NCBI RefSeq assembly: GCF_017311415.1
Contig: NZ_JAEKIS010000001.1
Coordinates: 372,001 to 436,000 of the forward strand
Length of the DNA stretch: 64,000 bases
Source of the DNA: Salipiger abyssi
GTDB lineage: Bacteria > Pseudomonadota > Alphaproteobacteria > Rhodobacterales > Rhodobacteraceae
Direction of reading: 5' to 3'
This document shows, piece after piece, positions 1 through 64,000 of this stretch (its first letter is position 1; each line of letters begins with the position of its first letter). Under the pieces are notes generated by a model. That model was not told the origin of the DNA, searched no databases, and worked only from the letters and a program-made list of their open reading frames with translations. Both the position numbers and the translations under genes were made by a program.

Positions 1-1
1 C

Positions 2-262
2 ATCGCCGATCTGGGCGACCGCTTTCCCGGCATCGTCATCGGCGACTGGATGCCCGGCATGCTGAAGACCGCGATGGGCATCCCCGACGGCGTGGCCCCT
101 GAAGTTTCAGCGAAATGGGGTGTAGAGCTGGCGCTGCGGATGGATCCGGCGCTGACCGGCGCGGTGTTCGAGATGGACCGCGAGATCCTGCCGCCACGCG
201 GGCTCAAGGGCAAGCTCAAGGATCTGCTGCTGATGCGCCGCCGCGTGCCAAGACAGCTCTGA
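2..262 (+). CDS. C-terminal fragment of a probable short-chain dehydrogenase/reductase
   Basis: Only the last 86 codons lie in the window; the start is upstream. The visible tail contains a W-M-P-G stretch followed by a Thr (visible residues 16-23), resembling the loop after the catalytic core in short-chain dehydrogenases, and it ends in a basic stretch. The Rossmann fold and the YxxxK motif are outside the window, so the family call rests on this tail alone. The gene converges with trxA, and a trxA terminator lies between the two. Confidence 0.5.
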   Translation: MADLGDRFPGIVIGDWMPGMLKTAMGIPDGVAPEVSAKWGVELALRMDPALTGAVFEMDREILPPRGLKGKLKDLLLMRRRVPRQL

Positions 263-278
263 CCTCTCGGAAAACGCC

Positions 279-306
279 AAAAAAATACGCCCCCGGAAAG
301 GGGGCG
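279..306 (-). terminator. Rho-independent terminator of trxA
   Basis: A perfect 7-bp stem (288-294 with 300-306, CGCCCCC/GGGGGCG) closes a 5-base loop. An A-run on the plus strand (279-285) becomes a U-run after the hairpin on the minus-strand transcript, which is the standard intrinsic terminator layout 3' of trxA. Confidence 0.85.
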
Positions 307-332
307 CATCTCATATGTCGGTGCCGAAGAGC

Positions 333-653
333 TCAGATCGACTCTTTGATCCAGCTTTCCAGCGAGGCCTTGGGCGCGGCGCCGGTGCGGTTCGAGATCA
401 CTTCGCCATCCTTGAAGATGAACAGCGCCGGGATGCCGCGCACGCCGAGCGAAGCCGCCACGCCGTGATTGTTGTCGACATCGACCTTGGCAACCTTGAT
501 CTTGCCTTCATACTGTTCGGCCAGCTCTTCGAGGGCCGGGCCGATCTGCTTGCAGGGGCCGCACCATTCGGCCCAGAAATCGACCACGACGGGAATGTCG
601 GAGCCTTTCACTTCCTCATCGAAGGTCGCGTCGGTGACGGGAACGGTGGCCAT
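333..653 (-). CDS. trxA: Thioredoxin
   Basis: This is a cytoplasmic protein-disulfide reductase of 106 residues, the usual length for thioredoxin 1. It carries the active site WCGPC, the conserved '[10 protein letters not shown]' entry strand, and the cis-Pro segment 'GIPALFIF' in the second half. An upstream in-frame ATG at 725 would add 24 residues without similarity to thioredoxins. The ATG at 653 is chosen because AAGGAG lies just ahead of it. It follows addA on the same strand after 68 bases and ends at a clear intrinsic terminator. In Rhodobacterales trxA commonly sits next to addAB, as here. Confidence 0.97.
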
Positions 654-721
654 TGGAATCTCCTTGCGGGTTTGGCAGCCAGTATCTTGGGGGGCGAAGG
701 TAGGTAGGGGCCGGGGAGTCG

Positions 722-3700
722 TCAAGCGGTCGTAGCGCGCGCCAGTGCCGCAGACACAAGATCGTGTGGCAGTGACGTATAGTTCTGCGTTGCCGTCCAG
801 ATCAGCCCGGTTTCGATCTCGCGCCCGGGATAGAGCTGGGCCAGCGCCGCCGCATAGGCGCCCATCTGGCGCAGCAGCCCCTCGGGGGTGTCCGCTGCGG
901 TGGTCGGCACGGTGCAGTTGGATTTGAAATCCACCGCGATCACCTTCTCCGGCGTGACGATCAGCCGGTCGATGATGCCGTGAATGCGCCCGACCGGCGC
1001 GATCTCGGCGGTGAGCGGCACCTCGGCGAGGCTGTCGGGGGCAAAGAACGGCGTCAGCGTGTCTGCGGCCAGCACCGCCAGCGCTTCGGTCACGAGGGTT
1101 TCGGTGTCCTCGGGCAGCTCCTCGGCGATGGCCAGCACATGCGGCACGGCGGCAGGCCGGGCATCGGGGGGCAGGGCAGAGAGGTGTTCCAGCAGCAGGT
1201 GCAGCACGGTGCCGCGCAGCATGGCGGCCTCGACATCCTCGCCATCTTCGCCGGCCAGCGCCTTGGCGCCGCCAAGCGCCGAGGGCGAGACGGATTCCAG
1301 CGGAGCGTCCGGCAGCGGCGCGGGCTGGCGGAACAGCTCCGGCAGGGCCGTCTCTTGCCGCAGGATCTCCGGTGCGGGCTCATGCGGCAGCGCGCTCCAG
1401 TCGGCCTGTCCCAGCCGCAGCCCCTCATCCCTGCCCCAGGCGCCGAAATCGAACGTGGCCGGCTCCGCTCCGGAGCGCTCCATGCCCTGCCGCACCTGAT
1501 CGTACCAGGCATTGCCCTGCGCCCCCAGCCTGCCGGCGGCGGCGACCACCAGCCATTTCTCCGCCCGGGTCAGCGCCACGTAAAGCAGCCGGTCGCGTTC
1601 GCGCTGATTGGCGTCTTTCGCCCGCTCCAGCGCCTCGGCCTGCACCCGTGGCTGCGCCTCGGCGCTGGCCTTCCAGACGGTGCCGGTATCGCCGTCGAGC
1701 AGGCTGTCGCGGATCTGAGCATTGGGCTCGGCGCAGTCCGGCAGGATGACGATGGGCGCCTCGAGCCCCTTGGCGCCATGCACTGTCATCACCCTGATCC
1801 GTGCCCCGGCGCTGTCCGGCGCGCGCTTGATCTCCAGATCGTCGGTCTGCATCCATTCCAGGAACCCGGTGAGCGAGGGCACCTCGGTCTGCTCATAGGC
1901 CAGCGCCTGCCCGAGCAGCGCATTGATGCCGTCCTCTGCCTCTTCGCCCAGCCGTCCGAGCAGCTTCTGCCGGCCCTCGTGCCGGGTCAGGATGCGCTCG
2001 ATCAGATCGAAGGGGCGCAGGAAGTCCGCCTTGCTCCGCAGATCGTCGAGCACCGCCATCACCTGAGGGTATGCGTCTCTGTTTCCGCGCAATGCGGCCC
2101 AGAGATAGCCCTCGCGCGGCTGCGCCAGAGTGAACAGATCCTGCTCGCCCAGGCCGAAGAGCGGCGAGCGCAGCGCGGTGGCAAGCGAGAGGTCGTCCTC
2201 GGGCGTGGCGAGAAAGCTGAGCAGCGCACCGATATCCTTCACCGCCAGCTCGGACATCACCTTGAGCCGGTCGGCGCCGGCGATGGGCAGGGCGCGCTGC
2301 TTGCAGGCGCGGATGATCTCGGTAAAGAGCGTGCCGCGCCCGCGCACGAGGATCAGGAAATCGCCGGCATGGGCGGGGCGGGTGCGGTACTGGCCGCTGA
2401 AGCCGATCTCTTCGGGCAGCGGTGTGCCAAGGGTCTTTTCGATGAACCCCGCGACGCGGTTGGCGAGGATCACCGCGTGATGGCGCTCGCCCACGCGGTC
2501 GACCGGCTCGAACCATTCGGTCTCGTCTTCCTCCTCCTTGCCGGGCTCAACATGCGGCCAGAGATCCACCCGCCCGGGCATCTCGGATTTGAAGGCGCGG
2601 TGTTTCTGGTCCTGCGAAAACCCCGCCGCCTCGCGCCCGTCAAAGGTGTTGTCGACCAGCCGCAGGATCGGCTCGGCCGAGCGAAAGCTGTATTCCAGCA
2701 TCATCCGGCTCAGCGGCGCGTCGGTGCGTTTCAGCCGCTCGGCGAACTCGTCGCACATGCGGTCGAATTCGCGCGGATCGGCGCCCTGAAAGCTGTAGAT
2801 CGACTGTTTCTTGTCGCCCACCACAAAGATCGTGCGCCGCACATCGGCGCGCGCGCCCTCGCCGCTGGTGAACTCATGCGCCAGCCGCTCGATCACCTGC
2901 CATTGCACCGGGCTGGTGTCCTGCGCCTCGTCCACCAGAATGTGGTCGATGCCGCCATCGAGCCGATAGAGTACCCATTCCGCCACCCGGTCATCGGATA
3001 GCAGATCGCGCGCGCGGGTCACCAGATCGTCGAAATCGAGCCAGCCGCGCCGCTGCTTTTCGGCCTCATAGGCGGGCAGAAACGCCTGCGCGAAGCGGTG
3101 AAGCGCCAGCTCGCGCTCGGCGGCGGCCAGCGCCAGCCGGGTCTCGCGGGCGGATTCCACCCGGCGCATGAGGTCGTCGAGCGCGCCCATATGCGGCGCC
3201 AGCGCGCCGTTTTGCAGCCCCTTGGTGGGGAATTTTCCGAGCTTGGCGGTGAACGGCTCCTTGGCGCCCTTGCCGGTCAGCAGCACCGCCTCGAGGATCT
3301 CCAGCGCGTCGAGACCGGGCGCGGTGATACGCGCCAACTGCGCGGCGGCTTTCTGGTCGTTGGCGCCCGATCCGGAGAGCGCCGGCACCATCGCCTCCAG
3401 CAGCGCCATTTCGCCGCCGAGGAACACCCGCGCCAGCAGCGCCTCGCGGCTGTCGTCGGGGGCAAGATCGTAGAGCGCAAACAGCGCCTCGCGCGAGCGG
3501 GCGGGCAGGAATGCGTCTCTGTTCCCGCAGATTTCGGCCAGAAGCTTTTCCGGCTCGTCGCTTAGCCAGCCCGCGAGATCGGCGACCAGATGGCCGTGGG
3601 CGCCCTCGGACAGCCGATCGAGCACATCGGCGCGCAGGATCTGCGCGGCGCGGTCCTCCATCTCGTGGAACTGCGGCGAGACGCCGGCCTCTAGCGGAAA

Positions 3701-4099
3701 GCGCCGCAGCAGCGAGGCACAGAAGGAGTGAATGGTCTGGATGCGCAGCCCGCCCGGCGTCTCGATGGCGCGGGCAAAGAGCGTGCGGGCGCCGGCCAGC
3801 CGGTCGGGCGGCAGCGGGCCGTCGAGCCCGAGCTGGCGCAGCTCGTCGCGCAGCGCCTCGTCCTCCAGCATCGCCCAGGCGCCGAGCCGGCGAAACAGCC
3901 GGTTCTGCATCTCGGTCGCGGCGGCCTTGGTGTAGGTCAGGCACAGGATGTGTTCCGGCAGCACCCCGTCGAGCAGCAGCCGCGCCACCCGGTCGGTCAG
4001 CACCCGGGTCTTGCCCGAGCCGGCATTGGCCGAGAGCCAGGTCGAACAGTCGGGGCGCGCGGCGCGCACCTGCGCTTCGGTGGCCTCGTCACGCTTCAT
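722..4099 (-). CDS. addA: Double-strand break repair helicase-nuclease AddA
   Basis: AddA is the UvrD-type 3'-5' helicase and nuclease subunit of AddAB, the RecBCD counterpart that resects DNA ends for RecA. The 1125-residue protein has Walker A 'ANAGSGKT' near residue 25, '[11 protein letters not shown]' (motif Ia), '[13 protein letters not shown]' (motif II), '[16 protein letters not shown]' (motif III), '[15 protein letters not shown]' (motif V) and '[13 protein letters not shown]' (motif VI). A C-terminal RecB-family nuclease domain follows, with 'GIIDRL' and 'VDFKSN' supplying the Asp and D-x-K metal and catalytic residues. The start at 4099 gives a 4-base ATGA overlap with addB. A longer in-frame reading upstream is the antisense-like frame of addB and is not used. 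Confidence 0.96.
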
Positions 4100-7026
4100 T
4101 CCAGCACCTCGCGCTGCGCCTCGTCGATCACGTCCCATTCGCCGAAGCGGGCGAGGTGATCGTATTCGGACACATCCTTTTCCTTGAGCAGCGCAGCGCG
4201 GGCAGTATAGCCGCGCTCCGGTTCCGCCCAGCGGGTCATGAGCGTCTCGAACTCGGCCCAAACCTGCGCGGCTGGCATTTCGTCGAGCGGCGCCGGCACC
4301 TCTTTGGGATTGGCCGCGACCGAGACGAACACCGCGCGTTCGGTGTGGCGCGGCTGAAGCTCGCGGAAGGCGCCGCGCTCGACCATGGCGGCTTCGAGCA
4401 GCAGCTGCTTGTCGAAATAGCGCTGCTCCTTGGGGCTGGGGGCGGCGCCGGTCTTGTAATCGTAAAGATGCGCACCGCCGCGCGCGTCGATGTCGATCCG
4501 GTCGGCCTTGCCGCGCAGGGTAAAACCGAGCTGCGGGATCTCGCCATGACCCATGATCTCGTAATGCGCGGGCGTGGCCACAGCCTGTCTCGCGCGCTCG
4601 GTCTCGGTGAACCAGAGCGCGATCTTGGCCAGCCGCGCGCGCCAAAGATGGCGGGTTGTCGGATAGGGCACGATCTGCGGATCGCCTATAATTGTGTCGG
4701 TCTTGCGCAGCAGTGCCTCGACACTGAGTTGCGCCGGATCAGAGACGCTTTCCTTGACGAACTCCTCCAGCACGCGGTGGATCAGCGTGCCACGCAGCAG
4801 CGCATCGGGGGCGCGTTGCAGCGGGTTGAGCGGCGCGAGCCGCAACACCCGCTTGGCATAGATGTGGAAGGGGTCGCGGATCAGATGCTTGATCTCGGTG
4901 ACCGAAAGCGTGCGCGGCCGTGCCGCCAGTGGTGGGGCCGGCGAGGGGCGCGGCGCCGGGGCACAGGGCACGGGCTTTTCCAGCGCGCGGGCCAGCGCCA
5001 GCCAATGGCCGCCCCGCGCGCGCATGTCCTTCAGCGCCTGCGGCCCGTTCCGGTCGGGCAGCCCGTTCATCAGGTTCATCAGCCGGTTCAACCAGCGCGA
5101 GGGCACGGTTTCCGCATCGTCGGATTTCAGCGCGCGGGTCAGCCAGACCTGTGGCGCGGCCACCGCCTGCTGAAAGTCATGCGCGGCCAGCCCGATACGC
5201 CGCTCCGGCACCAAAAGGCCCGCGCGGTGCCGCATCCGCCGGTTCAGCCAGGGGTCGGCGCCGGGCAGCTCGGGCCAGCTGCCTTCGTTCAGACCGCCGA
5301 GGATCAGCAGATCGGCGCCCATCACCCGCGCCTCAAGCGTGCCCCAGATCAGGATGCGCGGATGCGGCGCGTCGCGGTCGCGCAGCTCGTGCCCCGAGAG
5401 CACCGCGCCAAAGAGGTCGGCATAGTCGCGCGCATCCAGATCGGTGCCAAAGCCTGCCTCGTCGCGCAGATCTTCGATCACCGCGCGGGTCTTGCGCCCG
5501 GCGGCCTCTTTCCAGAGCTCGGAATCCGTACCCTGCGGCCCGGCGGCGATGCTCTCGGCGCGGGACAGATGGTCTTCGATCCAGTTGGCAAGCGGGCGGG
5601 TGCCGTGCTGCGGGGGATGGCAGAAACAGGCGGCAACCCATTCCGCCCAGGCCTCCTGTTTCGCCGCCACGCCCCAGGCGCGCAGCTGCTCGGGCTGCGG
5701 ATAGGGCCAGGATTTGCGGCGGATATGCAGCTCCAGCTCGCGGGTGGCGCGGAGGTGCTCGCCGCGCGCGTGGCCGCTATGGGTGAGCGGATGCTTGAGC
5801 AGGGTGAGCAGCGCCTCGGCGGTCAGATCCTGCTGGAACAGGGTCGAAACATGGCGCAGAAACCGGCCCGGCGGGGTCAGTTGCAGCGGCGTGCCGGCGC
5901 TGTCGTCGGGCAGGATGCCCCAGCGGTCGAGCGCCGCCGTCACCTGCCGGGTCAGCATCCGGTCGGGGGTGATCAGCGCGGCGGTCACGCCGTCCTCGGC
6001 GGCCTGACGCAGGCGCAGGGCGATGGCGGTGGCCTCGTCGCGCTGGGTGGGTGCTTCGACCAGCGTCAGCTCGGTGGTGGCCTCGGTCAGATCGGGCAGG
6101 CCCGGCCCCTCGTCACGCCATTGATCGGTGACCGGCGCGGGCCGCAGCGCCAGCGAAATCAGTCGGTTGCGCCCGGGGCTGGGCGCTGCCTGTTCGGTCC
6201 AGTGGGCAATGTCGCGCGGGCGCAGCTCCAGCTCGCGCATCAGCCGGGCAAAGCGGAACTGCGGGTGATCCTCGCCCGAGAGCGCATCGGTGAGCCCGTC
6301 CCAGACCGTTTCCGGCGTGTCGAAATCGAAGCCGGGCAGCACCAGCGCGCCCTGCGGCAGCCGTGCCACCGCCTGCATCAGCCGGTTGGTCATCCCGCGC
6401 GAGCCGGTGGAGCCGGCCAGGATCACCGGGTGCTGCGGCGGCTGCGCTTCCCAGTCTTTCAGTCTCTGTTCCAGCGCAAAACGGCGAAAGGCGACGGTGT
6501 CCGGCGCCTCGTCCCCGTCCTCGAAATAACGCTGCACGATGTTGAAAAAGCTGAGCGCCCGCTGCCAGTGGCCGGATTCGTCGCTGACATCCAGCGCCGC
6601 GATATCGTCGGGCGAAACGCCCTCGTCCTGCATCTCGTCCATCAGCGTGGCAAGGCTGTCGGCGAGGTCGAACAGGGTGCTGCGCGGTGCGAGATCGGGC
6701 TGCGCGTCGAGCAGTTTCGACACCAGCCCGGTCAGCTCCAGCCGCCGCCGCAGCGGCGAGACCGGCGCCGGCAGATGCGCCAGCGCGATCGGGTCGGCGA
6801 CATTGCCCAAGAGCCGGATGCGCGGCAGCAGCGTGGCCGGCCCCTGGTCAAAGATCTGCCGGATGCGCCGCGCCATGCGGGTGGTGTTCACGATCAGTTC
6901 GGCCCGCGCCATGGCCTCGGGCGGCTGCCCTTCCATGCGGGCGCGCAGGCCCGCGACCAGCGCCGCCGGGAAATCGACACCGGGGGCGAGCGCGAAGACG
7001 CGGGGGGTGGCGGAGGGCTCAAACAT
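4096..7026 (-). CDS. addB: Double-strand break repair protein AddB
   Basis: AddB is the partner of AddA; in AddAB it contributes the second nuclease and a helicase-like scaffold that scans for recombination hotspots. The 976-residue length fits the alphaproteobacterial family. The C-terminal quarter has the PD-(D/E)XK nuclease signature 'GKADRIDID' followed by 'LYDYKTG', preceded by 'LRGTLIHRVLEEF', as in RecB-like nucleases. The start ATG at 7026 begins 'MFEPSATPRVFAL', and an upstream in-frame Met at 7077 would run into murU. The gene overlaps murU by 8 bases and addA by 4 bases, so the block is almost certainly co-transcribed and translationally coupled. Confidence 0.94.
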   Translation of the reverse strand: MFEPSATPRVFALAPGVDFPAALVAGLRARMEGQPPEAMARAELIVNTTRMARRIRQIFDQGPATLLPRIRLLGNVADPIALAHLPAPVSPLRRRLELTGLVSKLLDAQPDLAPRSTLFDLADSLATLMDEMQDEGVSPDDIAALDVSDESGHWQRALSFFNIVQRYFEDGDEAPDTVAFRRFALEQRLKDWEAQPPQHPVILAGSTGSRGMTNRLMQAVARLPQGALVLPGFDFDTPETVWDGLTDALSGEDHPQFRFARLMRELELRPRDIAHWTEQAAPSPGRNRLISLALRPAPVTDQWRDEGPGLPDLTEATTELTLVEAPTQRDEATAIALRLRQAAEDGVTAALITPDRMLTRQVTAALDRWGILPDDSAGTPLQLTPPGRFLRHVSTLFQQDLTAEALLTLLKHPLTHSGHARGEHLRATRELELHIRRKSWPYPQPEQLRAWGVAAKQEAWAEWVAACFCHPPQHGTRPLANWIEDHLSRAESIAAGPQGTDSELWKEAAGRKTRAVIEDLRDEAGFGTDLDARDYADLFGAVLSGHELRDRDAPHPRILIWGTLEARVMGADLLILGGLNEGSWPELPGADPWLNRRMRHRAGLLVPERRIGLAAHDFQQAVAAPQVWLTRALKSDDAETVPSRWLNRLMNLMNGLPDRNGPQALKDMRARGGHWLALARALEKPVPCAPAPRPSPAPPLAARPRTLSVTEIKHLIRDPFHIYAKRVLRLAPLNPLQRAPDALLRGTLIHRVLEEFVKESVSDPAQLSVEALLRKTDTIIGDPQIVPYPTTRHLWRARLAKIALWFTETERARQAVATPAHYEIMGHGEIPQLGFTLRGKADRIDIDARGGAHLYDYKTGAAPSPKEQRYFDKQLLLEAAMVERGAFRELQPRHTERAVFVSVAANPKEVPAPLDEMPAAQVWAEFETLMTRWAEPERGYTARAALLKEKDVSEYDHLARFGEWDVIDEAQREVLE

Positions 7027-7699
7027 CGGCGCCCAGCATCTCTTCGGCGAGCCGGATGCCCTCGGGATGGCCGACATCGCACCAGTGGCCGGGATAGGGC
7101 AGGCCGAAGAGCCGGCCCTCTTCGTGCATGACGTTCCAGAGGCGGTTCAGCGAAAACACGCGATCAGGGATATCGGCCAGCCCGCCGGTCTTGAGGATCT
7201 GCGCGCCGGGATAAACGAGATCGCCCTGGCGCAGCAGCCGGCCGGCGCCGTCCATGCTGAAATCGCCGGCGGTCTTGCGGCCCACGGCGCGGGCCATGGG
7301 CACGCAGAGCAGCAGCGCATCCATGCGCGCGGGATCCCAGGCCTCGGCCAGCAGGCGCAGGGGGTTGGGCCCGGACCAGACCGCATCGGTGTTGAGCGTA
7401 AAGAGCGGATCCTGCCCCAGCAGCGGCAGGGCGGCGCGCAGACCGCCGCCGGTGTCAAGAATCTCCGGCTCTTCACGCACAACGGCGATGTCACGCCCGG
7501 CGAGATGCGCTTCGAGCTGGTCGGCGCGGTAATGCGCGTTGACCACCCGCCGCAGCTTGCCATAGCCCTCGGCCAGATCCAGCGCGTGGTCGATGAGCGG
7601 CTTGCCCGCCACCTCGATCAGCGGTTTCGGACGGTCGGCGGTCAGCGCGCCCATGCGGGTGCCGAACCCGGCGGCAAAGAGCATCAGGGCGTCGGGCAT
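7019..7699 (-). CDS. murU: N-acetylmuramate alpha-1-phosphate uridylyltransferase
   Basis: This nucleotidyltransferase is expected to convert MurNAc-1-phosphate plus UTP to UDP-MurNAc in the cell-wall recycling route that bypasses de novo MurNAc synthesis (and thus fosfomycin-sensitive MurA). The 226-residue protein starts with 'MLFAAGFGTRMGALT' and 'RPKPLIEVAGKPLI', the nucleotide-binding signature of this family. It also has 'NTDAVW' for metal binding and 'DVGHPEG' near the C-terminus. The neighbour amgK supplies the preceding kinase step, which makes the MurU reading stronger than a generic sugar nucleotidyltransferase. It overlaps amgK by 16 bases. Confidence 0.88.
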   Translation of the reverse strand: MPDALMLFAAGFGTRMGALTADRPKPLIEVAGKPLIDHALDLAEGYGKLRRVVNAHYRADQLEAHLAGRDIAVVREEPEILDTGGGLRAALPLLGQDPLFTLNTDAVWSGPNPLRLLAEAWDPARMDALLLCVPMARAVGRKTAGDFSMDGAGRLLRQGDLVYPGAQILKTGGLADIPDRVFSLNRLWNVMHEEGRLFGLPYPGHWCDVGHPEGIRLAEEMLGADV

Positions 7700-8661
7700 G
7701 GGGATTTCAGCCTTTGCAGAATGTCCGGGGTCGGGGCAGGCAGCGCGTCGCGCAGCAGTGTTGCGATCTCGGCCAGCGCCGGGTGGCGCAGGTCGGTTTG
7801 CAGATGCCCCCAGACCCGGGGGATGAGGTCGATGTAATGCGATTTGCCGCGCGTCGCCGCGAGCCGGGCGAAGACGCCGAGGATACGCAGGTTGCGCTGC
7901 GCGCCCAGCACCGCCAGCGCGGCGCGGAAGGGCTGCTCGGGAAGGCCGGTTGCGGTGAGATAGTGACGAATTGCCGCCTCGGCGGTGGCGGGTGCCACAT
8001 CGCGGCGGGCGTCTTCGATCAGGGAGACGAGATCGTAGGCGCGATGGCCTTGCAGCGCGTCCTGGAAATCCAGCAGACCGGCGCGGGCGGCGCCCTCGCG
8101 GTCGGGCAGCCAGAGGATATTCTCGGCGTGGTAATCGCGCAGGATCATCACATCGGTCTCGGGCGCGTGGGTGGCCAGCGCGGTCTCGAACGCGGCGGCG
8201 CAGGCCTCCTTTGTGCCGGACGGGGCCGGCTGGCCGGCGCCTTCCGCATAACAGTCAAAGGCAAGGTCAGTCATCGCGGCAAGGCGCGCGGGATCGGCGC
8301 GCGGCAAATCGGGCGGCGCGGGGTGCCGGTGCAGGGCGATCAACGCGTCGGTTGCGGCGAGATAGAGCCGCTTTTCGGTCTCCGGATCGGTTGCGAGCCG
8401 GGCAATCAGCCCGTCGCCCAGATCCTCGATCAGCAGCAGGCCCGGCGCTTCGGCGAGGATGCGCGGCGCTCTGAGGCCGAGCGACAGCAGATGCCGCGCG
8501 AGCCGGGCAAAGAGCGCGGTGTCGCCCTCGGGGTCTTCCATGAGGATCGCCGTTTCGCCACCGCGCGTCAGGCGGCTGTAACGCCGCGCCGAGGCGTCGC
8601 CCGCCAGCGGTTTAGCCACGGCCTCTGCCCAGCCGGCCTTTGTGAGAAAGGCGGTGCTCAT
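7684..8661 (-). CDS. amgK: N-acetylmuramate/N-acetylglucosamine kinase
   Basis: AmgK is an anomeric kinase of the aminoglycoside-phosphotransferase fold that makes MurNAc-1-phosphate, the substrate of MurU. The 325-residue protein shows the catalytic loop 'RDYHAENILWLPD' (H-x-x-N) and the metal-binding 'LLDFQDALQGHRAYDL', with an N-terminal 'GDASARRYSRL' nucleotide-binding strand pair. The start ATG at 8661 overlaps the tsaE stop by 4 bases. Together with murU it forms the two-gene recycling bypass. Confidence 0.88.
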   Translation of the reverse strand: MSTAFLTKAGWAEAVAKPLAGDASARRYSRLTRGGETAILMEDPEGDTALFARLARHLLSLGLRAPRILAEAPGLLLIEDLGDGLIARLATDPETEKRLYLAATDALIALHRHPAPPDLPRADPARLAAMTDLAFDCYAEGAGQPAPSGTKEACAAAFETALATHAPETDVMILRDYHAENILWLPDREGAARAGLLDFQDALQGHRAYDLVSLIEDARRDVAPATAEAAIRHYLTATGLPEQPFRAALAVLGAQRNLRILGVFARLAATRGKSHYIDLIPRVWGHLQTDLRHPALAEIATLLRDALPAPTPDILQRLKSPCPTP

Positions 8662-9131
8662 GCGGTCAACCCCGTGAGCACCGCGTCCCAGCGCGGATCG
8701 GTCCAGTCGAGCGCAAGCTGCCTGACATCCTCACCCTCGCCCATGGCGAAGCCCAGCGACAGCGCGCCCTGCGGGGCGAGATCCTCCAGCCGGTCGGGCC
8801 ATTCGATCAGGCAGATCGCGGTCTCGAACGCGTCGGTGAGACCGAGCTCGGCGCATTGGTCGGGATCGGAGAGCCGGTAGAGATCCGCATGCCAGAGCTC
8901 ACCGGCGCGTGTCTCATAGACCTGCACCAGCGTGAAGGTGGGCGAGGGCACATCCTCGGGCGCGTCCTGAAGCGCCTGGATCAGGCAGCGGGCGAAATGG
9001 GTCTTGCCGGCGCCGATACCGCCGGAGAGCAACAGCACGTCGCCCGGTCGCAGCCTCTCTGCAAGCCGGGTGGCGAGGGAGCAGGTCGCTTCGGGTGAGG
9101 CGAGGGTGAGCGCGACGCGGGGCAAAGTCAT
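8658..9131 (-). CDS. tsaE: tRNA threonylcarbamoyladenosine biosynthesis ATPase TsaE
   Basis: TsaE is the essential ATPase that works with TsaD and TsaB to install t6A at position 37 of ANN-decoding tRNAs. The 157-residue protein carries Walker A 'GGIGAGKTH', 'SPTFTLVQVY' and 'HADLYRL', all diagnostic of the family, plus 'LIEWPDRL'. It is the first gene of the tightly overlapping tsaE-amgK-murU-addB-addA string. A 40-base gap separates it from the PAS gene upstream. Confidence 0.95.
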   Translation of the reverse strand: MTLPRVALTLASPEATCSLATRLAERLRPGDVLLLSGGIGAGKTHFARCLIQALQDAPEDVPSPTFTLVQVYETRAGELWHADLYRLSDPDQCAELGLTDAFETAICLIEWPDRLEDLAPQGALSLGFAMGEGEDVRQLALDWTDPRWDAVLTGLTA

Positions 9132-9171
9132 GGCGCGAAAATACCCTGCGCGCGCGGCGGCGCAAGCGGGA

Positions 9172-10692
9172 TCAGGCGTCGGCGCCCTGCACCTCGGCGG
9201 GGATTTTCGCCGGGCAGAGGCAGGGGCTGAACCGGATCAGCGTCGCCCCGCCGCTGAGCGGCTCGGCCCGGCAGAGCAGGCGCTGGCCGTCGAGCGTTTG
9301 CAGCTCGGCATCCCAGCCGGCGCGGTCGCCCAGGGTCAGGGTGAAATCGCGCAGCTCGCCCCAGATCGGGCTGGGCCGGCAGTTCGCCTGCCAGTCGCGG
9401 GTCGCCTCTGCAATGCCGATTTCTGCGATGCTGCTGTCGGGATCGCTGCCCCAGAGCTGGCGATAGGGATCGTTGCAGAAGGACAGGACACCCAACTGCG
9501 AGAACACCGCCACCGCGTCGTCGAGACAGTCGAGCACCGCTTGTGTGACCTCGATCTCCTGCCGGAAGCGGCGAGTGAGCGAGATCTCTGCGCTGATATC
9601 CTCGAACAGGAAGGCAACGCCGCCATCGGGATGCGGGCGCCCGGTGATCTTGTAGGTGAGCCCCGACGGCAGGTTCCAGGTCTCGACATAGAGATCGCTA
9701 CTGGCGGCGGCGATGACCTCGCTCAGCTTGTCGCGCCAGCTGCGGTAGTTCTTGGGCTCGGGCATCATCCGTTTTTCGCGCAGCATGTCGAAAAAGCTGA
9801 GCAGGTTGGGACGGCCGGAGAGGAATTCGGCCGGCAGTTTTGTAAGGTCGAGGAGCGCCGGGTTGAACAGCACTAGCCGCAGATCCTTGTCGAAGACGGC
9901 AAGGGCGATAGGCAGATGCGCGAAAATGCGGGTGAGGGTTTGCAGGAAGTTGCGTTGCGTTGCCTCGGCATGGATCACCGCGTCGATATTCTGCGCGAAG
10001 TTCAGCCGCCCCTCGGGGACGCGATAGGATCGCACTTCGTACCAGGATTGAGTGCCGTCTTCGCGCGCGCCGGAGCTGACGCGGCTCACATGGATATCTT
10101 CGCGGTCGTCGGGCAGGATATCGAAAGGCGGTGTCGTGCGATCCGCCAGCCCGGCGCCGGTGCACAGATCGTCGAAACTGGTATTGCCCCAAACCACGCG
10201 CCGCGTGGAATCCGTCTGCCAGACCGGTGTGGGCGTGCGGGCCATAACATGGCGCAGCTGCGACAGCTCACGCAGATCGGCGCGCAGGCGCAGGCATTCG
10301 CCAATGCCTGCCGGCGGGCCGGTGAAGGTCAGGCGTAGCCTGTTGCCATCGGGAGCGAGGGTCATCAGCGTTTCCGGGTCGCCGATGGCCGGCAGTACCG
10401 CCGCCTCGGTCGGCTGGACCTCGGGAAGCGGCCCGAAGAACGGGCGCAGCGCGGTGGCGATTTCGGACCAAGTGAGCTGTTCCGCCGGGCCACATTCGAG
10501 CAGGTGCCGTGCCTGCAAGGTCGCATCGGTCAGCATGCCGTCCGAAACGAGTATCTCCGTACGTTCCATATGGGGGGTGTCTGAAGGCTTGACTTGTGAC
10601 GCGGCGTTCGGCATCCGTCCGATCAGCATACCGCCGATGAAAGCCGCCCCTCCGGCGCCAATCCCGGCTGCCAGTGCAATCAAAAAATCCAC
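9172..10692 (-). CDS. PAS-domain protein with N-terminal membrane anchor and no kinase domain
   Basis: The protein has about 506 residues from the GTG at 10692. A TTG at 10740 would add 16 residues, and the choice is uncertain because neither start has a strong ribosome site. An N-terminal hydrophobic Ala/Gly-rich segment is followed by three PAS-like units: 'PVWQTDSTRRVVWGN', 'PIALAVFDKDLRLVLFNPAL' and 'CLDDAVAVFSQLGVLSFCN'. No HisKA/HATPase, GGDEF or EAL sequence follows, so it senses without an obvious output domain. Similar PAS-only proteins occur at this place in Rhodobacterales. It may work through protein partners or be a degenerate sensor kinase. Confidence 0.75.
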   Translation of the reverse strand: MDFLIALAAGIGAGGAAFIGGMLIGRMPNAASQVKPSDTPHMERTEILVSDGMLTDATLQARHLLECGPAEQLTWSEIATALRPFFGPLPEVQPTEAAVLPAIGDPETLMTLAPDGNRLRLTFTGPPAGIGECLRLRADLRELSQLRHVMARTPTPVWQTDSTRRVVWGNTSFDDLCTGAGLADRTTPPFDILPDDREDIHVSRVSSGAREDGTQSWYEVRSYRVPEGRLNFAQNIDAVIHAEATQRNFLQTLTRIFAHLPIALAVFDKDLRLVLFNPALLDLTKLPAEFLSGRPNLLSFFDMLREKRMMPEPKNYRSWRDKLSEVIAAASSDLYVETWNLPSGLTYKITGRPHPDGGVAFLFEDISAEISLTRRFRQEIEVTQAVLDCLDDAVAVFSQLGVLSFCNDPYRQLWGSDPDSSIAEIGIAEATRDWQANCRPSPIWGELRDFTLTLGDRAGWDAELQTLDGQRLLCRAEPLSGGATLIRFSPCLCPAKIPAEVQGADA

Positions 10693-10780
10693 AAAATAAC
10701 CCGTTCCGTTTTCGTCTCCCCGTCCGCCATGTTTGAACAAAGAAAGTTAATTTCTTGTTAATAGCTTTCCCCGGGCGAAC

Positions 10781-12175
10781 TCAGATCTCGATGGGACGGT
10801 TTTCGCCGAGCGGCGTGCCGGGCGCATGGCGCGGCGCGATCACCTTGCCGTTGGGCCAGACGACTTCGACAATAGCGCCCCGGCGCGCGCCCTTTTCCGA
10901 GCCGACGAACGGATCGGCCCCGTTGGCAAAGCTCAGCTCGGCGCCGCTGCGCTCCAGAAGGGTCTTGGCGATGAACAGCCCCAGCCCCATGCCCTCGTAT
11001 TCCGGGCGTGTCCGGCGGTCGCTCTCGCTGCGCCGCCGCCGCATCAGCGGATCGCCGAGCCGTCCGATCAGATGCGGCGGAAAGCCCTGGCCGTCGTCGA
11101 TGATGCGCACGGTAACGCTGCCGGCATCCCAGATCGCCTCGACCCAGACCTGACTGCGGGCGAAATCCACCGCGTTCTGGATCAGGTTGCGCAGCCCGTG
11201 GATGATCTCGGGCCGGCGCAGGATCTGCGGCGGCAGCGGCGTGCCCTCGGGGCCCGGCCCGGCCTCCACATGGATCTCCTTGCCACGGTTCTCATGCGGT
11301 TCGGCGGCCTCGCGGATGACCTCGGTCAGCGGCGCCTGGCGCAGATGCAGATCGTCCTTTCCGGCACGGCCCATGCCCCGCAGGATATCGCGGCAACGGT
11401 CGGCCTGGTCGCGGATCAACCGCGCATCCTCCTGAAGCTCCGGGCGGTCGTCGAGATCCTCGATGAGCTCGGCGGAGGTGAGCTTGATCGTCGCCAGCGG
11501 CGTACCCAGCTCATGCGCCGCCGCTGCCACCACGCCGCCGAGATCGTTGAGCTTTTGCGCCCGCGACAGTGCCATCTGCGTCGCGGTGAGCGCGTCGGAC
11601 ATGGCGTTCATCTCGCGGGTGATGCGGCGCGCATAGACCGAGATGAACACCAGCGCGATGGTGATCGCCGTCCACTGGCCAAAGACGAAGACCTGCGGCA
11701 GTTGCAGGGTGATGCCGTCGAGCGTGCGCAGCGGCAGGTGAAAGAACACCATGACCGTGATCAGCACAAAGGCGGTTATGTTCAGAAGGATGGTCGAGCG
11801 CAGCGACAGCGCCGCCGCCGAAACGGTGACCGGCCCCAGAACCAGCAGCGTGAACGGGTTGTTCAGCCCGCCGGTGAGAAAAAGCAAAAAGCAGAGCTGC
11901 AACAGGTCGAACATGACCATGAGCAGGTTTTCGTTCTCGGTCAGGCGCTTGTTCTCGGGGAAGATGAACATCGCCACGAGGTTGCCGATGATCGACACGC
12001 CCACGGCGAGATAGCACAGCCCGAGCTCCAGCCGCAGATCATAGAGCTGCTGCGCCACCGAGATCGCGATGATCTGGCCGCCGATGGCGACCCAGCGCAG
12101 CAGGATCATGGTGCGCAGGCGGATGAAGTTGCTACGCTGGTCCTCGTCCAGCAATCCCAGGTCGGTCTGGCTCAT
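10781..12175 (-). CDS. regB: Redox sensor histidine kinase RegB/PrrB
   Basis: RegB is the membrane sensor of the global redox regulon (photosynthesis, respiration, carbon and nitrogen fixation) in alphaproteobacteria and phosphorylates RegA. The 464-residue protein has about six membrane segments in residues 25-180. Between them lies the quinone-binding heptapeptide 'GGLNNPF' (102-108). The H-box 'AAAAHELGTPLATIKL' places the phosphorylated His at 221, and the redox-active Cys lies in 'ADRCRDILRGMGRAGKDD' at 261. The ATP-binding 'NLIQNAVDFA', 'DDGQGFP' and 'GMGLGLFIAKTLLERSG' boxes are intact. ATG 12175 (MSQTDLG) is chosen, and longer in-frame readings run into senC. The gene is divergent from senC. 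Confidence 0.96.
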   Translation of the reverse strand: MSQTDLGLLDEDQRSNFIRLRTMILLRWVAIGGQIIAISVAQQLYDLRLELGLCYLAVGVSIIGNLVAMFIFPENKRLTENENLLMVMFDLLQLCFLLFLTGGLNNPFTLLVLGPVTVSAAALSLRSTILLNITAFVLITVMVFFHLPLRTLDGITLQLPQVFVFGQWTAITIALVFISVYARRITREMNAMSDALTATQMALSRAQKLNDLGGVVAAAAHELGTPLATIKLTSAELIEDLDDRPELQEDARLIRDQADRCRDILRGMGRAGKDDLHLRQAPLTEVIREAAEPHENRGKEIHVEAGPGPEGTPLPPQILRRPEIIHGLRNLIQNAVDFARSQVWVEAIWDAGSVTVRIIDDGQGFPPHLIGRLGDPLMRRRRSESDRRTRPEYEGMGLGLFIAKTLLERSGAELSFANGADPFVGSEKGARRGAIVEVVWPNGKVIAPRHAPGTPLGENRPIEI

Positions 12176-12261
12176 CTGCGCGCTTTCGTCACTTGATCCT
12201 GCCGGCCCAATTGTTAGGTCTCCGACACCGCTTTCGCAATCTGCTCCGGGAAAAACTCCGC

Positions 12262-12885
12262 ATGCGCTGGACCTTCGCCGCCGTCTCCGCCCTCGCACTT
12301 GCCGCCCTTCTCGGAGGCATCTGGTTCTACACACGCCCCGGCGACCAGGCGAGCGATCCCTTTGCGCCCTGCCGCACGGCGGCGATCGCCGGCGGCTCCG
12401 ATCAGATCGGCGGCCCGTTCGAGCTGGTCAATTCCGCCGGCGAGACGGTGACCGACAAGGATGTGATCACCGAGCCGACGCTGCTCTATTTCGGCTATAC
12501 CTTCTGCCCGGATGTCTGCCCGCTCGATACCGTGCGCAACGCCGATGCCGTCGATATTCTCGACGCCCAGGGCAAGAGCGTGACGCCGGTCTTCATCTCC
12601 ATCGACCCGGAGCGCGACACGCCCGAGGCGGTTGGTGATTTCGCCCATAATATCCACGAGCGCATGATCGGCCTGACCGGCTCGCCCGAGCAGATCAAGG
12701 CGGCGAGCCAAGCCTACCGGACCTATTACAAAAAGCAGCCTTCGGATGACGAATTCTATCTCGTCGATCACTCGACCTTTACCTATCTGGTGCTGCCCGA
12801 ATACGGTTTTGTCGAGTATTTCCGCCGCGAGCTGCCGCCCGAAGACCTTGCCGAACGCGCGGCATGTTTCATCGACCGCATGTAA
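12262..12885 (+). CDS. senC: SCO1/SenC/PrrC family copper chaperone
   Basis: This membrane-anchored thioredoxin-fold protein delivers copper to cytochrome oxidase and, in purple bacteria, feeds into RegB signalling. It has 207 residues from ATG 12262; an earlier in-frame ATG at 12193 would add a 23-residue basic leader. It has one N-terminal transmembrane segment (residues 5-23), the copper motif 'FCPDVCPLDT' with Cys82 and Cys86, and the distal His in 'YLVDHSTFTYL'. The regB-senC-regA order matches the classic reg/prr locus. Confidence 0.94.
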   Translation: MRWTFAAVSALALAALLGGIWFYTRPGDQASDPFAPCRTAAIAGGSDQIGGPFELVNSAGETVTDKDVITEPTLLYFGYTFCPDVCPLDTVRNADAVDILDAQGKSVTPVFISIDPERDTPEAVGDFAHNIHERMIGLTGSPEQIKAASQAYRTYYKKQPSDDEFYLVDHSTFTYLVLPEYGFVEYFRRELPPEDLAERAACFIDRM

Positions 12886-12964
12886 TCGTATGTGCATTTG
12901 ACCCCCCGGGCGCCGCAGGATATTACCGAAAACCAAGCGTCGAACAGCAGTTGGGGGGACAGTC

Positions 12965-13519
12965 GTGTCGGAACGGATGATCGAAGATCTGGGAGACGAC
13001 CGCTCGCTGCTTCTTGTCGACGATGACGAGCCGTTTCTGCGGCGGCTCGCCAAGGCCATGGAAAAGCGCGGTTTCGAAGTCGAGACCGCCGGCTCGGTGG
13101 CCGGGGGTAGCGCCATCGCCACGGCGCGGCCGCCAGCCTATGCGGTGGTCGATCTGCGGCTCGAGGATGGCAACGGGCTCGACGTGGTCGAGGTGCTGCG
13201 CGAGCGGCGACCCGACTCCCGCATCGTCGTGCTGACCGGCTATGGCGCCATCGCCACGGCGGTGGCCGCGGTCAAGATCGGCGCCACCGATTACCTGTCG
13301 AAACCCGCCGATGCCACCGACATCACCAACGCGCTGCTGTCGCGCGGCGACGAGCTTCCGCCGCCGCCCGAGAACCCGATGAGCGCCGACCGTGTACGCT
13401 GGGAACATATTCAGCGGGTCTATGAGCTCTGCGACCGCAACGTGTCGGAGACGGCGCGGCGGCTGAACATGCACCGGCGTACGCTGCAACGGATCCTGGC
13501 AAAGCGCTCGCCGCGCTGA
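12965..13519 (+). CDS. regA: Redox response regulator RegA/PrrA
   Basis: RegA is the DNA-binding partner of RegB. The 184-residue protein has a receiver domain with the acidic triad 'LLVDDDEP' and the phospho-acceptor Asp63 in 'YAVVDLRLEDGNG', then 'VLTGYG' and 'YLSKPAD'. A proline linker and a Fis-like helix-turn-helix 'NVSETARRLNMHRRTLQRIL' follow. The GTG start at 12965, preceded by a G-rich ribosome site, puts the acceptor at Asp63, the same number as in characterised RegA/PrrA, which supports this start over ATG 12977. Confidence 0.95.
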   Translation: MSERMIEDLGDDRSLLLVDDDEPFLRRLAKAMEKRGFEVETAGSVAGGSAIATARPPAYAVVDLRLEDGNGLDVVEVLRERRPDSRIVVLTGYGAIATAVAAVKIGATDYLSKPADATDITNALLSRGDELPPPPENPMSADRVRWEHIQRVYELCDRNVSETARRLNMHRRTLQRILAKRSPR

Positions 13520-13547
13520 CCGGCTGTTCCCCCAGCAATCACGGACC

Positions 13548-14756
13548 TCAGCCCTTCGCCGCGAGGATCTCTTCGACCAGTGTTTCCGCCCCGAGGCTGG
13601 CGCGGAAATGCGCCTCCACATGCGCGCGCCCGGCCTCACTCAGCCGCTGTGCGTTCTCTGGATGTTGCGCCAGATCGCGGATCGCCCGCGCCAGCGCCGT
13701 GGGATCCTTGGGCGGCACCAGCTTGCCGTTCGCCCCGTCGTCGATCAGCTCGCGCACGCCGCCGGCATCGGTGCCGATGGTGGGCACCCCGCAGGACATC
13801 GCCTCCATATAGGCCACGCCCAGCGGCTCGTGCCACGAGGCCAGCACGAAGACATGGCTCTCGATCAGCTTCTGTTTCACCGCGCCGGCGTCGATGGCGC
13901 CGAGCAGTTTCACATGGTCCTGAAGCCGCAGCTTGCGCAGATGCGCCTCGAGCTCCTTGCGGAAGCCCTCGCCGCCGGCATCGTCCTCGCCGGCAATCTC
14001 CAACCGCACATCGACCCCCTGGTCGAGCAGCTGGCGCACCGCCGACATCAGATCCTGATGGCCCTTCACCACGTTCAATCGCCCGCAGGAAAAAAGCCGG
14101 ATCGGCCGGCCTTTCTCTGGCGGAACATAGGGCGTGTCGCGGCAGAGCACTCTGGTATCCACGCCCATCGGGCGGATCGCGACACGCTCGGGCAGGGCGT
14201 CGGGCATCTCCTCCTGCATCTCCTGCATGAGCTTTTGGGTGATGATCGTCGCAAAGGCGGCGTTGCGCCATTTGAAGCGCTGGCCGGGGCCGTAATCGGA
14301 AAGCGGCCCGTGCAGCGTCAGCGAATAGCTCGGGCCACCCATCTTCTGCGCCAGCGCCGCGATCAGCGCCGCGCGACCGCAGGAATGCACATGCACATGG
14401 TCCAGCTCATGCCCTGCGGCATAGGCGACAAGCGCCTGCGCCGCAGAGAGCGTCACCGCCACGTCCTTGCCAAAACCCACGCCTTCGCGGGCGATCCAGC
14501 CCGCCAGCCCCTTTGGCAAAAGCGCCACCAGCGCGCGCAGCGCCGAGACCGGTTCGATTCGGCCCAGATAGGTGGTGCGGGCAATCGCATCCTGCGACCA
14601 GTCATGCGAAATGAGGCGCGAGGGTGGCATCCGCGTCGAGAGCAGATGCACCTCGTGGCCCATCTCCTCCAGCACCTTTACCTCGCGCCAGAAGAAGATA
14701 TGGGTCTGTCCCGGAAATTGGGGCACTAGATACCCGATCCGCAATCGCTGCGACAC
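13548..14756 (-). CDS. Glycosyltransferase family 4
   Basis: A 402-residue GT-B retaining glycosyltransferase, probably adding a sugar to a lipid-linked exopolysaccharide repeat at the inner membrane. The N-terminal Rossmann half begins 'RIGYLVPQFPGQTHIFFWRE'. The nucleotide-sugar half has 'SCGRLNVVKGHQDLM' and the E-x7-E motif within 'EPLGVAYMEAMSCGVP'. It starts with GTG at 14756 after GAGGAACGC. It is divergent from the GT2-flippase operon and marks the left edge of the polysaccharide/metabolite island. The donor and acceptor sugars cannot be read from the sequence. Confidence 0.85.
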   Translation of the reverse strand: MSQRLRIGYLVPQFPGQTHIFFWREVKVLEEMGHEVHLLSTRMPPSRLISHDWSQDAIARTTYLGRIEPVSALRALVALLPKGLAGWIAREGVGFGKDVAVTLSAAQALVAYAAGHELDHVHVHSCGRAALIAALAQKMGGPSYSLTLHGPLSDYGPGQRFKWRNAAFATIITQKLMQEMQEEMPDALPERVAIRPMGVDTRVLCRDTPYVPPEKGRPIRLFSCGRLNVVKGHQDLMSAVRQLLDQGVDVRLEIAGEDDAGGEGFRKELEAHLRKLRLQDHVKLLGAIDAGAVKQKLIESHVFVLASWHEPLGVAYMEAMSCGVPTIGTDAGGVRELIDDGANGKLVPPKDPTALARAIRDLAQHPENAQRLSEAGRAHVEAHFRASLGAETLVEEILAAKG

Positions 14757-14902
14757 GCGTTCCTCGCTTCGGCTCTTCGGACAGTTCGCCCGTTATTTAT
14801 GACAACTTCTATGCGATTTCTTTTTTTGGCCACAGTTTGATGGCAGGGCCATCGCATTCACAGTCGGGAAAACACTCATGTGTGGCGGGTTTGGTACGGA
14901 TC

Positions 14903-15760
14903 ATGACGGGTAAGCGCAACTTTGCCAATGTGCCTGCCGTTTCGGTGATCCTTCCGGCAAGCAACGAGGCGGCGCTGATCGGCGGTTGCCTGCGCGCGCT
15001 CTGTGCCTCGCACTGGTCCGATGCGGGCCCGCTGGAGGTGATCGTGATCGCCAATGGCTGCCGCGACGACACCGCCGAGCGTGCCCGCGCCGAGGCGCCC
15101 GCGTTTGCCGCGCGCGGCTGGGAGCTGCGGGTGATCGAGCGGGCCGAAGGCGGCAAGCTCGGCGCGCTGAATGCCGGCGACGAGGCAGCCCGCGCCTCTG
15201 TGCGCGTCTATCTCGACGCCGACGTGACGGTGAGCCCCGAACTGATGGCCCAGATCCACGCCGCGCTTTCCAAGGAGACGCCGGGCTATGCCAGCGGCAG
15301 GGTTCGGATCACCGCCAAGAGCTGGGTCTCTCGCGCCTATGCGCGGATCTGGCGCCGGGTGCCCTTCATGGCGCGGGGCGTGCCGGGCTGCGGCGTGTTC
15401 GCGGTGAATGCGGCGGGCCGCGCCCGCTGGGGCGCCTTTCCCGATATCATCTCGGACGACACCTTCGTCCGACTCAGCTTCGCGCCCGAAGAGCGCACCG
15501 GCGTGCCCGCGCCCTACGACTGGCCGATTGCCGAAGGCTTCGGCAATCTGGTCAAGGTCCGGCGGCGGCAGGATGCTGGCGTGACCGAAATCGCGGCACG
15601 CTATCCCGATCTTCTGGCAAATGACGACAAAACGCCCTTTCCGGCGAGCCGGAAAATGGCCATGGCCTTGCGCGACCCGCTGGGATTCGCGGTCTATTCC
15701 GGTGTCGCGCTGGCGGTTCGCCTGCGCCCCGCTGCACAGGACTGGAGCCGTGGACGATGA
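14903..15760 (+). CDS. Glycosyltransferase family 2
   Basis: A 285-residue GT-A transferase with the family start 'VSVILPASNEAALIGGCL', the 'VIANGCRDDTAERA' nucleotide loop, the metal-binding D-x-D in 'VYLDADVTVS' and an acidic 'PDIISDDTFVRL' stretch. A short hydrophobic segment near the C-terminus may contact the membrane. ATG 14903 is used, and an in-frame ATG at 14840 would add 21 unrelated residues. It overlaps the flippase gene by 4 bases (ATGA). It is the first gene of the rightward run that leads into the PKS/NRPS genes. Confidence 0.85.
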   Translation: MTGKRNFANVPAVSVILPASNEAALIGGCLRALCASHWSDAGPLEVIVIANGCRDDTAERARAEAPAFAARGWELRVIERAEGGKLGALNAGDEAARASVRVYLDADVTVSPELMAQIHAALSKETPGYASGRVRITAKSWVSRAYARIWRRVPFMARGVPGCGVFAVNAAGRARWGAFPDIISDDTFVRLSFAPEERTGVPAPYDWPIAEGFGNLVKVRRRQDAGVTEIAARYPDLLANDDKTPFPASRKMAMALRDPLGFAVYSGVALAVRLRPAAQDWSRGR

Positions 15761-17124
15761 GCATGGCCTTCATCGAGCGTTTTCACGGCAGCTCGCTCAC
15801 TGCCCGCGCGGTGCGCTCGTCGCTGCTCACCGTCGGAGGCTTCGGCACTGGCCAGTTTCTGCGGCTGGCCTCGAACCTGATCCTCACCCGGCTGCTCTTT
15901 CCCGAGGCCTTCGGCCTGATGGCGCTGGTCTCGGTCTTCATGATGGGGCTCCAGCAATTCTCCGATATCGGCGTGACCCCGGCGATCATGCAGAGCAAGC
16001 GCGGCGACGAGCGCGATTTCCTCGATACCGCCTGGACGATCCAGGTGCTGCGTGGCGGTGGGCTCTGGTTGGCCGCCTGCGGGTTGGCCTGGCCAATGGC
16101 CTGGTTCTACGACGAACCGCAGCTCTTGCAGATCCTGCCAGTGGCGAGCCTCAGCCTGCTGATCCTCGCCTTCCGGCCGACGCGCATGGACACCGCCAAC
16201 CGGCACCTTTTGCTGGGCCGGGTCACGTTGCTGGAATTCGTCACCCAGCTTGTCGGCGTGCTGAGCGCGATCCTGCTGGCCTGGCTCACCGGATCGGTCT
16301 GGGCGCTGGTGCTGAGCGGGCTCATCAGCTGCGCCACCGAGGTGGTGATCAACTCGCTTTTCCTGCCGGGCGCGCGCAACCGCTTCCGCTGGGACAAATC
16401 CGCCGCCCATGAGCTGGTGAATTTCGGCAAGTGGATCTTTCTCTCCACCGTCTGCGGCTTCTTCTTCAGCCAGAGCGACAAGATCCTGATCGGCAAATAC
16501 CTGACGCTCGATCATTTCGGCATCTACAATATCGGCTATTTCCTCGCCTCCTTCCCGATGCTGCTGGGCAGCATGGTGACGCGCAAAGTGCTGATCCCGA
16601 TCTATCGCGAGACGCCGCCCACCGAGAGCCGCCAGAATTTCCTCCGCCTGCGCAAGATGCGCTTTATCGTCACCGGCCTGCTGATCTGCATGGTCGGGGT
16701 CTTTGCGGTGATCGGCGCATGGCTGGTCGGGCTGATGTACGACCCGCGCTATGCGGCCGCCGGCGCGGTGACCGTGATTGTCGCCTGCGTGCAGATGCCG
16801 CAGATCATCGTGCAGACCTACGATCAGGCCGCGCTGGCCGCCGGCGACAGCCGCACCTTTTTCGTGCTGGCGCTGGCGCGCGCGGCGCTGATGGTGGTCT
16901 GCATTCTGCTCGGTCTGGAAATCGCCGGTCTGCTGGGCGCGCTTCTTGGCATGGGCGCGGCCTTCCTGCTCGCCTATCCGGTGGTGGTCTGGCTGGCGCG
17001 GCGCATGGGCGCCTGGGATCCGCTGCACGATGCGATTTTCGCGCTGGCCGGAATCGCACTTGCCGCCATGGCGGTTGCCGTCAACTGGTCCGAGATTGTG
17101 GCTCTGGCGCGGCTGGGCGGATAA
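15757..17124 (+). CDS. MOP-superfamily oligosaccharide flippase (Wzx-like)
   Basis: A 455-residue polytopic membrane protein, roughly 12-14 hydrophobic segments throughout, matching the PST/Wzx branch of MOP exporters. The opening 'SSLLTVGGFGTGQFLRLASNLILTR' region (quoted only in part: 'LRLASNLILTRLLFPEAFG') and 'DKILIGKYLTLDHFGIYNIG' are typical of polysaccharide flippases. It would flip a lipid-linked glycan, or export another amphipathic product. Coupling to the upstream GT2 (4-base overlap) supports a glycan role. The large PKS gene starts 185 bases downstream on the same strand. Confidence 0.87.
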   Translation: MSMAFIERFHGSSLTARAVRSSLLTVGGFGTGQFLRLASNLILTRLLFPEAFGLMALVSVFMMGLQQFSDIGVTPAIMQSKRGDERDFLDTAWTIQVLRGGGLWLAACGLAWPMAWFYDEPQLLQILPVASLSLLILAFRPTRMDTANRHLLLGRVTLLEFVTQLVGVLSAILLAWLTGSVWALVLSGLISCATEVVINSLFLPGARNRFRWDKSAAHELVNFGKWIFLSTVCGFFFSQSDKILIGKYLTLDHFGIYNIGYFLASFPMLLGSMVTRKVLIPIYRETPPTESRQNFLRLRKMRFIVTGLLICMVGVFAVIGAWLVGLMYDPRYAAAGAVTVIVACVQMPQIIVQTYDQAALAAGDSRTFFVLALARAALMVVCILLGLEIAGLLGALLGMGAAFLLAYPVVVWLARRMGAWDPLHDAIFALAGIALAAMAVAVNWSEIVALARLGG

Positions 17125-17309
17125 ACGCCACCGGTTCCCATTCAGCGACAATTCCCCCTGTCTCAGACACTGTATTGCATGGCATAACAATACCCGGTCG
17201 GCGTAGCCTGAAAGATGGCGAAGGCTGGATGGATACCTAAAAAGCGCCGCATTTTCTCCCCATTCCTCCTTTACGCGGGGCAAAGTCTGATGTGACGGGG
17301 TACCAGGTC
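17125..17309 (+). promoter_or_regulatory. Leader region upstream of the PKS gene with a short inverted repeat
   Basis: This 185-base gap is the only sizeable non-coding stretch between the flippase and the PKS and is a likely promoter region for the assembly-line operon. It is less GC-rich than its surroundings. It contains an inverted repeat GTATTG (17172-17177) and CAATAC (17188-17193) around a 10-base centre, which could be a regulator half-site pair. I see no convincing -35/-10 pair. Confidence 0.35.
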
Positions 17310-20300
17310 ATGAGCGCAGAAACGCAGCACCAAACCGGCGAAAACGACATTGCTATCGTCGGCATGGCCGCGCATCTTCCGGGTGCAGAGAACATCCAGC
17401 GCTACTGGGACAATCTGCGTGCCGGGCGCAGCGCCATCCGCCGGCTCTCCGAAGAGGAGCTGCTGGAGGCGGGCGAGGATCCCGGCCTCATCCGTCACAA
17501 GGATTACGTGCCCTTCGCCGCGCCGCTCGACGATTTCGAGATGTTCGATGCCGAGTTCTTTGGGTTCTCTCCGAAAGAGGCGGCGATCATGGATCCGCAG
17601 CACCGGCAGTTCCTCGAAACCGCTTGGGAGGCGCTGGAAAACGCCGGCCATGTGCCCGAGAGCTTCGACGGTCAGGTCGGTGTCTTCGCGGGCTGCGGTA
17701 TGGGCAGCTATTTCTATTTCAACGTCTGCTCGAACCCGGATCTTGTCGAGAATACCGGCATGTTCCTGCTGCGCCATACCGGCAACGACAAGGATTTCAT
17801 GACCACCCGGCTGAGCCATGTGCTCGATCTGCACGGGCCGTCGATCAACCTGCAAACCGCCTGCTCGACCTCGCTCGTGGCCACCCATTACGCCGCGCAG
17901 GCGCTGCTCAATGGCGAATGCGACATGGCTCTCGCCGGGGGCGTGACCATCGAGCTGCCGCAGGGCCGGGGCTATCTCTACAAGGAAAACGAGATCCTCT
18001 CGCCCGACGGGCAATGCCACGCCTTCGACCATCGCGCGCAGGGCACGGTGTTCGGTTCCGGCGTGGGGGTCGTGGTGCTGCGGCGGCTGGCGGATGCCAT
18101 TGCCGACGGCGATCACATCTGGGCGGTGATCAAGGGCACCGCCGTGAACAATGACGGCGCGCAAAAGGCCGGCTATCTGGCGCCTTCCGTCGACGGGCAG
18201 GCGCAGGCGGTGGCCGAGGCGCAGGCGGTGGCGGGCGTGAGCTCCGACAGCATCGACTATGTGGAATGCCACGGCACCGGCACCTATCTGGGCGATCCCA
18301 TCGAGGTCGCAGCCATGACCCAGGCCTTCCGCGAGACCTCGGCCGCCGTGGGCCATTGCCGCATCGGCTCTGTGAAGACCAATATCGGCCATCTCGATAC
18401 GGCGGCGGGCGTCGCGGGCCTCATCAAGACCTCGCTGGCGCTGCATGAGGGCGAGATCCCGCCCTCGCTGGGCTATGAGGCGCCGAACCCGGCGATCGAG
18501 TTCGAGACTTCGCCGTTTATGGTTAACGACACACTCACACCCTGGCCGACAAGTGATCATCCGCGCCGCGCCGGGGTGAATGCGCTGGGCGTCGGCGGCA
18601 CCAACGCGCATGTCGTGCTGGAAGAGGCGCCCGCGCAGGCGCCCTCCGAAGACAGCGACTGGCCGTTTCAGATTCTGACGCTGTCGGCGCGCAGCAAGGG
18701 GGCGCTCGACGAGGGCGCAAGGCGTCTCGCTGCGCATCTGCGCGCCCATCCCGAGCAGCCGCTCGCCGATATTGCCTGGACGCTGAAGGAAGGCCGCCGC
18801 GCCTTCGAGAAACGCCGCATCGTGGTGGCCGAAAGCCACGAAGAGGCCGCCTGCCTGCTGGAAGAGGACGCCCCCCGCCGGGTGCATTCGCATTCCGCGC
18901 TGGACCGGCCGGACGTGGCCTTCATGTTCCCCGGCGGCGGCGCGCAATATGCCGGCATGGCGCGCGATCTCTACGAAACCGAGCCGGTCTTTGCCGAATG
19001 GATGGATCGCGGGCTCGATACGCTGGCCGAGATCTCCGACCATGACATCCGCGCGCTCTGGCTTCCCGAAGAGGGCGCCCGCGAAGACGCGGACGCGGCG
19101 CTCACCCGCCCCTCGCTGCAACTGCCGCTGATCATGATCAACGAATACGCGCTGGCGCAGCTCTGGATGAGCTGGGGCGTTCAGCCCGTTGCGCTGGCAG
19201 GTCACTCCATGGGCGAGAACACCGCCGCCTGCCTCGCCGGGGTCATGAGTTTCGAGGATTGCATCGGTCTCGTGCATCTGCGCGGCCGGCTCTTCGACAG
19301 CGTGCCCGCCGGTGGCATGCTTTCGGTCAACCTCACCGCCGACGCGCTTCAGCCCTATCTCGGCGAAGAGCTCGACCTCGGCGCCGTCAACGCGCCCGAG
19401 CTGACCGTCGCCTCCGGGCCGCAGGCGGCGCTCGACGCGCTGGAGAAGCGGCTGAAATCCGAGGGCATTGACTGCCAGCGCATCCAGATCGACATCGCGG
19501 CGCATAGCCGGATGCTGGAACCGATCCTCGACCAGTTCCGCGCCTATCTGCGCTCCATCGACCTTTTCGCGCCGCAGATCCCGCTGACCTCCAACCGCAC
19601 CGGCACGCTGATGACCGCAGAGCAGGCGACCTCGCCCGATTACTGGGTCGAGCATCTGCGCGGCACCGTGCATTTCGCCGACTGCATCGGCACGCTGGCA
19701 AAGCCCAACCGCATCTTCCTTGAGGTCGGCCCCGGCAAGGCGCTTTCCGCACTCGCCCGCCAGCACCCGGATGTGCCGGGCCAGCAGGTACTCTCCTCGC
19801 TGCGTCACCGCGACGATATCATCGCCGACGACAAGCATATGTTCGAAGTGCTGGGCCGTCTCTGGGCGCTGGGCGCGCAGATCGACTGGGATCAGATCTG
19901 GGGCGATGCGCGGCGCAGCCGCGCGGTGCTGCCGTCTTACGCCTTCCAGCGCGCCCCCTATTTCATCGCGCCGGGCCAGCGGCAGGCCGAGACCGCACCG
20001 CAATATCTGATGCGGAGTGACGATGTGTCGGGCTGGGGCTGGAAGCCGGTCTGGCGTCCGCGCGCGGCGGAGGTCGAGGTCGATGTGGCCGAAGGGCTCG
20101 CGGATGCCGAACCGCAGTGCTGGCTCATGTTCATGGACGAAGCGGGGCTTGCCGCCCGCGCCGCCGCGAAACTGAAAGCCGCCGGTCACACGGTGGTCGA
20201 GGTGCGGCCCGGCGACAGCTTTACCCGGCTCTCGGATACGTCCTATCTGCTCGCCCCGGAACGCGGTCGCGAGGGCTATGACCTGCTGGTGCAGGATCTG

Positions 20301-23300
20301 GCGCTGCGCGGCCATGTGCCGACCCGGATCGCGCATTTCTGGCTGGTGACCGAGGGCGAGAGCCACCGCCCCGGATCGAGCTTTTTCCACCGGGTGCAGG
20401 AGCAGGGATTCTATTCGCTGCTCTTCCTCGCCCAGGCCGTGGCCGAGGAAAACCTGCCGCGCCCGCTGCATCTGACCGTGGTCACCAGCGGCGCCGCACG
20501 GCTGCGCGACGAGGCGCTGCCCTACCCGTCGAAAGCCACCATTGCCGGGCCCGCGCGCGTGATCCCGCGCGAGCTGCCGGGCGTGTCGGTCTCGACCCTC
20601 GATCTTGCCCTGCCCGCGCCTGTGCAGGGCGGGTTCTTCACCCGCAAATCCGCCGAGGCCAAACACGAGGCCGCGCTTGAGGCGCTGAGCCTTCAGGTTC
20701 TTGAAGAGCTGCTGTCCGAACCCGCCGATACGATTGCCGCCCTGCGCGGCGCGCGGCGGTTCGAATGTGCGATGAAGCCGGTGGCGTTGCCTGACGCTGC
20801 GCCGGTCGCCACCGAAGGCGGCACCTATCTGATCACCGGCGGCTTTGGTGGCATCGGCCTGACGCTGGCGCAGGAGTTTGCGGCCAAGGGCGCCAATCTG
20901 GTGCTGGTCGCCCGCAACGACCTGCCCGAGCGGTCGCATTGGCCCGACTATCTCTCGCGCCACGCGCCGCAGGACAGCACCGCCCGCCGCATCCGCGCTG
21001 TGATGGCGCTGGAAGAGGCCGGCGCCGAGGTGATGATCGCCGCCGCCGATGTCTGCAACCTGACGCAGATGCAGCGGGTGAAAGACACCGCCGAGGCCAA
21101 GTTCGGCGCGATCACGGGCGTGATCCACGGCGCCGGGGTCATCGACGACGGCCCGCTGCTGACCAAAAGCCCGGCCTCGGTCGAGGATGTGTTCACGCCC
21201 AAGATCCACGGCACCCAGGTGCTGGGCGAGCTGTTCCCGGACGGATCGGTCGACTGGATGGTGCTCTTTGCGTCCTCCTCCACCGTCACCGCGCCCGCGG
21301 GACAGGTGGATTACGTCGCCGCCAACGAATATCTCAACGCCTTTGCCCAGGCCCGTGCGGGCGGCCAGACCCGCGTCGTGGCGATCAACTGGGGCATCTG
21401 GAATGAGGTCGGCATGGCCGCCGAGGCCGTCGCCGCACGCCGGGGCGAGGTGCCCAAGGCGCCGGTCGAGCCTGCGGGCGTGCCGATGCTGGATCAAAAG
21501 ACCTTTGACGCGCAGGGCAACCGGCTCTTCACCGCCAGCTATTCCGCCAGCGACTGGTTCATCGACGAGCACCGCACCAAATCGGGCGACGCGCTGCTGC
21601 CCGGCACCGGCTATCTGGCGCTGGCCGCCGAGGCGCTGCGCGCCCAGAACGAGACCGGCGGGTTCGAGATCCGCGATCTGACCTTCCTGCGCCCGCTGCG
21701 GGTCGCCGATGGTGGCGCACGCGAGATGCGGCTGCGGCTGTCGCGCCGTGACGAGGGCTATAGCTTTGACGTGCTGGCCGATGCCACGCTGGCGGGCAAG
21801 CGCGGCTTTGCGCTGACCGCGCAGGGCACTCTGGCGCTCATGCCGATGCGCCGCCCCGACCCGCTCGACCTCTCCGCGATCCGTGCCCGCTGCGGCAAGC
21901 CGCTGCTCGCCGAGCCGGGCGCCAGGCTCGCCGCCGCACAGGAGGTGCAGCTGCAATTCGGTCCGCGCTGGAAGGTGCTGGACAGCCGCGCATTGGGCAA
22001 GGGCGAGGGCATCGCCGAGCTGTCGCTGGCGGACAGCGCCCGCGCCGATGGCTGCCTGCTGCACCCCGCGCTGATGGACATCGCGACCGGCTGGGCCATG
22101 GAGCTGATCGACGGTTATCAGCCCACGCATCTCTGGGTGCCGCTCTCCTACACCCGCGTCCGTGTGCATGCGCCGCTGACCGAGCAGATCGTGAGCTGGG
22201 TGCGCAACGCCGCCGAAAACCGCGCCGATGCCGCCACCGCCAGCTTTGACATCACGCTTTGCGCGCCCGATGGCGCGGTGCTGGTCGAGATCTCGGGCTT
22301 CACCATCCACAAGCTGGCGCAGGCCGACATCCTGCACGCCGCCCCGCGCCTCACCGCCGCCGAGCTGGAACTCGACGGGCCGCAGGACGCGGCACAGCCC
22401 CTTTCGGCCGCCGAGGAACGTCTGGCGCACAATCTCAGCCAGGGCATCCTGCCCGAAGAGGGCGTCAGCGCCTTTGCCCGCGCCCTCTCGCTCGGCGCGC
22501 CGCAACTGGTGATCTCGTCGATGGATCTCGATCAGCTCGCCGCGCAGACCGCCGCCTCCACCGCCGAGAAGGGCGAGGTGCAGAAATTCGACCGCCCGCA
22601 GCTCGAAGGCGATTACGTCGCCCCCGAGAACGATATCGAGCGCACGCTCGTCGGTTTCTGGGAGGATCTTCTGGGCGTGCAGAATGTTGGGGTCGAAGAC
22701 AGTTTCTTCGATCTGGGCGGGCACTCGCTGATCGCGGTGCGGCTCTTTGCCATGGTCAAGAAGGCCTATCGCATCGACTTCCCAATCTCCGTGCTGTTCG
22801 AGGCACCGACGATCCGCAAATGCGCCGCGCTCATCGCCGAGCAGGCGGGCATCGTCGCGGATGAGGAGACCGCGGACGGCACGCCCAAGGCCCCCGAGCG
22901 CCGCTTTACCCATATCGTGCCGATGCATGATGGCGAGGGCGGGCCGCGCACGCCATTCTTCCTGGTGGCGGGCATGTTCGGTAATGTGCTGAACCTGCGC
23001 CACCTCGCGCATCTGCTGGGCGCCGACCGGCCGTTCTATGGCTTGCAGGCGCGCGGGCTTTACGGTGGCGAAGAGCCGCATCGCAGCATCGAGGAGGCGG
23101 CGCGCGACTACATCGTCGAGATGCGGCAGGTGCAGCCGCAAGGCCCCTATATGGTCGGCGGTTTCTCGGGCGGCGGCATCACCGCCTTCGAAATCGCGCG
23201 GCAGTTGGAGCAGATGGGCGAGGAGGTGTCGCTCTGCGTGCTGCTCGACACGCCGCTGCCCATGCGCCGCCCGCTGGAACGCCGCGACCGGATGATGATC

Positions 23301-23768
23301 CAGTGGCAGGAGGCGAGGGCCAAGGGCCTGTTCTACCCGCTGATCTGGGCCCGCAACCGGATCCGCTGGGAGATTGCCAAGCGGCAGGCGAAAGACAGCA
23401 CCGAGGCACAGCACAGCTTCCACAATGCCGAGATCGAGGCGGCCTTCCTCAGCGCCGTCGCGCAGTACCGCGTGCGTGCCTGGGACGGGCGGCTGGTGCT
23501 CTACCGTCCGCCGCTGGTGGGCAAGTGGACGGTGTCGCAGGGCCGCATGGTGAATTCCGAACGCGCCTATGTGATGCATGACAACGACTGGGGCCAGTTC
23601 GTGCCGCATGTCGAGGTGCACGAGGTGCCGGGTGACCACGATTCCATGGTGCTGGAGCCCAATGTGCGGGTGCTGGCCGGCCTCATGCGCGAGGCGATCA
23701 CCGGGGCCGAGGCGCAGCGGCGCGGCGCGCAGGTGGTGGATTTCCCCGGTCACCGGGCAGCGGAGTGA
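17310..23768 (+). CDS. Type I modular polyketide synthase, KS-AT-KR-DH-ACP-TE
   Basis: A 2152-residue single-module PKS (ATG 17310; a GTG at 17292 would add 6 residues). Ketosynthase about 13-440 has Cys185 in 'TACSTSL', His321 in 'HGTGT' and His361 in 'NIGHLD'. Acyltransferase about 535-885 has 'GHSMGE' (Ser633) and 'AAHS', probably malonyl-type but not decisive. A structural KR half leads to ketoreductase 'TYLITGGFGGIG' near 1172 with Tyr in 'VDYVAANEY' (1335). Dehydratase about 1395-1680 has His1421, an 'LLPGTGY' loop and Asp1590 in 'HPALMD'. The carrier protein has Ser1806 in 'LGGHSL', and the terminal thioesterase has Ser1953 in 'GGFSGGG'. There is no enoylreductase. KR precedes DH, the reverse of the usual modular order. 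It likely makes a beta-hydroxy or alpha,beta-unsaturated acyl unit released by the thioesterase. Confidence 0.92.
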   Translation: MSAETQHQTGENDIAIVGMAAHLPGAENIQRYWDNLRAGRSAIRRLSEEELLEAGEDPGLIRHKDYVPFAAPLDDFEMFDAEFFGFSPKEAAIMDPQHRQFLETAWEALENAGHVPESFDGQVGVFAGCGMGSYFYFNVCSNPDLVENTGMFLLRHTGNDKDFMTTRLSHVLDLHGPSINLQTACSTSLVATHYAAQALLNGECDMALAGGVTIELPQGRGYLYKENEILSPDGQCHAFDHRAQGTVFGSGVGVVVLRRLADAIADGDHIWAVIKGTAVNNDGAQKAGYLAPSVDGQAQAVAEAQAVAGVSSDSIDYVECHGTGTYLGDPIEVAAMTQAFRETSAAVGHCRIGSVKTNIGHLDTAAGVAGLIKTSLALHEGEIPPSLGYEAPNPAIEFETSPFMVNDTLTPWPTSDHPRRAGVNALGVGGTNAHVVLEEAPAQAPSEDSDWPFQILTLSARSKGALDEGARRLAAHLRAHPEQPLADIAWTLKEGRRAFEKRRIVVAESHEEAACLLEEDAPRRVHSHSALDRPDVAFMFPGGGAQYAGMARDLYETEPVFAEWMDRGLDTLAEISDHDIRALWLPEEGAREDADAALTRPSLQLPLIMINEYALAQLWMSWGVQPVALAGHSMGENTAACLAGVMSFEDCIGLVHLRGRLFDSVPAGGMLSVNLTADALQPYLGEELDLGAVNAPELTVASGPQAALDALEKRLKSEGIDCQRIQIDIAAHSRMLEPILDQFRAYLRSIDLFAPQIPLTSNRTGTLMTAEQATSPDYWVEHLRGTVHFADCIGTLAKPNRIFLEVGPGKALSALARQHPDVPGQQVLSSLRHRDDIIADDKHMFEVLGRLWALGAQIDWDQIWGDARRSRAVLPSYAFQRAPYFIAPGQRQAETAPQYLMRSDDVSGWGWKPVWRPRAAEVEVDVAEGLADAEPQCWLMFMDEAGLAARAAAKLKAAGHTVVEVRPGDSFTRLSDTSYLLAPERGREGYDLLVQDLALRGHVPTRIAHFWLVTEGESHRPGSSFFHRVQEQGFYSLLFLAQAVAEENLPRPLHLTVVTSGAARLRDEALPYPSKATIAGPARVIPRELPGVSVSTLDLALPAPVQGGFFTRKSAEAKHEAALEALSLQVLEELLSEPADTIAALRGARRFECAMKPVALPDAAPVATEGGTYLITGGFGGIGLTLAQEFAAKGANLVLVARNDLPERSHWPDYLSRHAPQDSTARRIRAVMALEEAGAEVMIAAADVCNLTQMQRVKDTAEAKFGAITGVIHGAGVIDDGPLLTKSPASVEDVFTPKIHGTQVLGELFPDGSVDWMVLFASSSTVTAPAGQVDYVAANEYLNAFAQARAGGQTRVVAINWGIWNEVGMAAEAVAARRGEVPKAPVEPAGVPMLDQKTFDAQGNRLFTASYSASDWFIDEHRTKSGDALLPGTGYLALAAEALRAQNETGGFEIRDLTFLRPLRVADGGAREMRLRLSRRDEGYSFDVLADATLAGKRGFALTAQGTLALMPMRRPDPLDLSAIRARCGKPLLAEPGARLAAAQEVQLQFGPRWKVLDSRALGKGEGIAELSLADSARADGCLLHPALMDIATGWAMELIDGYQPTHLWVPLSYTRVRVHAPLTEQIVSWVRNAAENRADAATASFDITLCAPDGAVLVEISGFTIHKLAQADILHAAPRLTAAELELDGPQDAAQPLSAAEERLAHNLSQGILPEEGVSAFARALSLGAPQLVISSMDLDQLAAQTAASTAEKGEVQKFDRPQLEGDYVAPENDIERTLVGFWEDLLGVQNVGVEDSFFDLGGHSLIAVRLFAMVKKAYRIDFPISVLFEAPTIRKCAALIAEQAGIVADEETADGTPKAPERRFTHIVPMHDGEGGPRTPFFLVAGMFGNVLNLRHLAHLLGADRPFYGLQARGLYGGEEPHRSIEEAARDYIVEMRQVQPQGPYMVGGFSGGGITAFEIARQLEQMGEEVSLCVLLDTPLPMRRPLERRDRMMIQWQEARAKGLFYPLIWARNRIRWEIAKRQAKDSTEAQHSFHNAEIEAAFLSAVAQYRVRAWDGRLVLYRPPLVGKWTVSQGRMVNSERAYVMHDNDWGQFVPHVEVHEVPGDHDSMVLEPNVRVLAGLMREAITGAEAQRRGAQVVDFPGHRAAE

Positions 23769-23773
23769 GTGAC

Positions 23774-24796
23774 ATGCAACCGAAGCTTCTGGTCATATCG
23801 CTGAATTTCCGCACCGCCGAGATGACGCTGCGCTCGGTGCAGTTCGCGTTGCGCGAAATGCAGGGGCTCAATGCCGAGCTGGTGATCGTCGACAACGATA
23901 GCGGCGACGGCTCCTTCGAGACGATGCAGGCGGCGCTGGCCTCCGAGCCTTGGGCGCAGTGCGCGCCGGTGCGGCTGATCCAGTCGGGCCACAACGGTGG
24001 CTTTGGTGCGGGCAACAATGTCGGCATCCGCGCCGGCTGGTCCGATGGCAGCCGGCCCGATTACGTCTATATCCTGAACTCCGATGCCTTCCCCGATCCG
24101 GGCAGCATCCGCGCGCTTTACGACCATCTCGAAAGCCACCCGGCGACGGGGTTTGCCGGCAGCTATATCCATGGCGAGGACGGAGAGGCGCATATGACCG
24201 CCTTCCGTTTCCCTTCGGTTGCGTCGGAATTCGAGGGCGCCGCGCGGTTCGGGCCGTTCTCACGTTTGCTCAAGCACAAGATCGTGCCCATCGGCATCCC
24301 GCAGACCCGCGAGCGGGTCGACTGGCTCGCCGGTGCCTCGATGATGATGCGACAATCGGTGCTGGACGAGATAGGGCTCTTTGACGAGACCTTCTTTCTC
24401 TATTTCGAGGAAACCGACCTCTGCCTGCGCGCCGCCCGCGCCGGGCATGAAGTGCACTATATTCGCGACAGCGAGGTGACGCATATCGGCTCGGTCTCGA
24501 CCGGGATGAAGACATGGCAGCGTATACCGGGCTTCTGGCTCGACAGCCGCTGGCATTACTATTCGAAAAACCATGGCCGGGCCTATGCGGCTCTGGCGAC
24601 GCTTGCGCATGTGGCGGGCGGGGGGCTGTGGCGCCTGCGCCGGCTGGTGCAGAACAAGCCCCCGGCAGACCCGCCGCATTTCCTGCGCGATCTGGTTTTT
24701 CATGACCTCAAGGCGCTGGTCCGGCCCCTGCCGGGAAAGCGCGCGGCGGTGACCTCCCCAAAGGACGGCACCGCGTTTGAGACCCCAGCGGAGTAA
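23774..24796 (+). CDS. Glycosyltransferase family 2 (rhamnosyltransferase-like)
   Basis: About 340 residues, starting at ATG 23774, which has GGAG 8 bases upstream; a GTG at 23765 overlapping the PKS stop is a weaker choice. GT-A features are 'ELVIVDNDSGDGSFE', 'GHNGGFGAGNNVGIRA', the D-x-D-like 'ILNSDAFPDP', and 'FFLYFEETDLCLRAARAGH', which is characteristic of WbbL/rhamnosyltransferase-type GT2 enzymes. It sits between the PKS and NRPS genes, 5 bases from each, so it is plausibly a tailoring enzyme that glycosylates the polyketide-peptide product or a step in the glycan it joins. Confidence 0.86.
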   Translation: MQPKLLVISLNFRTAEMTLRSVQFALREMQGLNAELVIVDNDSGDGSFETMQAALASEPWAQCAPVRLIQSGHNGGFGAGNNVGIRAGWSDGSRPDYVYILNSDAFPDPGSIRALYDHLESHPATGFAGSYIHGEDGEAHMTAFRFPSVASEFEGAARFGPFSRLLKHKIVPIGIPQTRERVDWLAGASMMMRQSVLDEIGLFDETFFLYFEETDLCLRAARAGHEVHYIRDSEVTHIGSVSTGMKTWQRIPGFWLDSRWHYYSKNHGRAYAALATLAHVAGGGLWRLRRLVQNKPPADPPHFLRDLVFHDLKALVRPLPGKRAAVTSPKDGTAFETPAE

Positions 24797-24801
24797 GCGA
24801 T

Positions 24802-27800
24802 ATGGCCCAGTTTTCCAGTGTGGTGATCGGCAACGAATCCCTCCTCGTGCAGTGCAGCGAAAAGCTGCTGGCGGCGGGGCATCCCATCCGCGCGGTGGTG
24901 ACCCGCAACGCGGATATTGCCGAGTGGGCCGAGGGGCGCGGGCTGCGCGTGATCGCGCCGGGCAAGGGGCTGGCCGAGCGGCTGGAGGGGCTGGAATTCG
25001 ACTGGCTGCTGTCGATCTCCAATCTCGACATCATCCCCGCCGCCGTGCTGGCGATGCCCGCCAGGGGCGCGGTCAACTTCCATGACGGTCCACTGCCGCG
25101 CCATGCCGGGCTCAACGCGCCGGTCTGGGCGCTGATCGCGGGCGAGAGCCGGCACGGCATCACCTGGCACATGATCGAAGGCGGCGTGGACGAGGGCGAT
25201 ATCCTCGTCTCGCGCGGCTTTGACGTGTCGTCGAGCGACACGGCGCTGACGCTCAACACCAAGGCCTATGAGGCCGCCATCGACAGTTTCGGCGACCTGA
25301 TGGAGCAGCTCGAACACGGGCTGCGGCGGGTGCCGCAGGATCTGAGCTTCCGCAGCTATCACGCGCTGGCCGACCGGCCTTCGGCGCATGGGCTGCTGGA
25401 TTTCGCTAGGCCCGCGCCCGAGCTGGCGCGGCTGGTGCGCGCGCTGGATCACGGCGGCTATGCCAACCCGCTGTCCGCGCCCAAGCTGCGCGCGCATGGC
25501 AAGCTTTGGCTCGTGGGCAAGGCGGTTGCGGTCGAGGGCACTGGCGCCCCCGGCGCGGTGCTGGAGGCGACCGACGATCACCTGACCGTCGCCTGCGGCA
25601 GCGGCGCGCTCAAGATGGCGCATTTCACCCATCTCTGCGGCGCGCTGGCGCTGGTCGCACAGGTCGGCAAGCCGGGGGATGTGCTGGAGCTGCTCTCTGC
25701 CGAGGAGCGCGCGGGGGTCGATGCAAAGATCGCGCAGGTTGCGCCCAGCGAAGGCTATTGGCGCAAGCGCCTGAGCGCGCTCGCCCCGGTCGAGCTTCAG
25801 GGACTCGGCAAGAGCGGCGGCGAGTTGGTCTCGCGCCCGCTGTCGCTGGGTCCGGACGCGCTGGCGCTGGTCGCCGGCTGGGCGGCGCGGCTCGACGGGC
25901 ACGAGATCTGCGATCTGGCCTATGCCGACGCGACGCTGAAAGATCTTTCCGAAGGCGGCTTCATCTCCCCCTGGGCGCCGCTGCGGGTCGAGGCGACCGG
26001 CACGGTGCAGGCGCTTTCCGAGGCCGTTGAAGCAGAGCTGGCCAAGGTGCAGAAACACAAGGGCTTTGCCACCGATCTGCCTGCCCGCGAGCCCGCCCTC
26101 TCCGGTGCGCCGCAGGTGCCGCATGTGGGCCTCAGCTTTGGCGCGGGTCCCATCCCCGGCACCGCCGTCACTGTCGAGCTGGGTGCAGACGGCGCCACGC
26201 TCTACACCGATACCGGGCGCATGCCGCAGGCGCAGGCCGAGCTGCTGGCCGCGCGGCTGGAGCTTCTGGCAGGCGCGGCGCAAGGAGAGGCTCTGCTCGC
26301 TTCCCTGCCTGCGCTGCCCGAGGCCGAGCGGGATCTGGTGCTCAACGCCTGGAACGCCACCGCACAGGACCATGACCGCAGCCTGACCATGCAGGCGGCC
26401 TTCGAGGCACAGGTCGCGAAAACCCCAGATGCCGTCGCGCTGGTTTTTGAGGACCAGTCGCTGACCTATGCCCAGCTCGACGCGCGCGCCAATCAGGCGG
26501 CGCAGGTGCTGCGTGGCATGGGGGTGCAGGCGGGCACCGTCGTGGGGCTCTTCACCCGCCGCTCGGTCGACCTGATGGTCGGCGCGCTGGGGATCCTCAA
26601 GGCCGGCGGCGCCTATCTGCCGCTCGACCCGTCCTATCCCGCCGACCGCCTGAAGCACTACATCGCCGATAGCGGCGCGCCGGTGATCGTCACGCAAGCG
26701 GCGCTGCAAGCCGATCTGCCCGAACACAAGGCCGAGCTCTTGGTCATCGACGCCGACCCGCGTCTGGCGCAGGCCCCCTCCACGCCGCTCGGTGCCACCA
26801 GCACGCCCGAAGATCTGGCCTATGTGATCTATACCAGCGGCTCGACCGGCACGCCCAAGGGCGTGATGATCGAGCATCGCAATGTGCTGAACTTCTATCT
26901 CGGCATGGATGCCAATGTTCCGCACGATCCGGCGGGCACCTGGCTGGCGGTCACAAGTCTGTCCTTCGACATCTCGGTTCTGGAGCTCTTCTACACCACC
27001 GCGCGCGGCTTTACCGTCGTGCTGACCTCGGACGAGGATCGCGGACTGATCTCCAAGGGTCCGATGCCGCTCTCGGACAGCGCGATGGATTTCTCGATCT
27101 ATTACTGGGGCAATGACGATGGCGTCGGGCGCGACAAATACGCCCTGCTGCTCGAAGGCGCGAAATTCGCCGACGAGAACGGCTTTGTTGCCGTCTGGAC
27201 GCCGGAGCGCCATTTCCACGCTTTCGGCGGCCCCTATCCGAACCCCTCGGTGACCGGCGCCGCGGTGGCTGCCGTCACCCGCAATATCGCCGTGCGCTCG
27301 GGCTCGGTCGTCGCGCCGCTGCACCACCCGGCGCGCATCGCCGAGGAATGGGCGGTGATCGACAACCTGACCAACGGGCGCGCGGGGCTGGCCATCGCCT
27401 CCGGCTGGCAGCCCGACGATTTCGTGCTGCGCCCGGAAAACACCCCGCCCAACAACAAGACGGCGATGATTGAGAATATTTCCCAAGTTAGGGAATTGTG
27501 GCGCGGCAATCCCGTTGCCTTTCCCAAGCAGGACGGCAGCATGCACGAGGTCGTGACGCAACCGCGTCCGGTCTCTTCCGAGCTGCCGATCTGGGTGACA
27601 ACGGCGGGCAACCCCGACACCTGGAAAGAGGCGGGCAAGCTGGGTTGCAACGTGCTGACCCACCTTCTGGGCCAGTCTATCGAAGAGGTGGCGGGCAAGA
27701 TCCGTCTTTATCATGAGGCGCTGCGCGAGGCCGGGTATGACCCCAAGGATTTCAAGGTCACGCTGATGCTGCACACCTTCCTCGCCGACACCCGCGACCA

Positions 27801-29496
27801 CGCCCGCGAGGTGGCGCGCGAGCCGATGAAGGATTACCTGCGTTCGGCTGCGGGTTTGATCAAGCAATACGCCTGGGCCTTCCCCGCCTTCAAACGGCCG
27901 CAGGGGGTGAACAACCCGTTCCAGCTCGATCTGGAAATCCTCACTCCGGAAGAGCTCGACGCGATCCTGGATTTCGCCTTCGAGCGCTATTTCAATGACA
28001 GCGGTCTCTTTGGCACCGTCGAGGACGCGCTCGACCGCACCGAAGAGCTGAAGCGCATCGGCGTGGGCGAGATCGCCTGCCTGATCGACTACGGCATCGC
28101 GCGCGAGCAGGTGCTGGAGGGGCTGCGACCGCTGGCGAAGGTGGTCAAACAGGCCAATGTCGCGCCGGAGCTGGATGAAGACGATTTCTCCATCGCCGCG
28201 CAGATCCTGCGCCATGGCGTGACGCATATGCAGTGCACGCCCTCCATGGCCCGGATGATCGCGATGAACGACGAGGCGCGCTACGCGCTGTCGAAGGTGC
28301 AGCATCTGTTCCTCGGCGGCGAGCCGCTGCCCGGCGCGCTGGTGCAGGAATTCGCCAAGATCACCGAGGCGTCGGTCACCAATATGTACGGGCCGACCGA
28401 GACGACGATCTGGTCCTCGACCGAGGTCGCCAGCGCGGCGGATGGTGTGGTGAATATCGGCCTGCCGCTGGCCAACCAGCAGCTTTACGTGCTGGACGAG
28501 GCGCGGCAGCCGGTCGGCGTGGGCATGCCGGGCGAGCTGTGGATCGGCGGCGAGGGCGTGACGCGCGGCTATTGGGGCCGCGAGGAGATGACCGCCGAGC
28601 GCTTTGTCGAAAACCCGTTCCATGGCGGTCGGATGTATCGCACCGGCGATCTGGTGCGCCGCCGCATCGACGGCAGGATCGACTTCATCGGTCGTGTCGA
28701 TCATCAGGTGAAACTGCGCGGCTTCCGCATCGAGCTGGGCGAGATCGAGGCGGTGCTGGAGGATCAGCCGGGAGTCACCCAGGCGGTGGTTGTGGCGCGC
28801 GAGGATCAGCCGGGCGATCTCCGGCTGGTGGGGTACTACACCTCCGAGGCGCCGCTGAACGAGGCGACGGTCAAGGCCGCGATGAGTGCCGATCTTCCGG
28901 CCTTCATGGTGCCGACGCATCTGGTGCGGCTCGAGGCCTTCCCGCTGACGCCGAACAAGAAGGTCGATCGCAAGGCGCTGCCGGCGCCGGTGGCCAGGAA
29001 GGTCGCGGCACCGAAACCGTCGGCGGCCCCCGTGGTGCAGGCCGCGCCCGCTGTCGCCGCGGGCAAAGTGCAGGACAGCGGCAGGCTTCAGGCGCAGATC
29101 GCGGAGATCTGGTCGACGGTGCTGGGTGTGGCCGATATTTCGGGCCGTGACAGCTTCTTCGATCTGGGCGGGCATTCGCTGCTGGCGGTGCAGGCGCACC
29201 GCTCGATCCGCGATGAGCTGGGCGCCAAGGGGCTATCGATCACCGATATCTTCCGCTTCCCGGTGTTGGAGGATCTGACCGCGCGCGTCGCCGCGCTGAC
29301 CGATCCCGCTGCCGCGACCCCGCCCGTGCGCGCCAAGGCGCCGGCGCCGGTTGCTGCGCCCGTTGTGGCGGCGCCGGAACCGGTGGCCGTTCCCGCCGCA
29401 GCCCCCGCGCCGGCCCCTGCCGTCAATGACCGCGCGCAGGCCCGCTCCGACGCCATGGCCCGCCGCCGCGCGATGCGCGCACGGCGCAGCGCCTGA
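24802..29496 (+). CDS. NRPS: formyltransferase - degenerate C - adenylation with inserted luciferase-like monooxygenase - PCP
   Basis: A 1564-residue synthetase. Residues 1-300 match a formyltetrahydrofolate-dependent formyltransferase ('NFHDGPLPRHAG', Asn92, His94; 'GVDEGDILV', Asp130). Residues 315-520 resemble the back half of a condensation domain but show no HHxxxDG. The adenylation domain starts near 530 with 'YVIYTSGSTGTPKGV' (674-688) and 'LSFDISVLELF' (720-730). It is interrupted at about 760-1115 by an FMN-dependent luciferase-like monooxygenase ('MDFSIYYWGNDDG', 'WTPERHFHAFGG', 'LHHPARIAEEWAVIDNLTNG') of the MupA/Atu3671 type, then resumes with 'LFLGGEPLP', 'MYGPTETTIW', 'YRTGDL', 'KLRGFRIELGEIE' and 'NKKVDRKAL'. 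The carrier Ser is 1459. A Pro/Ala-rich basic tail ends the protein. No thioesterase is present. It resembles a formylating initiation module. Confidence 0.92.
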   Translation: MAQFSSVVIGNESLLVQCSEKLLAAGHPIRAVVTRNADIAEWAEGRGLRVIAPGKGLAERLEGLEFDWLLSISNLDIIPAAVLAMPARGAVNFHDGPLPRHAGLNAPVWALIAGESRHGITWHMIEGGVDEGDILVSRGFDVSSSDTALTLNTKAYEAAIDSFGDLMEQLEHGLRRVPQDLSFRSYHALADRPSAHGLLDFARPAPELARLVRALDHGGYANPLSAPKLRAHGKLWLVGKAVAVEGTGAPGAVLEATDDHLTVACGSGALKMAHFTHLCGALALVAQVGKPGDVLELLSAEERAGVDAKIAQVAPSEGYWRKRLSALAPVELQGLGKSGGELVSRPLSLGPDALALVAGWAARLDGHEICDLAYADATLKDLSEGGFISPWAPLRVEATGTVQALSEAVEAELAKVQKHKGFATDLPAREPALSGAPQVPHVGLSFGAGPIPGTAVTVELGADGATLYTDTGRMPQAQAELLAARLELLAGAAQGEALLASLPALPEAERDLVLNAWNATAQDHDRSLTMQAAFEAQVAKTPDAVALVFEDQSLTYAQLDARANQAAQVLRGMGVQAGTVVGLFTRRSVDLMVGALGILKAGGAYLPLDPSYPADRLKHYIADSGAPVIVTQAALQADLPEHKAELLVIDADPRLAQAPSTPLGATSTPEDLAYVIYTSGSTGTPKGVMIEHRNVLNFYLGMDANVPHDPAGTWLAVTSLSFDISVLELFYTTARGFTVVLTSDEDRGLISKGPMPLSDSAMDFSIYYWGNDDGVGRDKYALLLEGAKFADENGFVAVWTPERHFHAFGGPYPNPSVTGAAVAAVTRNIAVRSGSVVAPLHHPARIAEEWAVIDNLTNGRAGLAIASGWQPDDFVLRPENTPPNNKTAMIENISQVRELWRGNPVAFPKQDGSMHEVVTQPRPVSSELPIWVTTAGNPDTWKEAGKLGCNVLTHLLGQSIEEVAGKIRLYHEALREAGYDPKDFKVTLMLHTFLADTRDHAREVAREPMKDYLRSAAGLIKQYAWAFPAFKRPQGVNNPFQLDLEILTPEELDAILDFAFERYFNDSGLFGTVEDALDRTEELKRIGVGEIACLIDYGIAREQVLEGLRPLAKVVKQANVAPELDEDDFSIAAQILRHGVTHMQCTPSMARMIAMNDEARYALSKVQHLFLGGEPLPGALVQEFAKITEASVTNMYGPTETTIWSSTEVASAADGVVNIGLPLANQQLYVLDEARQPVGVGMPGELWIGGEGVTRGYWGREEMTAERFVENPFHGGRMYRTGDLVRRRIDGRIDFIGRVDHQVKLRGFRIELGEIEAVLEDQPGVTQAVVVAREDQPGDLRLVGYYTSEAPLNEATVKAAMSADLPAFMVPTHLVRLEAFPLTPNKKVDRKALPAPVARKVAAPKPSAAPVVQAAPAVAAGKVQDSGRLQAQIAEIWSTVLGVADISGRDSFFDLGGHSLLAVQAHRSIRDELGAKGLSITDIFRFPVLEDLTARVAALTDPAAATPPVRAKAPAPVAAPVVAAPEPVAVPAAAPAPAPAVNDRAQARSDAMARRRAMRARRSA

Positions 29497-29500
29497 GCGG

Positions 29501-30157
29501 ATGACGCCCGACGCCCTCGCGGCGGAGATATCGCAGCTCGGCCTGCCCGAAGGGCTCGGCTGGGCCGTCACCACCCCCCAGACAGATCCCGGCGCGCTCT
29601 TCCCCGAAGAGCGCGCCGCCATGCAAAAGGCGGTGCCCGCGCGGCTGGCGGAGTTCACCGGCGGACGGGTCGCGGCGCGGCGGGCGATGGCGCAGCTTGG
29701 CCTCACGCCGGGGCCGGTCGCGATGGATCCCGACCGCGCGCCGCGCTGGCCCGAGGGTCTCGTCGGCAGCATCACCCATGCGGCCGGGTTCTGTTTCGCT
29801 CTGGTTAGTCATATTTCGGACTGGCGCGCCATCGGGGCCGATCTGGAACGCGACGCGGCACTGCCCGACGAGATCGTTGCGGAAGTCGCCACGCCACAGG
29901 AACTCGCCAGCCTCGCGCCGCTGCCCGCTCGCAAGGCCGCCGCGCGAATCTTCAGTGCCAAGGAAGCCGCCTATAAGGCGCAATATCCGCTGACCCGGTG
30001 CCTCTTTGGATTCGACGCGATGCAGGCGGATCTGCCCGCCGGAGAAATGCGCATGATCCGTGACACCGGCCCCGGGATGGGCGCTGCCCTGCCCATGCGG
30101 CAGCACCTCCTGCCCGGGTTGATCCTGTCGCTTTGCCTCATGCCAGCAAACAGCTGA
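29501..30157 (+). CDS. 4'-phosphopantetheinyl transferase (EntD-like)
   Basis: A 218-residue Sfp/EntD-family enzyme that should convert apo ACP and PCP domains of the adjacent synthases to the holo form using coenzyme A. It has the three family motifs: 'GSITHAAGF', 'IGADLERD' (metal-binding acidic pair) and 'FSAKEAAYKA' (K-E-A-x-x-K). It starts at ATG 29501, 4 bases after the NRPS stop, so it is the last gene of the assembly-line operon. The dedicated transferase supports a functional cluster. Confidence 0.92.
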   Translation: MTPDALAAEISQLGLPEGLGWAVTTPQTDPGALFPEERAAMQKAVPARLAEFTGGRVAARRAMAQLGLTPGPVAMDPDRAPRWPEGLVGSITHAAGFCFALVSHISDWRAIGADLERDAALPDEIVAEVATPQELASLAPLPARKAAARIFSAKEAAYKAQYPLTRCLFGFDAMQADLPAGEMRMIRDTGPGMGAALPMRQHLLPGLILSLCLMPANS

Positions 30158-30234
30158 CAATATGTCCAAAATGCGGCCTGAAATTCCGTTTCGGAGACGG
30201 ACTGTTTCCCCGAATTCGGGCAAAAAAGATGGCG

Positions 30235-30281
30235 GGAAAGAGGCAATTTGGTTAAATTACGTCAAGAAAGCGCCTCTTTCC
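30235..30281. promoter_or_regulatory. 10-bp perfect inverted repeat between the PPTase and wzz-like genes
   Basis: GGAAAGAGGC (30235-30244) and GCCTCTTTCC (30272-30281) are exact complements around a 27-base AT-rich centre. The element lies in the 209-base gap between the end of the assembly-line operon and the chain-length gene. It could be an operator, a transcript hairpin at the 3' end of the operon, or part of the wzz promoter region. There is no U-run after it, so it is not a classic terminator. Confidence 0.4.
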
Positions 30282-30366
30282 TAGTGCATCTGCGGCGACG
30301 TTTGCAGAACGTGTATGGGCTCTTTCCGAACGCAGGGTGGGGGCCACACGTTGCGGGAGTAACGAG

Positions 30367-31692
30367 ATGAACCAGTTTCAGTCGATGGGCGAAGTGTTCG
30401 CAGCACTGCGGCGCCGTGCCCTTCTGATCTTTTGCGTGACCGTTCTCGGATGCGTCTTGTCCGTGTGGCTCGCCCTCAACCAGACCAAGATTTACGAGAC
30501 CACCGCGGTGGTGCAGATCGAAGAGGCGCAGGTGCCGGATTCTCTGGCAGGCGCCACGGCGCAGTCAGAAGATGCCGCGCGGCGCGTGCGCCTGATCGAA
30601 CAGCGCCTTATGTCCCGGGACAATCTCATGCGGATCATGCAGGAACACGCCCTGTTCACCGCCGATCCCCACATGACTCTGAACGAACGCGTGTCGCTCA
30701 TGCGGGAGTCGGTGCGGATCGAAGAGATCCGCTCGAACGCCAACGCCTTCCAGGCGCAGCAGGAAGCGCCCTCGGGCCTGCTGATCACGGTGACGCTGGA
30801 CGATCCGCAGAAGGCCGCCGATCTGGCGAACGAACTGATGTATACGGTGATCGAACAGTCGCGCAACCGCAGCGTCGACCGGGCGCGCGAGACGCTGACC
30901 TTCTTCGAAGGCGAGGCAGAGCGCGTGTCGGGGGAGATCAACGCAATGGAAGCGCAGATCGCCACCTACAAGCGCGAGAACGCGGCGGCGCTGCCGGGTG
31001 GGCTGGCCTCGCTGCGCGACCAGCTTGCGACGCTCCAGGACAACCTGCTGCAACTCGACCGCGATATCGTGGCGCTCGAAGCGAATTCCAGCCGCCAGCG
31101 CGAGGAAGTGCTGGCCCGTCAGGTCGCGCTGATGCGCGAGCAGAAGGCGCTGGTGCAGAACCGTATTGCCGAGATCCAACAGACCATTCTCGAAGCTCCC
31201 GAGGTCGAACGCGAGCTGAGCGGGCTTGAGCGCAGGCTCGACGAGCTTCAGGAACAGTATGGCGTCATCACCCGGCGCAAAGCCGAGGCCGAGATGGGCC
31301 AGATGCTGGAGGACCGCCAGCAGATGGACCGGTTCGAAGTGCTGGAAACCGCGCTTGTGCCGGAAGTGCCGGCCTCGGGCAGCCGCAAGAAGCTCGCGGT
31401 GATGGGCGGCGTCGGCAGCGTGCTCGCCGGGATCGGCCTGGCCTTCGTGGTCGAACTGATGAATCCGGCGATCCGCAGCGCGGTGCAGATGGAACGGGCC
31501 CTCGGCATTCAGCCGGTGGTCGCAATCCCGGTGATCCAGACGCGCCGCGAACGGCGGGGCCGTGGTCTCGGCCTGTTCGCGCTCCTGCTGACGCTGGCTG
31601 CGGCAGTGACGGCGGTGATCCGCCTCCTCGGCGACCGCATTCCCTGGCAAATGCTGATGGAAAAGCTGTTGCCGCGTACCGCGCAGCCCTGA
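30367..31692 (+). CDS. Wzz-type polysaccharide chain-length/co-polymerase protein
   Basis: A 441-residue inner-membrane protein of the polysaccharide co-polymerase family. A cytoplasmic N-terminus leads to a transmembrane helix (about 17-38) and a periplasmic Wzz domain starting 'YETTAVVQIEEAQVPD'. A long coiled-coil region (about 175-330) follows, then a second membrane segment near 335-358 ('VGSVLAGIGLAFVVELMNP') preceded by the Pro-rich 'ALVPEVPASGSRKK'. An extra hydrophobic segment lies near 395-418. No ATP-binding domain is fused. The kinase half is encoded separately and convergently just downstream. Start ATG 30367 has GGAG 8 bases upstream. It sets chain length in Wzy-dependent export. 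Confidence 0.88.
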   Translation: MNQFQSMGEVFAALRRRALLIFCVTVLGCVLSVWLALNQTKIYETTAVVQIEEAQVPDSLAGATAQSEDAARRVRLIEQRLMSRDNLMRIMQEHALFTADPHMTLNERVSLMRESVRIEEIRSNANAFQAQQEAPSGLLITVTLDDPQKAADLANELMYTVIEQSRNRSVDRARETLTFFEGEAERVSGEINAMEAQIATYKRENAAALPGGLASLRDQLATLQDNLLQLDRDIVALEANSSRQREEVLARQVALMREQKALVQNRIAEIQQTILEAPEVERELSGLERRLDELQEQYGVITRRKAEAEMGQMLEDRQQMDRFEVLETALVPEVPASGSRKKLAVMGGVGSVLAGIGLAFVVELMNPAIRSAVQMERALGIQPVVAIPVIQTRRERRGRGLGLFALLLTLAAAVTAVIRLLGDRIPWQMLMEKLLPRTAQP

Positions 31693-31717
31693 CGGACCAT
31701 CCGCTCCGACGGCTTTG

Positions 31718-31743
31718 ATTGCCCGGCCTCCGCGCCGGGCAAT
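31718..31743. terminator. Bidirectional hairpin between convergent wzz-like and kinase genes
   Basis: A perfect 10-bp stem (31718-31727 with 31734-31743, ATTGCCCGGC/GCCGGGCAAT) with a 6-base loop lies in the 58-base gap between two converging genes. It lacks a long U-run on either strand but is well placed to stop transcription from both sides. Confidence 0.7.
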
Positions 31744-31750
31744 GCCGTGT

Positions 31751-33037
31751 TCAGTAGCTGTATTTCCGCAGATTGGTACCTTCGGCCTTGTTCAGAACCG
31801 TCCCCAGAAGCGGGGTGTTCTCGCCCAGCCGGCGCTCGACCTCGCGCACTTCCTTATCGGTGGTCAGGCCACCGCCGACCACGAGAAGCACACCGTCGAA
31901 TTGCGGGCGAAAGGCCATGACGTCGTCGAAATAAAGCGCCGGCGGCAGATCGAAGAGGATCACATCGGGCGCCAGGCTCTTTTCGATGGCGTTCAGCGTC
32001 TCTTCGGTGCGGGGATCCTGAAGCAGCTCCGACGCGTAGGGTTCGACCGTGCCGTTGAAGCCGAAGGCGATGTTCTGTCCGGCATGGATGTCGTTCGGGC
32101 CGAGCCGCGCAAGCTGCCGCTCCGGCGGCACGAGACCGCGCAGCATATCGCCCATGGAGCCGGGATTGCGCAGCCCCATCACCTTGTGCAGCGACGGGCG
32201 GCGCAGGTCGCAATCGAGCAGCAGGGTCCGGCAGGTTTCTTGACGCGAGAGGCTGATCGCCAGGTTCGCGGCGGTGAAGGTCTTGCCGCAATCCTTGGTC
32301 GGCGAAGTGATCGCGACCCGTTTCCAGCCATTGTCCGACAGCGCCTGCAACAGCCGCGTGCGCAGCACGTCAAAGGCGGCATGTGCCGGATCCTGACGCC
32401 CGGCGGTCACGATGCGGTTGCGCTCGAGATGGCGGGCATCGACGGAGAAGGTGGGAAGCGCGTCCCAGAGCGGTGTGGCCTGCGGCGCGGGTTTCGGCTC
32501 CGTTTGCGGTTCCGGCGCGGCGGCGGTGGCCGGTGCGGTCTCTTCCTGCGAACGGCGCCGCGCCTCTTCGCGGGCCTTGCGGCGCTCCTCGCGGCGCTCC
32601 GCAATCGCGGCGCGGCGGGCTTCGTCTTCCTGACGGGCCGCTTCGACAGCACGCGCGGCGTCTGCCTCCTGCTGGGCGCGAAGTTCCGCCTCGCGGGCCG
32701 CGTCCTCGGCCTGCTTGCGGGCCTGTTCTTCCGCCTCGCGCTTGCGACGCGCCGCCTCGGCGCGCTGCCGCTGCACGGCTTCGAGCCGCTCCGCCGCGCG
32801 GCGGGCGTCTTCGGCCTTGCGCGCGGCCTCTGCCTTGCGGCGGGCTTCGTCTTCCTGTGCCTTGCGCGCGGCCTCTTCCGCCGCGGCGGCAGCTTCGGTC
32901 TCCGCCTTGCGACGGGCGAGCCGGGTTTCGCGGCTTTCCAGCGGTTCGATGGGCGGATCTTCGGGCTGCACCTCGGGCGCGGCCTCTTCCGAGCGTCCGA
33001 ACTTGCGGCGGAACTTGCGGCGGTCGACCATGTTCAT
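31751..33037 (-). CDS. CpsD/CapB-type tyrosine kinase-like protein with long charged coiled-coil N-terminus
   Basis: A 428-residue protein. Residues 25-165 are an Ala/Glu/Arg/Lys-rich, heptad-like coiled coil, followed by a Pro-rich linker. The C-terminal half is a BY-kinase/Mrp fold: Walker A 'SPTKDCGKT' (about 245-253), Walker A' 'LLLDCDLRRPSL' and Walker B 'VILFDLPPAL'. The C-terminus has only two tyrosines, 'YSY', far fewer than the usual Tyr cluster. The partner Wzz domain is the separate convergent gene. Start ATG 33037 has CGGAG upstream, and a second ATG at 33031 is possible. It probably controls polysaccharide assembly by phosphorylation or as an ATPase. Confidence 0.85.
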   Translation of the reverse strand: MNMVDRRKFRRKFGRSEEAAPEVQPEDPPIEPLESRETRLARRKAETEAAAAAEEAARKAQEDEARRKAEAARKAEDARRAAERLEAVQRQRAEAARRKREAEEQARKQAEDAAREAELRAQQEADAARAVEAARQEDEARRAAIAERREERRKAREEARRRSQEETAPATAAAPEPQTEPKPAPQATPLWDALPTFSVDARHLERNRIVTAGRQDPAHAAFDVLRTRLLQALSDNGWKRVAITSPTKDCGKTFTAANLAISLSRQETCRTLLLDCDLRRPSLHKVMGLRNPGSMGDMLRGLVPPERQLARLGPNDIHAGQNIAFGFNGTVEPYASELLQDPRTEETLNAIEKSLAPDVILFDLPPALYFDDVMAFRPQFDGVLLVVGGGLTTDKEVREVERRLGENTPLLGTVLNKAEGTNLRKYSY

Positions 33038-33068
33038 GCCCCTGAACTCCGAGCGACAAGCGCGGATC

Positions 33069-33089
33069 CGTGCCGGTATTCGCGGCACG
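33069..33089. promoter_or_regulatory. 7-bp hairpin in the leader of the tyrosine-kinase-like gene
   Basis: CGTGCCG (33069-33075) pairs with CGGCACG (33083-33089) across a 7-base loop, about 32 bases ahead of the kinase start on the minus strand. It may be a 5'-leader hairpin or an operator. The rest of the 233-base gap (33038-33270) is AT-richer and probably carries the kinase promoter, but I cannot assign boxes with confidence. Confidence 0.35.
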
Positions 33090-33270
33090 TTTGCGGAGCG
33101 TAGAGTATCATAAACGCGATCATCTGCATCTGCCTGCTCGAATTACGATGCCCGGGCACATGCCGGCGCGGGAGATTGTTAACCTTTACCCGTTTAGACC
33201 AGAAGAATTTGTCGAGAATAAGGTCGATTTGGGGGCATTGTTTACCTTATCGCCGCGCTGCGTCATCCGC

Positions 33271-35370
33271 TCAGAAGCCGATGAGATTGGCGCGGGTGAT
33301 GGCCTCTTCGACAAAAGCGGCGCGGTCGGTCTCGGGCGCCCAGTCCAGCATTTCCTTCGGTTTGCCGTTAACGAAGGGCGAGAAATGCGCCCGGCTTTTC
33401 CAGTCGGCGAGCGAGGGGCGCACCAGCCCGCGCTTGCGCAGCGCGTATTTCTTGAGCCCGTATTTCACCGCGTCCGACAGGTAGAAGGCGGTGAGATTGC
33501 CGCTGGTGACGCGGATCTTGGCGCCCAGCGCCTCATGGATTGCCTCGAAATAACCGCGCGCCGACATCATCGGCTCGCCGATCAGGTTGAAGCTCTCGCC
33601 GATGGCCGCGGTGCGGGTCGCCATGCGCACCAGCCCGTCCGCCACGTCGTCGATCAGCACGAAGGGCAGGATATTCTCGCCCGGTCCCCAGATGCGCACC
33701 GCGCCGGCACCGTGCCAGCGCCCGATGCCCCAGTGTTGCAACGGCCCGCCATGGCCCACCACGATACCGGGCCGTGCGATGGTCAGCGGCAGCCCGCGCT
33801 CGCGGTGCAGCCGCATGAGCTGGCGCTCGCATTCCGCCTTGGAGCGCGCATAGAGGTTGCGGTCGGTCATGTCGTCGGGGAACGGCGTGTCTTCGGTGAT
33901 GGTTTGGCCCGGATTCGACATGTCGTAGCTGGCGATGGTGCCGGTATAGACCAGCCGCTTTACCCCGGCCTTTTCGCAGGCCATGCCGACGCGGGTGGCC
34001 ACGCCGACATCGTTGATCAGCGCATCCGCCCAGGTCTTGTCCAGCGACTTGGCGAGGTTGAAGACCACGTCGATGCCCCGCATCGCCTCGGTCAGCCCGT
34101 CGAGATCGTGCAGCGACACGCCAACGGTCTCCACCTGATCGGGCAGGTCGGGGAAGGGGCCGGTCTTGCCGCGCGACAGCACGCGCACATCGTGCCCGTC
34201 GGCCACCAGGCGCCGGGTCAGCGCCCGGCCGATGAAACCGGTGCCGCCGATCACCATGGCGGTGGGCTTCGGCTGCCGGGTCTGCACGGCGGGCGCCTTC
34301 ACCGCCAGCTTGTCGGCGGGCAGCAGCGCCAGCGCATCGTCGAGCGCCTGCATCACGGTCACAGCGCTTTCGCCGCTGAACCGCGCGTCCTGCGGCGCGC
34401 TCATATTGCCGTAAAGCGCGCGGTCCATGCCCCGGAAGCTCAGCGCATAGGGGCCCTTCTGGTTAAGCGAGCTGGCCTGAGCCCAGGCGTTGCGAACTCC
34501 CTCGCGCAGATGCTGACCGCTGAGATCGAGCTGTTTGCGCAGCGGGTTCACAATCAGATCCGAGGTATTCTCGCGCTCCACGATCAGCACGTCGGAGGCG
34601 AAATCGAGCCGTGCCCGCGCCGAGGAGCCGCGCAGCGTCACCGAGCGGTCGTCCTGCGTTTCCACCAGCGAGACGGTAAAGGCGATCTCCACATCGCCGG
34701 CGCGGGCGAGGATGCGGAAGCCTTGCGGGCGTGGATCGCCGCCGGGCAAATCCACCGGCTTGCTCGCCTCGGCAAAGACAATCTCGGGCGTACCGAACAG
34801 ATCCACCGCAAAGCTCATCAGATGCGGCCCGACCTCGAGCAGCAGGTTTTTCGGCTCGCGCAGCAGCCAGAGGTTGAACGGCCCCGAGCGCAGCGGCGAG
34901 AGCGGAAGCGCATAGGTGATCTCGGCGGTGGAGACGCGACCCAGCGCGCCGGAGCGAACCATCTCCTTCAGCCGCTCGTAGGACGGCAGCCCGAGGAAAT
35001 TGTGCCCGGCATGAAAGCGCCGGCCTGCCGCCTCGGCGGCGGCGAGGATCTCGCGCGTGTCTTCGGCGCTTTCCGCCACGGGCTTTTCCACCAGCACATG
35101 CAGCCCGGCCTCAAGGCACTGGATCGCCAGCGGCTTGTGCAGATGTGGCGGCGTCAGGATATGCACCGCGTCGCAGATGCCGCTTTCGATCAGCGCCTCG
35201 ACCGATGTGAAGGGCTGCGCGCCATAAGCCTCGGCCATGCCCTTAGCGGCGGTTTCGGAAACATCGCAGATCGCGGCGACGGAGACGCCGGGCGTCGCCT
35301 TCAGTGCGTCGGCGTGCCAGGTGGCGATATACCCGGCCCCGATCAGGCCGACACGGATGGGTTCGGACAT
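33271..35370 (-). CDS. Fused Gfo/Idh/MocA oxidoreductase and NAD-dependent epimerase/dehydratase
   Basis: A 699-residue two-enzyme fusion. Residues 1-360 form a Gfo/Idh/MocA dehydrogenase with 'VGLIGAGYIATWHADAL' (NAD-binding), the catalytic-type 'LVEKPVAES' and 'EVGPHLMSFAVDLFG'. After an Ala/Pro linker, residues 375-699 form an extended SDR epimerase/dehydratase with 'MVIGGTGFIGRALTRRL', 'YTGTIASYD' and the catalytic Y-x-x-x-K in 'LYARSKAECE'. Both halves look intact, so the pair may carry out consecutive redox steps on one nucleotide or lipid-linked sugar. It is the last gene of a five-gene minus-strand operon, 11 bases after the GT2 stop, with AGGGACTGATCC before its ATG. Confidence 0.9.
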   Translation of the reverse strand: MSEPIRVGLIGAGYIATWHADALKATPGVSVAAICDVSETAAKGMAEAYGAQPFTSVEALIESGICDAVHILTPPHLHKPLAIQCLEAGLHVLVEKPVAESAEDTREILAAAEAAGRRFHAGHNFLGLPSYERLKEMVRSGALGRVSTAEITYALPLSPLRSGPFNLWLLREPKNLLLEVGPHLMSFAVDLFGTPEIVFAEASKPVDLPGGDPRPQGFRILARAGDVEIAFTVSLVETQDDRSVTLRGSSARARLDFASDVLIVERENTSDLIVNPLRKQLDLSGQHLREGVRNAWAQASSLNQKGPYALSFRGMDRALYGNMSAPQDARFSGESAVTVMQALDDALALLPADKLAVKAPAVQTRQPKPTAMVIGGTGFIGRALTRRLVADGHDVRVLSRGKTGPFPDLPDQVETVGVSLHDLDGLTEAMRGIDVVFNLAKSLDKTWADALINDVGVATRVGMACEKAGVKRLVYTGTIASYDMSNPGQTITEDTPFPDDMTDRNLYARSKAECERQLMRLHRERGLPLTIARPGIVVGHGGPLQHWGIGRWHGAGAVRIWGPGENILPFVLIDDVADGLVRMATRTAAIGESFNLIGEPMMSARGYFEAIHEALGAKIRVTSGNLTAFYLSDAVKYGLKKYALRKRGLVRPSLADWKSRAHFSPFVNGKPKEMLDWAPETDRAAFVEEAITRANLIGF

Positions 35371-35381
35371 GGATCAGTCCC

Positions 35382-36341
35382 TCACTTGTACTCGATGATG
35401 CGCATCTGCGCGTTCCGGAGCCGGCGCCAGTGAAAGGTCGCCATGCCGATGAGATTGGGAAATTTCGACAGCGTCAGCAGGATGGCATGCCGGAGCGCCT
35501 CTGCGCGCGGCAGCCCCTCGCGCATCAGCCCCTGCGCGGTGCGGAGGTAGTTCAGCGCATAGGCGGCCAGCCCCAGCAGCGGCAGGCCCCACCAGAGAAA
35601 CGCGCCAATCAGGATGACAAGCGGCAGCGCCAGCCCGTAGACCAGCACGCGGCGGCGTTCCCTGACGAAATATTCGGGATGCAGATGGCCCACCTGCGCA
35701 AAGCCATGGCCGGTGCGCACGGCGCGGGTCCACCATTGCCCGAACCGGTGGGTGTCGGCGTCGTGGCGGGTCATCTCCTGCGGGATCCGCTCCAGCACCC
35801 AGCCGGCCTTGCGCAGCCGCGTGCAGAACTCGTCATCCTCGGCGGCGATCACGGTCGGGTCGAAGCCGCCAACGCCTTGGAACGCCTCCGCCCGCACCAT
35901 CATGTCGCCACCACAGGCGAGGATCTCGCCCGCCGGTCGCCGCCATTCGAAATCGGCGAGCTGGTTGTAGAGGCTCGCATCGCGGTGGATCTCGGAGCGC
36001 CAGCCGGTCACCATGCCGAGTTTCGGATGCGCCTCAAGATGCGCCCGCGCGGCGTCGAGAAAGCCCGGCACCAGCGCGCAATCGCCGTCGATGAACTGCA
36101 CCAGCTCGGGCGCCTCCAGCGCCTCGAACCCGGCATTGCGGGCACGCGCGGCGGTGAAGGGCACCGAGAGGTCGAGCTCGACCACCGTGGCGCCGGCCCT
36201 TTGCGCCTCGGCGATGCTGTCATCGGTGGAGCCGCTGTCCACATAGACCACCTGCCGCGCGACACCGGCGACAGAGGCCAGCGCCGCGACCAGCCGCGCG
36301 CCCTCGTTGCGGCCGATCAGCACGACATCGACGGCGCTCAT
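35382..36341 (-). CDS. Glycosyltransferase family 2, membrane-associated
   Basis: A 319-residue GT-A enzyme: 'DVVLIGRNEGARLVAAL' start, 'VVYVDSGSTDDSIAEA' nucleotide loop, 'QFIDGDCALVPG' with the D-x-D metal site, and 'IAAEDDEFCTRLRKAGW' as acceptor/base region. Two hydrophobic segments lie near residues 230-270 ('VYGLALPLVILIGAFLWWG'), so it is membrane bound and probably acts on a lipid-linked substrate. ATG 36341 overlaps the upstream GT4 stop by 4 bases. Confidence 0.86.
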   Translation of the reverse strand: MSAVDVVLIGRNEGARLVAALASVAGVARQVVYVDSGSTDDSIAEAQRAGATVVELDLSVPFTAARARNAGFEALEAPELVQFIDGDCALVPGFLDAARAHLEAHPKLGMVTGWRSEIHRDASLYNQLADFEWRRPAGEILACGGDMMVRAEAFQGVGGFDPTVIAAEDDEFCTRLRKAGWVLERIPQEMTRHDADTHRFGQWWTRAVRTGHGFAQVGHLHPEYFVRERRRVLVYGLALPLVILIGAFLWWGLPLLGLAAYALNYLRTAQGLMREGLPRAEALRHAILLTLSKFPNLIGMATFHWRRLRNAQMRIIEYK

Positions 36342-37573
36342 TCCAGCACCTCGCGTTTCGGCGGCGTCTCGCCATTGGCATAGGCGGTGAAAAGCGACGA
36401 GAGCCGCGCCGCCTCGGTATGGATGTTGAACTCCGCCTCGACGGTGGCGCGGCCCACCGCGCCCATCACCCGGCGCTGGTCGGCGCTGGCCAGCATCTGC
36501 TCGATCGCCTCGGCGAGCGCCGCGACGTCGCCCGGCGGCACCAGCACGCCGCTTTCCCATTGCGCCACCAGCTCGGGGATACCGGCGATCTGCGTGGCGA
36601 TGACCGGCACACCCGCCGCCATCGCCTCCATCAGCACCACCGGCACGCCCTCGGCAAAGCTCGGCAACACGAAGAGATCGCTCTGCGACAGCGCCTCGGC
36701 CACCTCGGCCTGACTCTGATACCCGAGAAACACCACCGTCTCGCCCAGCGGTTCGGCCCGCGCCTCCAGCGCCGCGCGCTCCGGCCCGTCGCCGATCAGC
36801 GCCAGCCGCAGATGCGGGAAGCGCTCCCTGAGCGCCGCCACCGCGTCGAGCAGCACCGGCACGCCCTTCACCCCCGCAAGCCGGCCCACGAACAGCAGCG
36901 TCTGGCCCTTGTGCTGCGCGGTCTCATAGCGCTCCGGTTCGATGCCGCAATGCACGATATGCAGCTTGTCCCAATGCTCGGTCGCGGCGAAACACATGAG
37001 CTGCGAGCGGCAGTAATCGCTGATGCAGGCGACGAATGTGGCGCGGGCGGTCTTTTCGTCGATGCGCCAGTGACCGGGTTCGAAAAAGATATCCGGCCCG
37101 TGGATGGTGAAGCTGTAGGGGATGCCCGAAAGCGCGCTCGCCAGCATCGCCACGGTGCAGGAGGCCTTGGCGATATGATTGTGCAGATGCTGCACGCCCT
37201 GCGATTTCATCCGGTCGGCCAGAACCGCCGCTTCGGCGAAATAGATCAGGTTGTAGAGCCGGCCCTTGATCCCCTTCGGCGCCGTCTTCCACGCCAGCCG
37301 CAGCGCCGAGAGGTAGCGCCCGGGCCGCAGCATGAAACGCAGATGCGCCTTGATCAGGCGGAACGGGTTCTTCGCCGCATCCAGCACCCTGAAGGTACGG
37401 GCATGCTCCTCGCGCTGCTCCGGGCCGACCAGATGCTCGTCCCCGGTGGTGCGGATCGAGCAGGTCAGCACCTCGTGGCCAAGCGCGCGCAGCGCCGCCA
37501 CCTCGCGCTGGATGAAGGTATCGGAGGCGCGAGGATATTCCCCGGTCAGATAGGCGAGTTTCGGCAGGCTCAT
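36338..37573 (-). CDS. Glycosyltransferase family 4, exopolysaccharide type
   Basis: A 411-residue GT-B transferase. The N-terminus 'KLAYLTGEYPRASDTFIQRE' is typical of exopolysaccharide GT4 proteins (WcaL/EpsF-like). The donor half has 'LLFVGRLAGVKGVPVLLDA' and the E-x7-E motif in 'FAEGVPVVLMEAMAAGVP'. A conserved 'FTIHGPDIFF' segment forms the acceptor side. It overlaps both neighbours by 4 bases (epimerase upstream, GT2 downstream). The sugar specificity is unknown. Confidence 0.88.
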   Translation of the reverse strand: MSLPKLAYLTGEYPRASDTFIQREVAALRALGHEVLTCSIRTTGDEHLVGPEQREEHARTFRVLDAAKNPFRLIKAHLRFMLRPGRYLSALRLAWKTAPKGIKGRLYNLIYFAEAAVLADRMKSQGVQHLHNHIAKASCTVAMLASALSGIPYSFTIHGPDIFFEPGHWRIDEKTARATFVACISDYCRSQLMCFAATEHWDKLHIVHCGIEPERYETAQHKGQTLLFVGRLAGVKGVPVLLDAVAALRERFPHLRLALIGDGPERAALEARAEPLGETVVFLGYQSQAEVAEALSQSDLFVLPSFAEGVPVVLMEAMAAGVPVIATQIAGIPELVAQWESGVLVPPGDVAALAEAIEQMLASADQRRVMGAVGRATVEAEFNIHTEAARLSSLFTAYANGETPPKREVLE

Positions 37574-38520
37574 TCGGCACCCCTCGTGCTGAGTTTCAGC
37601 ATCTGCTCGTAGCCTGCCGCATCCTGGCCTCCAAGCGCTGCCCGCAGCGCCGTGTTGGGCCAGCGCAGAGGCATGATGCGGGCACGCAGGACCGGCTCGC
37701 GCAGAAGTCCGGGCAGACGGGGCGCCAGTGGCGACACCGCGCGGGTCAGCGTCAGCCAGATACGCCACGGCACCGGCAGCGCGAGGCGCGGCCAGCCGGT
37801 CGCCGCGCGATGAGCCCGCACACAGCGGGATCGCGTGGGGCGGTCGTCGTCGATGACATTCAGGGCGCGGATGCCTTCCGGGTCCGACCGCGCCGCCGCG
37901 ACCAGCGCCTGCGCCACCTGCGTGACATTGGTCAACGGCAGTTCGCCCTCGGACGCGAGTGTCAGATGCAGCGGCCCGGCATCGACACCGTTCAGCGCGT
38001 GCCATGTGCGGCCGGCGCCCCAGACCGCACCCAGGCGCATCAGCCAGAGCGGCCCGCCCCGGGCGCGGGCCAACGCCTCCTGCGCCAGCTTGGCATTGGC
38101 ATAGCCACTCGGCGCCGCCCCTTCGGCAAAGAGCGGTGCGGATTCGTCGATGACAGAGCCAGGCGCAGCACGGTCGGTGTCATAGACGGTGATGGAACTG
38201 ACCAGCACCAGCGGCATAGCCTCCGGCATCGCTTCCAGCAGGTGCCTTGTGGCAGCGAGCGTGTCGCGCCGGGCCGCCTCGGCATCGTCGCCCACATGCG
38301 CCGCCGCATGGATCGCCGCGTCGCAGCCGCGCAGAGCGTCGGAAAGATCCGGCACCGAGGCCGGGTCCGAGAGATCGCAACGCAGCAGTGTCAACCTTTG
38401 CGCCGGTGGCGGAGCGGACCCACGCACCACCGCCACAACCTCGATCCCGCGGGCGAGAGCGGCGGCCACACAGGCAAGCCCGATGAAGCCGCCCGCGCCT
38501 GTGATCAGCACGCGCTTCAC
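37570..38520 (-). CDS. NAD-dependent epimerase/dehydratase (extended SDR)
   Basis: A 316-residue sugar-nucleotide or lipid-linked sugar oxidoreductase. It has 'RVLITGAGGFIGLACVAA' for NAD(P), 'LVSSITVYDTD', and a Y-x-x-x-K in 'SGYANAKLAQEAL'. Start is GTG at 38520, sharing a GTGA overlap with the Gfo/Idh gene upstream; no ATG is in a suitable place. The second half is Arg/Pro-rich and less conserved-looking, so the substrate cannot be assigned. It is likely a step in making an unusual sugar for the same glycan as the flanking transferases. Confidence 0.85.
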   Translation of the reverse strand: MKRVLITGAGGFIGLACVAAALARGIEVVAVVRGSAPPPAQRLTLLRCDLSDPASVPDLSDALRGCDAAIHAAAHVGDDAEAARRDTLAATRHLLEAMPEAMPLVLVSSITVYDTDRAAPGSVIDESAPLFAEGAAPSGYANAKLAQEALARARGGPLWLMRLGAVWGAGRTWHALNGVDAGPLHLTLASEGELPLTNVTQVAQALVAAARSDPEGIRALNVIDDDRPTRSRCVRAHRAATGWPRLALPVPWRIWLTLTRAVSPLAPRLPGLLREPVLRARIMPLRWPNTALRAALGGQDAAGYEQMLKLSTRGAE

Positions 38521-39641
38521 TTCGCCCACGGCATCGGCTCCAAGGGGTCGCAACGGGTCGTCATGACCTGCGCGCCGGTGGTCTCGCCGGCATTCTGAAT
38601 CGCCAGCGTGACCTCGGTCAGGTGCAGCGCAAAATCCGCCGAAAGCCGGCAGGGGCGACCCTCCTCCAGCGCCGCGAGCATTTCTGCCGGACCCAGCATG
38701 AAATTCATCGCCGCCGCGCCCCAGCGCTTGACCTTTGGGTGTGTGGTGCCACCCAGCCGGATACGGCGCGGAAAGGGGTTTTCGATCAGCCGACGCCGGA
38801 TCGTCACCCGCCTTGCGAACCGCACCTTGGCGCTGTTGTCCCAAGCCGCATCACACATGAGCACGCCGCCGTCCCCGAAAATCCGGATAGTGTGGTTATG
38901 CGATGCCACGATTGAACAGGTCAGCCGGGTGACCGGACCGTTTTCGAAGAACAGGGTCGCAACCGAAAGATCCGGTGCCATCGATCCGGTGCCGGTCTTG
39001 TCTGGGATCGTCTCGGCGCTGGCGGCCACAACGGTGCGGACCGACCCGAACCACGAGATCAACCAGGTCAGGTAGTAGCCCGCATGTTCCAATGTACAAC
39101 CGACGCGAAACTCGTCCTCGTAGGGCCAGGGCGCGCCGCTCTCGCTGAACCATTTCTTGTAGGAGGCCTGAGGAATAAAACTATCGTCAAGCTCGGCATA
39201 GACCGCGCGCGGTGTGCCGGCTGTTCCCTTGCGCAGGGCGTGGCCGAGTGTCTGGGCGGTCTCGCCGAGGACAGAACAAGGTGCGGATGCCAGCATGAGC
39301 CCTCGCGCCTCAGCCAACGCATGCAGCTCCTTTGCATCGGGCATCTGCAAGGCAAGAGGTTTCTCGCAATAGACATGGTGGCCGGCTTCAAGACAGGCTC
39401 GGTTCAACTCGTAGTGCGAAGACGGGTTGGTGAGATTGAGGATGATACCGCCCTGCGGCGCTTCCGCCAGCAGTTGCGCCAGTGAATTCTTGGCCGGCAG
39501 CCCCCAATGCGCACAGAACTTATCCAGCCGCGCGGCATCGCGGTCAAACACGCCGGCAACTTCGATTCCATCCATCGCCTGAAGGGACCGCAGGTAGAGA
39601 TCGGCGACAAAACCGCAGCCAATTATCGAAATCTTGTGCAT
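38517..39641 (-). CDS. Gfo/Idh/MocA family oxidoreductase
   Basis: A 374-residue NAD(P)-dependent dehydrogenase and first gene of the five-gene minus-strand operon. It has 'KISIIGCGFVADLYLRSL' for dinucleotide binding, 'NLTNPSSHYELNRACLEAG', and the 'HVYCEKPLAL' signature whose Lys is catalytic in the family. ATG 39641 follows a strong ribosome site (GGAGGTGGAGCTG). Its partner in the same operon is a second enzyme of this family fused to an epimerase, suggesting a two-oxidoreductase sugar conversion such as an amino- or uronic-sugar pathway, though the substrate is unknown. Confidence 0.87.
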   Translation of the reverse strand: MHKISIIGCGFVADLYLRSLQAMDGIEVAGVFDRDAARLDKFCAHWGLPAKNSLAQLLAEAPQGGIILNLTNPSSHYELNRACLEAGHHVYCEKPLALQMPDAKELHALAEARGLMLASAPCSVLGETAQTLGHALRKGTAGTPRAVYAELDDSFIPQASYKKWFSESGAPWPYEDEFRVGCTLEHAGYYLTWLISWFGSVRTVVAASAETIPDKTGTGSMAPDLSVATLFFENGPVTRLTCSIVASHNHTIRIFGDGGVLMCDAAWDNSAKVRFARRVTIRRRLIENPFPRRIRLGGTTHPKVKRWGAAAMNFMLGPAEMLAALEEGRPCRLSADFALHLTEVTLAIQNAGETTGAQVMTTRCDPLEPMPWAK

Positions 39642-39945
39642 CAGCTCCACCTCCGCGCGATGCGCAAAATCGTATGTCGCCCGCAAGCGCGGGGGAAGGG
39701 AAGGATGACCATGTTGCTTCTACTCGCGAATCCAGAACCTGCCGGTTAACTTTGCTTCATCAGACAATTTTGACCATAATTCGGCAGACCGGCTCGATCG
39801 TTCGCGTCAGCCCTATTTTGGCGGAAATCGTCCGAAATTGAGGCTCCTGGGACACGGTTCACCGGAAATCGGACTCGGACGCTCCTCCGTTTGCCACGAT
39901 TTTGCGCTATGACCCTGCTCGGGGCGTTGAGGGAAGCAACGAGTA
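39642..39945. promoter_or_regulatory. Divergent promoter region between the sugar operon and the WecG-like gene
   Basis: This 304-base gap separates a leftward operon from a rightward gene. It contains an AT-rich core around 39745-39785. A possible plus-strand promoter is TTGCTT (39752-39757), 17 bases, then CATAAT (39775-39780). The -10 is good but the -35 is weak. I see no open reading frame with coding character here. Confidence 0.4.
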
Positions 39946-40710
39946 ATGGATTTCAGCATCGCTGGCGAGCGGATCTCGGTAAACGTTCCGACCTGGGCAG
40001 CTCTTCAGGCCCGGGTTGCGGAGCGTCTGGCACAGCGGCAGGGTTTCGCGCTCGCGACGATCAATCTCGATCATCTGGTCAAGCTGCGCGCCTCGCAGAG
40101 CTTCCGGCGCGCCTATGCCGCTCAGGATTTCGTCGTCGCCGACGGCAACCCGATTGTCTGGATGTCACAGCTGGCCGGCCGCCCGGTCGAGTTGATTCCC
40201 GGATCCGACGCGATCCTGCCGCTGGCACGGATCGCCGCGAAACACGGCGTCAGCGTTGCGCTGGTCGGCAGCACCGAGCCCTCTCTTGCCGCCGCCAAGA
40301 GCTATCTCGAACGCGAGGTCCGTGACCTGGAGGTTTCCATCATCATCGCCCCGCCCATGGGGTTCGAGTCGGACAGCGACGCCGCCGATGCGATCTTTGC
40401 CCGGCTGACCGCCGCGGGTGCCGGGCTGTGCTTTGTCGCGCTGGGTGCCCCGAAACAGGAGATGTTCGCCGCCGCCGGGCGACGCAAAGCCCCTCAGATC
40501 GGGTTTGCCTGCATCGGCGCGGGGCTGGATTTCTTTGCCGGAACGCAACGGCGCGCGCCCGGATGGGCCCGGCGCTTTGCGGTAGAGTGGCTCTGGCGCG
40601 CCTCGAACAGTCCCCGGCGCCTCGGTCCGCGCTATGCGAAGTGTTTGGCGATCTTGCCCGGCCAGATCCTGCGCGCCATGATGATGCGCTTTCGCTCACC
40701 ACAGCACTGA
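39946..40710 (+). CDS. WecG/TagA/CpsF-family glycosyltransferase (GT26)
   Basis: A 254-residue transferase that typically adds the second sugar (such as ManNAc or ManNAcA) to an undecaprenyl-linked primer in polysaccharide or teichoic-acid synthesis. Signature stretches are 'ATINLDHLVKLRAS', 'VVADGNPIVWMSQL', 'ALGAPKQEMF' and 'GAGLDFFAGTQRRAPGW'. It has a basic, amphipathic C-terminus of the kind that binds membranes. It is the right-hand gene of the polysaccharide island and is followed by a hairpin terminator. Confidence 0.92.
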   Translation: MDFSIAGERISVNVPTWAALQARVAERLAQRQGFALATINLDHLVKLRASQSFRRAYAAQDFVVADGNPIVWMSQLAGRPVELIPGSDAILPLARIAAKHGVSVALVGSTEPSLAAAKSYLEREVRDLEVSIIIAPPMGFESDSDAADAIFARLTAAGAGLCFVALGAPKQEMFAAAGRRKAPQIGFACIGAGLDFFAGTQRRAPGWARRFAVEWLWRASNSPRRLGPRYAKCLAILPGQILRAMMMRFRSPQH

Positions 40711-40737
40711 CGCACCCCTGACCCGCCGAGGGGTGCG
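40711..40737. terminator. Hairpin between convergent WecG-like and small-protein genes
   Basis: An 8-bp perfect stem (CGCACCCC, 40711-40718; GGGGTGCG, 40730-40737) with an 11-base loop fills the 31-base gap between two converging genes. It has no U-run, so it is a probable rather than certain terminator. Confidence 0.6.
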
Positions 40738-40741
40738 GGCG

Positions 40742-40966
40742 TCAAAGTTTGCGATAGATGCGCCCGCCGCCGGCCTTTCGCGCGGTATCTTCGATGCCCG
40801 GCAGTTTGCCGGCCCGCACCGCGTTCAGAAACTCACGTCCGATGCGGACCTTGTCGCCAATCCAGAGCGCGTTCCAGTCGCGCCCGTAAAGCTCCGGGAA
40901 GTGAAACTCGCCCGGCGGATACTCCACCGCGCGGGCTTTCAGACGGTTCAGCAGGGATTCGTCCAT
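40742..40966 (-). CDS. Small conserved protein, DUF1413-like
   Basis: A 74-residue soluble protein with no signal peptide. The central stretch 'FHFPELYGRDWNALWIGDKV' followed by 'RIGREFLNAVRAGKLPGI' (leading W, then L/I-G-R-x-F) resembles the DUF1413 pattern, a family of unknown function. It lies 12 bases after the phosphotransferase gene on the same strand and is likely co-transcribed. No function can be assigned. Confidence 0.7.
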   Translation of the reverse strand: MDESLLNRLKARAVEYPPGEFHFPELYGRDWNALWIGDKVRIGREFLNAVRAGKLPGIEDTARKAGGGRIYRKL

Positions 40967-40978
40967 CCTGCCCTCCTT

Positions 40979-41944
40979 TCAACCAAACACACGCTCCACC
41001 AAAGCCATGAGCCGGGCGAAGCGCCGGGCTTGCGCAGCGCTACGAGCCGCGTCGCGGGCCGGCAGCCCCCACCATTCCGCGAGCACCCGGTTGCGCAGCA
41101 GCAACCCCACCGAAGGATCGTCCGGCCCGACCAGACGATAGCCCTCGAAAAACGCCTCCCGCGCAAAATCCGGCAGCACCTCGCCCGAAGCGATCCTTTC
41201 CTGCGGCGCGTGCAGGATGGCGTAGTCGGTCAGCAGCCGCGCGATGTCGTGTCCTACTGGCACAACGCCGCCCGCGGCGAAATCGATCCCAAGACAGCCC
41301 GCCCCATCCAGCAGCAGGTTGCGCAGATGCAGATCGCCATGGGTGCGCGCGGTCACGGTCTGCCGCCCCTCATAGCGCGCGGCGATGACAAAAACCGTCT
41401 CTATACAGGCCAGAAACTGCTCTTTCTGCGCAACCTCGCGCGTCTCGTCCAGCACCTCGCCCCGCACCGTGTCGAGATAGCGCAGGGTAAATTTCGGCTG
41501 AAACACCCGCGCCTCGCCCAGGGTCGCCCGGTGGTAGCCGTCGAGCCAGGCGCCCGCCCGCCGCAGCAGCCCGGCCTGCACCTCCGGCGGCGTCCCCTCC
41601 AGCATCACCGATAGCGGCTGGCCCGGCGCCAGATCCATCGCGCAGGCGCGGGCCTCGACATCCAGCGCATGCAGCGCCGGTACGCCCTGCGGATAGGCCT
41701 CCATCGCCTCCAGATGCGCCGACATCGCCTCGGCGAAACCGTCCTCCGGGCGCCGCTGATGCTTCAGCACCAGCACCCGCCCGTCCGGCCCGTCGAGCCG
41801 CAGCAGCACCGTGGCCACCCGCGCATCCTCGCGCCGGGCGAGCGGCGCCGCGTGCCACGCGCCGGGATCCTCGCCCATCTGCGCCGCGAGCGCCGGCCAC
41901 AGCGCCCAAGCGGCGCGGCCAAGATCGGCCTCTTGCATTTCCAT
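40979..41944 (-). CDS. Aminoglycoside-phosphotransferase-fold kinase, substrate unknown
   Basis: A 321-residue protein of the APH/choline-kinase fold. The catalytic loop is '[15 protein letters not shown]' (H-G-D-x-H-x-x-N) and the metal-binding Asp is in 'LGIDFAAGG'. The N-terminal lobe has a 'VLVLKHQRR' strand with the ATP-binding Lys. It is not an obvious antibiotic-resistance enzyme, since many sugar and small-molecule kinases share this fold. The hslV promoter region lies directly upstream in the opposite direction. Confidence 0.8.
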
Positions 41945-41981
41945 CCGCGCGTCCCTGCTCTATGTCCCCGGAGGGCAACGC

Positions 41982-42010
41982 CTTGTGGCGGCAATGTCCA
42001 GCCCCCATAT
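41982..42010 (+). promoter_or_regulatory. Candidate heat-shock (sigma-32) promoter of hslV
   Basis: CTTGTG (41982-41987), a 15-base spacer and CCCCATAT (42003-42010) match the RpoH consensus (CTTGAA, 13-17 bases, CCCCATnT) closely, especially the -10. The expected start site is near 42017, giving a leader of about 24 bases before the hslV ATG. Heat-shock control of hslV is well established in proteobacteria, so position and function agree. Confidence 0.65.
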
Positions 42011-42040
42011 GGCGGCAAGCACGAAAAGGAGACGACGACC

Positions 42041-42601
42041 ATGGCCGATCAGGAGTTCCCCGGCTGGCACGGCACCACGATCATCGGCGTCCGCAAGGGC
42101 GGGCAGGTGGTGGTTGCGGGCGACGGACAGGTGAGTCTGGGCCAGACCGTGATCAAGGGCAGCGCGCGCAAGGTGCGGCGGCTGTCGCCCGGCGGCTCGG
42201 ACGTGGTCTGCGGCTTTGCCGGCTCGACCGCCGACGCATTTACCCTGCTGGAGCGGCTGGAAGCCAAGCTGGAAAAGACCCCCGGCCAGTTGCAACGCGC
42301 CTGCGTCGAGCTCGCCAAGGACTGGCGCACCGACAAGTACCTGCAAAAGCTCGAAGCCATGCTGATCGTCACCGACGGGCACGAGCTTTACGTGATCACC
42401 GGCGCCGGCGACGTGCTCGAACCCGAGCATGACATCGCCGCCATCGGCTCGGGCGGCAATTTCGCGCTGGCCGCCGCGCGCGGCATGATGGACACCGACC
42501 GCTCGGCCGAAGAGATCGCCCGCCGCGCCATGGCCATCGCCGCCGATATCTGCGTCTACACCAACGGAAACCTGACGGTGGAGACCATCTCGGGCGCCTG
42601 A
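42041..42601 (+). CDS. hslV: ATP-dependent protease subunit HslV (ClpQ)
   Basis: HslV is the proteasome-like peptidase that forms a double hexamer and degrades proteins unfolded by HslU. The gene encodes 186 residues from ATG 42041, preceded by AAGGAG. The catalytic N-terminal Thr is not at position 2 but follows a short propeptide: '[13 protein letters not shown]' puts it at Thr12, as is common in alphaproteobacteria. '[15 protein letters not shown]' and '[16 protein letters not shown]' are typical. Its 3' end overlaps the convergent metallophosphoesterase gene by 46 bases. hslU is 1.9 kb away rather than adjacent. Confidence 0.97.
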
Positions 42602-43398
42602 ACCTCGGCGTCCGGCAGCCGCTCCCAGCGGTCCCCGTCGCGCAGATAGCGCTTTGTCCCGATAAGGTCGAAACCCGCGCCCTCCAGCCCCCAGGTCTCG
42701 ACCGAGACCCGGGGGCCCGAAAGCGTCAGCAGGTTGAAGGTGTTGCGCTCGCCGCCGCGCAGCCTGTCCGACAGCCCGGTGCCCGCCTGCACGAATAACA
42801 GACCCGGATGCGCCCGGAACGGCGCCACGACGGTCTGGTGCAGGTGGCCCGAGAGCACGATCTGCGCGCCGCAATCGGCAAAGCGCCGCAGGGCCGCGCC
42901 CGCGCCGCGCATCAGCCGCTTCTCGACCTCCGGCCCGTGCTGAAGCGGATGGTGCAGCACGACGATCCGCGCCCTCTCGCCGGCCTCGGCAAACCCGGCG
43001 CAGGCGCGCTCGATCCGCCGCTCGGAAAGTCGTCCGCGCTGCCAGGCGAAGCGATTCACCGTGTTCACGCCGACCACCACCATATTTTCGGTCTCGTGAC
43101 GCGGCTCAAGCTCGGGTGAGATCGCCCTGCGATAGCGTTTCCAGGGCGCGAACATACGGACCCAGAGATTGTCGAGCGGCGTGTCATGATTACCCGGCAC
43201 CGCCAGCCAGGGCTGCGTCAGCCGGTCGAGAAAGCCGCGGGCGCGGGCAAATTGCGACACCCGGGCGCGCTGGGTGAAATCGCCGGAGATCGCGACGAGA
43301 TCGGGATCGAGCCGGTCGATGGCCGATAACAGAGCCTCTTCCAGCCCGGCACGCTCCCGGCCGTAATGCAGATCGGACAGGTGCAGGACGCGGGTCAC
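42556..43398 (-). CDS. Metallophosphoesterase, calcineurin-like
   Basis: A 280-residue binuclear-metal phosphoesterase with the full motif set: 'LHLSDLHYG' (D-x-H), 'AISGDFTQ' (G-D), 'VPGNHDTP' (G-N-H-D), 'VLHHPL' and 'LSGHLHQ' (G-H-x-H). This looks like a cAMP/cyclic-nucleotide phosphodiesterase or another small-substrate phosphatase of the CpdA-like group; the substrate is not determined. GTG start at 43398 overlaps the lipid-kinase stop by 4 bases. Its end overlaps hslV by 46 bases on the opposite strand. Confidence 0.9.
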
Positions 43399-44345
43399 GC
43401 TTCGGGGTCTCCCGGCAGCATCAGGGTCAGCGGCGCCTCCGACATCTCGAAGTGCAGCGGCCCGGCCATCATGCGTTTTTCACCGTCGAAGGCCACCAGC
43501 GAGCGGCGCCCCTTGGGCCGCTCGACGGTCAGCCGGTCGCAGCGGTAGAGGTCGTAATCCTCACCCTCCGCCGCCACCCGCGTGGCAAGCCGCGCGCTCA
43601 TGCGAAAGAGATCGCGCCGCGTCTCGCCCCGCACCACCAGCACCGCAAAGCCGCCTTCCTCGATGGCGTCACCGCCCGCCAGCCCGAAGCGTTCGAGCTG
43701 AAAGGCCGACCGGCCGACAAAGACCAGCGGCGTGCGGCGGGTCTCCTGCACCTCGCCCATATCCAGCGTCACCCGCATCGGCTTGCGAAAGCGCAGAAAG
43801 CTGCGCACCACCGACCAATGCGCCATCAGGCGGCGGCGGCCCCAGCGGGCATAGACCGTCTCGCGTTCCTTCAGAATCGCCGGGTAGATCCCGAGGCTGG
43901 CATTGTTGAGAAAGACCTGCCCGTTCACCGTGGCGACCCGCTGCTCGACGGCATGCCCCGCGAGGATCTGCCTTGCGGCGGTCAGCGGATCTTCGTCAAA
44001 GCCGAGCCCGCGAACGAAATAGTTGAAGGTGCCCATGGGCAGCACACCCAGCGGAATGCCCGTGCCAATCAGCGCCGAGGCCGTCGCCATGGCGGTGCCG
44101 TCGCCGCCGGCGGAGACGACCATCGCGGGGCTCGCCCGGCGCAGCGTCTCGCCGAGCTGTTCAGGCGAGCGGAACGGGCAGAGCGTGGCGCCCAGCGCCT
44201 CCTGCACCGCGTCGATGGCGGCGCGGTCGCGGGCATTGCGCCCGGAGCCGGGATTGACCACAAGCAGCACGCCGCCGGTCTCATCGGAGGCGGCGGCTTC
44301 TGCATCGGAAACGGGCCCGGCATCGGGGAGAGCGGCGGTTTGCAT
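43395..44345 (-). CDS. Diacylglycerol/lipid kinase family protein (YegS/LCB5-like)
   Basis: A 316-residue kinase of the DAGK catalytic family: '[17 protein letters not shown]' (phosphate-binding), '[14 protein letters not shown]' with the G-G-D-G-T nucleotide site, and '[17 protein letters not shown]'. It probably phosphorylates diacylglycerol or a related lipid at the inner membrane. The preceding residues are an Ala/Asp/Glu-rich leader of about 25. It is divergent from hslU and co-transcribed with the metallophosphoesterase. Confidence 0.9.
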
Positions 44346-44391
44346 GACGGATGGGCAACGCCGCAACCGTATCGCCGGTTCCGCGTTGAGG

Positions 44392-44418
44392 CTTGGATTC
44401 CGGGCTGCGATGTATATG
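44392..44418 (+). promoter_or_regulatory. Possible hslU promoter
   Basis: CTTGGA (44392-44397), 13 bases and TGTATATG (44411-44418) could be a weak heat-shock-type promoter ahead of hslU. The -35 has the CTTG core of RpoH sites but the -10 lacks the C-rich half. It is suggested mainly because hslU needs its own promoter here, being separated from hslV. Confidence 0.3.
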
Positions 44419-44465
44419 TGACCCGCAACGGCAGGCCGCCCCGGCCGCGCAAGGACAGGACCGAA

Positions 44466-45773
44466 ATGACAGATCTGACCCCCCGCGAAATCGTCTCGGA
44501 ACTCGACCGATTCATCATCGGCCAGAAGGACGCCAAGCGCGCCGTCGCCGTCGCCCTGCGCAATCGCTGGCGGCGCAAGCAGCTCTCCGAGGATCTGCGC
44601 GACGAGGTCTACCCCAAGAACATCCTGATGATCGGCCCCACCGGCGTCGGCAAGACCGAGATCTCGCGCCGGCTCGCCAAGCTGGCGAAGGCGCCCTTCA
44701 TCAAGGTCGAGGCCACCAAGTTCACCGAGGTCGGCTATGTCGGGCGCGACGTGGAGCAGATCATCCGCGATCTGGTCGACGGTGCCATCGCCATGGTCCG
44801 CGAACAGATGCGCGAAGAGGTCAAGGCCGCCGCCCACAAGGCCGCCGAGGACCGGGTGATCGAGGCCATTGCAGGCACCGACGCGCGCGACGCCACCCGC
44901 GAGATGTTCCGCAAGAAACTGCGGGACGGCGAGCTCGACGACACCGAGATCGAGCTCGACGTGGCCGAGACCGCCAGCCCCTTCCCGATGATGGAGGTCC
45001 CCGGCCAGCCGGGCCAGAACATGGGGATGATGAATCTCTCCGATCTCTTCGGAAAGGCCTTTGGCGGGCGTACCGCGCGCAAGAAGATGACCGTGGCGCA
45101 GAGCTATGAGGTGCTGATCCAGGAAGAGGCCGACAAGCTCCTGGACGACGAGGCGGTGAAGGCGGCGGCGCTGGAAGCGGTGGAGCAGAACGGCATCGTG
45201 TTCCTCGATGAGATCGACAAGGTCGCGGCGCGGCAGGAAACCCGGGGCGGCGACGTCTCGCGCGAGGGCGTGCAGCGTGACCTGCTGCCGCTGATCGAGG
45301 GCACCACCGTCTCGACCAAGCACGGGCCGGTCAAGACCGACCACATCCTCTTTATCGCCTCGGGCGCCTTTCACATCGCCAAACCCTCGGATCTGCTGCC
45401 CGAACTTCAGGGCCGGCTGCCGATCCGGGTGAATCTGCGGGCGCTGACCGAGGAGGATTTCGTCCGCATCCTGACCGAGACCGACAACGCGCTGACCCGG
45501 CAATACACCGCGCTGATGCAGACCGAAGAGGTCACCGTCACCTTCACCGAGGAAGGCATCCACGCGCTGGCGAAGATCGCGGCGCAGGTCAACGAGAGCA
45601 TCGAGAATATCGGCGCGCGCCGGCTCTACACGGTGATGGAGCGGGTCTTCGAGGAACTCTCCTTTACCGCGCCCGACCGCGGCGGCGAGACCATCACCGT
45701 CGACGAGGATTTCGTGGAAACCTATCTCGGCGAACTCACCCGCAGCGCCGATCTGAGCCGCTACGTGCTCTGA
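44466..45773 (+). CDS. hslU: ATP-dependent protease ATPase subunit HslU (ClpY)
   Basis: HslU is the AAA+ unfoldase that feeds substrates to HslV. It has 435 residues, normal for the family: '[20 protein letters not shown]' N-terminus, Walker A '[18 protein letters not shown]', the intermediate I-domain about 110-240, Walker B '[14 protein letters not shown]', sensor '[10 protein letters not shown]', and the C-terminal 'LSRYVL' that docks into HslV. Long in-frame codons upstream of ATG 44466 are only the antisense of the lipid-kinase gene. Confidence 0.98.
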
Positions 45774-45811
45774 CCTCCCGGGCGCCACTCCCGGCGGGAT
45801 TGCGCATTTGC

Positions 45812-45847
45812 CCAAGAGAAGACGCGCCATCTTGGTCTTCTTCTCTT
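45812..45847. terminator. Hairpin-forming intergenic element after hslU
   Basis: The 163-base gap between hslU and the isomerase gene holds overlapping inverted repeats. CCAAGA (45812-45817) pairs with TCTTGG (45830-45835), and AAGAGAAGA (45814-45822) pairs with TCTTCTCTT (45839-45847). The two pairings exclude each other. A pyrimidine-rich run ends the element. It is probably the hslU terminator. Confidence 0.5.
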
Positions 45848-45936
45848 TCCAAATACCGCCCGCCGGAGGCGTCCGGCCCCTACCGCAGGCGCTGGGGCCG
45901 GGATAGACTCGCAGCGGTCACGCAAGGGAGGCGCCG

Positions 45937-46614
45937 GTGAAACGCTCACGCATCAACGAGATCCTGCGCGAAGGCGATGCCTTCATCCGCAGTCACGGGA
46001 TCAGCCTGCCGCCCTTCGCCTACCTGACACCGGAGGAGCTGCGCGCGACCGATCATGCCGAGATCAAGCGCCGGCGCATGGGATGGGACATCACCGATTA
46101 CGGCGGCGGCGATTTCGACCGGATGGGGCTGTTCCTGTTCACGCTGCGCAACGGGCTGAGCCACGATCTCGGCAAGCATAGCGCCATGCTCTACGCCGAA
46201 AAGATCATGATCTCGCGCCGCGATCAGCTCAGCCCCAATCATCGGCACGATCTCAAGGTCGAGGACATCATCAATCGCGGCGGCGGCACGCTGGTGCTGG
46301 AGCTGCACGCGGCCACGCCGGAGGGCGGGATCGACCGGCACGCGCCGGTGACGGTGATGTGCGACGGCATCGACCGCACCCTGCCGCCCGGCGGGCATCT
46401 GAAGCTCGATCCCGGTGAATCGGTGACGCTTTTCCCCACTACCTGGCATGCATTCTGGGGCGAGGGCAGCGATGTGCTGGTGGGCGAGGTCTCGACGGTG
46501 AATGACGATCTCACCGACAATATCTTCGAGATGGAGATCGGTCGCTTTTCCACCATCGAGGAGGACGCGCCGCCGCTGCACCTGCTGGTTTCCGATTACG
46601 ACGACAGGCTCTGA
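45937..46614 (+). CDS. D-lyxose isomerase-like cupin protein
   Basis: A 225-residue cupin resembling D-lyxose ketol-isomerase (EC 5.3.1.15), which interconverts D-lyxose and D-xylulose, and often D-mannose and D-fructose. Expected metal ligands are visible in 'SPNHRHDLKVEDIINRGG' (two His and a Glu) and a later His in 'FPTTWHAFWGEG'. The ordered 'GRFSTIEEDAPP' tail is also typical. It has its own upstream gap and no sugar-transport neighbours, so the physiological substrate is uncertain. Confidence 0.82.
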   Translation: MKRSRINEILREGDAFIRSHGISLPPFAYLTPEELRATDHAEIKRRRMGWDITDYGGGDFDRMGLFLFTLRNGLSHDLGKHSAMLYAEKIMISRRDQLSPNHRHDLKVEDIINRGGGTLVLELHAATPEGGIDRHAPVTVMCDGIDRTLPPGGHLKLDPGESVTLFPTTWHAFWGEGSDVLVGEVSTVNDDLTDNIFEMEIGRFSTIEEDAPPLHLLVSDYDDRL

Positions 46615-46638
46615 AGCCGGGCATCTTTTCCAACACCC

Positions 46639-46662
46639 GTAGGGTGGGTTTCCAACCCACCA
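46639..46662. repeat. Dispersed palindromic repeat, copy 1, at convergent gene ends
   Basis: The unit begins GTAGGGTGGGTT. Its 8-bp stem (46643-46650 with 46654-46661, GGTGGGTT/AACCCACC) has a 3-base loop. It lies between converging genes and probably also works as a bidirectional terminator. Two further copies are at 58285-58350. Confidence 0.7.
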
Positions 46663-46672
46663 TCCCCGAAAC

Positions 46673-48220
46673 TTACGCCAGCCACCACCGTTCGGCAAAG
46701 CGCGCATTGTCCATCGCCCAGAGATTGCCCAGCGCCGCCGGCGTGGCGATACGCTCATTGACCGCCTGAAGGTGATTGGCAAAGACCGGCACCAGAAGCC
46801 CGCCCTCGTCGCGCAGGATCTGCTGCATCTCGCCGTAAAGCGCCCGACGCCGCGTGCCGTCGAGCTCCGAACGCGCCTCGCCCAGCAAGGCCTGAAAGCG
46901 CGGGCTCTGCTCCATGCCCCATTGCGTCTCGTTCCAGGGCGCGCCGTGCTGGAGCGCGGTGGAGAACATCCAGTCCTCCGTCACCCGCCCGGACCAGGCG
47001 CAGGCGCAAAAGGGCCGCTGCCGCCAGACCTGCGACCAGTAGCCCTCGGCGGGCTCTGCCGTCACCGCGATCTCGATCCCCGCCGCGCGCGCCGCATCGC
47101 GAAAGAGCGCGGCGGCCTCGGGCGCGCCCTCGAAAGCGGCCTCGGAGACCGACAGGGGCAGCGTCAGCGACGAGAGCCCGGCCTTCCGCAGATGATGGCG
47201 GGCGCGGTCCGGATCGTAGGGCGGCGGGGTGAGATCGGCGGTGTAGTGATTGGCCGGCCCCAGCGGGCTGTCGGCGCCGATGCGCCCGTGACCCAGCAAC
47301 ACCCGGTCGAGGATCGCCTGCCGGTCGATCGCATGTTTCAGCGCCTGCCGCAGATGCAGCGCATCGAACGGCGCCGTCGCGCTCTGCATGGCGAACCCGT
47401 AATAGGCATTGCCCGGAACGTCCTGAAGCCGCAGCCCCGGCGCGCCGCGCAGCCGCGCCGCGCGCTGCGGCGCCACCCGGTTGATCGCATCCACCTGACC
47501 CGAGCGCAGCGCCGCCACCCGCGCGGCACCGTCATTCATCGCGTGGAATTCCAGCGTGTCGAACCAGCCCGCCTGCCCGTCCTTGTAATGCCCGGCCACC
47601 CGCTTGCCGAGAAACCGCACACCGGGCTCGAAATGCTCGACGCGATAGAGCCCGGTGCCGATGCCGCGCGCCATCGCCTTCTCGATCTGCCCGGCTGGAT
47701 AGATCAGCAGGTGATAATCGGCGAGCAGATAGGGGAAATCGGCATTGCCCGCCGCCAGCGTGAACCGGATACGATGATCCGAGAGCCGCTCCATCTGCGC
47801 GATGGAGGCCACCAGCGGGCGCGCGCCCGAGCCGGCTTTCGGGTCGAGATGCAGGCGCAGCGAGGCGATCACGTCCTCGGCCACGAAGGGCTTGCCGTTG
47901 TGAAAGCGCACGCCCTCGCGCAGCGTCACCGTCCAGATCCGCGCATCGGCGCTGGCCTGCCAGCCGGTCGCCAGCTCGCCGCGCAGCGAGCCGTCGGCGG
48001 CGACCTCGGTCAGCGTGTCGAACACCGCGCCCTGCCCGGCGGCGATCATGAAGAAATCCGCGTGCTGCCGCGCGTCCCAGCTGTCGGAGCGGTGCGCCCC
48101 GCCAAGCCCCGCGCGCAGCGTGCCCCCCGCCCGCGCCGGCGCGGCGGCAAGGCCCGACCCGCCCAGCACCGCGGCGGCGAGGGCGGATTGGATCAGTCGG
48201 CGGCGGTGAAAGGCCGTCAT
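46673..48220 (-). CDS. ABC transporter substrate-binding protein, family 5 (peptide/opine type)
   Basis: A 515-residue periplasmic binding protein of the SBP_bac_5/DppA class. An N-terminal 'RRRLIQSALAAAVLGGSG' looks like a twin-arginine-type or Sec signal with cleavage near 'ARAGG'. The mature part has 'GGTLRAGLGGAHRSDSWDAR', 'RIWTVTLREGVRFHNGKPF' (the family signature) and 'RQALKHAIDRQAIL'. No permease or ATPase genes adjoin it, so it is an orphan that must borrow a transporter encoded elsewhere. Ligand unknown; peptides, opines or other small cations are typical. Confidence 0.88.
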   Translation of the reverse strand: MTAFHRRRLIQSALAAAVLGGSGLAAAPARAGGTLRAGLGGAHRSDSWDARQHADFFMIAAGQGAVFDTLTEVAADGSLRGELATGWQASADARIWTVTLREGVRFHNGKPFVAEDVIASLRLHLDPKAGSGARPLVASIAQMERLSDHRIRFTLAAGNADFPYLLADYHLLIYPAGQIEKAMARGIGTGLYRVEHFEPGVRFLGKRVAGHYKDGQAGWFDTLEFHAMNDGAARVAALRSGQVDAINRVAPQRAARLRGAPGLRLQDVPGNAYYGFAMQSATAPFDALHLRQALKHAIDRQAILDRVLLGHGRIGADSPLGPANHYTADLTPPPYDPDRARHHLRKAGLSSLTLPLSVSEAAFEGAPEAAALFRDAARAAGIEIAVTAEPAEGYWSQVWRQRPFCACAWSGRVTEDWMFSTALQHGAPWNETQWGMEQSPRFQALLGEARSELDGTRRRALYGEMQQILRDEGGLLVPVFANHLQAVNERIATPAALGNLWAMDNARFAERWWLA

Positions 48221-48301
48221 GGCAGTTGCTTACCCGTCACGTTGCGGCGGACTCGCCGCCGGTATCTCTCTGTCTCGCCCAGTATCGCCGGCAAAGCGGC
48301 G

Positions 48302-48679
48302 TCAGGCAATGAGGCGATGCTCGGCCTCGGCGTCCAGGCATTCTATGTGCAGATGGGTGCATCCTAAAGCAAACCGTCTGTTGACCTCACGGCAGGTCTC
48401 CTCCAGCAGATCCAGCGCCGCCTGCCTGAGCTCGGGCATCACCAGAAGATCCAGACGCAGCACCCGCTCCTTCATCAGACCCTCGACATCGTAGGGGCCC
48501 TCGTCCTTCTGCCCGTCCGGCGCCCAGTAGCCGGTGGCAAAGCTCACCGTCAGCCCGCCGAAATCCCGCGATATCGGCAGGGCGATGGCATCCGCCGCCT
48601 CATCCAGCCTGTCCGAGCCGCTGCCCATCAGGACAACGATCCGGCAGCGACGCGCATCGGGGATCTGTTCTGCTGTCAT
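48302..48679 (-). CDS. Hypothetical protein
   Basis: A 125-residue soluble protein without signal peptide or membrane segment. I do not recognise the family. Notable stretches are 'IVVLMGSGSDRLDEAADAIA', 'SRDFGGLTVSFATGYW' and a C-terminal 'CTHLHIECLDAEAEHRL'. Its ATG directly abuts the stop codon of the 430-residue membrane protein upstream (0-base gap), so the two are translated together and probably work together. Confidence 0.75.
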   Translation of the reverse strand: MTAEQIPDARRCRIVVLMGSGSDRLDEAADAIALPISRDFGGLTVSFATGYWAPDGQKDEGPYDVEGLMKERVLRLDLLVMPELRQAALDLLEETCREVNRRFALGCTHLHIECLDAEAEHRLIA

Positions 48680-49972
48680 CTATTTCTCGCTCAGATAGGT
48701 GATCAGCATGAGCAAGAGCAGGATGCCGACCGCAAAGTAAAGCACCATGTCCGGCGACCGGTCCTGGAACATGTCGAGAAGCCCCACGACATCGTCCGGC
48801 CCCTGTGTGCGGGCCTCATTGACCATCACAAGCGCCAGATCGAACAGCGAGAGGCCACCGATCACCGCGACAAAGCTTTTCAGAATGCGGGTCTGCGCGA
48901 GCTGCCGCCTCCGGTAATACCGGTCGATCTGCTTGCGCAGCAGCGCCGCCCAGCCGCGCACATTCTCGAATTGCAGCTCGCTTTCCCACGATTTGTGGAT
49001 ATAGCGCGCAAGCTGCCGCCGCACCCCCTGAAGACCGTAAAGCGCCCGCTCGTGCTGGAGTCGGACAAAATCCAGATGGTCGAGCTTGCGCTCCAGCGTG
49101 CCGAGAATCTGCCGCCGGATATCGCGTTCGCCGGCATGTTCCAGCACCCGGACCTCGGCAAGCAGGATGGTCTGGTAGCGCGACAGCAGCGTCGCGTAGA
49201 ACTGACAGAGGCTCATGCTCCGCATCCAGTCTTCGGTAAAGCGCTCCATGGCGGAGCCGGCGACCGAAAACAGGCTGTTGCCTGATCCGACCCAGGCGCG
49301 GGCTTCGTCGAGCTCCTCGGCCTCCGGCGGCAACCCGCCGAGCTTCGAAACCAGCGGATCGCCGGGCGCCGCGTCGTCTGCCACGATCACCGAGCGTGCT
49401 GTCCAGATCGGGCTGTCGGGCAGCTCCGATACCGGCGTGTAGACCGAATACTCGTCGGGCGCGCGCAGCACCTTCATCGCGCCGCCGTCATTGGCCAGCT
49501 CGCGCTGAAGCGTATCGAGACAGTGATGAATGTGCCTGCGAAAGAGCCGTTTCGTCGCGCCGGTCAGCGCGTCGTCGAATTCGGAGGTCGGGCAATCGAG
49601 CCGGTCGGTCGCCCATTCGACGAACAGCACCCCGATGCAGTCGTCGTAGAAATGCAGCTCGGCGGAGAGCGCGCGAAACACCTGATCGCCGCGCGTGACC
49701 TCGACCCCGTCGCCGGTTTTGAGCCGCAGGATCACCGTCGGCCGAAAGAACACCGGCAACGCGTCGTGCCGTACCGTGCCATAGCCGAAGGGCCAGTCGG
49801 GAAAATCCACCTCGAACCACTCCGTCACCGGCGCGATCTTGCGGATCGCGGTGACGAGCCGCGCGCTTTCCTCGCGCGTGCGTCCCAGGCTGTAGAAGTT
49901 CAGCGAGCTTTCGAAGGGCGACACCGTAAAGAGCCGTGCCCGTCGCATCCCGCATCCGGTTTCGGCCGTCAT
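48680..49972 (-). CDS. Uncharacterised protein with two C-terminal transmembrane helices
   Basis: A 430-residue protein I do not recognise. Residues 1-230 form a mixed alpha/beta soluble region ('EVDFPDWPFGYGTVRHDALP', 'AELHFYDDCIGVLFVEW'). Residues 250-350 are strongly helical and Arg/Leu-rich, like a long coiled coil. Two transmembrane helices close the protein ('SFVAVIGGLSLFDLALVMVN' and 'VLYFAVGILLLLMLITYL'). The layout of a large cytoplasmic domain, long helix and terminal hairpin is reminiscent of CorA-type channels, but the GMN motif is absent. ATG 49972 has GGAGGG upstream. Confidence 0.75.
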   Translation of the reverse strand: MTAETGCGMRRARLFTVSPFESSLNFYSLGRTREESARLVTAIRKIAPVTEWFEVDFPDWPFGYGTVRHDALPVFFRPTVILRLKTGDGVEVTRGDQVFRALSAELHFYDDCIGVLFVEWATDRLDCPTSEFDDALTGATKRLFRRHIHHCLDTLQRELANDGGAMKVLRAPDEYSVYTPVSELPDSPIWTARSVIVADDAAPGDPLVSKLGGLPPEAEELDEARAWVGSGNSLFSVAGSAMERFTEDWMRSMSLCQFYATLLSRYQTILLAEVRVLEHAGERDIRRQILGTLERKLDHLDFVRLQHERALYGLQGVRRQLARYIHKSWESELQFENVRGWAALLRKQIDRYYRRRQLAQTRILKSFVAVIGGLSLFDLALVMVNEARTQGPDDVVGLLDMFQDRSPDMVLYFAVGILLLLMLITYLSEK

Positions 49973-50013
49973 GTCGCTGCGTTCCCTCCAGATCCGGCGC
50001 CGTCCGCGACAGA

Positions 50014-51012
50014 CTAGATGCCGGAATTCTCCTGTAAACCCTCCTGCCCGGCGATCCTGTCCATGGCGCGCACCAGCTCGGCGCTGATGCCCGGTTCCGA
50101 CAGGGCATGCCCGGCATTGCGGATCATCCGCAGATCCGCCTCGGGCCAGGCCTGCGCCAGCTCCCAGGCGCGCTGCGGCGGGCAGATCATGTCGTAGCGG
50201 CCCTGCACGATCACCCCGGGGATGCCGAGCAGCCGGTCGACATTCTTGAGGATCCAGCCGTCTTCTTCGAGAAAGCCGTCATTGACGAAATAGTGGTTCT
50301 CCAGCCGGGCAAAGGCGCGGGCATAATCCCCCGGCGCCTCGCCTCCAGCGCCGTTGGAATAGACCGAGGCGAGGGCGTTTTCCCAGGCAGACCAGGCGCG
50401 GGCAAAGCGGGTCTCGTCCTGAAGATCGCCGGAAAACAGCCGCCGGTGATAGGCGCCGATGAGATCGCCGTGTTCTTCCGCCGGAATGAGATCGGTGAAG
50501 CGCGCCCAGGGCTCGGGCCAAAACTGGCCGGCGCCGCCGCCATAGAACCAGTCGAGCTCGGTCCGGGTCATCATGAAGACCCCGCGCAGCACAAGCTGGC
50601 GCACGCGCTCCGGATGGCTGATGGCATAGACCAGCGCCAGCGTCGCGCCCCAGCTGCCACCGAAGACGATGAACTGCTCGATGCCCAGCGTCTCGCGGAT
50701 GCGCTCGATATCGGCCACCAGATGCCAGGTGGTGTTGTCGGTGACGCTGGCATGGGGCCGCGAGCGCCCGCAGCCGCGCTGATCGAAGAGCACCACGCGG
50801 AACACGCGCGGATCGAAATAACGCCGCATCGCCGGCGAGCAGCCGCCCCCCGGCCCGCCATGCAGCACCACGACGGGGATGCCCTGCGGGTTGCCGCATT
50901 GTTCCATATAGATCTTGTGCCCGTCGCCCATGTCGATCATGCGTTGATCGAACGGGTCGATGGGCGGGTAGAGATACTGCACTGCGCGCTTTTGGCCCGG
51001 GAATTTGTCCAT
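50014..51012 (-). CDS. pip: Proline iminopeptidase
   Basis: A 332-residue alpha/beta hydrolase (S33 family) that removes N-terminal proline from peptides. It has the oxyanion 'VVVLHGGPGGGCSPAM', nucleophile Ser in 'VFGGSWGATLAL', acid Asp in 'GRYDMICPP' and His in 'RNAGHALSEPG'. 'LFDQRGCGRSRPHA' and the cap-domain 'FYGGGAGQFWPEPW' are characteristic of Pip. ATG 51012 is chosen, since in-frame codons upstream run into the ubiG promoter region. Divergent from ubiG with a 52-base gap. Confidence 0.94.
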   Translation of the reverse strand: MDKFPGQKRAVQYLYPPIDPFDQRMIDMGDGHKIYMEQCGNPQGIPVVVLHGGPGGGCSPAMRRYFDPRVFRVVLFDQRGCGRSRPHASVTDNTTWHLVADIERIRETLGIEQFIVFGGSWGATLALVYAISHPERVRQLVLRGVFMMTRTELDWFYGGGAGQFWPEPWARFTDLIPAEEHGDLIGAYHRRLFSGDLQDETRFARAWSAWENALASVYSNGAGGEAPGDYARAFARLENHYFVNDGFLEEDGWILKNVDRLLGIPGVIVQGRYDMICPPQRAWELAQAWPEADLRMIRNAGHALSEPGISAELVRAMDRIAGQEGLQENSGI

Positions 51013-51064
51013 GATCCATCTATATTGGCATGGAAACCCAAATGACCATGGGGAAAAGTGACAG

Positions 51065-51811
51065 ATGACCGTGACAATCGACCCCTCTGAAATCGCCAAG
51101 TTCGAGGCCATGGCCGCCGAATGGTGGGATCCGAACGGCAAGTTCAAGCCGCTGCACATGATGAATCCGGTGCGGCTCGACTACCTCACCACCCAGATCG
51201 CCGGCGAATACGGGCGCGACCTGTCGCAACCCGAACCCTTTGCCGGGCTGCGCATTCTCGATATCGGCTGCGGCGGCGGGCTGCTTTGCGAACCGATGGC
51301 GCGGCTCGGGGCCGAAGTCGTGGGCGTGGACGCCGCCGAGCGCAATATCCCGGTGGCGATGACCCATGCGGCGCAGTCGGGGCTCGAGATCGACTATCGC
51401 CACACCACCGCCGAGGCGCTGGCCGAGAGCGGCGAGCGCTTCGACGTGGTGATCAATATGGAGGTGGTCGAGCATGTGGCCGACCCGCTGGCCTATCTCA
51501 CCGCCTGCCGGCAGCTTTTGAAACCGGGCGGGTTGCACCTGTGTTCAACGCTCAACCGCAACCCCAAGAGCTTTGCCATGGCCATCGTCGGCGCGGAATA
51601 CGTCATGCGCTGGCTGCCCAAGGGCACGCATGACTGGTCGAAATTCATCACGCCGGACGAGCTTTACAAGCTGCTGAGCGAGGCCGGGCTGGAGCCGGTG
51701 GACCGCAAGGGCTTTGTCTTCAACCCGGTGAGCTGGTCGTGGAAGATCTCCGACCGCGACCTGTCGGTGAACTATGTGACGGCGGCGCTCAACCCGGAGG
51801 TCTCCGCATGA
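51065..51811 (+). CDS. ubiG: Bifunctional O-methyltransferase UbiG
   Basis: UbiG carries out both O-methylations of ubiquinone biosynthesis (2-octaprenyl-6-hydroxyphenol and 3-demethylubiquinone). The 248-residue protein starts '[20 protein letters not shown]', has the SAM site '[20 protein letters not shown]', and '[17 protein letters not shown]', followed by the family-specific '[20 protein letters not shown]'. It overlaps the YciI-like gene by 4 bases. Confidence 0.97.
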
Positions 51812-52107
51812 GTCTGATTCCCGAGGGGCAAAGCCTCTTTGTCATCGACATCACCTATGCGGTGCCGTTCGAGCAGATCGAGCCGGTGCTGGCGCCGCAT
51901 ATGGACTTCGTGAAGAAAGGCTATGCCGAGGGGCATTTCCTGACGTCGGGCCCGAAAAACCCGCGCAGCGGCGGGGTTGTGATCGCCATGGGCACCTCGA
52001 AGGCCGATATCGAGGCGCTGATGGCGCAGGATCCCTTTGCTCAAGAGGGCGTGGTGACGATGGAGATCACCGAGTTTTCGGCCTCGAACCGGGTGCCGGG
52101 GCTGTAA
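51808..52107 (+). CDS. YciI-family protein
   Basis: A 99-residue alpha/beta dimeric protein of the YciI/DGPF group: '[20 protein letters not shown]' strand, the typical '[20 protein letters not shown]' segment with a conserved His, and '[13 protein letters not shown]'. Members are small catalysts or binders of unclear role. It is translationally coupled to ubiG (ATGA overlap), which hints at a link with ubiquinone metabolism but does not prove it. Confidence 0.88.
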
Positions 52108-52298
52108 GTCGCGCCCAGACTTTTGCCGGCACCGGCAGGCTTTGCCGCAAGGATCTGACGCGCGATATGTCACCGATATCTTGCGGGCGGGCTGCACGAC
52201 ACCTATCTCCGTTGCAGCCAAGTACAGGGATGCACTGAACATGGACAAGATTCTCGCCGCCTTCACCCTTCCGGTCCCGCTGCGAGAAGTCCTGCCCA

Positions 52299-53882
52299 AT
52301 GCCTGCATCCGTTTCCCTGTCCAACCTGAGCTACTCCACGCCTGACGGCACATCCCTTTTCTCCGATCTCAACCTGACATTCGGCCCCGAACGCACCGGC
52401 GTCGTCGGGCTGAACGGCGCCGGAAAAAGCACGCTTCTGCGTCTGATCGCCGACGAGCTGCAACCCGCGTCGGGGCAGCTCAGCCTGCGCGGCTCCGTTG
52501 CCCTGATGCGCCAGGACGCGATGGAGACCGCGGGCGAAACCGTTGCCGATCTCCTCGGCGTCGGTCCCGCCCTCGATTTGCTGGACCGCGCCGAGGCCGG
52601 CGAGGCAACCGCCGGAGAGCTGGCCGGGGCCGACTGGACCCTGCCCGCCCGGATCGAGCCGGCGCTTGCACGCTGCGGCCTCGTGGCCAGGCCGCAGACC
52701 CCGATTGCAACCCTGTCCGGAGGCCAGCGCAGCCGGGCGGCGCTGGCGGCACTGATCCTGGCGGAACCCGATATCCTGCTGCTGGACGAACCCACCAACA
52801 ATCTCGACCGCGAGGGGCGCCGGGCGGTGATCGACCTTCTGCGCGGCTGGAACAGAACGGTGATCGTCGCCAGCCACGATCGCGAGATTCTGGAAGAGAT
52901 GGATGCGATCGTCGAGCTCACCTCGCTCGGTGCGACCCGCTATGGCGGCAATTACACCGCGTACCGGCAACAGAAGGCCATCGAACGCGACGCCGCCGCG
53001 CATAGCCTCGCCCATGCCGAAAAGGCCCGGAACGAGGCGGCGCGCCGGGCGCAGCAGGCCGCGGAGCGCAAGGCCCGCAAGGATGGTGCGGGGCACAGGG
53101 CCCGGGCGGGGGGCAGTCAGGCGAAGGCGCTTCTGGATTTCGCCAAGGGCCGGGCCGAGGCGTCGGGGGGCGCCGGCGCGCGTCTTCGCGAAGCGCGGCG
53201 CGATGCGGCGGAGCTTGCGCTCTCCGCCGCCCGTGAACAGGTCGACGTACTGACTCCGCTCCACATGGAGCTTGCCCCGACCGGGCTGCCCGCCGGCAGG
53301 ACCGTGCTGCGGCTGGACCATGTGACCGGCGGATACGACCCGGAGCGGCCTGCCATCCGCGACAGGTCGCTCACCGTCACCGGACCGGAGCGCATCGTCA
53401 TCGCGGGGCCGAACGGCAGCGGAAAGACCACCCTGCTCAAGCTGATCACCGGCCAGCTCCGCCCCATCAGCGGACAGGTGGACCTGCCGGTCTCCTGGGC
53501 GTTTCTGGATCAGCATGTCGGATTTCTCGATCCCGGGCTGACCCTGCGCGAAAACTTCCTGCGCATGACCCCTGCCGCGAATGAACATATGGCACATGCC
53601 GCCCTTGCCCGCTTCGGGTTCCGCGCCGGCGATGCGCTGCGTCGCGTGGCCGCGCTGAGCGGAGGGGAACGCCTGCGCGGCGGTCTTGCCTGTGCACTGG
53701 GCGGCACGCCGCCGCCAAGCCTGCTGATCCTCGACGAACCGACCAATCACCTCGATCTCGACGGCATAGACGCGCTGGAATCGGCGCTGGCGGCCTATGA
53801 CGGCGCCGTGCTGGTCGTCAGCCACGATCAGGCGTTTCTGAGCGCCATCGCGCCCGGACGGGTCTTCCAGATACAGTCATGA
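52299..53882 (+). CDS. ABC-F family ATPase
   Basis: A 527-residue soluble protein with two ABC ATPase domains in one chain and no membrane segments, as in ABC-F translation factors. Domain 1: Walker A 'GLNGAGKSTLLRL', signature 'LSGGQRSRAALA', Walker B 'DILLLDEPTNNLD'. The linker (about 220-330) is charged and helical ('EKARNEAARRAQQAAERKA'). Domain 2: 'GPNGSGKTTLLKL', 'LSGGERLRGGLA', 'LLILDEPTNHLDLDG'. It probably acts on the ribosome; an antibiotic-protection role is possible but not shown. A 191-base leader precedes it. Confidence 0.92.
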   Translation: MPASVSLSNLSYSTPDGTSLFSDLNLTFGPERTGVVGLNGAGKSTLLRLIADELQPASGQLSLRGSVALMRQDAMETAGETVADLLGVGPALDLLDRAEAGEATAGELAGADWTLPARIEPALARCGLVARPQTPIATLSGGQRSRAALAALILAEPDILLLDEPTNNLDREGRRAVIDLLRGWNRTVIVASHDREILEEMDAIVELTSLGATRYGGNYTAYRQQKAIERDAAAHSLAHAEKARNEAARRAQQAAERKARKDGAGHRARAGGSQAKALLDFAKGRAEASGGAGARLREARRDAAELALSAAREQVDVLTPLHMELAPTGLPAGRTVLRLDHVTGGYDPERPAIRDRSLTVTGPERIVIAGPNGSGKTTLLKLITGQLRPISGQVDLPVSWAFLDQHVGFLDPGLTLRENFLRMTPAANEHMAHAALARFGFRAGDALRRVAALSGGERLRGGLACALGGTPPPSLLILDEPTNHLDLDGIDALESALAAYDGAVLVVSHDQAFLSAIAPGRVFQIQS

Positions 53883-53961
53883 TCCGCTGCCCGGCGCCAG
53901 CTCTGAAATCAGCGCTGCCGGCAAAGATCCGGAATTGACCGCAAGAGCGGCAGAGCGTCGG

Positions 53962-54135
53962 TCACTTGCCGCCGTCTCGCGCGATCCGGGCCTTGCGGAG
54001 CTGCTCGGTCTTGGCGTCGCGCTTGTGCTTTTCGTCGTCGAGAATCTGCCGGGCGGCGCGGCTTGTCTTGTCCATCACCGTTTCCGCGCGCGGCGCGGCG
54101 GGCTTGAACAGGGTATCTTTGGTAAGTTTCGCCAT
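53962..54135 (-). CDS. Small basic conserved protein (57 residues)
   Basis: A short gene: ATG at 54135 after GGAG 8 bases upstream, stop at 53962. It begins 'MAKLTKDTLFKPAAPRAETV', continues with 'MDKTSRAARQILDDE' and ends 'ARDGGK'; it is rich in Lys/Arg/Asp/Glu and should be helical. I have a sense of similar short proteins in Rhodobacterales, but no known function. Its strong ribosome site and coherent composition argue that it is real. It lies downstream of cspA on the same strand. Confidence 0.7.
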   Translation of the reverse strand: MAKLTKDTLFKPAAPRAETVMDKTSRAARQILDDEKHKRDAKTEQLRKARIARDGGK

Positions 54136-54289
54136 CTCGGAATCTCCATTTCAGGTTGATCTTCAAGACTGCGCAACACTCGGGTCGCCTGCGATCTTGC
54201 GAGCGCTCGCGTCCGATATGGGACAACCGGTGCCCCATCGGTTGCAGATATGACCGTTTCCCGAAAGACGGCGTCACATCTTGCAGAAA

Positions 54290-54319
54290 GGCGGGAGCAG
54301 TCCTCAGACAGCCCCCGCC
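54290..54319 (-). terminator. Terminator hairpin after cspA
   Basis: GGCGGG (54290-54295) and CCCGCC (54314-54319) close a stem that extends by three more pairs including one G-U. On the minus-strand transcript it is followed by UUUCU, so it probably ends the cspA message. Confidence 0.55.
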
Positions 54320-54340
54320 CCTAGTCGGCTCGTCGCGGGC

Positions 54341-54547
54341 TTATGCCAGCGCGATATTGGTCGCCGATTCGCGACCGTCACGACCGCTTTCGAGGTCGAA
54401 GGTCACGGCCTGGCCGTCATCGAGCTGATGCAGACCGGCGCGCTCAAGCGCGGAAATATGGACGAAAACGTCTTTCGAACCTTGCTCGGGGGCGATGAAT
54501 CCGAAGCCTTTTTGGGCGTTGAACCATTTCACGGTGCCATTGGCCAT
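54341..54547 (-). CDS. Cold-shock protein, CspA family
   Basis: A 68-residue single-stranded nucleic acid-binding protein with the RNP1 '[15 protein letters not shown]' and RNP2 '[15 protein letters not shown]' motifs. It acts as an RNA chaperone or transcription antiterminator. The roughly 175-base region upstream (54548-54722) is probably the long 5' leader usual for csp genes, though I cannot define its structure. Confidence 0.96.
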
Positions 54548-54722
54548 CGTGAGATCTCCTAGTTTGGTGCCGTCCGCAGGATGCGACGACCGGGCTCAGT
54601 GTCGTCATAGGATCAACTGAGGCCGCTAGGAAACAGAAGTCGTAAGAAGAAGCTTAGCCTCACCCGTGTAGAGCGAGATGGCCCTTACCACAAGGACAAA
54701 CGCTCAGGCGGTGCAATACGGG

Positions 54723-55163
54723 CTATTCCGCTTCGAGCTTCAGCCGCAGCTCGCGCAGCACCGGCAGCGCCGCGCGGACCTTTTCGGCGCCCAGCTCGCC
54801 CACCATTTCCGAGATCACCGGCGTCATCGCCGCCAGCGCCGCCTCGCGGGCGCGTTTGCCGGCCGGGCTGATCGAGACCATCTTGCGCCGCGCATCGTCC
54901 CAGTCGGGGCGGATATGCACGTAGCCGGCGATCTCCAGCTTGGCCAGGGTATTGGTCATCGCGCCCCGGGTGACGTGAAAGCTGCGCGCGAGCTGCGCGG
55001 GAGAGCGTTCGTCCTGCACCCGGGCGAGATGGTTCAGCACCGAGAAATGCGAAATCTCCATGCGGTCCGGCAGCACCCGCGTCAGCCGGTTCCGCAACAG
55101 CTGATCCGCCGTCAGCAGCTCGCTGAAGAGCGAGATCGCAAGCGCATTCTCAGGATTCGTCAT
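54723..55163 (-). CDS. MarR-family transcriptional regulator
   Basis: A 146-residue winged-helix repressor. The core is 'EISHFSVLNHLARVQDERSP', the recognition helix region 'SFHVTRGAMTNTLAKLEIAG', and the wing 'PDWDDARRKMVSISPAGK' (D-x-R-x-K). Such proteins usually control a nearby gene, often by sensing aromatic or oxidised small molecules. Glutaredoxin and comF are the adjacent genes, but the target is not evident. Confidence 0.92.
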   Translation of the reverse strand: MTNPENALAISLFSELLTADQLLRNRLTRVLPDRMEISHFSVLNHLARVQDERSPAQLARSFHVTRGAMTNTLAKLEIAGYVHIRPDWDDARRKMVSISPAGKRAREAALAAMTPVISEMVGELGAEKVRAALPVLRELRLKLEAE

Positions 55164-55275
55164 GCCGGGCCGGTCGATGCCAAAGGGGTTTCACGGGGAT
55201 GGGATCGGCACTTTCTGGACGCGGCGCCGCGCAAGGTCAACAAAAACCCTTGCCCGACCGCCGCTTGCCCGGGGC

Positions 55276-55533
55276 TCAGCCCGCCAGCAGCGCGTCGAGC
55301 TTGCCGGCGCGTTCCAGCGCATAGAGCTCGTCGCAGCCGCCCACATGGGTGGGGCCGACAAAGATCTGCGGCACGGTGCGACCGCCATTCGCGCGCTGCA
55401 CCATCTCGGGCCGGCGCGAGGGGTCTTCCATCACGTCGATCTCGGTGAACTCGGCGCCCTTGGAGCTGAGCAGGCGTTTGGCGGCGTGGCAAAAGCCGCA
55501 ATAGGGCGTGGTGTAGATTTCGATCGGTTGCAT
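55276..55533 (-). CDS. grxC: Glutaredoxin 3
   Basis: An 85-residue dithiol glutaredoxin with active site CGFC in 'IYTTPYCGFCHAAKRLL', the cis-Pro 'GGRTVPQIFVG' and the glutathione-binding 'THVGGCDELYALERAGKL'. It reduces disulfides and glutathionylated proteins in the cytoplasm. It lies 39 bases downstream of comF on the same strand. Confidence 0.96.
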   Translation of the reverse strand: MQPIEIYTTPYCGFCHAAKRLLSSKGAEFTEIDVMEDPSRRPEMVQRANGGRTVPQIFVGPTHVGGCDELYALERAGKLDALLAG

Positions 55534-55572
55534 CTTGGGTCCCTTCGGGAGGTTCGGGGCATTTGAAGGGAT

Positions 55573-56301
55573 TTAGGGTCGCTTTGCAACGCGTGCCAGC
55601 ACGCAGACACAGACCCGCCGTGCGCCGCCCGCAAGACAGGCCTCTGCCGCCGCCGAAAGCGTCGCGCCCGATGTCATCACATCGTCGACCAGCAGCACCG
55701 GCCTGTCGCGGATCAGCGCGGCGCGGTTCGGAGCGACCCGGATCGCCGCACCCAGCGTCTCGAATCGCGCCTCGCGGCTCTTGCCGTCCAGCACCGGCGT
55801 GTGGCGCGCGCGCTCCAGCGCGTCGGGGCTCCAGCCGATGCCCAGCGCGCGCGCCAGCGCCTGGGCCAGCAGCGCCGACTGGTTGAAACGCCGGCGCAGG
55901 TGGCGGCGCGGATGCAGCGGCACCGGCACCGCGATCATGCCGTCCTCCAGCAGCGGGCGCGCCTGCCGGGCCATCCAGCCGCCCGCCACCGCCGCAATGT
56001 CGTGCCGATCGCCATGTTTCAGCATCAGCACCAGCTTGCGCCCGTTGTCGCGATAAAGCAGCGCCGCGCAGCCCGCCTCCCAGGGCCGGGGCACGCTCAG
56101 GCATTCGTCGCAAAACTCCGCCCGATCCGAGGCGCCGGGCAGCGGCACGCCGCAGGCGCTACAGGACAGCCCGGCGAGGAACGGCGTGTCGCGCCAACAT
56201 CCGCCGCAGAGGCCGAAATCGGTCTCCACCAGCCCGCCGCAGATCAGGCAGCGCGGCGGGTAGATCACGCGCAGCACGGTTTGCAACGCCGCCCCGAACA
56301 T
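55573..56301 (-). CDS. comF: ComF-family phosphoribosyltransferase-like protein
   Basis: A 242-residue double zinc-finger/PRTase protein. Cysteine pairs 'PPRCLICGG', 'LCGGCW', 'CSACGVPLPG' and 'EFCDECL' form the N-terminal zinc finger. The PRPP-binding loop is 'RPVLLVDDVMTSGATLSAAA' and the 'RRRFNQSALLAQALA' helix precedes it. In competent bacteria it is needed for DNA uptake; in alphaproteobacteria its role is less clear. Divergent from the methyltransferase gene by 14 bases. Confidence 0.9.
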   Translation of the reverse strand: MFGAALQTVLRVIYPPRCLICGGLVETDFGLCGGCWRDTPFLAGLSCSACGVPLPGASDRAEFCDECLSVPRPWEAGCAALLYRDNGRKLVLMLKHGDRHDIAAVAGGWMARQARPLLEDGMIAVPVPLHPRRHLRRRFNQSALLAQALARALGIGWSPDALERARHTPVLDGKSREARFETLGAAIRVAPNRAALIRDRPVLLVDDVMTSGATLSAAAEACLAGGARRVCVCVLARVAKRP

Positions 56302-56315
56302 TCTAATCAGCCTCC

Positions 56316-57137
56316 ATGTCGAACCCCGCCCCCCTCACCGACCGAACCGCGCTGTTGCGCCACCGCGCCCGCGCCGCGCGCGACCCCGCGCTCTTCCTGC
56401 AAGAGGCCGCACGGGAAGAGGTGCAGGATCGGCTCTTCGTGGTTAACAGGACGTTTACGGCACCCGCCGTGGTGACCGGGTTCCCGCAGATCTGGGAAAG
56501 CGCTCTGCCCGGTGCGAAGATCGTCGCCGATGACGAGGTGCTGGCGCTCGACGAAGGGGCACACGATCTGGTGGTGCATGCCATGGCGCTGCATTGGGCC
56601 AACGACCCGGTCGGCCAGCTTGTGCAATGCCGCCGCGCGCTCAGTGCCGACGGGCTGCTGCTGGCGCTCTGTTTCGGCGGCGAGACCCTGCACGAGCTGC
56701 GCGCGGCACTGGGACAGGCCGAGGTCGAGGTCACCGGCGGGCTGTCGCCCCGGATCGCGCCGATGGGCGAGATCCGCGATCTCGGCGCGCTGCTGCAACG
56801 CGCCGGGCTGGCGCTGCCGGTGGCGGATTCCTTTACCCTGACGGCCAGCTACGATTCCGCCCTGCATCTCATGCGCGACCTGCGCGCCATGGGCGAAACC
56901 AACGCGCTGACCGGGCGGCTGCGGCACCCGACGCGGCGCGGCGTGATGCTGCGCGCGGTCGAGCTCTATGCCGATGCCTTTGCCGGATCCGATGGCCGCG
57001 TGCCCGCCTCTTTCGAGATCGTCACCCTGACCGGCTGGGCCCCGGACGAGAGCCAGCAGAAGCCGCTGCGCCCGGGATCTGCGGCGCAACGTCTCGCCGA
57101 CGCCCTGAACACGGCGGAAACGCCTCTGAAAGATTGA
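56316..57137 (+). CDS. Degenerate SAM-dependent methyltransferase-like protein (NDUFAF5/BioC-like)
   Basis: A 273-residue protein. The back half of a class I methyltransferase is clear ('LVVHAMALHWANDPVGQLVQ', 'GLLLALCFGGETLHELRAAL') and matches the NDUFAF5-like group seen beside comF and hemH in alphaproteobacteria. Motif I, the Gly-rich SAM loop expected near residues 45-60, cannot be seen; 'TAPAVVTGFPQIWESALPG' occupies the place. Enzyme activity is therefore doubtful, and a structural or assembly role is possible. The start ATG 56316 is 14 bases from comF on the other strand. Confidence 0.75.
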   Translation: MSNPAPLTDRTALLRHRARAARDPALFLQEAAREEVQDRLFVVNRTFTAPAVVTGFPQIWESALPGAKIVADDEVLALDEGAHDLVVHAMALHWANDPVGQLVQCRRALSADGLLLALCFGGETLHELRAALGQAEVEVTGGLSPRIAPMGEIRDLGALLQRAGLALPVADSFTLTASYDSALHLMRDLRAMGETNALTGRLRHPTRRGVMLRAVELYADAFAGSDGRVPASFEIVTLTGWAPDESQQKPLRPGSAAQRLADALNTAETPLKD

Positions 57138-57197
57138 ACTCTTTTCAGGAAGCGATACCTAACGTTTTCAGTCATGGAAGCAGATCAGGACAGGACC

Positions 57198-58259
57198 ATG
57201 CTTGACGCCACCAGAAATGCCGCGCGCCCGGCGCATGCGCCTTCCGATCACCCCGAGATCGCCAAGCCGAAGGTCGGCGTGCTGCTGGCCAATCTCGGCA
57301 CGCCCGACCATTACTCCTACTGGCCGATGCGGCGCTATCTGAGCGAGTTCCTCTCGGATCAGCGCGTCATCGACTATCCGAAATGGAAATGGCAGCCGAT
57401 CCTCCAGGGGATCATCCTGTCGAAGCGCCCTTTCAGCTCGGGCGAGGCCTATAAGTCGATCTGGAACGAAGAGCTGAACGAAAGCCCGTTGATGACCATC
57501 ACCAAGCGGCAGACCGCCGCCATCGCCGACAGCATGCGCGCGCGCTACGGCGATCAGGTCATGGTGGATTTCTGCATGCGCTACGGCAACCCGTCGACGC
57601 AGTCGAAGGTGCGGGCGATGACCGAGGCCGGCTGCCGCAAAATCCTGTTCCTGCCGCTCTATCCGCAATATGCCGGCGCCACCTCAGCCACCGCCAACGA
57701 CCAGTTCTTTCGTGCGCTTATGGAGGAGACCTGGCAGCCTACTGCCCGGGTCGTGGACCCCTATTTCGAACATCCGAAATATATCGAGGCGCTGGCCGCG
57801 TCGGTTGAGCGGGGTTATGCCGATATCGCCGAGAAACCCGACATTCTCGTGGTCAGCTATCACGGTATGCCCAAGCGCTACCTGATGCAGGGCGACCCCT
57901 ATCACTGCCAGTGCCAGAAAACGACTCGGCTGCTGCGCGAGCGGCTGCGCTGGGACGAGACCCAGATCACCACCACCTTCCAGTCCGTCTTTGGCCCCGA
58001 GGAATGGCTGCGCCCCTATACGGTCGAGCATGTGGCCGAGCTGGCGAAGCAGGGCAAGAAGAAGATCGCGGTCATCGCGCCGGCCTTTTCCGCCGACTGC
58101 ATCGAGACGCTGGAAGAGATCAACGAAGAGATCCGCGAAAGCTTTGAGCATGCGGGCGGCGAGCAGTTCACCTATATCCCCTGCCTCAACGACGAGCCGG
58201 CCCATATCGACGCGCTGTCTTCGGTGATCGAGGAGAACATGGGCGGCTGGCTGGAGTAG
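57198..58259 (+). CDS. hemH: Ferrochelatase
   Basis: Ferrochelatase inserts Fe2+ into protoporphyrin IX, the last step of protoheme synthesis. The protein has 353 residues from ATG 57198 (AGGACAGG upstream; ATG 57174 has no ribosome site). It has 'VGVLLANLGTPD', 'LFLPLYPQYAGATSAT', the metal-binding His in 'VVSYHGMPKRYL', and 'AFSADCIETLEEI'. The C-terminus 'NDEPAHIDALSSVIEENM' is usual. No C-terminal [2Fe-2S] cysteine cluster is evident. Confidence 0.96.
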   Translation: MLDATRNAARPAHAPSDHPEIAKPKVGVLLANLGTPDHYSYWPMRRYLSEFLSDQRVIDYPKWKWQPILQGIILSKRPFSSGEAYKSIWNEELNESPLMTITKRQTAAIADSMRARYGDQVMVDFCMRYGNPSTQSKVRAMTEAGCRKILFLPLYPQYAGATSATANDQFFRALMEETWQPTARVVDPYFEHPKYIEALAASVERGYADIAEKPDILVVSYHGMPKRYLMQGDPYHCQCQKTTRLLRERLRWDETQITTTFQSVFGPEEWLRPYTVEHVAELAKQGKKKIAVIAPAFSADCIETLEEINEEIRESFEHAGGEQFTYIPCLNDEPAHIDALSSVIEENMGGWLE

Positions 58260-58284
58260 GTGGGACAGGTGGGACGTGGGGTGC

Positions 58285-58350
58285 TGGTGGGTTGAAAACC
58301 CACCCTACCTTGCTGCGCCTCGCTCCGTAGGGTGGGTTTTCAACCCACCA
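58285..58350. repeat. Inverted pair of the dispersed palindromic repeat
   Basis: Two 24-base copies, 58285-58308 and 58327-58350, are exact reverse complements of each other across an 18-base spacer. Each copy is itself a small palindrome with a GGTGGGTT/AACCCACC stem. The unit matches the copy at 46639-46662 apart from its loop. Together they can fold into one 24-bp hairpin or two small ones. They lie downstream of hemH, likely acting as its terminator. Confidence 0.8.
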
Positions 58351-58373
58351 TCCCCAACCCATCGGCACAAAAG

Positions 58374-58402
58374 AAAAAGGCGGCGCCGAAGCACCGCCTT
58401 TT
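58374..58402 (-). terminator. Rho-independent terminator of the small secreted-protein gene
   Basis: A 9-bp stem (58375-58383 with 58394-58402, AAAAGGCGG/CCGCCTTTT) closes a 10-base loop. On the minus strand it is followed by a T-run (A-rich 58371-58378 on the plus strand). This is a strong intrinsic terminator for the gene at 58429-58623. Confidence 0.85.
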
Positions 58403-58428
58403 CCGTGTTCTGTTCGCGATCCGTTGGA

Positions 58429-58623
58429 TCAGTCAGCCGAAGCAGCTGCTGCAACCACGGCGATCAGGATCAGCGGGATCAGGATGCCAGCGGACGACGA
58501 GCTTTGCTGAGCTTCTTCCACAACCACGACGGGCTCCATGACCACGTCGTCTTTTGCGTAGGAGCCGGCCATTGCGGTGGATGCGGTGGCGGCGAGCACA
58601 GCGGCGAGAGCGAGTTTCTTCAT
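58429..58623 (-). CDS. Small exported protein with signal peptide and C-terminal hydrophobic segment
   Basis: A 64-residue protein: signal peptide 'MKKLALAAVLAATASTAMAG', an acidic linker with four consecutive Val and 'EEAQQSSSSAG', and a C-terminal hydrophobic helix 'ILIPLILIAVVAAAASAD'. ATG 58623 follows GGAGGATAAC; an upstream in-frame ATG at 58674 is disfavoured. It looks like one of the short conserved membrane/envelope proteins next to hemH in Rhodobacterales. Function unknown. Confidence 0.82.
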   Translation of the reverse strand: MKKLALAAVLAATASTAMAGSYAKDDVVMEPVVVVEEAQQSSSSAGILIPLILIAVVAAAASAD

Positions 58624-58766
58624 GTTATCCTCCAGATAATCGCCTGACGTAGCCAGATTTTCCACGTCAAGCACCCAAGACTTACCTCGTAGATCTGTCT
58701 AAGCAGCAATTCACGGGGAATGCAAATCCAACTTAGCGTTCGGATTTGCCCGTCAACCCTCTGTCG

Positions 58767-59357
58767 TCAAATAAGCAACACCTGCGTACCAACTTGCGCC
58801 ATGCCATAAAGTTGCTCGATATGCTCGTTGTAGAGCCCGATGCAGCCGTTGGAGGAGCGACGGCCGATCTTGCGCGTGTCGTGGGTGCCGTGGATGCGGT
58901 AATAGGTCCAGCTCAGGTGCATGGCGCGGGTGCCGAGCGGATTGTCGGGCCCCGGACCGACATAGTCCGGCCATTCCGGATTGCGCTGCTTCATCGAGGG
59001 CGTCGGGCGCCAGTCGGGCGCCGGATCCTTCAGCGTTACCCGGGTGCGGCCGCGGCGCGTCAGATCCTCGCTAAGCGGCACCGAGCAGGGATAGAGATGA
59101 TAGGTGCCATTCTCTTCCCAATAATGCAGCGCACGCGAGGTGATATCCACCAGGATCGCACCGTTGTTCAGCGACGAGAAATGCGGCTGCCAGTCGAGCG
59201 TGCGGAAGCTCGAGATATTACGGCGCACGATCTGCGACAGATCGCGCTCGATCTCGACGGTTCCCGCACCGTTCACATCCTGGGCCAGCGCCGGAGTTCC
59301 GATCGCGGCCGCGCCTGCGGCCAGAAAGGCGCGACGGTCAAAACGCTTCTGTGTCAT
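58767..59357 (-). CDS. L,D-transpeptidase (YkuD family), Tat-exported
   Basis: A 196-residue cell-wall cross-linking enzyme that forms 3-3 links or attaches proteins to peptidoglycan. A twin-arginine signal 'RFDRRAFLAAGAAAIG' ends near 'ALAQD'. The YkuD domain has 'GAILVDITSRALHYWEENGT' and the catalytic block 'YRIHGTHDTRKIG' followed by 'SSNGCIGLYN', with the nucleophile Cys and its His. A second transpeptidase lies 0.8 kb away beyond a CAP-domain gene. Confidence 0.93.
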   Translation of the reverse strand: MTQKRFDRRAFLAAGAAAIGTPALAQDVNGAGTVEIERDLSQIVRRNISSFRTLDWQPHFSSLNNGAILVDITSRALHYWEENGTYHLYPCSVPLSEDLTRRGRTRVTLKDPAPDWRPTPSMKQRNPEWPDYVGPGPDNPLGTRAMHLSWTYYRIHGTHDTRKIGRRSSNGCIGLYNEHIEQLYGMAQVGTQVLLI

Positions 59358-59452
59358 CTTGGTCCGATCCTCGTTGCACAGCTATCAAAATGCCCCAAGG
59401 GGCTTTCGGCGCTATACTACGGCTTCGGTGATATGGCCGTAAAGCCTCAGTC

Positions 59453-59502
59453 GCACATCAAACGACGCTGAGACCTCGCGGTCACGGTGATGTGCGTTTG
59501 AT
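59453..59502. promoter_or_regulatory. Dyad with alternative pairings between divergent envelope genes
   Basis: GCACATCA (59453-59460) pairs with TGATGTGC (59488-59495), and ATCAAACG (59457-59464) pairs with CGTTTGAT (59495-59502). The two stems overlap and cannot form at the same time. The element is within the 198-base gap between the L,D-transpeptidase (minus) and the CAP-domain gene (plus), and may be an operator or leader switch. Confidence 0.4.
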
Positions 59503-59555
59503 TAGCGGCTCTGCGCAGGCTAAGCCGAAAAAAACGAAACGAATAAGGCAGGACA

Positions 59556-60110
59556 ATGCAAAGACGATCGTTCCTCGTGATCTCCGCAGCGCTGGTCACC
59601 GCCGCATGTGGCGCGACGACCTCCGCCCCGACTCTGGGACCAGATGGCAAACCCCTGCCGCGCGCTTACCGGATCGCACCGGGATCCGGCGCGAAAATCG
59701 AATACAGAATGCTCGACTCGGTGAACGCGCTGCGTCAGGCGCGCGGCGTGCCGCCGCTGTCGCTGAACGCCAAGCTAAACGCCGCGGCGGCAACCCATGC
59801 GCGGGACATGTCGGTGCAGAACCGGCCCTGGCATTTCGGCTCCGACGGCTCCTCGCCCATCGACCGGGTGCAGCGCGTCGGCTACACCGGCCGCCTCGTG
59901 GGTGAGAACATCTCGGAAACCTACGAGACCGAGCTGGAAACCCTCGCCGCCTGGATGGAAGACGCCCCCACGCGCAATGTCATCCTCGATGAATCCGCGC
60001 GCGATCTAGGCTTTGCCTGGTATCAGGAAGACAATGGCAAGATCTGGTGGACGCTGGTCACCGGCGCGCCGAGCCTTGCTCCCACCCCGGGTGAAGGGCT
60101 GCCCTCCTGA
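59556..60110 (+). CDS. CAP-domain (SCP/PR-1-like) lipoprotein
   Basis: A 184-residue exported protein. 'RRSFLVISAALVTAACGATT' combines a lipoprotein signal (lipobox ending at Cys18) with a weak twin-arginine motif. The mature part is a CAP/SCP domain: 'VNALRQARGVPPLSLNAKLN', 'AAATHARDMSVQNRPWHFGS', 'GENISETYETELETLAAWME' and 'DLGFAWYQEDNGKIWWTLV'. Bacterial CAP proteins bind lipids or cell-wall ligands. It sits between two L,D-transpeptidase genes. Confidence 0.9.
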   Translation: MQRRSFLVISAALVTAACGATTSAPTLGPDGKPLPRAYRIAPGSGAKIEYRMLDSVNALRQARGVPPLSLNAKLNAAAATHARDMSVQNRPWHFGSDGSSPIDRVQRVGYTGRLVGENISETYETELETLAAWMEDAPTRNVILDESARDLGFAWYQEDNGKIWWTLVTGAPSLAPTPGEGLPS

Positions 60111-60129
60111 GGCAGCCCGGTCATGCCGG

Positions 60130-60624
60130 TCACGGGGTGATAACGATCGGCGTGCCGTTGCGCACCATCGCATAGATGTCTTCCATCTCGCGGTCGGTCA
60201 CGGCGATGCAGCCCGCCGTCCAGTCGCGCCCGCCCTTGCGGTCTTTCCACGGACGCCCGTGGATGAAGATATCGCCGCCCGGGCTCTTGCCCAGCGTCTC
60301 GGCAAAGGCGCGATCCGCCGGGTTGGGATAGGAAATCCCGATGCTGAGATGGTAGTTCGAGTTCGGGTTGCGCCGGTCGATGAAATACATCCCCTCCGGC
60401 GTCCTGCCGTCGCCCTCGATCTGCTTGTGGCCCTCGGGCGCGAACCCGAGCCCGATATCATAGGCCTTCAGCACCTCCTGATTGTGCAGGAGAAACATGC
60501 GCCGCTGGCTTTTCTGCACGACGATCTGGGTCACTTCCGGACCGTTATAGGATCTGAATTTGCTGGAACACGCCGTGACTGTCGTCGCCAGGGCGAGGAT
60601 GAGAACTAGCCTGAGAAACCGCAT
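60130..60624 (-). CDS. L,D-transpeptidase lipoprotein (YkuD family)
   Basis: A 164-residue lipoprotein with signal 'LRLVLILALATTVTACSSKF' (lipobox Cys19). The YkuD domain includes 'VVQKSQRRMFLLHNQEVLK', 'KQIEGDGRTPEGMYFIDRRN', and the active site 'GDIFIHGRPW' plus 'DWTAGCIAVTDREMEDI'. It converges with the CAP-domain gene (19-base gap). It probably remodels peptidoglycan at the outer-membrane face. Confidence 0.93.
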   Translation of the reverse strand: MRFLRLVLILALATTVTACSSKFRSYNGPEVTQIVVQKSQRRMFLLHNQEVLKAYDIGLGFAPEGHKQIEGDGRTPEGMYFIDRRNPNSNYHLSIGISYPNPADRAFAETLGKSPGGDIFIHGRPWKDRKGGRDWTAGCIAVTDREMEDIYAMVRNGTPIVITP

Positions 60625-60705
60625 TTATCCGCTCGTTGTTTTTTGCCTCTTATAGCGCAAAAAACCCGTCCGGAACAGCCGCGCCAATCCGCCTGCGGCA
60701 CGATT

Positions 60706-62253
60706 TCACCGATCCGTGAGCGTCAGGCAGGCGACCAGCTCGATATGGGTCGACCAGCGGAACTGATCGACCACGCGCAGCCAGTCGAGCGTATAGCCCG
60801 CGTAATCCAGCGCCGCCGCGTCGCGGGCGAAGGTGACCGGGTTGCAGGAGACATAGGCGATGCACGGCACGCGGGCGCGGGCCAGCTCGGTCACCTGCGC
60901 CTCGGCGCCGGCGCGGGGCGGGTCGATCACCGCCGCGTCGAAACGCGCCAGCTCTTCCGGCAGCAGCGGGTTGCGAAAGAGGTCGCGCGCCTCGGCGGTG
61001 ACATGGCGCAGCCCCTGCGCCATACGCCACCCCTTGTCGAGCGCGGCGGTCATCGCCTTGTCGCCCTCGACCGCATGCACCCGCGCGCGCTCGGCCAGCG
61101 GCAGCGCGAAGGTGCCGCAACCGGCAAAGAGATCGACCACATGCGCCGCGTCGCCGACGATCTCGCGCACGCCGTCCAGCAGCGCCGCCTCGCCGTCGGG
61201 CGTGGCCTGAAGAAAGGCGCCGGGCGGCGGCACCACCTCGGCGACGCCCATGCGCTGGATCGTGGGCCGCCGGGTCAGCGCCACCTCATCGCCCCAGGCG
61301 ATGCGCGCCACGTCATGGGCGCGGGCCAGATCCGCCAGTTCGGATTGCAGCGCCGCGTCCAGCGGCTTGCCACCGCTGACGGCGATGTCGAGCCCGGTGA
61401 GGCTCACCGTCGCCAGCACCGAGAGCTCGCCCTTGCGGCTCGCGCCCAGCACCGCCAACGCCTCGACCAATGGCAGCGCGGCGGCAAGTTTGGGATCGAC
61501 CAGCAGACAGTCGGGCACCGAAACGATCACGTCCGAGCCCTTCATGTGGAACCCGGCCAGCGCGCCTTTCTTGGTGCGCCGCGCGGAAAAGGCGGCGCGG
61601 CGGCGGCTTTGCGGTTTCGAGGTGAGACAGGGCCGGATCTCGGTCTCCAGCGCATGCGCCGCCAGCGCCTGCCGCACCACGCCGGTCTTCCAGTCTTCGA
61701 CAAAATCGTCGCGCGCATGCTGCAACTGGCAGCCGCCGCAGCTTTTCGCATGGCGGCAGGGCGCACGCACCCGCATCTCCGACGGTGTGAGAATGCGCGG
61801 CGACGCCATCACGCCATCGGCGATCTCGCCTTCCACCACTTCGCCGGGCAATGCCCCGGGCACAAAGACGGGGCCCGGCGCGATGCCGTCACCCTGATGC
61901 CCCAGCCGTTCGATCGTGACCTGTTCCATGGCCCGCCTCTTGCCCCGAAACGCGCCCCGCTTCAACACCCGCCATAACCGCAGCCAGACCGGCAAATCCA
62001 GCACGATCAGCGTATCGGCCCGCGCAAGGCGCGTGTCATAGGTGGCCGACAGACCGCCTTCGATGATCCAGCTTTCCTGCGCCTCGGCGCTGCGGATCAG
62101 CGGCAGCTTCTGCGGCATGGCGCGCTCGACCCAGCCCGGGCTCCAGTGGATGCGGTCGATATGCACCACCGGCAGCCCGGTGCGGGCCCCCAGCCGCCGT
62201 GCGAGGGTGGATTTCCCCGCGCCGGGCTGGCCGAGGATCATCACACGTTTCAC
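60706..62253 (-). CDS. Fusion: truncated P-loop (adenylate-kinase-like) domain and RumA-type RNA m5U methyltransferase
   Basis: A 515-residue single reading frame. Residues 1-108 are the front of a FlaR/topology-modulation-type P-loop protein ('RVMILGQPGAGKSTLARRLG', 'VVHIDRIHWSPGW', 'LIVLDLPVWLRLWRVLKRG'), whose usual C-terminal 60-80 residues are missing. Residue 109 begins an RumA/RlmD-like methyltransferase: TRAM-like 'QVTIERLGHQGDGIAPGPVF', a [4Fe-4S] set in 'APCRHAKSCGGCQLQH', SAM site 'VVDLFAGCGTFALPLAE', 'AVIDPPRAGA', and catalytic Cys in 'AYVSCNPVTFARD'. An internal ATG at 61929 with AGAGGCGGGCC before it could start the methyltransferase (407 residues) alone. The upstream ABC gene overlaps by 4 bases. 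Confidence 0.85.
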   Translation of the reverse strand: MKRVMILGQPGAGKSTLARRLGARTGLPVVHIDRIHWSPGWVERAMPQKLPLIRSAEAQESWIIEGGLSATYDTRLARADTLIVLDLPVWLRLWRVLKRGAFRGKRRAMEQVTIERLGHQGDGIAPGPVFVPGALPGEVVEGEIADGVMASPRILTPSEMRVRAPCRHAKSCGGCQLQHARDDFVEDWKTGVVRQALAAHALETEIRPCLTSKPQSRRRAAFSARRTKKGALAGFHMKGSDVIVSVPDCLLVDPKLAAALPLVEALAVLGASRKGELSVLATVSLTGLDIAVSGGKPLDAALQSELADLARAHDVARIAWGDEVALTRRPTIQRMGVAEVVPPPGAFLQATPDGEAALLDGVREIVGDAAHVVDLFAGCGTFALPLAERARVHAVEGDKAMTAALDKGWRMAQGLRHVTAEARDLFRNPLLPEELARFDAAVIDPPRAGAEAQVTELARARVPCIAYVSCNPVTFARDAAALDYAGYTLDWLRVVDQFRWSTHIELVACLTLTDR

Positions 62254-64000
62254 TCGGCGGCCTCCTCGGCCTCGGGGTTCACGAACCCGCCCGACTGCCG
62301 GTTCCAGTAGCGCGCATAAAGCCCGTCCTGCGCCAGCAGCACGTCATGGGTGCCCTGTTCGACAATATGACCGTGATCGAGCACGATGATCCGATCCATC
62401 TCGGAGAGGGTCGACAGCCGGTGCGCCACGGCCAGCACCGTCTTGCCCGCCATCACCCGCTCCAGCGCCGACTGGATGGACGCCTCGACCTCGGAATCGA
62501 GCGCACTGGTGGCCTCGTCCAGCACCAGGATCGGCGCGTCCTTGAGGATGGCGCGGGCCAGCGCGATGCGCTGGCGCTGACCGCCGGAGAGTTTCACGCC
62601 GCGCTCGCCCAGATGCGCCTCATAGCCCTCGCGGCCCATATGGTCCTGAAGGCCCAGAATGAACTCATGCGCCTCGGCCTTCTCCGCCGCCGCGATCACG
62701 TCCTCCATGGTGGCGTCAGGCCGGCCATAGCGGATATTGTCGAGCGCCGAGCGGTTGAACATCGCGGTTTCCTGCGTGACCATGCCGATCTGCCGCCGCA
62801 GGCTTTCCTGCGTGACCTCGGAGACGTTCTGCCCGTCGATGAAGATCCCGCCCTTTTCGGCGTCATAGAGCCGCAACAGCAGCGCCACCATGGTAGATTT
62901 CCCCGCCCCGGAGGCGCCGACGATGCCGACCTTTTCGCCGGGCCGGATATCCAGCGCGATATGCTCCACCCCGCCGGATTCACGGCCATAGGCAAAGCCC
63001 ACATCGCGGAACTCGATCCGGCCCTCGCTGACCTCCAGCGGCGCTGCGCCGGGCGCATCGAGCAGCGTATGGGCGGGGGTGATGGTGCGGATCCCGTCCT
63101 CGATCTCGCCGACATTGGCGTAGATCCCCATCAGCGTGAAACTGACCCAGCCGGTCATCTGGCTCAGCCGGATTGCCACCGCACCGGTGGCGGCGATGTC
63201 GCCGGCGCTGACGAACCCCTGGCTCCAGAACGCCAGCGCGGTGCCGATCAGCACCACGGGAAGCGTGCCCGCCAGCGTCATCAGCCAGAAGCGGAAGGCC
63301 GAGGCGACATGGCCGAAGGAAATGAACCGGTCGCGATAGGTCGACATCGCCTCGAGCGCGGCGCGGTCCTCGAACTCGTCATGGGCAAAGAGCTTGACCG
63401 TCTTGATATTGGTCACCGTATCCACAAGCTGCCCGGTCACCATGGCCCGGGCCGAGGCGCGCGCCTGCGACCGTTTGCGGATACGCGGCATGAAATAGCG
63501 CAGCAGCAGCGCATAGGCGCCGACCCAGAGCACCAGCCCGATGGCGATACGCCAGTCGATGGAGCCCACCAGCAACAGCGAGCCAGCGACCGAGGCCAGC
63601 GCGAAGAGGATCGCCTGCACCACCTCGGAAATCACGTCGTTCAGCGCCCGCGCCGTCTGCATCTCCTTCTGCGAGATGCGCCCGGCGAAATCGTTGTCGA
63701 AGAAGGTGACGGAATGGCCCAGCGTGTAGCGGTGCACACGGCTGAGGATCAGGTTGAACACGTTGGGCTGCATGATGACCGACTGCACAAAGGCCGACAG
63801 CCCCGCCGTTATCGGGCGCACCAGCACAAAGAACGCCGCCGCGAAAAGCAGGAACGGCCAGTGATCGGTAAAAACGCTCTGCGCGTCGCTGGACAGCGCC
63901 TTGTCGATGACGTCGCCAAGAAGTTTGGCAGTGATCACCTCGAAGGCGCCGCCCAATGTGGAAAGCAGAGCCGCCGGGATCAGCACCGGCCAGGCGCCCT
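62250..64000 (-). CDS. ABC transporter, fused permease and ATP-binding protein (incomplete at window edge)
   Basis: The start lies beyond 64000, so only the C-terminal part (about 580 residues) is visible. It is an exporter-type half-transporter (MsbA/multidrug-like): several transmembrane helices in the visible first half, then an ATPase with 'VGIVGASGAGKSTMVALLLR' (Walker A), 'KLSGGQRQRIALARAIL' (signature), 'ILVLDEATSALDSE' (Walker B), 'VAHRLSTLSEMD' (H-loop). Substrate not determinable. It ends 4 bases into the next gene, so translation of the P-loop fusion is coupled to it. Confidence 0.92.
   Translation of the reverse strand, partial: GAWPVLIPAALLSTLGGAFEVITAKLLGDVIDKALSSDAQSVFTDHWPFLLFAAAFFVLVRPITAGLSAFVQSVIMQPNVFNLILSRVHRYTLGHSVTFFDNDFAGRISQKEMQTARALNDVISEVVQAILFALASVAGSLLLVGSIDWRIAIGLVLWVGAYALLLRYFMPRIRKRSQARASARAMVTGQLVDTVTNIKTVKLFAHDEFEDRAALEAMSTYRDRFISFGHVASAFRFWLMTLAGTLPVVLIGTALAFWSQGFVSAGDIAATGAVAIRLSQMTGWVSFTLMGIYANVGEIEDGIRTITPAHTLLDAPGAAPLEVSEGRIEFRDVGFAYGRESGGVEHIALDIRPGEKVGIVGASGAGKSTMVALLLRLYDAEKGGIFIDGQNVSEVTQESLRRQIGMVTQETAMFNRSALDNIRYGRPDATMEDVIAAAEKAEAHEFILGLQDHMGREGYEAHLGERGVKLSGGQRQRIALARAILKDAPILVLDEATSALDSEVEASIQSALERVMAGKTVLAVAHRLSTLSEMDRIIVLDHGHIVEQGTHDVLLAQDGLYARYWNRQSGGFVNPEAEEAAE

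Follow-up and report, generated by a model that had tools for sequence, protein, structure and literature searches.

Organization of the locus and domain content

Within the 64,000-nucleotide stretch of Salipiger abyssi DNA analyzed here (the window), six genes form a one-strand run between positions 14903 and 30157, encoding, in order, a family-2 glycosyltransferase (GT2a), a Wzx-type flippase, a polyketide synthase (PKS), a second glycosyltransferase (GT2b), a nonribosomal peptide synthetase (NRPS), and a 4'-phosphopantetheinyl transferase (PPTase) (Table 1). The genes and coordinates of this run agree with the original prediction, and profile matches confirm the polysaccharide genes that it had placed on both flanks, namely those encoding GT4, Wzz-like, BY-kinase-like, and WecG-like proteins and sugar oxidoreductases. 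The spacing of 4–5 bases claimed for the run after its leader holds in part: spacers of 5, 5, and 4 bases separate PKS from GT2b (ATG start), GT2b from NRPS, and NRPS from PPTase, respectively, and the GT2a and Wzx genes overlap by 4 bases, but a real gap of 167–185 bases, depending on the PKS start, lies between the Wzx and PKS genes. Scans for promoters (2 found; shuffles, mean 1.5, sd 1.2) and terminators (10 found; shuffles, mean 7.7, sd 2.6) gave numbers not clearly above those of shuffled sequence.

Table 1. Genes of the assembly-line run and of its polysaccharide flanks.
Feature	Position	Strand	Evidence and remarks
EpsE-type GT4	13548..14756	-	NF041876 1.2e-191, above its cut-off
GT2a, family-2 glycosyltransferase	14903..15760	+	PF00535 1.4e-16; ATG 14903
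Wzx-type oligosaccharide flippase	15757..17124	+	PF13440 6.1e-49
Type I PKS, KS-AT-KR-DH-ACP-TE	17292 (GTG) or 17310 (ATG)..23768	+	Pfam domains
GT2b, rhamnosyltransferase-like GT2 between PKS and NRPS	23774 (ATG; GTG at 23765 possible)..24796	+	PF00535 1.2e-12; TIGR01556 2.9e-11, below its cut-off
NRPS: formyltransferase (F) domain, C-domain remnant, A domain interrupted by luciferase-like flavin monooxygenase (MOX), carrier, basic C-tail	24802..29496	+	
PPTase	29501..30157	+	PF17837 2.3e-25; PF01648 1e-12
Wzz-like chain length protein	30337..31692	+	PF02706 1.4e-7
CpsD/BY-kinase-like ATPase	31751..33088	-	PF01656 7.2e-7; kinase name from a 42% relative in L004 annotated CpsD/CapB
Gfo/Idh/MocA-epimerase fusion	33271..35370	-	PF01370, PF01408
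GT2, GT4, SDR epimerase, MocA oxidoreductase	35382..39686	-	ORF starts overlap, uncertain
WecG/TagA-like glycosyltransferase	39946..40710	+	PF03808 8e-42

The domain content first assigned to the NRPS needed correction, as no condensation domain was found and the earlier list had lacked both the formyltransferase and the monooxygenase inside the A domain. The condensation motif HHxxxDG is absent from all 87 aligned NRPS proteins, and a reading of the protein as an ordinary NRPS was therefore rejected. The N-terminal F domain (PF00551, 1.8e-15) yields a structure model matching the formyltransferases ArnA and Fmt at 1e-22, and N92, H94, and D130, which we take to be its catalytic residues, are kept in 87/87 proteins. 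The MOX insert (TIGR04020, 2.9e-143) spans residues 764-1114, between motifs A4 and A5, and residues 761-1111 match the PuwE chain (PDB 6ket) at 2.3e-100. The A-domain code is DILQFGMIWK in the window and DILQxGMIWK across the family, with nine of its ten positions each conserved in 86 or more of the 87 proteins. Comparison with the code DILQLGMIWK, which the available text of PMC12283262 reports for MOX-bearing glycine domains and which is identical at 9/10 positions, predicts that the A domain is glycine-specific. In the PKS, the catalytic residues of KS, AT, KR, DH, ACP, and TE are kept in 80/80 aligned proteins (best 80 of 556 loci); a Pfam scan found no ER domain, and thus a saturated lipid is not an expected product.

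Conservation and glycan-gene setting

Among 556 confirmed loci, the best 80 by similarity were counted, the other 476 lying outside the counts. The PKS, GT2b, and NRPS genes are contiguous in 79 of these 80 loci, the 80th being interrupted by a contig end, so the arrangement is not due to chance. Around this trio, and again among the best 80 of 556, the Wzx gene lies at most 1.2 kb upstream of the PKS gene in 52 loci, the PPTase gene directly follows the NRPS gene in 65, a Wzz-like gene lies downstream in 55, and a GT2a homologue is found outside the core in 63. Of 100 genomes of the family, 40 carry GT2b (E <= 1e-100), 40 carry an F-type NRPS, and 39 carry both; in all 39 the two are adjacent (<=170 bases, same strand). 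NRPS, PKS, glycosyltransferase, and PPTase are likewise all present at the Leisingera loci L043, L058, L067, and L080. Most of the best 80 of 556 loci are Rhodobacterales by title. GT2b is not universal, since the PKS and NRPS genes of the Hyphomicrobiales loci seen have no GT2 gene between them.

Conserved co-occurrence with polysaccharide genes, which the original prediction had named as support, is pronounced: further glycan genes occur at 74/80 loci (best 80 of 556) and at 10/10 loci of a plasmid collection as compared with 1/19 control stretches, in a test that favors loci sharing the window gene order since its queries were the window's own glycan proteins. All six loci without such genes are contigs shorter than 11 kb. 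The surrounding gene orders among the best 80 of 556 loci comprise 51 of type 1, 13 with WecG upstream, 5 others, and 11 short contigs; Hyphomicrobiales loci show further orders, and glycan neighborhoods are also found in distant hosts (Methylobacterium L089, Rhizobium L091, G381, G626, G517). The association of the two enzymes with glycan genes extends over many genera.

The window locus itself carries both Wzx and Wzz, features of a Wzx-type polysaccharide locus. Neither a priming sugar transferase nor Wzy was found in the window; elsewhere on the same contig there are four matches to the bacterial sugar transferase family PF02397 and two to Wzy_C (PF04932), one of the latter below its cut-off, and some other loci carry a sugar transferase gene. 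Pfam detected no separate acyltransferase among the ORFs scanned from 9 to 43 kb of the window, and assigned no family to the SGNH-like companions or 10-TM proteins tested. For the SGNH-like model, Foldseek returned no match at E <= 0.001, and its top rows mix GDSL and carbohydrate esterases (4rw0, 2vpt, 2hsj, 7e16; probability 0.97-0.99) with clearly unrelated matches, so that the SGNH-like assignment is mainly motif-based.

Relatives and known systems

A sibling lineage, represented by L093 and G666, possesses an F-A(MOX)-PCP enzyme of the window kind, the gene for which precedes that of one longer PKS protein, KS-AT-KR-DH-ACP-C-A-PCP-TE; the extra C-A-PCP module marks this lineage. In the stretches fetched, neither locus matched the window glycan genes or GT2b. 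A PKS-NRPS block free of glycan genes, the finding that was to speak against the original prediction, was thus encountered only in these siblings, whose PKS continues with C-A-PCP-TE. G022, a 6.2 kb contig bounded on one side by an A-PCP-TE end and on the other by an F-domain start, is perhaps a third sibling of this type. Two class-level matches, G333 and G348, were rejected as members, their NRPS matches being only 25-39% identical; by tblastn the window PKS had no match in G348 (a 7.5 kb contig), and in G333 its matches were confined to carrier-like stretches; the ORF caller is unfit for their AT-rich DNA. Three weaker matches were seen in G563.

A cluster with the same four genes (NRPS, PKS, glycosyltransferase, PPTase) was described in 28 of the 57 roseobacter genomes sequenced before that study as an orphan whose product was uncharacterised (Collins et al., 2015; PMC4337385). 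The available text of that study states no polysaccharide context, no prediction of domains or substrate (glycine/MOX), and no members outside the roseobacters. According to the accessible part of PMC4504003, F domains are located in initiation modules, and CongA (conglobatin) and OzmO (oxazolomycin) resemble the window in that an F-A(Gly)-PCP initiation module feeds a PKS; the window differs in its MOX-interrupted A domain, its single PKS module, and its glycan setting. The SGGKDS signature of CongE/OzmP was absent from six frames of the window and of 80 loci (best 80 of 556), and an oxazole line of that type was rejected. Known MOX-interrupted glycine A domains, such as those of MtaG and MelG, sit in a chain-ending module, whereas that of the window lies in a starting module beside an F domain. 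The inserted luciferase-like monooxygenase and nine of ten positions of the glycine code are nonetheless shared, as far as the available text goes (PMC12283262). For monooxygenases of other assembly lines with other products, PuwE and FbnE, alpha-hydroxylation has been proposed in the portions available (PMC4219810; PMC12971057); the PuwE domain is placed between two modules, one PKS and one NRPS, whereas that of the window lies inside the A domain.

Proposed pathway and alternative explanations

The location of F domains in initiation modules, the TE on the PKS, and the gene order of L093 and G666 place the NRPS before the PKS. In the proposed pathway, PPTase would activate the carriers of both enzymes, the NRPS would load glycine and N-formylate it, and the inserted flavin monooxygenase would oxidise an alpha carbon, either that of glycine (C-alpha) or that of the acyl after its extension. 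One malonyl unit would be added by the PKS, which would reduce and perhaps dehydrate it, and the TE would release or transfer a formamido-C4 acyl unit that is hydroxylated, unsaturated, or both. GT2a and GT2b would build a lipid-linked oligosaccharide to be flipped by Wzx, and the acyl unit would be placed on one of the repeat-unit sugars. The sequence suggests a two-step line in which N-formylglycine is oxidised, extended once, and released, and a starter of formylglycine is quite likely. As first proposed, the intermixing of the two gene families suggested a surface glycoconjugate with a polyketide-peptide unit; the co-occurrence stands, but that unit would be very small, a single formylglycine plus a single two-carbon unit, if the PKS acts once.

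That most relatives examined keep the line and the polysaccharide genes together points to a molecule that may decorate, or help to build, the slime coat, and a role of the assembly line in a glycan pathway is considered highly probable. The more specific reading, that PKS, GT2, NRPS, and PPTase constitute a conserved sub-pathway within a surface polysaccharide locus of the Wzx type and yield an acyl unit, is given a probability of roughly 0.5, while covalent attachment of the product to the glycan as an acyl substituent stands slightly short of even odds. Against the sub-pathway reading, neither a product nor a mutant nor a glycan structure was found for the cluster; the lack of a separate acyltransferase among the ORFs scanned from 9 to 43 kb, and of glycan genes in the stretches fetched for L093 and G666, also counts against it.

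The line might instead make a small molecule that is secreted free, such as a metal chelator, an antibiotic, or a signal, and that GT2b may glycosylate, its polysaccharide neighbors reflecting surface life and a shared island. Release of a free acid is the usual outcome of TE action, and FbnE is presumably of the same LLM type of monooxygenase as that of the window. Consistent with such a product, L093 and G666 lack glycan genes in the stretches fetched, and the available text of PMC12971057 proposes that FbnE, a flavin monooxygenase, forms the alpha-hydroxycarboxylates of the siderophore fabrubactin. This explanation is nevertheless rather unlikely given the glycan genes, in several orders, at 74/80 loci (best 80 of 556), the longer PKS (C-A-PCP-TE) of the two siblings, and the lack of any siderophore receptor or uptake family among the ORFs scanned from 9 to 43 kb of the window.

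The capsule PKSs RkpA and WcbR have a lipid or primer role, anchoring or starting the polysaccharide, and capsule clusters of their type carry a capsule ABC exporter. By description, they resemble the window in that a type I PKS is set among polysaccharide genes, and the accessible text of PMC3908369 provides precedent for PKS genes in capsule clusters and for iteration by a mono-modular PKS, yet names no glycine NRPS partner such as the window has. It is improbable that an iterative PKS likewise makes a lipid or primer here: all 87 aligned NRPS proteins keep the F-A(MOX)-PCP starter and a code of the glycine type, the same PKS domain order occurs within the colinear hybrid of L093 and G666, the PKS lacks an ER domain, and no capsule ABC exporter was found among the ORFs scanned from 9 to 43 kb of the window. 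Equally hard to favor is the view that the gene order descends from a single ancestral island and reflects no functional coupling. The distances of NRPS, PKS, GT2b, and Wzx all correlate (NRPS-PKS, 0.95; NRPS-GT2b, 0.89; NRPS-Wzx, 0.87), the last value indicating that such correlations are also expected from shared ancestry, and Rhodobacterales predominate among the best 80 of 556 loci; against this, several differing glycan gene orders, with more in Hyphomicrobiales, surround the same line.

Returning to the glycan sub-pathway, catalytic residues and nine of ten code positions that are invariant or nearly so, set amid differing glycan genes, point to one constant small acyl unit for many polysaccharides. 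Tentatively, many marine Alphaproteobacteria may place one constant N-formylglycine-derived acyl group, made by an assembly line, on differing surface polysaccharides, and this group is perhaps a metal-binding alpha-hydroxy acid. The orphan roseobacter natural-product cluster of 2015 thereby gains a testable role in surface polysaccharide synthesis. If this reading is true, the genome-mining label "hybrid PKS-NRPS", from which a soluble metabolite would be expected, misleads, and the product is to be sought on the glycan; to our knowledge, it would be the first glycan substituent from a hybrid NRPS-PKS. It would then be a glycan modification of a new type and would offer a route to the study of attachment and biofilm formation in an abundant marine group.

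Architecture and conserved residues of the assembly line

ORF calling together with Pfam and NCBIfam scans bore out the six-gene run and glycan flanks of the original prediction. The tight gene spacing that it also described holds from the PKS through GT2b (the GT2 gene between PKS and NRPS) and the NRPS to the PPTase, but not from Wzx to the PKS, where the gap is 167-185 bases.

By Pfam scan the PKS has the domain order KS-AT-KR-DH-ACP-TE, the KR preceding the DH. The NRPS consists of the N and C domains of a formyltransferase (F), a stretch of ~240 residues, a split adenylation (A) domain, a carrier and a basic C-tail. Inserted into the A domain, after motif A4 and before motif A5, is a luciferase-like monooxygenase (MOX) of the MupA/Atu3671 type. 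Because the last part of the ~240-residue stretch aligns with condensation-domain ends (McyB, 7.8e-13; Txo2, 8.6e-10) and the motif HHxxxDG is present in 0 of 87 NRPS homologues, the stretch is read as a condensation-domain remnant; its first part gave no convincing match. A structure model of NRPS residues 1-530 (mean pLDDT 91.5) resembles the formyltransferases ArnA and Fmt across ~300 residues. Since sugar N-formyltransferases are also among its structural matches, the fold taken alone leaves room for a sugar, which may be the substrate of the F domain.

Conservation was assessed in 87 aligned NRPS sequences (the window and those ORFs of related loci L003-L093 that satisfied filters on length and score, including L093, a locus lacking glycan genes) and in 80 PKS sequences, from which the longer L093 PKS dropped out by length. 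The F-domain residues N92, H94 and D130 are kept in all 87 NRPS, and the carrier serine in 86, the remaining sequence being unreadable there (X). Specificity-code positions were placed by reference to motifs, following GrsA numbering. D, I, L, Q, G, W and K of this code are kept in 87/87 sequences, M and the second I in 86/87 each, and position 299 is the sole variable position among the 87. In the available text of PMC12283262, DILQLGMIWK is common to MOX-bearing glycine A domains and the MOX cleaves glycine. All 80 PKS retain KS C191/H327/H367, AT S639/H738, KR Y1341/N1345, the second D of the LDD-type KR motif (D1286), DH H1427/D1596, ACP S1812 and TE S1959/D1986/H2116. The AT carries an unusual motif (AAH), which makes a malonyl extender an assumption only.

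While architecture, residue conservation and genomic context are directly observed, we infer the substrate, enzyme order, oxidation site, extension number and transfer of the product. Excerpts of published work offer precedents for formylglycine starters (PMC4504003), for a MOX acting on glycine (PMC12283262), for alpha-hydroxylation, as proposed for PuwE (PMC4219810) and FbnE (PMC12971057), and for PKS genes within capsule clusters (PMC3908369).

Core contiguity and polysaccharide context

One scan of the NRPS front against a genome collection of 84,980 species gave at least 556 confirmed stretches, the best 80 of which form locus set L009-L088. Among these best 80, PKS, GT2b and NRPS are contiguous on a single strand in 79, the exception (L021) being a contig that starts within GT2b, and the PPTase directly follows the core in 65; the closest named locus is that of Salipiger pentaromativorans, with 90% identity over the NRPS front. 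A tblastn search with seven glycan proteins of the window matched non-core glycan genes in 74 of these best 80; in the control, arbitrarily chosen 20-kb stretches from 19 NRPS-bearing family genomes, 1 of 19 had such a match. Because these queries come from the window itself, part of what the search detects is shared gene order. The loci without a match (L053, L058, L064, L073, L075 and L076) are six of the seven contigs below 11 kb. Around the core, 51 of the 80 loci show the window-like order (type 1), 13 have WecG upstream, five are of other order and 11 are short contigs. The stronger argument for the glycan link is that of the 18 loci of other gene order and of the plasmid collection, in which all 10 loci examined, out of 15 records with at least 80% cover, carry glycan genes.

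The cluster itself is not new: Collins et al. 2015 (PMC4337385), citing Martens et al., report in the accessible text that 28 of 57 roseobacter genomes carry a cluster of NRPS, PKS, glycosyltransferase and PPTase genes, its product uncharacterised. Extracts of Phaeobacter genome papers give PKS and NRPS locus numbers two apart (Inhi_1972/1974; Daep_00050/00048), which fits one gene between them. No link between cluster and polysaccharide was found in the literature searched, with subscription journals mostly outside its reach.

Companion proteins

Across 94 sources (loci L003-L093, two stretches of genome G381 and the window), an SGNH-like protein (GHSLVG ... DxIHxND) with an N-terminal signal-like or lipoprotein-like stretch occurs in 19, in many cases immediately following the PPTase, and weaker relatives (27-29%) lie near the PKS in genomes G517 and G626. 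A search without positive control found none in the window's own genome, arguing that it is not the general transfer enzyme; it is a candidate modifier. In several loci its gene is followed by that of an 833-aa protein, and the two are possible polysaccharide acyl-modifying enzymes. A 10-TM protein, called Wzy-like from its topology, was matched in 25 of the 94 sources. The second adenylation gene of L007 adjoins a WecB/TagA/CpsF glycosyltransferase gene. A similar 413-aa protein without Pfam match adjoins the NRPS in the Methylobacterium (L089) and G381 loci.

Coordinates of the window and of accompanying features in related loci
Feature	Coordinates	Source	Remark
Window	G000:C1:372001-436000	Salipiger abyssi	within 5.2 Mb genome
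SGNH-like protein	L043:15249-16184		without Pfam family
833-aa protein	L043:16181-18682		starts with domain related to SGNH-like protein (35% identical)
Second gene annotated amino acid adenylation protein	L007:1-3310	Paracoccus marcusii	same polysaccharide locus
Beta-helix/NosD-like protein	L089:29734-31272	Methylobacterium	near PKS
Beta-helix/NosD-like protein	L110:4033-5571	G381	near PKS

Distribution and siblings without glycan genes

Within the family, a GT2b orthologue (E <= 1e-100) and an F-type NRPS each occur in 40 of 100 genomes and together in 39, where printed coordinates place them adjacent in 39/39; the odd ones are G028, whose PKS and GT2b lie where a contig ends, and G022, a fragment. 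Even draws found the system rarer outside the family: 7 of 289 class genomes exceeded the cut-off (four in the family, the window's own genome counted), as did 15 of 398 phylum genomes (ten in the family). Two class-draw matches, G333 and G348, do not resemble this PKS-NRPS system. Two loci titled Nocardioides marinus (L087) and Enemella evansiae (L032) resemble Leisingera/Mameliella loci in order and identities, and may be mislabelled or contaminated records. The NRPS of Hydrogenophaga MAGs (L053, L059, L085) fall inside the Rhodobacterales tree branch, reflecting either horizontal transfer or mis-binned contigs.

Outside the family, glycan neighbourhoods also surround the Methylobacterium (L089), Rhizobium (L091), G381, G626 and G517 members. 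PKS and NRPS are divergent in L006, L008, L090-L092, G626 and G517, and run in series, NRPS-PKS, in L089 and G381; none of these nine has a GT2 gene between the two. The L089 PKS likewise ends ACP-TE.

In the stretches fetched for L093 (an Aliiroseovarius, Rhodobacterales plasmid) and genome G666, tblastn with the window's glycan proteins found no glycan genes. Denitrification genes surround the former, with exosortase xrtD in the region; a TRAP transporter and thiamine genes neighbour the latter. Each encodes F-A-MOX-PCP, then a single protein KS-AT-KR-DH-ACP-C-A-PCP-TE, and G022 (L115) may be a third sibling of this type. A midpoint-rooted tree built from 39 NRPS groups L093 and G666 in a single clade (support 1.0) next to L089/G381; under this uncertain root, the glycan link would have been acquired on two occasions or lost on one. 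The free product of the sibling lines in L093 and G666 (L146/L147) could reveal the shared starter chemistry.
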